DNA of 35,524 nucleotides from Eubacterium sp. (lineage in GTDB: Bacteria; Bacillota; Clostridia; Lachnospirales; Lachnospiraceae). The stretch spans positions 1 to 35,524 of the forward strand of contig JAAVZE010000075.1 in assembly GCA_022791495.1 (NCBI GenBank), given 5' to 3'. Below are positions 1-35,524 of this stretch, one piece after another (within the stretch, counting starts at the first letter, position 1; every line of letters begins with the position of its first letter). The position numbers and the translations under genes were made by a program. Under the pieces are notes generated by a model. It was not told the origin of the DNA and ran no database searches. It saw nothing but the letters and a program-made list of their open reading frames with translations.

Positions 1-330
1 ATGCCAGGAAGCGGCAAAGTTACGATCAATAAAAAGGACATGGACGATTATTTTGGTCTTGAGACATTGAAAATCATCGTTCGTCAGCCACTGGAAGCTA
101 CAAACATGGCAGATAAGTTCGATGTACTTGTAAATGTTAAAGGCGGTGGTTTTACAGGTCAGGCCGGCGCGATCCGTCACGGTATCGCAAGAGCATTGAA
201 CAGATATGATCTTGACCTGAGACCTACTTTGAAGAAAGCTGGATTCCTCACTCGTGATCCTCGAATGAAAGAGCGTAAGAAATACGGTCTCAAGAAGGCA
301 CGTAGAGCTCCGCAGTTTAGTAAGAGATAA
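1..330 (+). CDS. rpsI: 30S ribosomal protein S9, 3' part
   Basis: Small-subunit ribosomal protein S9; its basic C-terminal tail reaches into the ribosomal P site. The 109 visible residues match the family from the PGSGKVTIN segment onward, including [19 protein letters not shown], the [11 protein letters not shown] segment and the terminal [11 protein letters not shown]. The family is normally about 130 residues, so roughly 20 N-terminal residues lie left of the window. The ATG at base 1 is therefore very probably an internal methionine, not the true start. In Firmicutes this gene normally closes the rplM-rpsI operon, and a strong terminator follows immediately, which fits. Confidence 0.97.
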
Positions 331-355
331 TTTAATGGAATATTCAGAAATAAGA

Positions 356-391
356 AAAACCCCTATAGACGTCTGTGTTTATAGGGGTTTT
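356..391 (+). terminator. Rho-independent terminator after rpsI
   Basis: The arms AAAACCCCTATA (356-367) and TATAGGGGTTTT (380-391) are perfectly complementary over 12 bases around a 12-base loop, and the right arm ends in a T run. It sits 25 bases past the rpsI stop. It separates the ribosomal operon from the AT-rich restriction block that follows. Confidence 0.9.
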
Positions 392-492
392 GTAATTACT
401 TTGGTTTATTAAATTATTTTGCATAGAAAAAAATCATGGATTATAGTATAATAGCATTGGTGTTATTTACACATTTTAAGGGGGGAATATAT

Positions 493-1344
493 ATGAATCC
501 GATGATCAAGTATAGAGGTGGAAAATCGAAAGAGATAGTACATTTCATAAATAATATTCCAAAAAAATATTCGAGATATATAGAACCTTTTTTTGGTGGG
601 GGTGCATTATATTTTTATCTTCAGCCGGAAGAAGCAATCATAAATGATATTAATTGCAGATTATATAATTTTTACATAGAAATGAAAGAGAAGTACCCAG
701 AGGCAAGAAAACAATTGGATAAATTGCAAAAAGAGTATGAGGGAAATCAAAAAACTTATGAAGAGTTAAAAGTAGGAAATCCCAATAAACGTGTTGAAAA
801 CAAAAATGAAGCATTGTATTATTTGATGCGAGATGCATTTAATCATAAGATAAATACGGAATATCTTGAGTCTGTTGTATACTTTTTTATAAATAAAACA
901 GCATATTCAGGAATGATAAGATATAATGCAAACGGCGAATATAATGTTCCATTTGGAAGATATAAGAATTTTAATACTAAACTTATAACAAATGAACATT
1001 TTAAGCTTTTACAGAGGACAGAGATTTATAATTATGATTATTCAAAAATCTTTGATATGGCAAGAGATGATGATTTTATTTTCTTAGATCCTCCATATGA
1101 TTGTGTTTTTAGTGACTACGGAAATGAAAGTTATAAAAAAGGATTTGGGGAAGAAGAGCATAGAAGATTAGCAAATGATTTTAGAAATCTTTCTTGTAAA
1201 ACTTTATTAGTAATTGGAAAAACTCCTCTGACGGAAGAATTATATGGTAAATATATTGTTGAAGAATACGATAAATCTTATGCTGTCAATATAAGAAATA
1301 GATTTAAGGCAGATGCAAAACATATTATAGTGACAAATTATTAG
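493..1344 (+). CDS. Dam-family DNA adenine methyltransferase (restriction system 1)
   Basis: Predicted N6-adenine DNA methyltransferase of the alpha (Dam/DpnM) class. Seen in the 283-residue protein: N-terminal KYRGGK (residues 6-11), SAM-binding motif I EPFFGGG (31-37) and catalytic motif IV DPPY (199-202). An upstream in-frame ATG at 436 exists, but the ATG at 493 is preceded by a strong AAGGGGGGA ribosome site and begins directly with the family N-terminus, so 493 is preferred. A TATAAT at 447-452 is a possible -10 box, which the 436 start would precede. The AlwI-family nuclease gene starts 14 bases downstream, so this is its protective methylase. Dam relatives usually act on GATC, which would cover both strands of an AlwI-type GGATC site; that specificity is inference. 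Base composition is much more AT-rich than rpsI, suggesting horizontal acquisition. Confidence 0.9.
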   Translation: MNPMIKYRGGKSKEIVHFINNIPKKYSRYIEPFFGGGALYFYLQPEEAIINDINCRLYNFYIEMKEKYPEARKQLDKLQKEYEGNQKTYEELKVGNPNKRVENKNEALYYLMRDAFNHKINTEYLESVVYFFINKTAYSGMIRYNANGEYNVPFGRYKNFNTKLITNEHFKLLQRTEIYNYDYSKIFDMARDDDFIFLDPPYDCVFSDYGNESYKKGFGEEEHRRLANDFRNLSCKTLLVIGKTPLTEELYGKYIVEEYDKSYAVNIRNRFKADAKHIIVTNY

Positions 1345-1358
1345 AATGGGGGAGTTAC

Positions 1359-3038
1359 ATGACATATTTAAAAAGTAAGACTTTATTTTTTACAACGTCA
1401 CCGAGAACGCCATTAAAAATGATTCCTGAGATACAATTACTTCAACGGTATTTTGAAGGTAAAGTGTGGAATCCAGATACACAGGTAGAGTTTATAAAAA
1501 AATTGGTTGAAGGAAAGGATTTTCAAGGAAAGGGTTCCACAAAGGAAATGTCATTCAGTGCGAGAGATCGTATAAATCGAGCGCCTAAAGCTTTAGGATT
1601 TGTTGATTTAAAACCAACAATAAAAATAACACAACCTGGGAGGCAGTTTATTGATGGAAAAAGAACAGAAGAGGTATTGTTAAGGCAGTTATTGAAATTT
1701 CAGTTACCTTCTCCTTATCATAAAGAGCCAGTAAAGTTTAAAGGCATATTTGGAGTAAAACCATACTTAGAAATATTTCGATTGATTTATGAATTAGGAA
1801 CAGTTAGTTTTGATGAATTGATGATATTTGGTATGCAATTGACACATTTTTCAAAATTTGATGAGATTATTGCAGAGATCAAGCAATTTAGAAGAATGAA
1901 AGCATATGCGAAAGCAAGTTATAAAGTGTTTAGAGGAGAATATTTGCATAATGAAGTAAAAAAGATATATGAAGATGATATAGATGATGGGAAAACACAT
2001 ACAAGAGAATCGAAAGATCAGACATTAGAGAAGTTTGTTAGGACTAAAGCGAATAATTTACGGGATTATACAGATGCATGCTTTAGATATTTGCGTGCAA
2101 CTGGTATGGTCGAGATATCTCAGAGAGGGCATTCACTTTCGATAATGCCCGAAAAGAAAAAGGAGGTTGAATTTTTTTTAAATAATATTGATAGGAAGCC
2201 AATATTTGTAGATGATGAGGAAAATTATAAAGAGTATTTATTTGATGCATCGTTACCAGTGTTATATTCCGACAATAGAATGCGATTGCTTAATCATGTT
2301 CAAAAGTTTGTAGAATCATCAGAGGATTTGAGAGAAAAAACAATAGAGCAGTTAAAAGATAAGTTAAACGAGGCAATTCAAAATAAAAAAACAATGATTC
2401 TTGAACAACAAATGAGAGAATTAAAAGCATATAAAGAATATAACGATGTGATGACAACATTTGACGATATTAAGTCGAGTTCATTTTATGATGTACCATT
2501 AATGTTAGAATGGAATGTATGGCGGGCTATGACTATGCTTGATGGTGGTGATATAAAAGCGAATCTAAAATTTGATGATAGAGGGCAGCCAATGTCAACT
2601 GCATTAGGAAATATGGCAGATATAATTTGTGATTATGGTGATTTTGGTTTAGCTGTAGAAGTTACAATGCAATCTGGACAAAAGCAATATGAGATGGAAG
2701 GAGAACCTGTCTCAAGACATTTGGCTAAATTGAAGAAGGAAACGGGAAAAGAGGCATATTGTTTATTTATTGCTCCTAAAATTAATGAATCATGCATTGC
2801 CTATTTTTATGCATTACATAAAATGAACATAGCATTTTATGGTGGACAATCAGTAATAGTACCTTTAGAATTAGATGTATTTATTAATATGGTTGAACAA
2901 TCATACAGGGCAGGATATGTACCTAATTCAGAGCGGGTAAAAGAAATTTTTCAATATTCTTTGGAACAAGCCAAAACTGCAAAAGACGAAATTGAATGGT
3001 ACTTAAAAATTAAGAATAAGGCTTTAAATTGGCTATAA
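1359..3038 (+). CDS. AlwI-family type IIS restriction endonuclease (restriction system 1)
   Basis: The 559-residue protein resembles the AlwI / BspD6I / PleI / MlyI family (Pfam RE_AlwI). Seen: an N-terminus beginning TTSPRTPLKMIPEIQLL, an FSARDRINRAPKALGF segment as in the DNA-recognition half, and a C-terminal nuclease core MADIICDYGDFGLAVEVT followed by EMEGEPVSRHL. Asp421, Glu434 and Glu447 are each 13 residues apart, with Glu384 upstream, a spacing that fits the catalytic acidic set of this family. Members cut outside short asymmetric sites (AlwI: GGATC); some relatives are single-strand nickases, so strand behaviour cannot be read here. The start at ATG 1359 has a GGGGGAG ribosome site. 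It forms an operon with the Dam-like gene upstream and a frameshifted DUF6680-like gene 18 bases downstream. Confidence 0.88.
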   Translation: MTYLKSKTLFFTTSPRTPLKMIPEIQLLQRYFEGKVWNPDTQVEFIKKLVEGKDFQGKGSTKEMSFSARDRINRAPKALGFVDLKPTIKITQPGRQFIDGKRTEEVLLRQLLKFQLPSPYHKEPVKFKGIFGVKPYLEIFRLIYELGTVSFDELMIFGMQLTHFSKFDEIIAEIKQFRRMKAYAKASYKVFRGEYLHNEVKKIYEDDIDDGKTHTRESKDQTLEKFVRTKANNLRDYTDACFRYLRATGMVEISQRGHSLSIMPEKKKEVEFFLNNIDRKPIFVDDEENYKEYLFDASLPVLYSDNRMRLLNHVQKFVESSEDLREKTIEQLKDKLNEAIQNKKTMILEQQMRELKAYKEYNDVMTTFDDIKSSSFYDVPLMLEWNVWRAMTMLDGGDIKANLKFDDRGQPMSTALGNMADIICDYGDFGLAVEVTMQSGQKQYEMEGEPVSRHLAKLKKETGKEAYCLFIAPKINESCIAYFYALHKMNIAFYGGQSVIVPLELDVFINMVEQSYRAGYVPNSERVKEIFQYSLEQAKTAKDEIEWYLKIKNKALNWL

Positions 3039-3056
3039 TGATGAGGGGGGATAGAA

Positions 3057-3484
3057 ATGTCGGTACAACAAGCGATAATAACTTTGGCTGCTGCTGTTGT
3101 TTCAGGTGTGTTTGCGACTGTTATAACAATATGTATAAATAGTTATAATGAACAAATTCAGAGAAAGAAAGCATTAGTTGATGATATATTTGGATTTAAA
3201 TATCAGCTTTTGAAAATGAAAAAAATATGGATGTTGATATATATTCCAAGGGATTTTGTAGAGCAATAAATAGAGTGCCAATTATATTTGATAAAGAAAA
3301 GGAAGTGTTAGAGGCATACGACAAATTTTATGATACTTTATCTATCCATAATCCAGAGGAGAGGAGGGTGAAATCGGATGAAGCGTTGATAGATCTTTTG
3401 AAACAAATGTGTAAAGCAGCCCATGTAAAGTGCAACAATTGGAATGATAGTAGATTTAAGAGAGTTTGTAGAATTAGTAAATAG
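3057..3484 (+). pseudogene. DUF6680-like small membrane protein, split by a frameshift in an A7 run
   Basis: Two overlapping reading frames together make one coherent protein. Frame one (3057-3269, ribosome site AGGGGGGAT) gives an N-terminal membrane helix (about residues 4-27) and a basic KKALVDDIFGFKYQLL segment. The second frame, open to 3484, continues with INRVPIIFDKEKEVLEAYDKFYDTL, DEALIDLLKQMCK and a final NWNDSRF, which look like the body and tail of the DUF6680 family. The frames meet at seven consecutive A residues (3219-3225); one additional A would join them as KMKKNMDVD. This may be a real mutation, a sequencing error, or slippage on the A run. Function is unknown; such proteins often accompany defence genes. 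It follows the AlwI-like gene by 18 bases, so is probably cotranscribed. Confidence 0.6.
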
Positions 3485-3562
3485 TCTGCTGTGTAAGAAA
3501 CATTTTGAGTATAATGCTAAATAGTTTTTTACAAAAAGTTAACTACTAAAGGGAGGAAAAGA

Positions 3563-5746
3563 ATGTCAAGGAAAATACTTGAACCACATATGTGGAATTT
3601 GGAAAATTTGTTTAAGGCGATTTATTATGTTCCTGTGTACCAAAGACCATATTCATGGGATAAGGAGCAGGTAGAAGTTTTGTTAAAAGATATCTATGAG
3701 GCATATAAGTCCGATGAAAGGGAAGATGGATATTACACAGGGAATATTATTATATATGATAAAAATGATAAGGTAAATGGAACAATTTTAAAATATGATA
3801 TTATTGATGGGCAACAGAGGATCACAACATTTTCCTTAATTTTGCTTGCTGTATATTCGATAGCAAGAAATGCTGGCATTCCAGAAACTGATTTGACTGT
3901 GAATGCAGTAAAGAGCTCGTTGTGGAAAATTGTGAACAGAGAATATAAGAAAGAGTTGTGTGTTGTCAGCTTAAATAGTATTGAAAAGAAGTGTTTTTCT
4001 GACTTATTTAATGCAGGCTATGACAACCCTGAGAAACTATTGGATTATTGCGGCAGGTATCAATGTGCTTCAAAGTTTGATCAACGAATCATAAGCAATT
4101 TTGTTTTTATCTGTCAGAGTCTCAGGGAGAATGTAACCGATACAAATAAAACAGAGATTCTGGATTATGCCGACTTTATTCTTCAGTATGTTCAGTTTAT
4201 AGCGATTGAAGCGAACTGTAAGGAGAATAAAGTATTTTCCATGTTTGAGTCCATTAATAGTAAGGGGAAAAAACTTGAACAGATCGACTTGATAAAAACG
4301 TATATTTTTTCTAAGCTGGATGAGGCATCTTATGCTGTATATTTAGATAAATGGGGAGAATTAATAACGAAAACAAATGATAATCTCTATGATTATTTAT
4401 ACAATTTTATAAAGGCCTTTTTGTGTTTCTACAGACAAAGCATAACGATTGAAAATTTTAAAACTATTAGTATAAGAGATTTGTTCCCTTATTATAAAGT
4501 CCATTCTGAGAATGAGGCGTTCAAGAGGCTGCTTGATGATATGTATGAAAAAGTGGAGTTCTATAATATGCTTTCCTCTACTGAGAAGGCGTATTCTCTT
4601 GTGAAAAATAATAAATTCAGATTTTTCTTTAAGGTGTTTGTAGATGTATCCTACAAACATCCGAAAGCGCTTTTTCTTAGAACACTAATTGAATATAAGA
4701 AAGGAAAACTTTCAAAGGAAGATGTCATAGATATTGTATCTGAAACGATTAGCTTTATGATTAAGTTTTTGACGGTCAGCAGCCGGGACAGTAAAGATGC
4801 TATTACGATGTTTTCTGGCATTATGGCAGAAATATATTCTAATAATAAGGTGGTGAAAGATAGCGTTGTGAATGCTCTCGCTGCTGAATATTTAAAACAG
4901 GGGATTACGACTGAAAAATTGAAAGACGATATAAATTCTCTTGATGCGTATGAACAAAATAGAAAGATTACTATCGCCTTGTTGTCATTGTATGATTCGA
5001 CTTCTATCAATAATAACAAAGCGGTCGTTTCATATGATCAAGCTTATACTTTATTAGCTTCTTTCACGGATTCATTTAGTCTGGATCATTTGTTAGTACA
5101 AACACCAAAAGCCGATTCAACACAGTATAAATACTTTAAAGATGAAGATAAGGATGTATTAGTGTTAAAAGATGGACATGATTTTCCCGATCATATTGTT
5201 ATTGATGGGATGGATTATGATACATTTATGCAAAATATATTAAATAGAATAGGGAATCTGCGGATCTATTACAGAGATAAAAATTCAAGAAGACAAAATA
5301 CCGCTATTTCATTAAAAGAGTATCCTCACTTCAATTCATATGGGGATATACAAAAAAGAAGCGATGATTTAGCAAATAAATTATTTGACATATGTTTACC
5401 GCAGCCAGAAGTAGATTTGACTCATATCCAAAAAGTAAATCGAAAGAAAATGGATTTGTCATTGCCTAAGATGGACAAGTTAATTGAGTTTAACATGGTG
5501 AAACCAGGGGACCGGCTATATATCACATTAAGTTCGGTTGACCGGGAGGATTCGCTGGCTACACTGCTGGATGCAAAATACGTACTATACAAAAATGAAA
5601 AAATGACACTGAACCGATGGGGATGCAAGGTGACCGGCTGGAAATCCATTAGAATCTATGCGTGGGCAGCGAAAGAAGGAGAAATAGAGACCCTGCAGGA
5701 AAAAAGAATGGCGTATGTACAGGAACATAATGAGGCTGTGAGGTAG
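3563..5746 (+). CDS. GmrSD-like DUF262/DUF1524 protein with C-terminal RAMA-like domain
   Basis: Probable modification-dependent (type IV-like) nuclease of 727 residues. The N-terminal DUF262 part starts around a YVPVYQRPYSWDKEQ segment and carries the diagnostic DGQQR motif (residues 82-86), the NTP-dependent half in GmrS and SspE relatives. A DUF1524-type HNH region follows, with LDHLLVQ (Asp508-His509) as a variant of the usual EHIxPQ motif, then IGNLRIYYRDKN and a closing IQKRSDDLANKLFDI helix. The last ~100 residues (KPGDRLYI ... DAKYVLYKNEKMTLNRWGCKVTGW) resemble the RAMA domain found on restriction and methylase proteins. GmrSD-type enzymes attack DNA with modified bases; the target here is unknown. 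ATG 3563 has a GGGAGG ribosome site. The gene is AT-rich and lies in the same defence block; the 78-base gap before it contains a TATAAT (3510-3515) but no convincing -35. Confidence 0.85.
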   Translation: MSRKILEPHMWNLENLFKAIYYVPVYQRPYSWDKEQVEVLLKDIYEAYKSDEREDGYYTGNIIIYDKNDKVNGTILKYDIIDGQQRITTFSLILLAVYSIARNAGIPETDLTVNAVKSSLWKIVNREYKKELCVVSLNSIEKKCFSDLFNAGYDNPEKLLDYCGRYQCASKFDQRIISNFVFICQSLRENVTDTNKTEILDYADFILQYVQFIAIEANCKENKVFSMFESINSKGKKLEQIDLIKTYIFSKLDEASYAVYLDKWGELITKTNDNLYDYLYNFIKAFLCFYRQSITIENFKTISIRDLFPYYKVHSENEAFKRLLDDMYEKVEFYNMLSSTEKAYSLVKNNKFRFFFKVFVDVSYKHPKALFLRTLIEYKKGKLSKEDVIDIVSETISFMIKFLTVSSRDSKDAITMFSGIMAEIYSNNKVVKDSVVNALAAEYLKQGITTEKLKDDINSLDAYEQNRKITIALLSLYDSTSINNNKAVVSYDQAYTLLASFTDSFSLDHLLVQTPKADSTQYKYFKDEDKDVLVLKDGHDFPDHIVIDGMDYDTFMQNILNRIGNLRIYYRDKNSRRQNTAISLKEYPHFNSYGDIQKRSDDLANKLFDICLPQPEVDLTHIQKVNRKKMDLSLPKMDKLIEFNMVKPGDRLYITLSSVDREDSLATLLDAKYVLYKNEKMTLNRWGCKVTGWKSIRIYAWAAKEGEIETLQEKRMAYVQEHNEAVR

Positions 5747-5794
5747 AAAATGCTGGATTTCATATTCATTATAACATTCACTGATTTTTAGGAA

Positions 5795-5823
5795 TTGTTA
5801 TGTTGCATAAAAAATGATATAAT
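5795..5823 (+). promoter_or_regulatory. Sigma-A-type promoter for the zinc-ribbon membrane protein
   Basis: TTGTTA (5795-5800), a 17-base spacer and a perfect TATAAT (5818-5823), 42 bases before the ATG at 5866. This sets the following gene apart from the AT-rich defence block. Confidence 0.75.
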
Positions 5824-5865
5824 AAAACGAATTTGGCTTTTGCCTAAAAACAGGAGGTACATAAG

Positions 5866-6450
5866 ATGAAAACTACAAAGGCAGCGATCATTAAAAGTGC
5901 TGTGATTGAGAAGATTCAGATGGCATTGGGGGTTATGGTTCTGATAATATTTGGAGTATGTACGATCATGGCTCTGTTTGAGAAAGAATTGGCATCCGAT
6001 GGATTTTTGCCATTTTGTATTGTGATGGACGTGCTGGCTTTTATTCTGATTTTATTTAGTGTAAAGCGGAAACAGAGTGTCCAGGATTTTAAGAGATATG
6101 TAGCTTTTTTATCTGCGGACCCGACAGGATCCATTCCGGTGCTGGCGGTAGCAGTGGGAGAGTCTGAGAAAGCCGTTAAGAAAAAACTGGATGTGATGAT
6201 TAAAAGAAAATTTTTTGTGGATGCAGTGATTGATGAGCGAAGAAATTGCATACTTATTGCCGGGCAGTATAAAAAGCCGGAATCTACAATGGGGGAAGTA
6301 TCCGTGCCGGCTTCGGGGCCGGATGCCCAGGAGACAGGGGGGCAGGAGATGAAATATGTGTCCTGTGTCTGTGGCAGCTGTGCTGGTGTAAATCAGATCG
6401 TAAAAGGAAAAGAGGGAAAATGCGCATTTTGTGGTTCTCCCATCCGATAA
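5866..6450 (+). CDS. Small membrane protein with winged-helix-like linker and C-terminal zinc ribbon
   Basis: A 194-residue protein of unknown function. Two hydrophobic helices (about residues 20-38 and 47-66) form a hairpin that would anchor it in the membrane. They are followed by a soluble segment (about 73-130) with a helix-rich, winged-helix-like pattern (SIPVLAVAVGESEKAVKKKLDVMIKRKFF). The tail has Cys167, Cys169, Cys172, Cys186 and Cys189 in a C-x-C-x2-C ... C-x2-C arrangement, a probable zinc ribbon. The start has an AGGAGG ribosome site and its own promoter. The combination suggests a membrane-tethered regulatory or scaffold protein, but nothing in the neighbourhood identifies a partner. 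Confidence 0.75.
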   Translation: MKTTKAAIIKSAVIEKIQMALGVMVLIIFGVCTIMALFEKELASDGFLPFCIVMDVLAFILILFSVKRKQSVQDFKRYVAFLSADPTGSIPVLAVAVGESEKAVKKKLDVMIKRKFFVDAVIDERRNCILIAGQYKKPESTMGEVSVPASGPDAQETGGQEMKYVSCVCGSCAGVNQIVKGKEGKCAFCGSPIR

Positions 6451-6464
6451 AAGAATTTTTATAG

Positions 6465-6493
6465 TTGTCCCAGCGAAAGAAAGATGATATAAT
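6465..6493 (+). promoter_or_regulatory. Sigma-A promoter for the NSS transporter
   Basis: TTGTCC (6465-6470), 17-base spacer, TATAAT (6488-6493). Transcription would begin near 6500, downstream of the alternative upstream ATG at 6465. This supports the ATG at 6522 as the start. Confidence 0.8.
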
Positions 6494-6521
6494 ATGGAAA
6501 AACTTTAAAGGGGACAAAGAG

Positions 6522-7928
6522 ATGAAAAAAACAGCGAAGAGAAATTCCTTTTCGGGGTCACTTGGTTTTGTGCTGGCAGCAGCGGGAAGTGCCGTGGGTT
6601 TAGGAAATATATGGAGGTTTCCATATCTGGCAGCGAAGGATGGCGGTGGATTATTTCTGGTGATCTATCTGATCCTGGCAGTGACCTTTGGGTTTACTCT
6701 GCTGACGACGGAGATCGCCATTGGCAGAAAGACCAAACAGAGTCCGCTTACTGCTTACGGAAAGCTGAGTAAGAAATGGAAACCATTAGGAGTTGTGGCA
6801 AGCCTTGTTCCGGTTATCATTATGCCTTATTACTGTGTGATCGGAGGCTGGGTGCTCAAGTATTTTCTTGCTTTTGTGACCGGCGACGGGATGGCAGCGG
6901 CAGAGGATGGATATTTTACCGGATATATTGCCAGTACGGCGCAGCCGGTCATTCTTATGGTTTTGTTTTTGCTGTTGGTAGCCGTTGTGGTATTCCGGGG
7001 TGTGAATAAGGGAATTGAATCTTTTTCCAAAGTCATCATGCCTCTTTTACTTCTGCTGGTCGTATTTATCGCGGTATTTTCCCTGACGATCCAGAGTACC
7101 GGGGAGGATGGCACCACACGTACCGGAATGCAGGGGTTTCTTGTATATATTATTCCGAATTTTAAAAATCTCACTCTCAAAGGATTTTTTACAGTGCTGG
7201 TGGATGCCATGGGACAGCTTTTTTTCAGTCTCAGCGTGGCGATGGGGATCATGGTGGCCTATGGTTCTTATGTGAAGGATGATTCCAATCTGGTTAAGTC
7301 CATTAATCAGATCGAGATCTTCGATACAGTGGTAGCTTTTCTGGCAGGAGTCATGATCATACCGGCAGTGTTTACTTTTATGGGAACAGAGGGAATGGAA
7401 GCATCAGGACCGAGTTTGATGTTCGTGTCACTTCCGAAAGTATTTGCGGCGATGGGAAAGATGGGGCATGTGATCGGCGCCCTGTTTTTTGCCATGGTTC
7501 TATTTGCGGCACTGACCAGCGCGGTTTCTGTCATGGAGGCTGTGGTAGCGAGTATTATGGATCAGTTCCATATGAGCCGGAAAAAGGCCGTGGTGATCGA
7601 GACAGCCATTGCCCTTGTGGCGGGAGTTATCGTGTGTCTCGGATATAATAAATTATACTTTGATATTGGACTTCCTAATGGAGCAAGAGCACAGATCCTG
7701 GATGTGATGGATTATATCAGCAACAACTGTCTGATGCCGGTAGTTGCCATCGGGACATGTATTCTGGTGGGCTGGATCATTAAGCCTAAGACGATCATTG
7801 AAGAGGTGGAAAAGGGTGGAGCGAAATTTGGAAGAAAAACTTTGTACGTTGTTATGATAAAGGTGATTGCGCCGTTGCTTCTCGTCATACTTTTGCTGAA
7901 ATCCCTGGGTGTATTGACTGTCATATAA
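6522..7928 (+). CDS. Sodium-dependent transporter, NSS/SNF family
   Basis: A 468-residue integral membrane protein of the neurotransmitter:sodium symporter family (LeuT-like), which couples Na+ entry to uptake of amino acids or related solutes. The signature first helix AAAGSAVGLGNIWRFPYLAA, where the Na+ and substrate sites form at the helix break, is intact and followed by a GGG turn. About a dozen hydrophobic segments follow. The substrate cannot be assigned from sequence; bacterial members take amino acids such as leucine, alanine or tryptophan. The start at 6522 is chosen because the longer frame to 6465 would overlap the promoter and because AAAGGGGA lies just upstream. It appears to be a single-gene unit. 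Confidence 0.92.
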   Translation: MKKTAKRNSFSGSLGFVLAAAGSAVGLGNIWRFPYLAAKDGGGLFLVIYLILAVTFGFTLLTTEIAIGRKTKQSPLTAYGKLSKKWKPLGVVASLVPVIIMPYYCVIGGWVLKYFLAFVTGDGMAAAEDGYFTGYIASTAQPVILMVLFLLLVAVVVFRGVNKGIESFSKVIMPLLLLLVVFIAVFSLTIQSTGEDGTTRTGMQGFLVYIIPNFKNLTLKGFFTVLVDAMGQLFFSLSVAMGIMVAYGSYVKDDSNLVKSINQIEIFDTVVAFLAGVMIIPAVFTFMGTEGMEASGPSLMFVSLPKVFAAMGKMGHVIGALFFAMVLFAALTSAVSVMEAVVASIMDQFHMSRKKAVVIETAIALVAGVIVCLGYNKLYFDIGLPNGARAQILDVMDYISNNCLMPVVAIGTCILVGWIIKPKTIIEEVEKGGAKFGRKTLYVVMIKVIAPLLLVILLLKSLGVLTVI

Positions 7929-8048
7929 TCTTCGACAGCTGGGAGTACCCCTGCAAACCTTCGTTAGGCAGCAGAAGGCGAAAATACGGATTGATTTTGT
8001 TATCTGTATTTGACTGGTTCGTATATTCAACAAAAAAGGAGAAAGGAA

Positions 8049-9464
8049 ATGAAGAGATTCGTATGTACTGTGTGCGGTTATGTGTATGAAGGGGAAAATC
8101 CGCCGGAGGAGTGCCCGGTATGCCATCAACCCTCATCTAAATTCCGTGAGGAATCAAAGTCTTTAGAGCAGAACAAACAGCAGGAGAAGAAATCCGTTCA
8201 AACAGCCGAACGGGAAAAAAAAGAAGATGTTTCCAATGCAAATCTGGATTATGATCCACAATTTTACCGGGTGGACGAATCCAATCGATATATGGAAGAG
8301 ATTCATCAGATGGCGGTGAGCGGCAGGTCAGTGAGCAGCTCTATGGCAACAAGGATGACGATGCCAGACTGGGATGATATTCTTATTCTTGGCGCCCAGC
8401 TGAATCCGCCTCCGCTGGATGAGGATGCTCCTGTGACGACCATGACGATTATAGGAAAGCATGCCAAACGTCCAATGATTCTTGAGAATCCTGTGTACAT
8501 TTCCCACATGTCTTTTGGGGCGATGTCCAGAGAGGTTAAGGTGGCCCTGGCAAAAGGATCTGCTCTTGCCAGGACAGCAATGTGCAGTGGAGAGGGAGGG
8601 ATTCTTCCAGAAGAAAAGGAAGCTGCACATAAATACATATTTGAATATGTTCCAAACAAATATAGTGTGACAGATGAGAATCTCAGGACTTCTGATGCCA
8701 TCGAGATCAAGATTGGCCAGGGAACCAAACCGGGGATGGGGGGACATCTCCCTGGAGAAAAAGTGACAGCTGAGATTGCTGAGCTCCGGGGGAAAAAACA
8801 GGGAGAAGATGTTCAGAGCCCAAGTAAGTTTCCGGAGCTGAACACAAAGGAAGATCTGAAAGAGATGGTGGATATGCTCAGAAACCGTTCCGATGGCCGT
8901 CCTATTGGTATAAAGATTTCCGCAGGACGCATTGAGCGGGATCTGGAGTACTGTGTATATGCAGAGCCAGATTTTATAACGATTGACGGAAGAGGAGGAG
9001 CTACCGGATCCAGTCCGTTTTTCCTCCGGGAGGCGACGAGCGTTCCGACGATCTACGCGCTGCATCGTGCCAGAAAATATCTGGATTCTGTGCACTCGGA
9101 TATTTCCCTGGTGATCACCGGGGGACTGAGGGTGTCTGCAGATTTTGCCAAGGCGCTTGCCATGGGAGCGGATGCTGTGGCGATAGCCAGTGCAGGGCTC
9201 ATTGCTGCTGCCTGCCAGCAGTACCGGATCTGTGGATCTGGAAGCTGCCCAGTGGGTATCGCGACCCAGGATCCTAAGCTCAGGGAACGGATGAAAGTGG
9301 AAGCGTCTGCACAGAGAGTGGCGAATTTTCTTAACGTATCACTGGCGGAAGTAAAAACATTTGCCAGGATCACCGGACACGCATCGGTGCATGACCTGAG
9401 TGTGGAAGATCTGGTGACGGTGAGCCGGGAAATTTCAGAATATACGGATATCCGGCATGCATAA
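8049..9464 (+). CDS. Rubredoxin-fused glutamate-synthase-like FMN/Fe-S protein
   Basis: The 471-residue protein begins with a short rubredoxin-like domain, Cys6-x2-Cys9-Gly-Tyr and Cys22-x2-Cys25, which would bind a single iron. A charged linker follows, then the FMN-binding synthase domain of glutamate synthase large subunit (GltB type). Seen in the latter: SHMSFGAMSREVK, GQGTKPGMGGHLPG, IDGRGGATGSSP, ITGGLRVSADFAKALAMGADAV and Cys389-x5-Cys395-x4-Cys400, the 3Fe-4S ligand spacing of the family. The N-terminal glutaminase domain and the C-terminal beta-helix domain are absent, so it is not a complete glutamate synthase. It probably moves electrons between the rubredoxin iron, the Fe-S cluster and FMN to an unknown substrate. 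ATG 8049 has AAGGAGAAAGGA upstream. The GH27 gene follows after 32 bases. Confidence 0.88.
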   Translation: MKRFVCTVCGYVYEGENPPEECPVCHQPSSKFREESKSLEQNKQQEKKSVQTAEREKKEDVSNANLDYDPQFYRVDESNRYMEEIHQMAVSGRSVSSSMATRMTMPDWDDILILGAQLNPPPLDEDAPVTTMTIIGKHAKRPMILENPVYISHMSFGAMSREVKVALAKGSALARTAMCSGEGGILPEEKEAAHKYIFEYVPNKYSVTDENLRTSDAIEIKIGQGTKPGMGGHLPGEKVTAEIAELRGKKQGEDVQSPSKFPELNTKEDLKEMVDMLRNRSDGRPIGIKISAGRIERDLEYCVYAEPDFITIDGRGGATGSSPFFLREATSVPTIYALHRARKYLDSVHSDISLVITGGLRVSADFAKALAMGADAVAIASAGLIAAACQQYRICGSGSCPVGIATQDPKLRERMKVEASAQRVANFLNVSLAEVKTFARITGHASVHDLSVEDLVTVSREISEYTDIRHA

Positions 9465-9496
9465 AACCATGGATTAGAATGAAAGGAACTGAAATA

Positions 9497-10750
9497 ATGT
9501 TGGAGTTAAATAAACCGCCGATGGGCTGGAACAGTTACGATTATTATGATACTACGGTGACAGAAGACCAGGTAAAGGCAAATGCGGATTATATGGCTGA
9601 ACATCTCAAATCCCACGGCTGGGAATACGTGGTGGTGGACATCGAATGGTATTCCTACGATGCCGGAAGCCAGCGGGACAAACATCAGTATATCCCATTC
9701 TGGGAGGTGGAGATGGATGAGTACTCCAGACTCCTTCCCTGTCCCCAGCGTTTTCCGTCTTCTGCCGGAGGACGGGGCTTTGCACCCCTGGCAGATTATG
9801 TACATGAATTGGGGCTTAAATTTGGCATTCATATCATGCGGGGAATTCCCCGTATCGCAGCCCATAACCATTCCAAAATTCTTGGGACAGAGCGCAGGGC
9901 CAATGAGATCGCAAGCCCCTATTCCATCTGCCCGTGGAACCCGGATATGTATGGGGTGATTCCGGGAGAAGAAGGGGCGCAGGAGTATTATGATTCTCTG
10001 ATGGCGCTGTATGCCCAGTGGGGAGTGGATTTTGTAAAATGTGATGACATCTGTCGCGGCGATGCGGAATCTGCCAAAGAGGAGATCGCGATGCTTCATA
10101 AAGCCATTGAAAACTGTGGCAGGGATATCGTTCTCAGTCTGTCGCCGGGACCGGCACTGTTAGAATGGGCAGAGCATTATCATGAAAATGCCAATATGTG
10201 GCGGATCACCGATGATTTCTGGGACCACTGGGACTCTCTCCGGGATATGTTCGACCGTTGTAGAAAATGGCAGGACCAGGTCCGGGACGGAGGATACCCG
10301 GACTGCGATATGCTGCCTCTGGGCTGGTTAGGAAAAGGTTTTCAGGATGAGAGGCAGACCAATTTCTCGAAGACAGAGCAGAGGACGATGATGACACTCT
10401 GGTGTATGTTCCGTTCACCGCTTATGCTGGGCGCGGAGCTTCCTAAATTGGATGACTGGACCTTATCTTTGTTGTGCAATGATAAAGTACTGGGGATGCT
10501 GGACAGATCAAAAGGGGCCAGGGAGATTTTCCGAGATGAGCGGGTGATCCTATGGCAGTCAGAGAGCACAGAAGATTCATCTCTGTATCTTGCGATATTT
10601 AATATCAGTGAGAATGAGGTGGCTGTGGCGCCGGAGGAATATCTCAGTCATGCATCCGGGACGGCAGAGGATCTCTGGGAGGGAGAGGCGCTTTCTCTAA
10701 ATGAGAAGAAAGAGATTCCAGCCCATGGCTGTCTCTTATTGAAAGTGTGA
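9497..10750 (+). CDS. Glycoside hydrolase family 27 (alpha-galactosidase-like), cytoplasmic
   Basis: A 417-residue GH27 enzyme, expected to remove terminal alpha-galactosyl (or beta-L-arabinopyranosyl) residues with retention. The N-terminus has the family PPMGWNSYD signature; DFVKCDD (178-184) supplies the likely nucleophile Asp183, and WRITDDFWDHW supplies the likely acid/base Asp240. FRSPLMLGAELP near the end is also typical. No signal peptide is present, so the substrate must be an imported oligosaccharide, though no sugar transporter is adjacent. ATG 9497 is preferred over an ATG at 9479 because GAAAGGA lies at the right distance before it. A beta-sandwich-like tail of about 90 residues closes the protein. 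Confidence 0.9.
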   Translation: MLELNKPPMGWNSYDYYDTTVTEDQVKANADYMAEHLKSHGWEYVVVDIEWYSYDAGSQRDKHQYIPFWEVEMDEYSRLLPCPQRFPSSAGGRGFAPLADYVHELGLKFGIHIMRGIPRIAAHNHSKILGTERRANEIASPYSICPWNPDMYGVIPGEEGAQEYYDSLMALYAQWGVDFVKCDDICRGDAESAKEEIAMLHKAIENCGRDIVLSLSPGPALLEWAEHYHENANMWRITDDFWDHWDSLRDMFDRCRKWQDQVRDGGYPDCDMLPLGWLGKGFQDERQTNFSKTEQRTMMTLWCMFRSPLMLGAELPKLDDWTLSLLCNDKVLGMLDRSKGAREIFRDERVILWQSESTEDSSLYLAIFNISENEVAVAPEEYLSHASGTAEDLWEGEALSLNEKKEIPAHGCLLLKV

Positions 10751-10824
10751 AAGGTGCGAAGTTTGAACAGCAAAGCTGTTCTCCATTCATGGATTGTTTG
10801 TGTTGCCTGTGGCAGGGAGGGTTC

Positions 10825-12597
10825 ATGGAACAGAGACTGAATAAGATCATCCAAGATTCTGAATATAAGATAGAAACAACAAATCGAAAAAGTAATATTT
10901 TGGGAATTGTAAAATTAGTATTATTTGCAGCACTGGTTTTTACCGGCGTCAAGTTATGCTTCACTTCTAACTATTTGGGATGGGGCATTTTGGCGGCGGC
11001 ACAGCTGGTGCTGTTTGTCTTTACTCTGATATGGCACAACCGGGTTTTGGAAGGGATTCAGCAGATGAAGGGCATCTGCGGTATAGCGAGCAGGGACAGG
11101 AAACGGCTGCTGGGAGATTGGCAGGAGGGGGAAGACGATGGGGGAGATCTGGCAGGGGAAGAGCATCCTTATGCAAGAGATCTGGATATCATAGGGAAAC
11201 GCTCTCTGTTTCAATATATAAATTGTACCCACACCTTTCATGGGCGCAGGAAATTGGCGGAGGATCTTCTCTCACCGGAGTATTCGATAGAGGAGATTGA
11301 AAAAAGACAGCAGATAATCTATGAGATCGGCGGAGATTATGAAGGGGCGGCCCATATGGAATACGTCTTTTCTCAGATTGATACCGGAGAGGAGACAGCT
11401 GAGCTTTTGGAGCAGCTAAAGGATCAGAAGCCCTTTTCTGGCAGCAAATGGTTTTCTGTACTATTGAATGTCATGCGGGGACTGACGATAGCTGCCTGCG
11501 GTTATCTGGTGTGCTTTCGCACAAATGCGGGATTTGCCCTGCTGGGGGCTCTTCTTTTTATCCAATTCTGTTTGTGGAGACTGGGAGAATATAGAACCCG
11601 GCATTATCTGGAACAGCTGCGCAGAGCTTCACGGAAGATTATGCCCTATAATCTGGCAGTCAGGGAAGTGCTCTCCAGGGAATTCACTGCGGCGAGGGGA
11701 AAGGAACTGCAGGGGATACTGGCGGAAGCCCAAAAAGGAATGGATGAACTGGCGCGTATTTCCAGGAATGTGGGTTGGTGTTATAATCTGCTTTCGGACT
11801 TTCTGCTTAATGTGATTTTTTTATGGAATTACAAGAATGCGTTTGCTCTGCAGAACTGGAAAAAAGTTTATGGAGAAAAGGCGGAAGATTGGTTTGGAGC
11901 ACTGGGAGAGATGGAGTGTTATCTAAGTTTTGCCAATCTGCTACGTAGCTGCAGCCAGATGTGTGCGCCGGAAGTGACAAAAGAAAATAAAGGTTTTCGC
12001 GGGGTAAAACTGGGACATCCGCTGCTGTCCAATAAGGACCGGGTATGCAATGATTTTGAGATGGAGGATGGCATTGTGATCCTTTCCGGCTCTAATATGT
12101 CTGGGAAGAGCACGTTTATGCGCGCCGTGGGTATCAATATGGTTTTGGCCAGGGCGGGTAGCTGGGTGTGTGCGGAAGCTGTGAGCTGTGGCCGTCCCCG
12201 GATCATGACCTCTATGCGGATCGTGGACCGCACTACGGAGGGAATCTCTACATTTTATTCTGAACTGCTCCGGATCCGCCAGATCATCGATGCGGCGGGG
12301 GAAGATGAACCGGTATATTTTCTGATCGATGAGATCTTTCGAGGGACGAATTCCGTGGACCGAAGAAAGGGAGCCGAGGGCGTCATACAAAAGCTTTGCC
12401 AGCAGGGGTGCTGCGGTATAATTACGACCCATGACCTTGAGATCTGTGAAAAACAAAAGGGAACCGAGGGAATAAAAAATTACAGTTTCTGTGAAGAATA
12501 TCATGATGGTGAGATGTATTTTACCTATACGCTTCAGCAAGGGGTGGCCAAGACAACAAATGGAGAATTTTTACTAAAAAAGGTGGGAATTCTGTAG
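10825..12597 (+). CDS. MutS-like ATPase with N-terminal membrane segments
   Basis: The 590-residue protein keeps the MutS clamp/ATPase half (domains III-V) but no mismatch-recognition domain. The ATPase region has Walker A GSNMSGKST (residues 422-430), Walker B VYFLIDEIFRGTNS and the downstream TTHD switch. The N-terminal third carries two hydrophobic helices (about residues 30-70) and two more around 210-260, so it is likely membrane-attached. This architecture is known in MutS-related proteins of anaerobes, but their role is not established; a role in ordinary mismatch repair is unlikely. ATG 10825 with AGGGAGG upstream is preferred over the in-frame start at 10747, which nearly abuts the GH27 stop and lacks a ribosome site. 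Confidence 0.85.
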   Translation: MEQRLNKIIQDSEYKIETTNRKSNILGIVKLVLFAALVFTGVKLCFTSNYLGWGILAAAQLVLFVFTLIWHNRVLEGIQQMKGICGIASRDRKRLLGDWQEGEDDGGDLAGEEHPYARDLDIIGKRSLFQYINCTHTFHGRRKLAEDLLSPEYSIEEIEKRQQIIYEIGGDYEGAAHMEYVFSQIDTGEETAELLEQLKDQKPFSGSKWFSVLLNVMRGLTIAACGYLVCFRTNAGFALLGALLFIQFCLWRLGEYRTRHYLEQLRRASRKIMPYNLAVREVLSREFTAARGKELQGILAEAQKGMDELARISRNVGWCYNLLSDFLLNVIFLWNYKNAFALQNWKKVYGEKAEDWFGALGEMECYLSFANLLRSCSQMCAPEVTKENKGFRGVKLGHPLLSNKDRVCNDFEMEDGIVILSGSNMSGKSTFMRAVGINMVLARAGSWVCAEAVSCGRPRIMTSMRIVDRTTEGISTFYSELLRIRQIIDAAGEDEPVYFLIDEIFRGTNSVDRRKGAEGVIQKLCQQGCCGIITTHDLEICEKQKGTEGIKNYSFCEEYHDGEMYFTYTLQQGVAKTTNGEFLLKKVGIL

Positions 12598-12633
12598 GAA
12601 GATAATGGAATCTGATTTTTTTTCCAAATCCTC

Positions 12634-12662
12634 TTTACATCTATTCCGGGGAGTGATATGAT
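12634..12662 (+). promoter_or_regulatory. nrdD promoter
   Basis: TTTACA (12634-12639), 17-base spacer, TATGAT (12657-12662). The predicted start near 12669 falls inside the first NrdR box, the expected arrangement for repression. Confidence 0.65.
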
Positions 12663-12665
12663 AGA

Positions 12666-12712
12666 ACACAACATCTTGTGTTTGAAGGTAAAAGAAATAC
12701 TATATTCAGTTG
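12666..12712 (+). promoter_or_regulatory. Tandem NrdR boxes upstream of nrdD
   Basis: Box 1 (12666-12681, ACACAACATCTTGTGT) matches 14 of 16 positions of the NrdR consensus acaCwAtATaTwGtgt. Box 2 (12697-12712, ATACTATATTCAGTTG) matches 11 of 16. They start 31 bases apart, about three helical turns, the usual spacing for cooperative NrdR binding. NrdR is the nucleotide-sensing repressor of ribonucleotide reductase genes. Confidence 0.8.
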
Positions 12713-12739
12713 TTAAGAAGGATTGGAGAAATTGTAATC

Positions 12740-14917
12740 ATGAGTAGGACAAGGGTTATCAAGCGAAATGGAGAAGAAGTAGAATTTAATCCAGAGAAGA
12801 TCAGCAATGCGATCCAGAAAGCGAATAAAGAGGTGGAGGAACACAAAAGCCTGTCGCTGCTTCAGATCGCAGATGTGACGAACCGGGTATCGGATCAAAT
12901 TGAAAGCGCTTCCCACGCTGTCAACGTGGAAAGTATACAGGATATGGTAGAGGTGGGAATCATGCAGGAGGGCGGTTATGAGATCGCCCAGAAGTATGTG
13001 CGTTACCGTTACCAGCGAGAGATCGCCAGAAAAGCAAATACGACGGACAGCGAGATCCTGTCTCTCATTGAGTGTAATAACGAAGAAGTCAATCAGGAAA
13101 ATTCCAATAAAGATGCCAGCATCAATTCAACACAGCGGGATTATATGGCGGGGCAGGTCAGCAAGGATCTGACGATGCGTCTTCTGCTGCCGAAGGAAAT
13201 CGTGGACGCCCACAAGGAGGGCATCATTCATTTTCATGATTCGGATTATTATGCCCAGAAGGAACATAACTGTGATCTGATCAATCTGGAGGATATGCTT
13301 CAGAATGGTACGGTGATCAGTGATACCTTGATCGAAAAACCACATTCCTTTTATACGGCATGTAATGTGACCACCCAGATCGTGGCGCAGGTGGCGAGCA
13401 ACCAGTACGGCGGACAATCTTTTTCCTTAGCTCATCTGGCTCCTTTTGTGGATATCAGCCGCAGGAAGCTGAGAAAGGAAGTGCGAGAGGAATTTGAGTC
13501 CCTGGGTCTTTCTTCCAATGACGCGAAATTAGAGGAAATTGTAAAGAAGAGGCTTGCTGATGAGATCAAGCGGGGGATCCAGACGATCCAGTATCAGTTA
13601 ATCACGTTAATGACCTGTAACGGACAGGCGCCTTTTGTTACGATGTTTATGTATCTGGACGAGGTGGAGGGACAGACCCGCCACGATCTGGCGCTGTTGA
13701 TTGAAGAGGTACTGGGACAGCGGATCCAGGGAGTAAAGAATGAAAAAGGGGTGTGGATCACACCGGCATTTCCGAAGCTGATCTATGTACTGGATGAGGA
13801 TAATATCAAAGAGGATTCTGAGTTCTGGTATCTGACGGAGCTGGCAGCGAAGTGTACAGCAAAACGAATGGTGCCGGATTATATATCTGCCAAAGTGATG
13901 CGTCAGCTAAAGCAGGGGGATGTGTATACCTGCATGGGCTGCCGTTCATTCCTGACAGTGGAGGACGGACAGAGAAATCCAGACGGAAGCCATAAATATT
14001 ATGGCCGGTTTAATCAGGGAGTTGTGACGATAAATCTTGTGGATGTGGCATGTTCTTCTTATGGAGATATGGATAAGTTCTGGAAAATATTAGATGAGAG
14101 GCTGGAGCTGTGCCACCGGGCGCTGCGTTGTCGTCATGAAAGGTTAAAGGGAACAGTATCAGATGTGGCGCCGATCTTATGGCAGCACGGGGCACTGGCA
14201 CGGCTGGATAAGGGAGAAAAAATCGATAAACTGCTGTATGATGGATATTCAACTATTTCCCTTGGCTATGCGGGACTGTATGAGATGTGTGTGCGGATGA
14301 CGGGAAAATCCCACACGGATCCAGAAGCAAGGGATTTTGCCCTGGCGGTGATGAAGCGGCTGAATGATAAGTGCGGGGAGTGGAAGGTGCAGGAGCATAT
14401 CAGTTATTCCGTATATGGAACACCGATGGAGTCTACCACCTATAAGTTTGCCAAGTGCCTGCAGAAACGTTTCGGCGTGATCCAGGGTGTATCCGATAAA
14501 AATTATATCACCAACAGTTATCATATCCATGTGACGGAAGAAATCGATGCCTTCAGCAAACTCAGTTTTGAATCTGAGTTTCAGAAGCTGTCACCGGGAG
14601 GGGCGATCAGCTATGTAGAGGTGCCGAATATGCAGGATAATATTCCCGCTGTCATTTCTGTAATGCGTCATATTTATGATAATATCATGTATGCGGAGTT
14701 GAATACAAAGAGCGATTTTTGTGAGGAATGCGGTTATTCCGGCGAAGTGGTGGTCAAAGAGGATGAATCCGGAAAGCTTATGTGGCAGTGTCCGAACTGT
14801 GGCTGCCACGACCAAACGAAACTTTTTGTAGCCAGGCGAACCTGTGGATATATTGGAACCCAGTTCTGGAACCAGGGGCGCACCCAGGAGATCAGAGACC
14901 GGGTGCTTCACCTGTAA
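12740..14917 (+). CDS. nrdD: Anaerobic ribonucleoside-triphosphate reductase (class III)
   Basis: The oxygen-sensitive glycyl-radical enzyme that converts ribonucleoside triphosphates to deoxyribonucleotides during anaerobic growth. Seen in 725 residues: an N-terminal ATP-cone (VIKRNGEEVEFNPEKISNAI) for allosteric control; central catalytic segments including CNGQAPFVTMFMYL and CMGCRSFL; a C-terminal zinc ribbon with CEEC and CPNC pairs; and the glycyl-radical loop RRTCGYIG with Gly703 as the likely radical site. ATG 12740 is preferred over an upstream in-frame start because it begins the conserved MSRTRVIKRNG and has TTGGAGA before it. Expression is probably NrdR-controlled (see the paired boxes). 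The activase gene nrdG, often adjacent, is not in this window. The last 26 bases overlap the 3' end of thiM on the opposite strand. Confidence 0.96.
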   Translation: MSRTRVIKRNGEEVEFNPEKISNAIQKANKEVEEHKSLSLLQIADVTNRVSDQIESASHAVNVESIQDMVEVGIMQEGGYEIAQKYVRYRYQREIARKANTTDSEILSLIECNNEEVNQENSNKDASINSTQRDYMAGQVSKDLTMRLLLPKEIVDAHKEGIIHFHDSDYYAQKEHNCDLINLEDMLQNGTVISDTLIEKPHSFYTACNVTTQIVAQVASNQYGGQSFSLAHLAPFVDISRRKLRKEVREEFESLGLSSNDAKLEEIVKKRLADEIKRGIQTIQYQLITLMTCNGQAPFVTMFMYLDEVEGQTRHDLALLIEEVLGQRIQGVKNEKGVWITPAFPKLIYVLDEDNIKEDSEFWYLTELAAKCTAKRMVPDYISAKVMRQLKQGDVYTCMGCRSFLTVEDGQRNPDGSHKYYGRFNQGVVTINLVDVACSSYGDMDKFWKILDERLELCHRALRCRHERLKGTVSDVAPILWQHGALARLDKGEKIDKLLYDGYSTISLGYAGLYEMCVRMTGKSHTDPEARDFALAVMKRLNDKCGEWKVQEHISYSVYGTPMESTTYKFAKCLQKRFGVIQGVSDKNYITNSYHIHVTEEIDAFSKLSFESEFQKLSPGGAISYVEVPNMQDNIPAVISVMRHIYDNIMYAELNTKSDFCEECGYSGEVVVKEDESGKLMWQCPNCGCHDQTKLFVARRTCGYIGTQFWNQGRTQEIRDRVLHL

Positions 14918-15713
14918 ACTGTCTGCTGATCTCATCGATGAGATACATTCGGAAGGACATCGTTCCCCCATCAGCAGCCTGGATTTTCCGGGCTGCTTTT
15001 TCTGCGGCAAGGTTCATCTGACGAACTGCAGTACAGACCGCACTCCAATGGTCTTCAGGGTTCGCTGCCATACACAGGCAGATCAGTTCGGTAAGCATAC
15101 AGCCGCTGCCGGTGATCCGGGCGGAGAGAGGAGAGCCTCCCCGGATCATTTCGCATTGGTCCCGGTGTACCACCAGATCCTCTTTTCCAGAAACCACGAT
15201 AAGGGCCTCCGTATGCCGGGATAGACAGCGGGCGTTCTCAAGGCAGGTCTCCAGATTTTTCTCCTGCATGATCTCTGATTCCGGGGCATCTACAAAAGAT
15301 TCTGCAGTGTCTCCCGAATTAGTGAGGAGATCGGAAAGAGTGCTGATCTCAGAGGCGTTGCCCCGGATGGCGGAAAAACGCAGTTCTGACAAAAGACGCT
15401 GACAGGCATTTTTACGGAGAGAAGTGGCACCGGCAGCCACCGGATCCAGGACGACAGGATGTCCCAGGCAGTTGGCCTCTCTTCCTGCCGCCAGCATCGC
15501 TTCCAGCGAGGAAACTGCCCCCAGATTCAGTACAAGACCATCGCAGTGGGCGGTCATCTCAGCAGCTTCCGCCGGATCGGATGCCATCGTGGCATGCCCA
15601 CCGGCTGCCAGAAGGATATTGGCACAGTCGTTGATGGTGATGGTATTTGTTATGGAGTGAATCTTTGGCTCCATTATATTGATATTTTTTATGATCACAT
15701 TTTCCTCAATCAT
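14892..15713 (-). CDS. thiM: Hydroxyethylthiazole kinase
   Basis: Phosphorylates 4-methyl-5-(2-hydroxyethyl)thiazole in the thiamine salvage pathway. Seen in 273 residues: HSITNTITINDCANILLAAG near the N-terminus, the LVLNLGAVS strand, HPVVLDPVAAGATSLR and the phosphate-binding anion hole ITGSGCMLT, all characteristic of ThiM. The frame is open far upstream (to about 16184), but that part only shadows thiW. The real start is the ATG at 15713, with GGGAGA before it, overlapping the thiW stop as ATGA, which indicates translational coupling. The 3' end overlaps nrdD tail-to-tail by 26 bases. Confidence 0.95.
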   Translation of the reverse strand: MIEENVIIKNINIMEPKIHSITNTITINDCANILLAAGGHATMASDPAEAAEMTAHCDGLVLNLGAVSSLEAMLAAGREANCLGHPVVLDPVAAGATSLRKNACQRLLSELRFSAIRGNASEISTLSDLLTNSGDTAESFVDAPESEIMQEKNLETCLENARCLSRHTEALIVVSGKEDLVVHRDQCEMIRGGSPLSARITGSGCMLTELICLCMAANPEDHWSAVCTAVRQMNLAAEKAARKIQAADGGTMSFRMYLIDEISRQFTGEAPGL

Positions 15714-16201
15714 TGTAACATCTCCCGTATTTTCGATAATGAACCGGATCTTTTTAAAAGGATCAATATGGCATATCCCAGAAATGCCCCGGTGATGCAG
15801 GCAGGCATAAACAGCGGAATATAGTAGAAAGGGGTGGAGAGTTTTATGCCAAAGCCATATTTCATGACATAATAACTCAAAAGGGCACTGATCAGTCCAG
15901 TACCGATGATCTCCCCAGCCACCGCCAGAATCATTTTCTTTGATATGATGTAAAAAAGTCCCGATAACAGAGCGCCTATGACGGCCCCGATGATGGCAGT
16001 AACAGGCCTGCCAGTCAGAAGCATTCTCATACACCCAGTGATCAGTGCAGAGATAAATCCATAAACCGGACCGAGCATCACCGCGCAGATCACATTGCAG
16101 CAGTGCTGAAATGGCACGACAAAAGGAAAAGATACGAAGGTTGACAGGATAAAGCTGATACAGGACATAAATGCGGTAAAACAAGATTTTTTTAGATTCA
16201 T
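15710..16201 (-). CDS. thiW: ThiW, ECF transporter substrate-binding subunit for the thiazole precursor
   Basis: A 163-residue, highly hydrophobic S component of an energy-coupling-factor transporter, with about five to six membrane helices and the ThiW-type FVSFPFVVPFQHCCNVICAVMLG segment. ThiW is the predicted importer of hydroxyethylthiazole, which ThiM then phosphorylates. The energising EcfA/EcfT module is not in the window and is presumably shared. ThiW and thiM form a two-gene operon read from a promoter at 16281-16309. The start at 16201 has a CGGAGAA ribosome site. Confidence 0.92.
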   Translation of the reverse strand: MNLKKSCFTAFMSCISFILSTFVSFPFVVPFQHCCNVICAVMLGPVYGFISALITGCMRMLLTGRPVTAIIGAVIGALLSGLFYIISKKMILAVAGEIIGTGLISALLSYYVMKYGFGIKLSTPFYYIPLFMPACITGAFLGYAILILLKRSGSLSKIREMLQ

Positions 16202-16252
16202 TGGTTATTCTCCGTTCTGACCAGTTCTGGTTTTGTGTCGTTTGACTAGCTT

Positions 16253-16274
16253 GACGGTGCGAACTTGCACTGTC
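16253..16274 (-). promoter_or_regulatory. Inverted repeat at the predicted thiW transcription start (operator or 5' hairpin)
   Basis: On the minus strand GACAGTGC, a six-base spacer and GCACCGTC form an imperfect 8-base inverted repeat with one G-T pair. Given the -10 box at 16281-16286, transcription would start at about 16274, so the repeat spans +1 to +22. It could be a repressor site or a 5'-terminal RNA hairpin. A second short palindrome, ACCAGAACTGGT, follows at 16220-16231. The conserved TPP-riboswitch elements are not recognisable in this leader. Confidence 0.5.
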
Positions 16275-16280
16275 GTGCTA

Positions 16281-16309
16281 AGTATAACAGAAAAACCTTC
16301 TGGAATCAA
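16281..16309 (-). promoter_or_regulatory. thiW-thiM promoter
   Basis: On the minus strand TTGATT (16309-16304), 17-base spacer, TATACT (16286-16281). It diverges from the restriction-system promoter at 16339-16367. Confidence 0.7.
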
Positions 16310-16338
16310 ATCCGAAAAGCTGCGGCAGGAAACAACAA

Positions 16339-16367
16339 TTGAGAACATGGGGTAGATGTGGTATACT
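16339..16367 (+). promoter_or_regulatory. Promoter of restriction system 2
   Basis: TTGAGA (16339-16344), 17-base spacer, TATACT (16362-16367), about 90 bases before the first methylase gene. Confidence 0.65.
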
Positions 16368-16457
16368 TTATTGTAAAGGGCAGGGCACGAAGCAATCGAC
16401 TTTTACCGCTGAAAGCTGCATGGGGTTTAAGAAAGAACATAGTAAGAGGTAATTCAA

Positions 16458-17480
16458 ATGGCTAAAACCACTAAAATTAACAATAGACGGTATCTGGGAA
16501 ATAAATACCGCCTGCTTTCGTTCATCCAGAAAGTGGTGGAAGATGAGTGTGAAAATGTAAATACTGTTGTGGACATTTTTGCAGGAACAGGAGCGGTTGC
16601 ATCTGCATTTCAAGAGAAGCAGCTGACCACAAACGATATTTTGTACAGCAATTATATCTCCAATTATGCCTGGTTTTCTGCCGAGCCCTATCATAAAGAT
16701 CTATTGGAAAATATGATTGATGCCTATAATGATGTGCAGGGAAAGGAAGATAACTATATGTCCCAGAATTTTGCCAATACTTACTTTAGTCTGGAGGATT
16801 GTGCCAAAATAGGTTTTATAAGGGAAGATATAGAGGAGAAATACCAGCAGGGCAGAATTAATTTCAGGGAACGGGCGATTTTGATCACCTCCTTACTTTA
16901 TGCCATGGATAAAATAGCCAAGACCTGCGGGCATTATGACGCCTATCGGCGGGACGTTGAATTTGATGCACATCTTGAACTGGCTTTGCCGGATGTAAGT
17001 GAAGTGAATAATCCGTATAATCAGTGTTTTAATGTGGATTCAAATGATCTGGCCAGAGATATATCAGCAGATCTGGTTTACATAGACCCGCCTTATAATT
17101 CCAGGCAGTACTGTGATGCCTATCATTTGCTGGAAAATGTGGCGCGGTGGGAAAAACCAGAGGTATTTGGTGTTGCCAGGAAGATGGACCGGAGGCATTT
17201 AAAGAGCAGATATTGTACCAAAAGTGCGACGGAGGCATTTGAAGATCTGATTAGAAATCTTGACTGCCGCTATATTCTGCTTTCTTATAACAATATGGCA
17301 GCGAAGGGGAATGATCGCTCCAATGCGAAGATTTCAGATGATGATATTTATAGAATACTGAATAACAAAGGGGAAGTAAAAGTTTTTTCGGAAAATTATA
17401 AAGCTTTTACAACAGGTAAGTCAGACATTGCCGACAATCAGGAGCGGTTATTTCTTTGTACCTGTGATCAAGGGAAGTAG
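16458..17480 (+). CDS. DNA adenine methyltransferase, first of two (restriction system 2)
   Basis: A 340-residue N6-adenine methyltransferase. Seen: N-terminal RRYLGNKYRLL, SAM-binding motif I DIFAGTG (residues 39-45) and catalytic DPPYNSRQYCDAYHLLENVARW (DPPY at 210-213). This form, with the long DPPYNSRQYC extension, occurs in methylases paired with type IIS nucleases such as the FokI/MboII group. It differs clearly from the Dam-type protein next door, so the two probably modify different strands of one asymmetric site. ATG 16458 has an AAGAGGT ribosome site. The next gene starts about 14 bases after this stop. Confidence 0.88.
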   Translation: MAKTTKINNRRYLGNKYRLLSFIQKVVEDECENVNTVVDIFAGTGAVASAFQEKQLTTNDILYSNYISNYAWFSAEPYHKDLLENMIDAYNDVQGKEDNYMSQNFANTYFSLEDCAKIGFIREDIEEKYQQGRINFRERAILITSLLYAMDKIAKTCGHYDAYRRDVEFDAHLELALPDVSEVNNPYNQCFNVDSNDLARDISADLVYIDPPYNSRQYCDAYHLLENVARWEKPEVFGVARKMDRRHLKSRYCTKSATEAFEDLIRNLDCRYILLSYNNMAAKGNDRSNAKISDDDIYRILNNKGEVKVFSENYKAFTTGKSDIADNQERLFLCTCDQGK

Positions 17481-17494
17481 GAATGAGGGAAACT

Positions 17495-18403
17495 ATGATA
17501 CAGTCACCATTAAATTACACCGGGGGAAAGTACAGGCTTTTGCCTCAAATATTACCATTGTTTCCAGAGCAGATAGGAACTTTTGTAGATCTGTTTTGTG
17601 GAGGATGTAATGTTGGGATCAACGTAGCGGCAAGGGCACACATTTACAATGACAGCTGTACCCCGTTGATAAATCTGTATTCTGTTATGCAGAGGCTTGA
17701 CAGCCGGGAATTTATAAACCGGCTTGAAAATGTCATACAGAACTATGGCTTGTCCGACGTAAAGACAAATGGATATAAATTTTATGGCTGCAACAGCAGC
17801 GACGGGTTGAGCGCCTATAACCGGGAACCTTATATGAATCTGCGTCAGGATGTCAACCATGCAGAGGTTCAGGATGATGACTATTACATAAAATTATACA
17901 CACTGATCATTTATGCCTTTAATAATCAGATCCGGTTTAACCGGAAGGGAGATTTCAATCTGCCGCCGGGAAAGAGAGACTTTAATCAGAACATGTATGA
18001 TAAGTTATCTGTTTTTCTCAATCTGCTCCATACACAGAAAGCGGTATTTACCAATCTGAATTTTAAAGATATGGATCTGGACCGCCTTAAATCTGGGGAT
18101 TTTGTTTACGTAGATCCTCCCTATCTTATTACCTGTGCTGCCTATAATGAGAAGAGGGGATGGACAGAACAGGACGAATACGATCTGTTGAATTTGCTGG
18201 ATACTCTATCCCGGCGGAACATTCGCTTTGGATTGTCAAACGTCATTGAATCCAAAGGGAGAAGAAACGATATATTGGAAAAATGGGTAAAAGAACGGCC
18301 GGATTACAGACAGATTGATCTTGATTATACATATCATAACGCAAACTATCAGAGGAAGAATAGAAAATCCGTGACACGAGAGGTTTTAATTGTAAACTAT
18401 TAG
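17495..18403 (+). CDS. Dam-family DNA adenine methyltransferase, second of two (restriction system 2)
   Basis: A 302-residue Dam/DpnM-class enzyme. Seen: LNYTGGKYRLLPQIL at the N-terminus (GGK at 10-12), motif I VDLFCGGCNVG (from Asp32) and catalytic DPPY (207-210), followed by RRNIRFGLSNV and a C-terminal YHNANYQRKNRKSVTREVLIVNY tail typical of Dam proteins. An ATG at 17483 is also in frame, but it has almost no spacing from its putative ribosome site, whereas GAGGGA fits 17495. The restriction gene begins 10 bases after the stop. Confidence 0.9.
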   Translation: MIQSPLNYTGGKYRLLPQILPLFPEQIGTFVDLFCGGCNVGINVAARAHIYNDSCTPLINLYSVMQRLDSREFINRLENVIQNYGLSDVKTNGYKFYGCNSSDGLSAYNREPYMNLRQDVNHAEVQDDDYYIKLYTLIIYAFNNQIRFNRKGDFNLPPGKRDFNQNMYDKLSVFLNLLHTQKAVFTNLNFKDMDLDRLKSGDFVYVDPPYLITCAAYNEKRGWTEQDEYDLLNLLDTLSRRNIRFGLSNVIESKGRRNDILEKWVKERPDYRQIDLDYTYHNANYQRKNRKSVTREVLIVNY

Positions 18404-18413
18404 GAGGAACCTG

Positions 18414-20558
18414 GTGAGAATCAAAGAAGGACAGATTTTTAATCTGATGGACACTAATGGCCGAAGGAACGATGTGATACATGCTCTTCAGGGATATTTA
18501 ACAATCCTTGAAGAGATACAAAACAATAAAAAAATGCGATGGGCTTCCATACCAGACAGTTTCGCTCAGTACGAATTTTATCGTCAGGCGATCGAACTTT
18601 CGCCAGATGTTTTTGTTAAACATGATCCTTACGATAAACTTATGGAACAAATAAAAAAGATTCCAGATTTTAATGAGGCTGTCGAGAATCTGGATCTGGG
18701 GTGGATCCAACGCAATTATATGTCCTATCCAGAACTCGTTGGCCAGTTCGACCTGGGCATTGAGGACCGGGCAAGACATTATACCAGCAACCTGGTTAAA
18801 TTAGGCTTTGCAGATGATGACCGGGATATTTCTCCTGTGGGAAAGCTGTTACTTGATCCGCAAAAAATAAAGAAAGACGAGCTTGAAAAGCTGCTTCCTG
18901 TCGATGGCGTTAATATTGTCTATTTACGCCAGCTGCTAAAGCTCCGGCTGTTTGATTCTGGCGGCGAGAGATTTTATGCTCCCTTCCATCTGGCGATATT
19001 TGTATTATTAAAAAGAACACGATTGTCAGAAAATGAGTTTTCGGAACTGGTTCAGGGGTTAAATCCCTATTCTGATTTTACCAACATAGAAGACTATGTG
19101 GTGAATTACCGAGAGGGCGATATTGTATCGGATATAGAAATTGATATACCTGAAGAATTAAAAACCCAGGAGAAAATATCGGAGACGGTATTCCGCAAAT
19201 TCTATAAGAACAGAAAAAGTAAAACGGCTGTGGATGTCTACTGGGAATTTTATGACCGGTTGTGGAAATATGTCCATGAAGAAAAAAACCCGGATAAATT
19301 GGATAGCGTATTGACTTTTTATGAAGACAACAGGGCTATGCTGAATAAGGCTTTTGGCAGGGGGAAGAACCTTTTTTCGCTAAAAACAGGAGACAGACCA
19401 TCTTTTACGGTTTTCGATGACCAGCATCCGGATATTCTTACGTTACATACCAATGAATACTTGTACATCCAGTTTTCATTGTCAAAGATTCTGGATCAGA
19501 TCAGAGAATATTCGGATACAACGAAGAGAATATTTAAGGCTTCTGGCATGATTCGTTTTTATAATGGCTTCGTCGAATTGGCATACCGGGAACTTTGTTC
19601 CTGTATTTTTGAAGTAGAGTTTATCCGAAGCCGTATTTCAGGAAATGTATCGGAAGAGACTCATTCCTGCTATCGCAGTCAAAGAGAGTATGAAGGTGGT
19701 TTATACAGCTATTATTGTGAAGTGGTCTCTTTATCGGAAATTTTAAGATATACAAAAAAGGAAATTACACAGGTTAAGGACCATATCCGGGAGGAATTTC
19801 CAGATACATCCATGGAGAAAATACCTTTCCTTCTTGCAGAAAAACGAAAGAAAGAATTCGCATTGTTTCTGGAGAGATCCTATCCAGCAGAAAAGGTCAA
19901 GGAGATCCTTCGGATGTTTGCAGACAGGTCCCATGACAGGCAGATCAAAGAGATGGTGAGCCAGGATGCCTCCGTACCGACAATCTATGAGTATATTGTG
20001 GGAATTGCCTGGTACTATTTCTCGGGAAAAAGGATTGATTTACTTGGAAGCTACAATCTGACTTTATCGGCGGATTTTGAACCCCTGGTCCATGCCGGAG
20101 GCGGGCAGGGGGACATCGTTATTTATGAAAAAGATAAGGTTGTAATGCTTGAGGCAACACTTATGAATGCAAATAGTCAGAAACGCGGGGAGTGGGAACC
20201 TGTTTTAAGACATTCCATTAATTTGAAAGTAGAGGAAGAGACGGCAAAGACAGGCAGGGTAGTCACATCATTTTTTATTGCGGACCGCTTTGACTATAAT
20301 ACAATTAATATCTGGAAAGCCATTGCGGCAGTTCCACTGCAGTCCACAGTGGAGAGAGATAAATTTACAGATAACGTAGTTATTATGCCAGTTCACAGTG
20401 AAGAATTATGTTCTTTGATGGATCAGCACAGGGAATATGATGCCATGATTTCCAGGGTTCACCAGCTGTTTGAAGTAGATAAAGTTAACTTTGATATCAA
20501 CTGGAGGGATAAGTTTATGGAAAAGGTAATAGATGACAGAGCAGGAGGATTGTGCTAA
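18414..20558 (+). CDS. AlwI-family type IIS restriction endonuclease (restriction system 2)
   Basis: A 714-residue protein with a GTG start behind a strong TAGGAGGA site. Overall it diverges from the nuclease at 1359-3038, but the catalytic core aligns. Here GDIVIYEKDKVVMLEATL leads to a WEPVLRHSINL segment, against ADIICDYGDFGLAVEVT and GEPVSRHL there. Asp567, Glu580 and Glu593 repeat the same 13-residue spacing. The N-terminal half (RARHYTSNLVKLGFADDDRDISPVGKLLL) looks like the winged-helix recognition part of the family. Two methylases upstream imply an asymmetric recognition sequence needing a separate enzyme per strand. Codon use is closer to the host genes than in restriction system 1. 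Confidence 0.78.
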   Translation: MRIKEGQIFNLMDTNGRRNDVIHALQGYLTILEEIQNNKKMRWASIPDSFAQYEFYRQAIELSPDVFVKHDPYDKLMEQIKKIPDFNEAVENLDLGWIQRNYMSYPELVGQFDLGIEDRARHYTSNLVKLGFADDDRDISPVGKLLLDPQKIKKDELEKLLPVDGVNIVYLRQLLKLRLFDSGGERFYAPFHLAIFVLLKRTRLSENEFSELVQGLNPYSDFTNIEDYVVNYREGDIVSDIEIDIPEELKTQEKISETVFRKFYKNRKSKTAVDVYWEFYDRLWKYVHEEKNPDKLDSVLTFYEDNRAMLNKAFGRGKNLFSLKTGDRPSFTVFDDQHPDILTLHTNEYLYIQFSLSKILDQIREYSDTTKRIFKASGMIRFYNGFVELAYRELCSCIFEVEFIRSRISGNVSEETHSCYRSQREYEGGLYSYYCEVVSLSEILRYTKKEITQVKDHIREEFPDTSMEKIPFLLAEKRKKEFALFLERSYPAEKVKEILRMFADRSHDRQIKEMVSQDASVPTIYEYIVGIAWYYFSGKRIDLLGSYNLTLSADFEPLVHAGGGQGDIVIYEKDKVVMLEATLMNANSQKRGEWEPVLRHSINLKVEEETAKTGRVVTSFFIADRFDYNTINIWKAIAAVPLQSTVERDKFTDNVVIMPVHSEELCSLMDQHREYDAMISRVHQLFEVDKVNFDINWRDKFMEKVIDDRAGGLC

Positions 20559-20623
20559 AATAAAATCATAGTATGTCATCCTGGCAGGAGCCAGGGGAGA
20601 AAAGGAATGGAGGTCTTATTTTT

Positions 20624-21487
20624 ATGGCAGAAAAGAGTAAAAAGTATGTATATGAATGGGAAGATTATGAAGATGGCAAAAAGAATGCAAAGACTATGGG
20701 AGAAGAGATTCTGGCAGATCCGCAGCTGCCGGAACTCGAAGAGATCATCATTGGCTGCTGGGGGGAATCCTGGGAAAACAGTGCCCAGGCCATCATCGAC
20801 AGCATTGTAGCAAATAAGGAAAAATTTGCAGGGATCAAAAGTCTGTTTGTGGGGGATATGGATTATGAAGAGTGTGAGGTGTCCTGGATCGAGCAGGCAG
20901 ATTATTCCGCGCTCTGGGAGGCGCTTCCGGGATTGGAAATATTGACGGTCAAGGGAGGGACGAATCTGAGTCTTGGAAAGATCTGTCATCCGAATTTAAA
21001 GCGTCTGGAGATCATCTGCGGTGGTCTTCCCAAAGAGGTGCTTGCCAGCATCGCAGAGGCAGAACTGCCGGAACTGGAAGAGCTGGCGCTGTATCTTGGC
21101 GTGGATGACTATGGCTTTGACGGCGGTGTGGAGGACGTAAAAAACATGCTGGAGAAGTCAGATTTTCCCAAACTTCGTTCTCTTGGCATTATGGACAGCG
21201 AGATTCAGGATGAGGTGGCAGAGGTGGTCTGTGACTGCAAATATATGAAACAGATTGACAAACTGGATCTTTCCAAGGGTACAATGACGGATCAGGGTGG
21301 TGAGGTTCTGTTAAAGGCACTGCCTGATTATGATAATATCAAAGAAGTAAATCTGGAATATCATTACATGTCAGAGGCTATGATGAAGAAGCTGGAAGGG
21401 CTGTCAGCGAAGGTGGACGTAAGTGATCCACAGGAGGACGATGAGTACGACGGAGAGATCTACCGCTATCCGATGCTCACCGAATAA
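20624..21487 (+). CDS. STM4015-family leucine-rich-repeat-like protein
   Basis: First gene of a five-gene operon matching the conserved but functionally unassigned STM4015-4011 set named after Salmonella loci. The 287-residue protein is soluble and acidic. Its leucine-rich, repeat-like body shows recurring patterns such as LPELEELALYLG, FPKLRSLGIMD and IDKLDLSKGTMTDQG, and the acidic tail ends DGEIYRYPMLTE. No catalytic motif is visible, so it is more likely a binding partner or a substrate of the four enzymes downstream. ATG 20624, with AATGGAGG before it, is preferred over an upstream in-frame start at 20573. The next gene starts 14 bases after the stop. Confidence 0.75.
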   Translation: MAEKSKKYVYEWEDYEDGKKNAKTMGEEILADPQLPELEEIIIGCWGESWENSAQAIIDSIVANKEKFAGIKSLFVGDMDYEECEVSWIEQADYSALWEALPGLEILTVKGGTNLSLGKICHPNLKRLEIICGGLPKEVLASIAEAELPELEELALYLGVDDYGFDGGVEDVKNMLEKSDFPKLRSLGIMDSEIQDEVAEVVCDCKYMKQIDKLDLSKGTMTDQGGEVLLKALPDYDNIKEVNLEYHYMSEAMMKKLEGLSAKVDVSDPQEDDEYDGEIYRYPMLTE

Positions 21488-21501
21488 TTCTGGTGGAATC
21501 T

Positions 21502-22503
21502 ATGGGAATCGTATTGATCGGAGAACCGGGGACAAGGCGGACGGAATATTTTCTCCGCGCCGCTGGGGAATTACATAAGCCGGTCTGGTTTGTGGACTGG
21601 CAGACAGCAGGGGGGATGGAGTTTCACGGGGATGTGGTGAAGCTGGATCCTCCCTCCTATAAGAGCAGCGATCTCTTTCAGATGAAGGATCATCTGGCGT
21701 CATTTCAAAAGCTGATGAAACAGTCAGAGGGGGCAGGGGGGATCTTTTTGAACCCTCCCTCTGAAATTCTCCGTCTATTAGACAAAAGACAATGTAAAGA
21801 AATACTGATGGAAAACCAGGTTCCGGTCACGGAGATGCTGGAGGACAAAATTGAAAATGCAGAACAGCTTATGGAGTCCATGAAACATCGAAGGATTTAT
21901 TCCGTATTTATTAAACCTGTTTATAGTTCCGGCGCCGCGGGAGTTACCGCATTTCGTCTGGCTCCGGGGCAGGGTAGGATGATGGCGTATACATCCTGTA
22001 TTCTTCAAGGAGAGGAACTGGTGAATACGAAGAAGCTTCGGCGCATGGAGAATGCTCAGGAGATCTGCCGCCTGTTGGATGCGGTGCTGTCACTGGGAGC
22101 AGTGGTGGAGCGCTGGCACCCTAAAGCTTCTTTTGGAGGGAAAAGCTATGACCTCCGGGTGGTCTGGCAGTTCGGGAGATGTGAATTTGTGGTGGCAAGG
22201 TGTTCTTCTGGTCCGGTGACAAACCTTCATCTGAACAATTCTCCTCTGGCATTTTCAGATCTGGGGCTTTCAGAAAAAGTGATCTGTGAGATCAATGCCT
22301 TATGTGAAAAAGCCATGTCATGTTTTCCAGAACTGCGGATGGCTGGCATCGATGTACTTCTGGAACAGGGATCATTGAAACCAAAGATCATCGAGATGAA
22401 TGGCCAGGGGGATCTGATGTATCAGGATATTTTTTATGAGAACCGGATCTACAGGCGGCAGGTGGAATGGATGGCACAAAGGGCAGCTGACGGAGACGGG
22501 TGA
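21502..22503 (+). CDS. STM4014-family ATP-grasp protein
   Basis: A 333-residue probable ATP-grasp ligase, a class that activates a carboxylate with ATP and joins it to an amine or other nucleophile. Seen: an ATP-binding loop FIKPVYSSGAAGV (Lys138), a LRVVWQFGRCEFVVAR strand pair, and the metal-binding EMNGQGDL (Glu298, Asn300) near the C-terminus, the order found in RimK-like enzymes. The ATG at 21502 with TGGTGGA before it is used; a GTG at 21493 would add three residues. The end overlaps the next start by four bases. The substrate is unknown; within the operon, the acidic LRR-like protein or a small metabolite are both possible. Confidence 0.75.
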   Translation: MGIVLIGEPGTRRTEYFLRAAGELHKPVWFVDWQTAGGMEFHGDVVKLDPPSYKSSDLFQMKDHLASFQKLMKQSEGAGGIFLNPPSEILRLLDKRQCKEILMENQVPVTEMLEDKIENAEQLMESMKHRRIYSVFIKPVYSSGAAGVTAFRLAPGQGRMMAYTSCILQGEELVNTKKLRRMENAQEICRLLDAVLSLGAVVERWHPKASFGGKSYDLRVVWQFGRCEFVVARCSSGPVTNLHLNNSPLAFSDLGLSEKVICEINALCEKAMSCFPELRMAGIDVLLEQGSLKPKIIEMNGQGDLMYQDIFYENRIYRRQVEWMAQRAADGDG

Positions 22504-23306
22504 GTCGAGTTATGAATATGAATGAAATCGTGGGAGCCTACAATATTTTATTTGTCTGTATTGACTCCCTTCGTTATGATGTGGCGGAGGAAGAACAGGA
22601 CAGGGGAGGGACGCCGGTTCTGAACCGGTATGGCAGATGGCGCCGATGCGAGGCGCCGGGAAATTTTACCTATCCCTCCCATCAAGCCATGTTTGCCGGA
22701 TTTCTTCCAATGGATGCCGGAATTAAAAATATGAAACAGAGGGAAAAACTGTTTTTTTCCGAGGATATCGGGATGGGGAGAAAGGCGCCGGAGGGGGCGT
22801 TTTGTTTTCGTGGAGCCACCTTTGTGGAGGGACTGGAAAAGGAAGGTTATGAGACTTTCTGCATCGGGGGCCTGAGTTTTTTTGACCAGAGGACAGACAT
22901 TGGAAAGGTGATGCCTTCCTATTTTATGCACAGTTTCTGGAATCCATCCTTTGGACCGAAGGTCAGGGAATCTACAAAAAACCAGATCGATCTTGCTGTA
23001 AAAAAGATAAGCGGGCTGCCTGTGGAACAGTTAATAATGATGTATATTAATATTTCTGCGATTCATTATCCCAATTATTTTTATGTCGAAGGCACGAACA
23101 AAGACAGTGTAGAAAGCCACGGAGCGGCGCTACGTTATGTGGATGCACAGTTGGAACGGCTGTTTCACGCTTTCTATAAAAAAGGAGATACTTTTGTCAT
23201 CTGCTGTTCGGATCACGGCACCTGTTATGGTGAGGACGGATATCTGTATCATGGTTTTAACCATCCCATCGTCAACACGGTACCATATAAACATTTTACC
23301 TTGTGA
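22500..23306 (+). CDS. STM4013/SEN3800-family hydrolase, alkaline phosphatase/sulfatase fold
   Basis: A 268-residue metal-dependent hydrolase or phosphotransferase of the alkaline-phosphatase superfamily. Seen: the N-terminal metal site ILFVCIDSLRYD (Asp22 from the GTG start), FTYPSHQAMFAG with Thr57 in the nucleophile position (no Cys/Ser-x-P-x-R sulfatase signature, so formylglycine use is not expected), and a C-terminal SDHGTCYGEDGYLYHG metal site. The GTG at 22500 overlaps the upstream stop as GTGA; ATGs at 22512 and 22518 are alternatives that begin nearer the conserved part. It lacks a signal peptide and membrane anchor, unlike many relatives, so it acts in the cytoplasm. Confidence 0.78.
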   Translation: MSRVMNMNEIVGAYNILFVCIDSLRYDVAEEEQDRGGTPVLNRYGRWRRCEAPGNFTYPSHQAMFAGFLPMDAGIKNMKQREKLFFSEDIGMGRKAPEGAFCFRGATFVEGLEKEGYETFCIGGLSFFDQRTDIGKVMPSYFMHSFWNPSFGPKVRESTKNQIDLAVKKISGLPVEQLIMMYINISAIHYPNYFYVEGTNKDSVESHGAALRYVDAQLERLFHAFYKKGDTFVICCSDHGTCYGEDGYLYHGFNHPIVNTVPYKHFTL

Positions 23307-23334
23307 TACCAACACTATTTATAGGAGAAAATAC

Positions 23335-24606
23335 ATGGATAATCCATATGTTCAATATATGTACAGTTATCCCCACAAGACAGCCTATGGCCCGCTGTCG
23401 GGGATCCGTCTGGAAGATTACATACAAAGGCTGTCAGGAGGACAGAACAGCCTTTATTTTCATATTCCTTTTTGTCAGAGTAAATGTGGCTACTGCAACC
23501 TGTTCTCCGTGACGGGGCAGTCTGATGAATTTATGTCAGCCTATGTGGATGCCATGGAGAGACAGGCGGAGCAGCTGAGAACCATTCTTCCGAAGGGAGC
23601 AGATTTTTCGGATCTGACACTGGGGGGCGGGACGCCGCTGCTGCTATCAGAGAAACAGCTTGAAAGGGTTTTTTCCATAGCCAGGGACCGGATGGGATTT
23701 GAGGGAAAATCGGTCATCGTGGAGACATCTCCGGCTCAGACGACGGAAGAAAAGGCGGCACTTTTGAAGGAAAATGGCGTCACCCGGGTAAGTATGGGAG
23801 TGCAGAGCTTTCATGATGAAGAATTGCGGACGCTGAACCGGAGACACCGGGTCTGGCAGGTGCACCGGGCAGCCCGTATCCTGAAAAAGAGTAAATTCCC
23901 CTGTATCAATCTGGATCTTATCTATGGTATACCGGGACAGACGGTGGAAAGCCTGCTGGATTCCGCAGGGCAGGCGGCAGCATATGAGCCAGAGGAAATG
24001 TTTGTGTATCCACTGTATATAAAAAATGGTACATTTCTGGCGCAGAAGATGAGTATCCATCCTGAGACCGTCTACGGGATGTATCAGGAGCTGAGAGACT
24101 TTCTGAAAGAGAGAGGATATAAGCAGCTTTCCATGCGCCGGTTTGTGAAAGATCCTGATCCTCTGGATCAGGGAAGCTGCGGATTCGGTAACACCATATC
24201 CGTCGGCTGTGGCGGACGTAGTTATATCGGGGAGCTGCATTTTTGTACTCCTTTTGCCCTGGGGCAGAGAAGCTGTATGGATATTTTACAGAAGTATATG
24301 CAGAAGAAAGATTTTCTGGAAGTCACCCATGGTTACCTTCTATCAGAAGAAGAGATGAGAAGACGCTATGTCATAAAAAATATTTTGTTTTGCTGCGGCA
24401 TCGATAAAGAAGAGTACCGGTGCCGGTTTGACAGCGAGCCGCAAAAGGATTATCCGCTGCTGACAGAGTGGATCCGGAACGGCTTGGCGGTGGCGGATTC
24501 TGCGAAGATCTGCCTTACAGAGAAAGGAATCTCTCTGTCCGATTTTCTTGGACCAAAACTGATGTCAGAGGCGATCAGGGAAAAAATGAGAAAATGGCGC
24601 TATTGA
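23335..24606 (+). CDS. STM4012-family radical SAM protein (HemW/HemN-like)
   Basis: A 423-residue radical SAM enzyme. The 4Fe-4S motif is Cys47-x3-Cys51-x2-Cys54 within FHIPFCQSKCGYCNLF, followed by LGGGTPLLL and SMGVQSFHDEEL, all features of the HemN/HemW class, whose members bind a second SAM or haem. It belongs to the conserved five-gene set, so a role in porphyrin metabolism is less likely than modification of a pathway-specific substrate. ATG 23335 with AGGAGA upstream is chosen; the frame upstream of it only shadows the hydrolase gene. Confidence 0.83.
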   Translation: MDNPYVQYMYSYPHKTAYGPLSGIRLEDYIQRLSGGQNSLYFHIPFCQSKCGYCNLFSVTGQSDEFMSAYVDAMERQAEQLRTILPKGADFSDLTLGGGTPLLLSEKQLERVFSIARDRMGFEGKSVIVETSPAQTTEEKAALLKENGVTRVSMGVQSFHDEELRTLNRRHRVWQVHRAARILKKSKFPCINLDLIYGIPGQTVESLLDSAGQAAAYEPEEMFVYPLYIKNGTFLAQKMSIHPETVYGMYQELRDFLKERGYKQLSMRRFVKDPDPLDQGSCGFGNTISVGCGGRSYIGELHFCTPFALGQRSCMDILQKYMQKKDFLEVTHGYLLSEEEMRRRYVIKNILFCCGIDKEEYRCRFDSEPQKDYPLLTEWIRNGLAVADSAKICLTEKGISLSDFLGPKLMSEAIREKMRKWRY

Positions 24607-24631
24607 GCGAAGGAATGGAGGAGGGTGTGTA

Positions 24632-25501
24632 ATGGTCCGTCAGATATATTACCGGGGAAGTTTGAGATTTTGTAACTACTCCTGCAGCTACTGTCCATTT
24701 TCCAAAGAAAAGGAGAGCCGGCGGCAGCTGGAGGAGGATGAGAGGGAGCTTTTCCGATTTGTGAAGCGGATCGTAGAGAAAAAGTTTCAAGGTGCTGTTC
24801 AGATCGTCCCCTACGGAGAGGCGCTGATCCATCGGTATTACTGGAGGGCACTGGCAAAACTCAGCCGGCTGCCACAGATCGAAGTAGTGGGCGCCCAGAG
24901 TAATTTTAGTTTTGACGTGAAAGAGATGTTGGGTGAATTTGAAAAAGCCGGGGGAGAGAAGAAGAAGCTCCAGCTATGGGGAACTTTCCATCCGGAGATG
25001 GTATCAGAGCAGGATTTTTTGGGGGTATGCCGTCAGTTAAAAGAAGCCGGAATCTTGTTCTGTGCCGGTGCTGTTGGGGTACCAGAAAACTTATCCTGGC
25101 TGCAGAGGATAAGAAAAGAACTAGATCCGGCGGTATATTTCTGGATCAATAAGATGGATGGGCTGGGCAGGAAGTACACCCGGGAGGAGATCCAGGCATT
25201 TTCTGCCCTGGATCCGTATTTTTCACTGGAACTGCGCCATTACAGGGCAGATGCCGCCCATTGTGGGAGTGCTCTGTTTTGTGATTCAAAGGGTGATGTA
25301 TACGCCTGTAACCGCTGCCGCCACAGATCAGGTAATTTATATTCGGAGGATCCAGGAGAAACATTATGGCATATCTCAGAAAATGACCTCATATGTGACA
25401 GAAAGGAATGTGACTGTTATATCTCATACTGCAACCGGGATGATTTGGAAGAAATGATATCTTTCGGTCCATATCCGGCATTTCGGATCCCTTTATATTG
25501 A
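24632..25501 (+). CDS. STM4011-family radical SAM protein
   Basis: Last gene of the STM operon: 289 residues with the radical SAM cluster motif near the N-terminus (Cys14-x3-Cys18-x2-Cys21 in FCNYSCSYCPF). The C-terminal third is cysteine-rich (CGSALFCDSKGDVYACNRC ... CDRKECDCYISYC), resembling the SPASM-type auxiliary Fe-S cluster region of peptide-modifying radical SAM enzymes. The start has GGAGGGTG before the ATG and lies 25 bases after the previous stop. No terminator is obvious after it; the next gene has its own promoter. Confidence 0.8.
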   Translation: MVRQIYYRGSLRFCNYSCSYCPFSKEKESRRQLEEDERELFRFVKRIVEKKFQGAVQIVPYGEALIHRYYWRALAKLSRLPQIEVVGAQSNFSFDVKEMLGEFEKAGGEKKKLQLWGTFHPEMVSEQDFLGVCRQLKEAGILFCAGAVGVPENLSWLQRIRKELDPAVYFWINKMDGLGRKYTREEIQAFSALDPYFSLELRHYRADAAHCGSALFCDSKGDVYACNRCRHRSGNLYSEDPGETLWHISENDLICDRKECDCYISYCNRDDLEEMISFGPYPAFRIPLY

Positions 25502-25531
25502 GAAAATATAAAAGTGGCTCAAAAAAAGAAC

Positions 25532-25560
25532 TTGTGTTCGGAGAGGGTTTATGTTAAACT
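25532..25560 (+). promoter_or_regulatory. Promoter of the BcgI-like restriction locus
   Basis: TTGTGT (25532-25537), 17-base spacer, TAAACT (25555-25560) with a TG two positions upstream (25552-25553) giving an extended -10. It lies 30 bases before the ATG. Confidence 0.55.
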
Positions 25561-25589
25561 AATTATAAACTGATAATGGAGGGATTGAA

Positions 25590-27809
25590 ATGGCTTCAGA
25601 AGAAAAAACAAAAGGGATTGTATCAGGGAAACTAGCTTCATTGCCTGACTATTCTTCAAAACAGAATATAGAAAAGAATGGAATAATTTGGTTTAAAGAG
25701 GATAGTTTTAAAGGAACCTCCTATCATTGGTTGAAAGATGTGTTTGCTAAAGCTTCTAAGAAGCAAACATTGTCCAAAAGAGGAACGCCTGATTTTATAA
25801 TCGCAAAGGAGAAATCCGATGTCATTGTTATAGTTGAATGCAAGGCTCAGATTAATGGAGCCAGTAGTAAACACTCTCTGTTTGATAATGTAGAAGAATA
25901 TAAAATATATGGTTATGGGACTCCGGCAGAAACGGAACAATATGCGATAAATGGAGCATTGTATTATGCTACGTTTTTAAACCAGGAATATGATGTTGTG
26001 GCAGTCGGGGTATCTGGCCAGAGTGAGTCTGAGTTAAGAATTACATCATTTGTACTTCCTAAAGGTGGAGAATTATCAGATCTAGAGGTGCTGGAAGATG
26101 GCGGGTACGATGATGGGCTGGTTTCTATTGATCAGTATGTAAAGGATATTAATATTGTATTGAACAGATATTCTTCTACAGAGGAAGAAATTAGAAAGGA
26201 GCTCAGAAAATACACATTATCATGTGCAAATTTTTTACGTGCAAATGGAATTGAAGATAATTCTAAAGCTGGGTTTGTGTCAGCTATTGTACTTGGGTTG
26301 ACAAATAAGAAATCAAGGTTATACAGGGAAACCCAATCAGCCATTGATAGAAAGATAAATTCCAAAGCAAAAACAGTATTTTCTGATTTAATTGGCAAAG
26401 ATGCTGTAAAGATGCTGAAAGCCTCTTTGTATGGTGACGGTAAGGATGAATATGAAGATGATTATATCGAAGGTGTCTGGGATATTGATGGGATTCCCAA
26501 AGGGAAAAGGAAGTCGCTAAAAAGATTTTATGATGTTTTGTTAGGTAAAGATGAACTGACAAAAGCACCAAAAGGGCAGAATAGTTATTTTAATGACGGT
26601 GAAACGGTGTTATCCTGTTGTATCTATTCATTGTTTGAAAATTTAATAGAAATACTTGAACATTACAAAGGCATTGATATCATGGGAGAATTTTATACGA
26701 CTTTTTTGCGTTTTACGAAGGGAAATGCAAAGGAAAAAGGGATTGTTTTGACGCCAAAACATATTACAGAGTTATTTTGTGATATTGCTGAATATTATAG
26801 TGGACAGCCATTTTCAGAGAAAACAAAGATTCTGGATACTTGCTGCGGTACAGGAGCATTTCTTATAGCCTCACTTGGGCGGATCAAGGATAACATTCGA
26901 TGTCAGTTTATAAGTGAAAAGCAAAAGGAAGAAAAATATCAATACGCAAGAACAAATAGCTTGATCGGAGTAGAAAGAGATTCCTCAATGTATGCCCTTG
27001 CATACGCGAATATGCGGTTTCATGGTGATGGAAAGGCAAATTTATTTAATTGTTCCTCTCTGGTATCGGATTCCTATAATCCAATGGATGACAGCGGAAT
27101 GACATATTTGCAGGATGGAAAAAAAGTTCCTTTATCTGAAGCTTTGAGTACATTTGGGGATATCGATATAGCAATGATCAATCCACCATATTCAATAGGA
27201 TCAAACGCAAATAAAGTAATCAGACCGTATCCGGATTGCGCACCGGAAGAGGTTGTAATACAAAAAGGGCAGGATGAACTGGATTTTATAGCCTCCATGC
27301 TGCATTACATAAAAGCCGGGGGAATAGGGATTGCCATTGTTCCTATGTCCTGTGCGGGAAATAGTGGACGGGGGCTGCGTAAAAACATATTAAAGTTCCA
27401 TACCTTATTAGCCTGTATGACAATGCCTGCGAATCTGTTTTTTGACAGTCATGTAGGGACAGCGACCTGTATTATGGTATTTAAGGCACATATTCCTCAC
27501 GATGAAGGAAAGTCGGTTTTTTTTGCCAGATGGCAGGATGACGGATTTAAGGTGATTCCACACAATGGCAGAAAAGATTCCGGTGCCTGGGCAAATATCC
27601 GCGTACAATGGATGGAGCAAATAGATGGAGTGGCAGATCCCAATGATTTTGTATATATCAGGCACAAGATCAGGGTTGGTGATGAAGCGTTAGCAGAAGC
27701 GTATATAAAGACAGATTATAGTAAATTATGTGATGCGGACTTTGAACGGAATTTAAAGAAATACGCATTGTATAAGTATATGGGGGAACAAGGAATGCTG
27801 GAGGAATAA
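25590..27809 (+). CDS. BcgI-like fused restriction endonuclease / N6-adenine methylase subunit
   Basis: A 739-residue protein joining a nuclease to a type I-style methylase. The N-terminal ~150 residues carry a PD-(D/E)xK site: TPDFII with Asp68, then IVIVECKAQ with Glu83 and Lys85. The middle and C-terminal part is an N-6 adenine methyltransferase of HsdM type: GEFYTTFLRF (motif X), LDTCCGTGAFLIAS with Asp416-Thr-Cys-Cys-Gly (motif I) and INPPYSIG (Asn531-Tyr534, motif IV). With a separate specificity gene four bases downstream this matches the BcgI A/B arrangement of type IIB/IIG enzymes, which cut and methylate in one complex. ATG 25590 has GGAGGG before it. The gene is AT-rich relative to the STM operon. 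Confidence 0.85.
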   Translation: MASEEKTKGIVSGKLASLPDYSSKQNIEKNGIIWFKEDSFKGTSYHWLKDVFAKASKKQTLSKRGTPDFIIAKEKSDVIVIVECKAQINGASSKHSLFDNVEEYKIYGYGTPAETEQYAINGALYYATFLNQEYDVVAVGVSGQSESELRITSFVLPKGGELSDLEVLEDGGYDDGLVSIDQYVKDINIVLNRYSSTEEEIRKELRKYTLSCANFLRANGIEDNSKAGFVSAIVLGLTNKKSRLYRETQSAIDRKINSKAKTVFSDLIGKDAVKMLKASLYGDGKDEYEDDYIEGVWDIDGIPKGKRKSLKRFYDVLLGKDELTKAPKGQNSYFNDGETVLSCCIYSLFENLIEILEHYKGIDIMGEFYTTFLRFTKGNAKEKGIVLTPKHITELFCDIAEYYSGQPFSEKTKILDTCCGTGAFLIASLGRIKDNIRCQFISEKQKEEKYQYARTNSLIGVERDSSMYALAYANMRFHGDGKANLFNCSSLVSDSYNPMDDSGMTYLQDGKKVPLSEALSTFGDIDIAMINPPYSIGSNANKVIRPYPDCAPEEVVIQKGQDELDFIASMLHYIKAGGIGIAIVPMSCAGNSGRGLRKNILKFHTLLACMTMPANLFFDSHVGTATCIMVFKAHIPHDEGKSVFFARWQDDGFKVIPHNGRKDSGAWANIRVQWMEQIDGVADPNDFVYIRHKIRVGDEALAEAYIKTDYSKLCDADFERNLKKYALYKYMGEQGMLEE

Positions 27810-27813
27810 ACTT

Positions 27814-28938
27814 ATGGATACTGAGGGCTGGAAAGAGTTTTACCTGGGAAAAATATTTGAAATTAAAAAGGGAAAACGATTGACAAAAGAGAATATGACT
27901 CCTGGAGATTTGAATTTTCTGGGGGCAATACAGGGTATGAATGGTGTAAGGGAAAAAATTAATGCAGAACCACTTTTTCAGGGGAATTGCATATCGGTAA
28001 ATTATAATGGGTGTGGGGTGGGAGAAGCATTTTATCAGAAAGAACCATTTTGGGCTTCAGATGATGTAAATGTTTTGTTTCTGCGCGGGCATAAAATGAA
28101 TGAAACATTAGCTATGTTTTTCATTACTATTATTCGGAATGAAAAATACCGGTTTAGTTATGGACGCAAATGGAATAAGGAACAAATGGAAAAAACCCTT
28201 ATTAGTCTTCCAGCCTGTATGAATAAAGGACAATACGTGATAGACGGGCATAAATTTTATTCGAGTTCCGGGTATATTCCTGATTTTCTATTTATGGAGA
28301 ATTACATATCGTCCTTAAACTCGGATGTTAATGGGATACCAGACTATTTTCTGGAAGAAGGGTATGACAAAGCTTGCTGGTACATGGATCACATTGATCA
28401 AAAGGAATTTGAAAGACAGTATGCAGGAGCCGTAAGTTCCGATATAATTTCCTTAAATGATCGGGATTGGAGGTATTTTTGTCTTGGAGATAAAAAGTAT
28501 TTTGATGTTAGAAGAGGGGCATCTGTTTATATAAAGAATATGTCACCAGGAGACATACCTTATGTGAGTACATCGAAGGAGAATAACGGAGTTACGGCTT
28601 ATGTAGCAGAAAGCAACAGAAAAGGCAATTTAATTACATTGGCATATGATGGAAGTATAGGGGCATGTTTTTATCAAGAGGAAGAATTTTTTGCGAGTGA
28701 AAAGATCGTGACGTTAGAGACTACCCAGTACCCGATGAATAAATATATTGCATTTTTTCTGATTCAAATTTTAAAATTGGAAGCGGAGATGTTTTCATAT
28801 GGCGGAAGAAAATGGACGGTTGAAAAGCAATTAAAAGGAACTATGATTAAGCTGCCAGTAAGGAATGCAGATTATGAACCTGATTATATGTTTATGGAAA
28901 ATTACATAAAATCACGGGCATTTAGCTGTAATATCTAG
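27814..28938 (+). CDS. Restriction-modification specificity (S) subunit, BcgI B-like
   Basis: A 374-residue DNA-recognition subunit with two half-repeats, each opening with W-x-x-F/L-x-L-G and a GK/RG-x-S/T helix start (WKEFYLGKIFEIKKGKRL and WRYFCLGDKKYFDVRRGASV). Each half ends near a FMENYI helix (about residues 155-165 and 360-370). Each half should contact one part of a bipartite target sequence. It pairs with the fused nuclease-methylase subunit just upstream; GGAGGA before that stop serves as its ribosome site. The target sequence cannot be read from the protein. Confidence 0.85.
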   Translation: MDTEGWKEFYLGKIFEIKKGKRLTKENMTPGDLNFLGAIQGMNGVREKINAEPLFQGNCISVNYNGCGVGEAFYQKEPFWASDDVNVLFLRGHKMNETLAMFFITIIRNEKYRFSYGRKWNKEQMEKTLISLPACMNKGQYVIDGHKFYSSSGYIPDFLFMENYISSLNSDVNGIPDYFLEEGYDKACWYMDHIDQKEFERQYAGAVSSDIISLNDRDWRYFCLGDKKYFDVRRGASVYIKNMSPGDIPYVSTSKENNGVTAYVAESNRKGNLITLAYDGSIGACFYQEEEFFASEKIVTLETTQYPMNKYIAFFLIQILKLEAEMFSYGGRKWTVEKQLKGTMIKLPVRNADYEPDYMFMENYIKSRAFSCNI

Positions 28939-28952
28939 TACAACGAATATGA

Positions 28953-29003
28953 AGTAACTGACATATTCACTTGTCTAATTGCTGCGTGAATATGTCAGTT
29001 ACT
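28953..29003. repeat. Perfect 18-base inverted repeat between convergent genes
   Basis: Left arm 28953-28970 (AGTAACTGACATATTCAC) and right arm 28986-29003 are perfect reverse complements around a 15-base loop. It lies between the S-subunit stop (28938) and the deacetylase stop (29017, minus strand). It probably folds as a bidirectional terminator, but there is no T run after either arm, so a mobile-element end or protein site is also possible. Confidence 0.75.
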
Positions 29004-29016
29004 AATATCCGCTGTA

Positions 29017-30168
29017 TTAATTATTGAGTATCGTATGATGAATCTCCGGCGTGCTGGCTGTGATGGGAAGAAAAGTATACCCCTGCTTTTTCCCGAATTT
29101 TATAATATTTTCAAGGGCATTTATGGTTTTGTCGTTCCCGCCGAAATCATGCATCAAGACAACATTGCTTTTCCCTTTTTTTATTCCCTTCGTCACATTT
29201 TTGTAGACAGCAGCGGGGGTATGGACATCTCCCGCATCACCAGAGGATACGTTCCAGTCAAAATAGTGATAGCCCCAGTTATGGAGTACGGCTGTCAGTT
29301 TTGTCATGATCCCGCGGTTGTAGCGGCTCACCTGATTGGAACTGCCGCCGGGGAATCGGGTGACACTGCACCAGACGCCAAATTTCTGGAAGAACAGATC
29401 CCGGAGTTTATCCAGGTTGTTCTTGTATACTTTTTCCGAACGGTAAATAACATCATATTTATGCTGATAGCCATGAAGAGCGAGAGAATGCCCTTCTTTT
29501 AAAACTCTCTGGGTAAGGTCAAAGTCAGCCGCCGCCGGTTTTAATTCAAAAAAAGTTGCCTGTACTTTTTGTCTTTTTAGGATATTCAGGATTTTGGGAG
29601 TGGAATAGCGGTTGGGGCCATCGTCAAAAGTAAGATAAATAATACTCTTTTTTGTGGGAGTTACCTGGAGACAGCAGCGGTAGGTGCGGTCGTCAGAGCG
29701 GCCAAGAATCCATACGGAACCCGGTTTTTTGGCCCGGACTATACCCTCCTTGCTGACCTGTGCCACAGAAGGCCGGGTAGAACTCCATCTGACTTTGCTG
29801 TCCGGCTTCCGGCTGAACTGCAGATCCAGATGTTCTCCTGCCATCATAGAAAATTCAGGATAAACCATACCCTGTTTGTTTACAACGATTCGATAGTCCC
29901 GGTTTTCCTCACTGGTTTTGGCAACGATTTTCGCTGTTCCTGCTTTTACGGCATGTATGATCCCTTCTTTGGATACGGTAGCGATGGATGGATTCATGCT
30001 TTTATAGGAGATGACGTTTTTTCTAGAGATCTGTTTTGTCTCACTGAGAAGAAGTGTGATCCGTTTGCTTTTTGCCTGGGACACTGCCGGAGGCAGTGTC
30101 AGGTTTAAAAAGCATAAAAATAAAATGGCGGTAAAAAAAGTTACAAGGTAGTGTCTGGATAATTTCAT
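29017..30168 (-). CDS. Secreted polysaccharide deacetylase (CE4) with two Ig-like (BIG2) domains
   Basis: A 383-residue exported enzyme predicted to remove acetyl groups from cell-wall or other polysaccharides. The N-terminus is a signal peptide (about 32 residues). Two bacterial Ig-like repeats follow, marked by NPSIATVSKEGIIHAVKAGTA and RPSVAQVSKEGIVRAKKPGS. The NodB catalytic domain contains TFDDGP (about residues 179-184), the metal-binding LHGYQH, RFPGG, DWNVSSGD and a closing VVLMHDFGG. No cell-wall anchor is seen, so it is secreted or held non-covalently. ATG 30168 has GGAAAGGA upstream. Its promoter is at 30387-30415, giving a leader of roughly 200 bases. Confidence 0.9.
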   Translation of the reverse strand: MKLSRHYLVTFFTAILFLCFLNLTLPPAVSQAKSKRITLLLSETKQISRKNVISYKSMNPSIATVSKEGIIHAVKAGTAKIVAKTSEENRDYRIVVNKQGMVYPEFSMMAGEHLDLQFSRKPDSKVRWSSTRPSVAQVSKEGIVRAKKPGSVWILGRSDDRTYRCCLQVTPTKKSIIYLTFDDGPNRYSTPKILNILKRQKVQATFFELKPAAADFDLTQRVLKEGHSLALHGYQHKYDVIYRSEKVYKNNLDKLRDLFFQKFGVWCSVTRFPGGSSNQVSRYNRGIMTKLTAVLHNWGYHYFDWNVSSGDAGDVHTPAAVYKNVTKGIKKGKSNVVLMHDFGGNDKTINALENIIKFGKKQGYTFLPITASTPEIHHTILNN

Positions 30169-30434
30169 AGCGGGTTGTCCTTTCCTGTCCCCCAGATCTT
30201 ACTGGTTTTTATTTTCACATATCTGTAGCTCGTTTTAATCTTTTTGGATGTTGTGGAAGCGATCAGCTTAAAAGTTCCATTTCTTGTTTTCTTTCCATAG
30301 ACGTTGTAGACCGTGGGCAGTACTTTTTTTCTCGTAGTCCACTTTTTCGCTTTTTTGCTGTATAATTCTGATAAATTCCTATAAAAAGTATAACATGTTT
30401 CCCATAGGCAGACAACAAAAAAACGTCCTTTCAC
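30165..30434 (-). pseudogene. Probable remnant of a secreted-protein C-terminal domain upstream of the deacetylase
   Basis: An open frame of 89 codons whose C-terminal ~60 residues (KKWTTRKKVLPTVYNVYGKK ... YRYVKIKTSKIWG) resemble the basic end domain seen on surface proteins of related Clostridia. The apparent N-terminus is not credible, because a strong promoter (30387-30415) lies inside it and no ribosome site precedes its ATG. Its stop overlaps the deacetylase start as ATGA. It is best read as a decayed fragment now serving as untranslated leader. If it is excluded, 30169-30501 (333 bases) holds only this remnant and two divergent promoters. Confidence 0.45.
30387..30415 (-). promoter_or_regulatory. 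Promoter of the polysaccharide deacetylase
   Basis: On the minus strand TTGTCT (30415-30410), 17-base spacer, TATACT (30392-30387). It diverges from the response-regulator promoter with 28 bases between the two -35 boxes, so one bound factor could affect both. Confidence 0.7.
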
Positions 30435-30443
30435 ATCATTCCC

Positions 30444-30472
30444 TTGTGTTTACCAGCTATATTTATTATAAT
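30444..30472 (+). promoter_or_regulatory. Promoter of the LytTR two-component operon
   Basis: TTGTGT (30444-30449), 17-base spacer, perfect TATAAT (30467-30472), 30 bases before the ATG at 30502. Confidence 0.75.
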
Positions 30473-30501
30473 CAGTATAAAAAAGGGAGTTTTTATGGAA
30501 A

Positions 30502-31227
30502 ATGAAAATCGCGATATGTGATGATGAGAGAGACGTCAGGGAGCTGCTGAAAAATAAAGTAAGAACTATCTGTCCGGATGCAGAGGTTGTATTGTATCAA
30601 ACGGGAAGAGAGCTGCTGGATGCAAAGGACCAGATCGACATTTTGTTTTTAGATATCCAGATGCCGGGGAAAAACGGGATGGAGACGGCGAGGGAATTCA
30701 GAGAGAAGCATCACACAACCATCCTTATTTTTGTGACGGCGCTGGAGGAATATGTGTTTGAGGCATTTGATGTAGATGCTTTTCATTATCTGGTCAAGCC
30801 TTTTTCGGATAAAAAGTTTTATACCGTGCTGCAAAAAGCAGTGACACAGTACAGGGAGCAGAGCTGTTTAGACCGGCGGGAATGTTACAAAGAGGAAGAA
30901 CGGTCTATGATCATAAAAGCGGGAGGTGTGAGTTCAAAAGTATTTATAAAAGATATTATATATGCCGAGGTGTTTAACCGAAAGATCGTACTGCATACGA
31001 CAAAGGGGGAGATTGAATACTATGGAAAACTGTCTTCGCTGGAGGAACAGCTGGGGCAAGATTTTTTCCGGCCCCACCGTTCTTATCTGGTTCATTATAA
31101 ATATGTTGTAAAATATGACGCCGCCAGGATCGTTATGGAAGAGGGAACTGTTCTTATGGCGAAACCAAGATATTCTGATTTTGTAAAACAATATTTACGG
31201 TATAATCAGAGAAAGAGAGATTTGTGA
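30502..31227 (+). CDS. LytTR-family response regulator (AgrA-like)
   Basis: A 241-residue transcription regulator. The receiver domain has acidic Asp7-Asp8, phosphoacceptor Asp51 in LFLDIQMPG, and the conserved Lys in FHYLVKPF. The C-terminal LytTR DNA-binding domain (about 135-235) shows IIYAEVFNRKIVLHTTKGEIEYYGKLSSLEEQLG and FFRPHRSYLVHYKYV. The histidine kinase gene starts four bases after its stop, so the two form one operon. An ATG at 30495 is out of frame. The ribosome site AAGGGAG is 12 bases from the start, slightly far. Confidence 0.92.
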   Translation: MKIAICDDERDVRELLKNKVRTICPDAEVVLYQTGRELLDAKDQIDILFLDIQMPGKNGMETAREFREKHHTTILIFVTALEEYVFEAFDVDAFHYLVKPFSDKKFYTVLQKAVTQYREQSCLDRRECYKEEERSMIIKAGGVSSKVFIKDIIYAEVFNRKIVLHTTKGEIEYYGKLSSLEEQLGQDFFRPHRSYLVHYKYVVKYDAARIVMEEGTVLMAKPRYSDFVKQYLRYNQRKRDL

Positions 31228-31231
31228 TACA

Positions 31232-32602
31232 ATGGAATTATATTGGAATATAGCTGCAAAAACGGTATCCGTTGCGGCGATCGGTATGGTCAGTTATGTA
31301 TTATATTTGCTGGTGAAGCCTTTTATACAAAATAAAAGAGCTGCTGTTATCGCGGGTACAGTTCATTTTGCAGCCATGATGATCATGTATTTTATTCCTC
31401 ATGAAATTGACAGCATGGCGGCCCATGCCGCGGGGGTGCTGGCGGCCTTTATCGTGATGTACGCCCTGGACCGCAGAAACAGGGAGCAGAAAATATTTTT
31501 ATGTTTTACCATCTATCTTCTGGACTGGATATCACACGGGATAACTATTTTATTGAGAAATGCGGGATATGGTGTCTTTCAGTTATTTCAGGTAGAACAG
31601 CAGGAGGCATGGGTGGAATTTGCTGTTTTTGTGTTTATGTCGGCATTCTATGTTCTTACCCGGTTTCTTTGTTTGAAATTGCTCGTGTACATGGTAAATT
31701 GCGCATACAGGTATAAACTGGAAAATATGACGGGGAAAGAGCTTGTCCTTATGCTTTCGACACCATTGTCTGTTCTGGCGGGGTATTGTGCCTTTGAGTT
31801 TTTTTCGGATATTTATTTGATGGAATCGGATCAGTATTTATGGAGGGTCCATATGGAATTCTGGTGGATCAAGGTGATTTATCAGCTGGTATCCTTTGTG
31901 GCAATCCTGTTGTCAATTTTCACCTACCAGAAAATCAAGAGCTCACATAAAAAAGAACGGGAAGACGCCGTTTTGATTGAGCAGATGGATCATATGAAAG
32001 AGCACATCTCGGAAGTGGAAGCACGATATGCGGAGATCCGCAGGTTAAAACATGATATGGGGAATCACGTGGTGACGCTGGAGAATCTGGTTTTAAAAAA
32101 GCAGCCGCAGGAAGCAGAAAAATATCTGGCACGGTTAAAACAGGAGTTATGGGAAATATCTGGGGAGGAGAGCAGTGGAAATCCGGTTGTGGATGTGATC
32201 CTGAAGGAGAACAGGAGAAGAGCGGAGGAGAGAGAGATTTGTTTCACAGCAGATTTTCATTATCCCGGAGAAGCTGCCATGGATGCATTTGATCTGAGTG
32301 TCATTTTGAATAACACTATAAATAATGCCATAGAGGGGTGTGAGGGAAGTGATCACCCAGAGATCCAGCTCGTGTCGTATCGCAAGAAAAATGTCTATAT
32401 GATCGAGTGTGCCAACAGTTTTGTGGGAGAGATACATCTGGACGAAGAGAGCGGTCTGCCGGTCACTTCAAAAAAAGATGCGCAGGAACATGGCTATGGG
32501 CTCATAAGTATCCGCAACGTGGCACAGAAGTATTACGGTGATATCGATATCCGGCAGGAGAATGGGAAATTTATTCTGGGTATCATGATGATGCTGGGGT
32601 GA
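31232..32602 (+). CDS. GHKL sensor histidine kinase (AgrC-like)
   Basis: A 456-residue membrane sensor. The N-terminal ~230 residues contain about six hydrophobic helices. A coiled-coil linker leads to the phosphoacceptor region EIRRLKHDMGNHVVTLENL (His274), then an HATPase domain with N-box NNTINNAIEGC (about 360-370) and G-box GYGLISIRNV. This matches the AgrC/ComD subtype that usually senses peptides. No AgrD-like precursor or AgrB-like processing protease is adjacent, so the signal is unknown. It is translationally close-coupled to the response regulator. Confidence 0.9.
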   Translation: MELYWNIAAKTVSVAAIGMVSYVLYLLVKPFIQNKRAAVIAGTVHFAAMMIMYFIPHEIDSMAAHAAGVLAAFIVMYALDRRNREQKIFLCFTIYLLDWISHGITILLRNAGYGVFQLFQVEQQEAWVEFAVFVFMSAFYVLTRFLCLKLLVYMVNCAYRYKLENMTGKELVLMLSTPLSVLAGYCAFEFFSDIYLMESDQYLWRVHMEFWWIKVIYQLVSFVAILLSIFTYQKIKSSHKKEREDAVLIEQMDHMKEHISEVEARYAEIRRLKHDMGNHVVTLENLVLKKQPQEAEKYLARLKQELWEISGEESSGNPVVDVILKENRRRAEEREICFTADFHYPGEAAMDAFDLSVILNNTINNAIEGCEGSDHPEIQLVSYRKKNVYMIECANSFVGEIHLDEESGLPVTSKKDAQEHGYGLISIRNVAQKYYGDIDIRQENGKFILGIMMMLG

Positions 32603-32615
32603 TGGGATCAGGTCA

Positions 32616-32650
32616 TAGCTCGACGGGTTCAAATTGAACCCGTCGAGCTA
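32616..32650. repeat. Perfect 35-base palindrome after the kinase gene
   Basis: Arms 32616-32632 (TAGCTCGACGGGTTCAA) and 32634-32650 are exact reverse complements around one central base. It starts 13 bases after the kinase stop. A second short palindrome, AAAAACCCCGGTTTTT, follows directly (32652-32667). It could act as a terminator cruciform, but no T run follows the first arm pair; the near-zero loop is more typical of a DNA element than of an RNA hairpin. Confidence 0.75.
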
Positions 32651-32781
32651 CAAAAACCCCGGTTTTTAAAACAGGAACTGCGGTTTTACAACAGAAAAAA
32701 GCTGTCTCACAACAAATTCCTATATTCTGCTGATAATTGATCCGAAATATCCAGTATCTAATGGATAGGAGGAATGACAAA

Positions 32782-33462
32782 ATGTACATTAACAGCAATT
32801 ATACCAGTAACCAGGAAAAAGACTGTAATTCCATGGCTGGGTCAAAAATGGATTCCTTTAGTAAAGGGATCCAGAATCAGATCGCCAGTGCACAGAAGAA
32901 ACTTCAGGATCTCTCTTCCAGAAAGGATATGAGTCCTGAGGAAAAGATGAAGAAGCGCCAGGAGATCCAAAAACAGATTAATGATCTGAATAACCAGCTA
33001 CGCCAGTATCAGATTGAACAGCGGAAGGAAAAGCAGAAAAAGAAAGAGACTTCAGCAGAGAACGTAAAGAGTGCCGGCAAAAAGGAAACTTCCAGTAGCA
33101 CAGGGTTTTCCCAGGCAGGAATGGAAGCTTTACTCTCTGCGGATCATGCCATGGACCAGGCCAGGGTGCAGAAAGGCGTTGCGGCGGATCTGAAAGGAAA
33201 AGCCAGGGTATTAAAATCCGAGATCAAGCAGGATGCCAGACTTGGAAAAGATGCATCGGCAAAAAATGAGGCACTGGAAAAGCTGGAGAGGTCTGCGGAG
33301 AATGCTGTGGCCTCCCAGGTTCAGCTCCTGGGAGAGACAAAGGAAAAGGTGAGCGAGGCAGAGGATGCGACTACGGGAAATCCAATGACCGGAGAAGAGA
33401 AACAGGAAGAAGGAAAGGAAAAGGGTGGCCTGCAGGAAAAAAGGGTCAATGTTCTTGTGTAA
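32782..33462 (+). CDS. Coiled-coil FlxA-like hypothetical protein
   Basis: A 226-residue, strongly charged protein. Residues about 25-90 form a heptad-rich helix (IQNQIASAQKKLQDLSSRK ... QEIQKQINDLNNQLRQY), similar to the FlxA-like family, and the rest is helical and lysine/glutamate-rich with a low-complexity end. No signal peptide, membrane segment or catalytic motif is present. ATG 32782 has a strong TAGGAGGA site, better than the in-frame ATG at 32737. The function is unknown; similar proteins are common in Lachnospiraceae as single genes. Confidence 0.65.
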   Translation: MYINSNYTSNQEKDCNSMAGSKMDSFSKGIQNQIASAQKKLQDLSSRKDMSPEEKMKKRQEIQKQINDLNNQLRQYQIEQRKEKQKKKETSAENVKSAGKKETSSSTGFSQAGMEALLSADHAMDQARVQKGVAADLKGKARVLKSEIKQDARLGKDASAKNEALEKLERSAENAVASQVQLLGETKEKVSEAEDATTGNPMTGEEKQEEGKEKGGLQEKRVNVLV

Positions 33463-33705
33463 GTCATCACAACTATCCAGCTTTTCACACAATATAAAAG
33501 CTTGTGTATACCTCCAAATTGATGTAAGATATAATTACAAGGTTTGGAGGTTTCTTTGTTCTAATGAACTACAGGTACATATTTCTTAGTAAGGCATTAA
33601 AAAAGACCTTCTGATTATTTTAGATCATAGTATTTTATGAAGGTTTTAAATAAAAGAAAGGAAAAGTATGTGTTTTAGTTTCTTAAACATCATACAAGAG
33701 TAAAA
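33463..33705. other. Intergenic region, no gene recognised
   Basis: This 243-base AT-rich gap holds a weak hairpin (33479-33502, arms AGCTTTT/AAAAGCT). It also holds an inverted repeat ACCTCCAAA ... TTTGGAGGT (about 33510-33552) that encloses a TATAAT (33530-33535) without a well-spaced -35 box. I see no coding frame or known RNA here. Confidence 0.5.
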
Positions 33706-34056
33706 ATGCTATTTATCCAATATGAAAAATGCAGTACGTGTAAAAAGGCGAAAAAATGGCTGGATGAGCATGGGATTTCGTATACGGACCGTCCGATCAA
33801 GGAAGATAATCCTACGGCAGCGGAGCTGAAGGAATGGCAGGCAAAAAGCGGGCTTCCTCTGAAACGATTTTTCAATACCAGTGGAATGTTGTACAGGGAA
33901 ATGAATTTAAAGGAAAAATTACCAGCCATGAGTGATGAAGAACAGTACGAACTTCTGGCTTCTGACGGTATGCTGGTGAAACGCCCTCTCGTGGTCACGG
34001 AGGATGCTGTGCTCGTCGGTTTCCGTGAGAAAGAATGGGAAGAAACGTTGTTATAA
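33706..34056 (+). CDS. Spx/ArsC-family thioredoxin-fold protein
   Basis: A 116-residue protein of the arsenate reductase ArsC / Spx / YffB family. The N-terminal CSTC (Cys9, Cys12) sits at the start of a thioredoxin-like fold in FIQYEKCSTCKKAKKWLDEH. LPLKRFFNTSGMLYREM and MLVKRPLVV are family landmarks. The two cysteines resemble the Spx redox switch more than classical arsenate reductases; no ars genes are nearby. It may be a redox-responsive regulator or a thiol reductase. The ribosome site is weak (CAAGAG). A 66-base palindrome follows the gene. Confidence 0.85.
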   Translation: MLFIQYEKCSTCKKAKKWLDEHGISYTDRPIKEDNPTAAELKEWQAKSGLPLKRFFNTSGMLYREMNLKEKLPAMSDEEQYELLASDGMLVKRPLVVTEDAVLVGFREKEWEETLL

Positions 34057-34113
34057 TCATTGAAAAAGAACAAGGTGCTGTCGGTTCATACTGATTTTTG
34101 CCTCATTCAACCA

Positions 34114-34179
34114 AAAGCAGGAATATCCTGTAGAATCCAGAGAATCTATTCTCTGGATTCTACAGGATATTCCTGCTTT
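34114..34179. repeat. 66-base near-continuous palindrome between convergent genes
   Basis: Arms of 32 bases (34114-34145 and 34148-34179) are perfectly complementary around a two-base centre. It lies between the Spx/ArsC-like gene (stop 34056) and the GntR gene (stop 34235, minus). The right arm ends GCTTT and is followed by CTTTT, the left arm is preceded by CAACCA and begins AAAGC, so it may work as a bidirectional terminator. The arm length is far beyond an ordinary terminator. Confidence 0.85.
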
Positions 34180-34234
34180 CTTTTATATAACGCATTCGGG
34201 GTGCAAAACTCCCCTGCCCCTTTCTCAAACACCA

Positions 34235-34957
34235 TTAACGTTTCTGGGCCAATGTATACTCAAAGCGGTCTGTTAGATAATAAGTCTGGAAGGACTCAAT
34301 CGGAAGAATATCTCCCTGATAATCACCGTAGGTCACAGCAGAGGAATAGAGTAGTGGAACATCTCTTGCGACGTCCAGAAATGTGGCAACATTATCTTTA
34401 GCGGGAATCGCTTTCAGTTTCAGGATAGAATCAGTGATCCTGAGATGGTATTGCTGTTCTATGATATTGTAGAGGGAGTTTTCTGAAAAATCATAGCTCT
34501 CTATATCACGAAAATATTTATAGGGAAGAACTGTCGAAGTATAGCAGAGCGGTTTTTGATCTGCATAGATAATACGTTCCAGATAAAAGACTGCATCTGC
34601 TTTGTCAAGCTTTAAGATTTCTTTCTCTTCGGGACTACAAAGACGAAGGCCGGAAGAAAGTACTTTTCTCGAAGGCGTCATTCCCTGACGTTGAATTTCC
34701 TCCGTATAGCTTGAAATGGTTGTCAGTTCCTGTTCCTTGGCAGTTTCCCTGACATATCCGCGTTTTCCCTGCTTTTTTTCAATATATCCGGTGCGGTAGA
34801 GTTCGTCAATTGCTCTGCGGACCGTAATCCGGCTTACGTTATATTGCTCTGTCAATTCATTTTCGCTTGGGAGTTCACTGCCGGGAGAGTATTTTCCAGA
34901 GTGGATTGCTTCAATTAAAGCGTTTTTTATGTATTCATATTTAGGTTGTTTTTCCAT
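34235..34957 (-). CDS. GntR-family transcription regulator, HutC/UTRA subfamily
   Basis: A 240-residue repressor-type regulator. The N-terminal winged helix (residues ~5-70) shows YIKNALIEAIHSGKYSPGSELPSENELTEQYNVSRITVRRAIDEL. The C-terminal ligand-binding UTRA domain (~90-235) contains the conserved ADAVFYLERIIYADQKPL pattern. It is divergently oriented to the ADP-ribosylglycohydrolase gene, and the shared 178-base region carries matching palindromic sites over both -10 boxes. It therefore probably represses both itself and that gene until a metabolite binds. Confidence 0.92.
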   Translation of the reverse strand: MEKQPKYEYIKNALIEAIHSGKYSPGSELPSENELTEQYNVSRITVRRAIDELYRTGYIEKKQGKRGYVRETAKEQELTTISSYTEEIQRQGMTPSRKVLSSGLRLCSPEEKEILKLDKADAVFYLERIIYADQKPLCYTSTVLPYKYFRDIESYDFSENSLYNIIEQQYHLRITDSILKLKAIPAKDNVATFLDVARDVPLLYSSAVTYGDYQGDILPIESFQTYYLTDRFEYTLAQKR

Positions 34958-34979
34958 ACACAGACCTCCATTTTTATAA

Positions 34980-34995
34980 ACTTATTATAATATAT
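34980..34995. promoter_or_regulatory. Second, imperfect GntR-type operator copy
   Basis: ACTTATTATAATATAT agrees with 14 of 16 positions of the perfect palindrome at 35087-35102. It overlaps the predicted -10 box of the GntR gene, consistent with autoregulation. Confidence 0.6.
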
Positions 34996-35012
34996 TGGGA
35001 CTTAAAAGTAAA
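34984..35012 (-). promoter_or_regulatory. Promoter of the GntR gene
   Basis: On the minus strand TTTACT (35012-35007), 17-base spacer, TATAAT (34989-34984), 26 bases before the ATG at 34957. Confidence 0.6.
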
Positions 35013-35066
35013 TATATTTAGTGAATATAACTAAAACAATAGAGAATTTTTTATGAATTTTCACAA

Positions 35067-35095
35067 TTGACATAATGATATATATAACTTATTAT
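35067..35095 (+). promoter_or_regulatory. Promoter of the ADP-ribosylglycohydrolase gene
   Basis: A perfect TTGACA (35067-35072), 17-base spacer and TATTAT (35090-35095). The -10 box lies inside the palindromic operator. Confidence 0.75.
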
Positions 35096-35102
35096 AATAA
35101 GT
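35087..35102. promoter_or_regulatory. Palindromic operator, probable GntR binding site
   Basis: ACTTATTATAATAAGT is a perfect 16-base palindrome overlapping the -10 box of the downstream gene. Its AT-rich form and its near-copy at the regulator's own promoter point to the adjacent GntR protein as the binder. Confidence 0.7.
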
Positions 35103-35135
35103 GAGTAAGATATAATAACAAGAAAGGAGAATGGT

Positions 35136-35524
35136 ATGATAAAAGATAAGATACTTGGTGTACTATATGGTATGGCAATTGGGGATGCCATGGGGATGCC
35201 GGCGGAATTGTGGAGCCGGAAGAGGGTGGTTGAAAAATATGGAAAAATTCAGGATTTCCTGGATGGTGATCTGGAAAATGAAATTTCTTATCAATATAAA
35301 CGAGGAAATTTTACAGATGATACATCACAGGCTCTGACAATACTGGACAGCCTGATGGAGACGGATTTTATTCCAGATGCCACAAACATAGCAAGACATA
35401 TTCTGGAGTGGGCAAAAAAGGAAAATGCCTTTGAAAATAATATCCTGGGCCCGACTTCCAAAGTAACTCTGGAACTGTTTGAACAGGGGAAAAATGCCCG
35501 CCAGTATTCAGAACAGGCATTATC
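35136..35524 (+). CDS. ADP-ribosylglycohydrolase family protein, 5' part
   Basis: The gene runs off the right edge; 129 codons are visible. The ARH/DraG family binds two Mg2+ ions and cleaves ADP-ribose from proteins or small molecules. Seen: the family opening ILGVLYGMAIGDAMGMPAEL (GxAxGDAxG) and the metal-site FTDDTSQALTIL. ATG 35136, with AGAAAGGAGA upstream, is the right start; an ATG at 35131 stops after two codons. The gene is under a GntR-type operator, an arrangement seen where these proteins join nucleoside or ADP-ribose catabolic operons. Downstream partners lie outside the window. Confidence 0.9.
   Translation, partial: MIKDKILGVLYGMAIGDAMGMPAELWSRKRVVEKYGKIQDFLDGDLENEISYQYKRGNFTDDTSQALTILDSLMETDFIPDATNIARHILEWAKKENAFENNILGPTSKVTLELFEQGKNARQYSEQAL

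Follow-up and report, generated by a model that had tools for sequence, protein, structure and literature searches.

Introduction

In the LysW/LysX, ArgW/ArgX and Vzb22 systems, the carrier is a globular, acidic protein whose C-terminal extension has Glu as its last residue, and it is served by a dedicated ATP-grasp ligase and by further enzymes acting on the tethered group (PMC10433800 and PMC9303977). LysX attaches its substrate, through the amino group of the latter, to LysW at the side-chain carboxylate of the terminal Glu (PMC10433800), and both the globular domain and the C-terminal extension of AmCPs are used in recognition (PMC9303977). RimK is an ATP-grasp ligase that also works at a protein C-terminus, adding Glu to ribosomal protein S6 (PMC4741518). 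In the pearlin pathways (TglA/TglB and TmoA/TmoB), a carrier receives an amino acid at its C-terminus, and this residue is modified afterwards, one of the pathways using a radical SAM enzyme (PMC9303977).

Here we analyzed a 35,524-nucleotide stretch of Eubacterium sp. DNA (the window), which contains an operon of the STM4015-4014-4013-4012-4011 type. An earlier note on this DNA held that no product of these genes is established, which agrees with our searches: no function for the STM401x set was present in the family models or papers searched, and "radical SAM" and "hydrolase" are the only functional content in the names of the NCBIfam STM4011-STM4015 models. By analogy, the best reading of the set is that it may work like the amino-group carrier proteins of the LysW type, but with an unrelated protein as scaffold. 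The likeness would lie in an acidic protein, STM4015, with a tail ending in Glu, an ATP-grasp ligase of its own, STM4014, and further enzymes expected to act on a tethered group. However, STM4015 is a leucine-rich-repeat protein of ~285 residues, whereas LysW carriers are small zinc proteins with an EDWGE motif; the partner enzymes of the STM401x set are radical SAM and phosphatase-like proteins, and a releasing hydrolase was not identified near the STM401x operon. RimK differs in that STM4014 scores far under the RimK cut-off and that the acceptor proposed for STM4014 is encoded in its own operon as a dedicated partner, along with more enzymes. Pearlins employ a tRNA-dependent ligase, a carrier peptide and a protease, in contrast to an ATP-grasp enzyme and a folded repeat protein here, and none of the five operon proteins is a peptide aminoacyl-tRNA ligase. 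The five families themselves are already in NCBIfam; what we propose as new is the rule that STM4015 ends in Glu, together with its role as a carrier.

Results

Organization of the locus

Open frames and NCBIfam profiles placed five same-strand genes at 20624-25501, in the order STM4015, STM4014, STM4013, STM4012 and STM4011. Each of the five proteins exceeded the cut-off of its own profile, which confirmed the family assignments made earlier without database searches. The features are the following:

16458..20558, + strand: two adenine methyltransferases (D12 class) plus an AlwI-like restriction endonuclease; neighbors outside the system (Pfam, PADLOC)
20624..21487, + strand: STM4015-family leucine-rich-repeat protein, 287 aa (NF038076, 334 bits, cut-off 275)
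21461..21484, + strand: conserved C-terminal tail of STM4015, YRYPMLTE (Glu287 codon GAA at 21482-21484)
21493..22503, + strand: STM4014-family ATP-grasp ligase, 336 aa from GTG (NF038074, 315 bits, cut-off 175)
22500..23306, + strand: STM4013/SEN3800-family hydrolase of the alkaline phosphatase superfamily (NF038075, 369 bits, cut-off 250)
23335..24606, + strand: STM4012-family HemN/HemW-like radical SAM enzyme (NF006067, 511 bits [510.9], cut-off 380)
24632..25501, + strand: STM4011-family radical SAM enzyme with a conserved C-terminal Cys set (NF038073, 296 bits, cut-off 200)
25502..29015, + strand: N6-methylase and specificity-subunit genes, not part of the system (Pfam, PADLOC)

The ATG of STM4015 at 20624 is preceded by GGAGG. 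STM4014 has an alternative start, ATG at 21502 in place of GTG at 21493, and the spacing along the operon is 5 (or 14), -4, 28 and 25 bases; the codirectional frames, with gaps of 14 to 28 bases or a 4-base overlap, are thus as previously placed, 14 being the gap when STM4014 starts at 21502.

Flanking genes

As had been pointed out, the operon of the window lies between two restriction systems (Pfam, PADLOC). These flanking systems are incidental. Within flanks of ~8-10 kb (some loci being short), the upstream methyltransferase/endonuclease genes adjoined the operon in only one of 93 loci, the near-identical L044, and the downstream N6-methylase and specificity genes were beside it in none of the 93, L044 included. 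The restriction context is therefore not supported as a clue to function.

Flank clustering of loci L031-L123 yielded one group in 15 loci and another in 13, all remaining groups occurring in at most 6; from their sequences, we read these two as an ABC ATPase and a MATE transporter, respectively. The MATE-like gene was on the same strand and within ~350 bases of the operon in six loci. Neither a releasing peptidase nor a conserved exporter stood out by the operon in this clustering and reading of L031-L123, and the missing peptidase counts against a carrier role. A DUF6745 gene and a gene of ~100 aa adjoined the operon in all six annotated operon loci opened from Deinococcus, Methylobacterium and Streptomyces. 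Loci L085, L089 and L095 are on the same contigs as L036, L032 and L031 and were excluded from flank clustering and from the last-residue, copy-number, residue-conservation and charge counts.

Distribution, co-occurrence and copy number

A contig scan with the STM4013 alignment returned at least 585 relatives, and most of the 80 kept were, judging by record titles, from Clostridia, so the idea that the occurrence in a Firmicute widens the range was not borne out. Complete five-gene sets were found in six phyla, and the neighborhood survey identified all five genes in 87 of 109 loci. The expected co-occurrence was thus confirmed. The order said to be kept holds in most relatives, but not everywhere: it is rearranged in L105, L098 and L168, and in genome G528 all five genes are present in three unlinked places on three contigs.

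Some of the partial loci were followed up genome-wide. STM4011 was detected in 10 of 10 genomes, including two (L051 and L080) that already had it at the locus, and in all eight genomes where it was missing or fragmentary at the locus. STM4015 was detected in 9 of 10 genomes (L115-L118 already had it at the locus). For STM4014, the figures were 7 of 8 at E 0.001, six of them over the cut-off (G000 and G697 previously known), and 3 of 4 in a further follow-up (L071 and L083 previously known). Two metagenome bins count against a carrier role: STM4013 is present in the L121 genome, where STM4015 and STM4014 were not found, and the L104 genome has three STM4015 copies, with STM4014 not found.

STM4015 was multiplied in 11 of 109 loci, with two to four copies each; the only duplication of any of the four enzyme genes in the 109 loci was a second, weak STM4012-like copy in L094. 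Streptomyces cadmiisoli possesses an additional STM4015, likewise Glu-terminated, ~24 kb past the operon. Single-frame fusions were observed for STM4014-4013 (L071) and STM4013-4012 (L052 and L053).

The repeat body and terminal Glu of STM4015

Fold assignments for STM4015 and STM4014 were based on profiles and PDB sequence matches. The window STM4015 had a Pfam leucine-rich-repeat match below the cut-off of that model, and the family profile matched PDB entry 2ra8 over positions 3-292 of 292, along with other leucine-rich-repeat chains. With its 287 aa, these repeat matches and the full-length match to 2ra8, STM4015 does not have the small zinc-binding fold of LysW. 2ra8 (Bacteroides fragilis Q64V53, "uncharacterized protein") is a solved homologue, whose matched part ends in YPMITE; the match begins at residue 73, and the chain exceeds it by 8 residues. 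The segment before residue 73 is probably a WGR domain, which Pfam found in Bacteroides relatives and which is absent from the window protein, and the 8 extra residues are taken to be a tag. No paper naming 2ra8 was found in the literature searched.

Glu was the last residue in 119 of 120 distinct 60-residue STM4015 tails. This set was drawn from 159 closed frames of ≥100 aa and ≥90 bits in 139 loci, leaving out frames that were open at the locus end, shorter than 100 aa or below 90 bits; the frames below 90 bits were three (one G1047 protein), all Glu-terminated. All 71 rows of the STM4015 alignment (A3) ended in Glu, and the residues ahead of it differed (LTE, ITE, VSE, VAE, LGE, YTE and LYE). 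In loci L031-L123, with the three duplicates dropped, Glu was the commonest last residue of STM4015 in 91 of 91 proteins, whereas the commonest last residue accounted for 16% of STM4014, 55% of STM4013, 33% of STM4012 and 14% of STM4011. The terminal Glu of these 91 proteins was encoded by GAA (67) and GAG (24) and followed by all three stop codons, which argues for selection at the protein level and rules out a ribosome-binding-site artefact at the final codon, as do STM4015 copies without an adjoining STM4014 (L135, L140 and L141). A general C-terminal tag was also rejected: among 11,121 closed frames of ≥60 aa in the 109 loci, the tail pattern hit 100, and each was an STM4015.

Mean conservation in A3 was 3.27 bits in the last 8 columns, as compared with 2.19 in the acidic linker preceding them and 2.74 in the repeat core. 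No frame of the tail set read through beyond the terminal Glu, although enzyme fusions occur in relatives of the operon. Some observations count against an attachment site: by relative entropy, the invariant Glu287 takes only the 31st place among 287 positions, below many core residues; a paralogue (L167:11054-12310) without tail and Glu adjoins three Glu-tailed copies; and the EDWGE motif of LysW is absent from STM4015 tails. GDMxYEECEVSWIxQ is one of the best-conserved stretches of the protein (by relative entropy, W88 ranks first and C84 ranks fourth), and the invariant residues of the repeat core in A3 include S87, W88 and Y163.

The window STM4015 has a pI of 4.26 and a net charge of -36. 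Median pI values were 4.35 for STM4015, 8.10 for STM4014 and 8.64 for STM4011; in the window, STM4014 (6.14) and STM4011 (6.61) are near neutral, which weakens the charge argument for this operon.

STM4014 as an ATP-grasp ligase

The enzymes MptN, RimK, CofF and LysX form glutamyl-type amide bonds. Among 46 STM4014 members, 39 matched the MptN model, 30 RimK, 12 CofF, 7 LysX and 7 a D-Ala-D-Ala ligase model. Matches of the window protein to known ligases were weak, with 24 bits for MptN (cut-off 350), which counts against a carrier role, and 15.9 bits for the RimK family TIGR00768 (cut-off 143.4). Graspetide maturase models of the MvdC/MvdD type each matched one of the 46 members (E ~3e-4 to 6e-4), and the searched passages of a graspetide survey (PMC8939145) mention neither STM4014, leucine-rich repeats nor carriers. 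ATP-grasp enzymes feature two Lys, an Asp and an ExN motif (PMC4431377), all of which were found in the STM4014 alignment of 93 proteins: K98 in 92, and K141, D287 and N303 in 91 each, the rest being gaps, with Glu (81) or Asp (10) at E301 of the ExN motif and gaps in the rest. On our reading of the alignment, K98, K141, D287 and E301/N303 are the putative catalytic columns.

The remaining enzymes

In sulfatases matured by anaerobic sulfatase maturase, the nucleophile position is Cys or Ser. STM4013 had a Pfam Sulfatase match and nine residues invariant in 100 of 100 proteins (D22, D27, T57, H61, H189, D215, D238, H239 and H251). Thr57, which aligned with the Thr of nucleotide pyrophosphatase/phosphodiesterase in a weak match, is the predicted nucleophile; with Thr at this position in all 100, a sulfatase matured by STM4011 was rejected.

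The residues C47, C51 and C54 of STM4012 were present in 93 of 94 rows, the remaining row being a gap, and its profile matched HemN (1olt) and the methyltransferase NocN (9p2u). A heme or coproporphyrinogen enzyme was rejected on the scores of the window protein, which were under the cut-offs for HemW (165 versus 205.4 bits) and HemN (144.8 versus 324.95). SPASM-type radical SAM enzymes combine the CxxxCxxC motif with C-terminal cysteines that hold auxiliary clusters. The radical SAM CxxxCxxC motif of STM4011 (C14, C18 and C21) was conserved in 90 of 90 rows and its C-terminal C211, C226, C255, C260 and C262 in 88, the other two being gaps. Scores of the window STM4011 for SPASM-type models were low (anaerobic sulfatase maturase, 17.9 bits; spiroSPASM, 15.2), and rSAM_AF0577 and PapB each matched 2 of 20 rows of alignment A6, which holds 19 true STM4011 rows, row L077 being an STM4012 protein; the Cys counts are independent of A6.

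Frequently a sixth component, a Cof-type HAD hydrolase, is present; Salmonella encodes it as a separate gene, and in Bacteroides and many Clostridia it forms a fusion with STM4011. The window operon has neither form. Among 76 closed STM4011 frames, 40 contained the HAD motif, 15 more had a similarly long extension and 21 were short. This component was absent from the earlier reading of the locus.

Discussion

We consider it reasonably probable that the terminal Glu of STM4015 is a handle loaded by the ATP-grasp enzyme and that the tethered group is then modified by the partner enzymes. That the set modifies a peptide or protein and includes a non-enzymatic partner, as suggested earlier, agrees with our findings and is extended here, the partner itself bearing the expected acceptor Glu. 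STM4015 would offer its repeat body as an acidic platform on which the enzymes dock, and a short linker would lead to the conserved tail and to Glu287, the proposed attachment site. The RimK/MptN/LysX-like STM4014 would activate a carboxylate of this Glu with ATP and form an amide bond with an amino acid or other amine. HemN-like STM4012, likely through an alkylation or another radical reaction at carbon, and the possibly SPASM-like STM4011 would rework the tethered group, an activity that the operon itself suggests. The Thr-nucleophile hydrolase STM4013, and the Cof-type HAD phosphatase where present, may strip phosphate or phosphodiester groups, and the end product may be released or retained on STM4015 as a built-in group. 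We infer the covalent bond, the identity of the attached group, the order of the steps and the release. Rather unlikely, in our view, is that a building block amide-linked to the terminal Glu passes through two radical SAM reactions and dephosphorylation and that the finished group then stays there as a permanent protein-borne cofactor with no releasing peptidase, tandem copies then being several differently addressed cofactor proteins per cell.

STM4015 is probably the substrate or carrier. A carrier role is suggested by a near-invariant terminal Glu among variable neighboring residues, by the much lower uniformity of the last residue in the enzymes, by a tail more conserved than its linker, and by the lack of any STM4015 frame extending beyond Glu despite STM4014-4013, STM4013-4012 and STM4011-HAD fusions. 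The ligase matches and conserved ATP-grasp positions of STM4014, the multiplication of STM4015 without enzyme copies, and the retention of the five genes even when unlinked (G528), with STM4011 recovered in eight of eight genomes, point the same way. So does the acidity of STM4015 relative to the basic medians of STM4014 and STM4011; enzymes acting on AmCPs use such electrostatics (PMC9303977). If true, a puzzling operon gains a concrete, testable mechanism, in which five unassigned families become one pathway with a named substrate, site and first enzyme; a repeat-protein scaffold joins the few systems that build molecules while amide-bound to protein, with a pointer to new radical SAM chemistry.

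The same data were weighed under other readings. STM4014 might, like RimK on S6, append one or more amino acids such as Glu to the STM4015 C-terminus and so alter binding, the other enzymes acting on a substrate recruited via the repeats. The RimK matches of 30 of 46 members fit this, and the invariant core residues S87, W88 and Y163 could bind another partner, for which the DUF6745 or ~100-aa gene would be a candidate in Deinococcus, Methylobacterium and Streptomyces; but no other candidate substrate gene was apparent in the flank clustering of L031-L123, and the set is kept together in six phyla and also in some genomes where it is unlinked, which suggests that the enzymes are probably mutually dependent. 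We regard this tagging as unlikely. It is distinctly unlikely that the radical SAM enzymes place cross-links or cofactors on repeat residues such as C84 and W88, with the C-terminal Glu as a recognition tail: the high conservation of the surrounding stretch and the resemblance of the C-terminal cysteines of STM4011 to those of peptide-modifying radical SAM enzymes agree with it, but C84 is not one of the columns of A3 that are invariant or almost so, and 2ra8 reads GDIDFEEQEISWI there, lacking the Cys.

Repeat proteins often serve as scaffolds, and the invariant C-terminus, instead of being an attachment site, could serve for docking or assembly. That STM4015 is an unmodified docking or assembly protein, its terminal Glu fitting a pocket of a partner enzyme while the pathway acts on a free small molecule, would suit the charge difference from the mostly basic STM4014 and STM4011; we nevertheless judge it very unlikely, as copies that multiply without enzymes fit a substrate better than a stoichiometric scaffold, and as the adjoining ATP-grasp enzyme is close to ligases of glutamyl carboxylates. 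A phage defence operon, an idea that derives from the restriction genes adjoining the window operon, appears extremely improbable: these genes are not conserved neighbors, and four of the five proteins had no PADLOC match, that of STM4012 being only partial (33.8 bits). The STM401x genes range from Salmonella to Streptomyces, Deinococcus and cyanobacteria.

The STM401x operon and its restriction context

The five frames that the earlier note had read as an operon of STM401x type were confirmed at 20624-25501, and the family assignment held in a profile search, in which each of the five proteins exceeded the cut-off of its own curated NCBIfam model. Pfam was consistent with these assignments, with the leucine-rich-repeat match of STM4015 lying below the Pfam cut-off.

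Features of the window
436-3038: AlwI-like restriction endonuclease and D12 methyltransferase set
3563-5746: GmrSD-type gene
16458-20558: second, separate AlwI-like restriction endonuclease and D12 methyltransferase set
20624-25501, forward strand: STM401x operon
25501-29015: 3.5-kb N6-methylase/specificity stretch, directly after STM4011

Operon products in gene order (basis of each assignment: own NCBIfam model, above cut-off)
STM4015: leucine-rich-repeat-like protein
STM4014: ATP-grasp protein
STM4013/SEN3800: alkaline-phosphatase-superfamily hydrolase
STM4012: HemN/HemW-like radical SAM protein
STM4011: radical SAM protein with a C-terminal cysteine set

The genome (83% complete) contained a single STM4015 match. 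GC content was 0.475-0.490 across 21-25 kb of the window (1-kb bins) and mostly 0.36-0.42 in the flanking restriction genes, which look unrelated to the STM401x system. Among 93 neighbourhood loci of relatives, the upstream AlwI-type genes adjoined the operon only in L044, and the downstream restriction genes were beside it in none. L044 is near-identical to the window (96.8-99.3% DNA identity over three segments) and lacks the 3.5-kb stretch (around 11002-11009 of L044); the last codons of STM4011 differ between the two at this junction. We read the difference as a restriction cassette recently acquired or lost.

Cohesion and distribution of the gene set

The five genes also co-occur elsewhere, in keeping with the earlier note: all five were present in 87 of 109 loci, a set that excludes the duplicates L085, L089, and L095 and in which some loci share one genome (e.g., L135/L173 and L043/L141). 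We attribute the remaining 22 mostly to truncation at the end of a contig or locus, to orphan or split copies sampled deliberately, or to systems split within a genome. In genome G528, STM4013-4012-4011, STM4014, and STM4015 were spread over three contigs, and in the genome of L052 STM4014 lay on a separate contig. STM4011 was present in all 10 genomes searched for it, L051 and L080 already having it at the locus. Genome searches of two metagenome bins did not find STM4014 in one (L104) and neither STM4015 nor STM4014 in the other (L121), in which STM4013 was present. The set stayed together under shuffled gene order (L105, L098, and L168); STM4014-4013 formed one frame in L071, as did 4013-4012 in L052 and L053. 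At L062:6742-7898, STM4014 is divided between two frames, reflecting a sequencing error or a broken gene.

The system is sparse in whole-genome samples. Within the family of the window's genome, 7 of 299 genomes had STM4015 over the cut-off, and within its phylum 8 of 398 had STM4013 over the cut-off; both counts include the window. In the phyla of a Zoogloeaceae and a Niastella genome, STM4015 was over the cut-off in the centre genome only (1/349 and 1/296, respectively), a match in genome G1136 of the latter sample being 1.4 bits short; the phylum of a Scytonematopsis genome gave 4/194, centre included. Scanning a species-genome collection with an STM4013 alignment yielded at least 585 relatives, and the locus set, to which plasmid records were added, is skewed to Clostridia because only the best 80 of these were taken. 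With plasmid records included, and in a sample that is biased towards close relatives and holds incomplete metagenome bins, complete five-gene sets occurred in Bacillota, Bacteroidota, Pseudomonadota, Actinomycetota, Deinococcota, and Cyanobacteriota, the cyanobacterial placement of genomes resting on sampling from the phylum of Scytonematopsis.

STM4015 nearly always ends in glutamate

STM4015 almost always ends at the same residue, Glu (Glu287 in the window). Glu was terminal in all 94 frames of a first survey (91 after removing three duplicates) and in 119 of 120 distinct 60-residue tails (159 closed frames, 139 loci). The sole exception, L167:11054-12310, is one of four paralogues at a cyanobacterial locus, and the other three end in Glu. 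This paralogue, the only one observed without the C-terminal tail, sits between STM4012 and STM4011. The residues preceding the terminal Glu differ between lineages.

STM4015 tails by lineage
..PMLTE: many Clostridia
..PMITE: Bacteroides
..NAMYTE: Salmonella
..RYVAVSE and similar: actinomycetes
..RYVALGE: Deinococcus
..RYCSVAE: cyanobacteria

In loci L031-L123, the commonest last residue accounted for 16% of STM4014, 55% of STM4013, 33% of STM4012, and 14% of STM4011 proteins. The terminal Glu codon in these loci was GAA in 67 cases and GAG in 24, followed by all three stop codons, and this mixture rules out a ribosome-binding-site effect as the cause of the final Glu. Mean column information in the STM4015 alignment was 3.27 bits for the last eight columns, 2.19 for the preceding acidic linker, and 2.74 for the repeat core; position 287 ranked only 31st among single columns because Glu is a common residue. 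The tail pattern matched 100 of 11,121 closed frames of the loci, all of them STM4015.

At the N terminus, STM4015 of the Bacteroides relatives L108, L113, and L098 carries a WGR domain (Pfam). In L141 (G528), where the STM4015 gene lies apart from the other four, the N terminus is similar by eye.

STM4015 copy number and charge

In copy number and acidity, STM4015 appears to behave like a substrate. It occurred in two to four copies at 11 of 109 loci; STM4014, STM4013, and STM4011 were doubled at none of the 109, and STM4012 at one, via a weak partial match. In plasmid records (tblastn), there were 24 STM4015 places in 14 records versus 13 STM4011 places in 13. With a median pI of 4.35 and -11 charges per 100 residues (n=90), STM4015 is very acidic, whereas STM4014 (pI 8.10, n=82) and STM4011 (pI 8.64, n=78, fused hydrolase part counted) are basic at the median; the contrast is smaller in the window (4.26 versus 6.14 and 6.61, respectively).

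A possible carrier protein and its ligase

Own family aside, the 46 STM4014 members analyzed matched the models (E 0.001) of MptN (39), RimK (30), CofF (12), and LysX (7), and 7 matched a D-Ala-D-Ala ligase model; MptN is a tetrahydromethanopterin:glutamate ligase and CofF an F420 ligase, their glutamyl action being taken from the model names. PDB profile matches were all weak and included D-Ala-D-Ala ligase, RimK, cyanophycin synthase, pyruvate carboxylase, and an inositol phosphate kinase. STM4014 conserves the two Lys, the Asp, and the ExN positions that PMC4431377 describes for ATP-grasp enzymes.

The ATP-grasp ligase LysX couples its substrate, through the amino group, with the side-chain carboxylate of the last residue of its carrier LysW, a Glu, and downstream enzymes bind LysW through charge (PMC10433800 and PMC9303977). 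Both amino-group carrier proteins and STM4015 are acidic and globular, have a C-terminal extension that ends in Glu, and are paired with an ATP-grasp enzyme of RimK-like type that is dedicated to them; STM4015 has a different fold, however, and lacks the EDWGE motif of LysW. By analogy with this shared pattern, we propose that STM4015 works like LysW without being its relative: STM4014 would load the terminal Glu, and the remaining enzymes would carry out chemistry on the tethered group. No peptidase stood out among the operon neighbours. In the literature searched, STM401x locus tags were named by only two papers, in apparent tables, and no functional account was found for the family names, PDB entry 2ra8, or a repeat protein combined with radical SAM and ATP-grasp proteins; since subscription journals were mostly outside the search, such an account may exist elsewhere.

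The remaining enzymes and additional components

In STM4013, nine probable metal-site or active-site residues of the superfamily, including a Thr at the presumed nucleophile position, were kept in 100 of 100 sequences. A weak match places this Thr opposite the one in a nucleotide pyrophosphatase/phosphodiesterase, and a sulfatase needing formylglycine therefore seems unlikely. The best PDB matches of STM4012 were HemN and the methyltransferase NocN. CxxxCxxC was present in 90 of 90 STM4011 sequences. Five additional Cys were shared by 88 of the 90, with gaps in the other two.

A Cof-type HAD hydrolase gene follows STM4011 in Salmonella, and in many Clostridia and in Bacteroides the hydrolase is fused to the STM4011 end. 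The HAD motif was recognisable in 40 of 76 closed STM4011 frames, 15 had an extension of similar length, and 21 were short. The window operon has neither gene nor fusion; its genome encodes two full-length HAD relatives away from the operon, and such genes were also present in all 14 control genomes.

In six records (L137, L138, L173, L174, L176, and L177; three from Deinococcus, one from Methylobacterium, and two from Streptomyces), the operon is flanked by a DUF6745 gene and a gene of ~100 codons, on the opposite strand in 5 of 6. Three of the ~100-residue products were scanned and had no Pfam match. The pair is possibly an extra component of the system.
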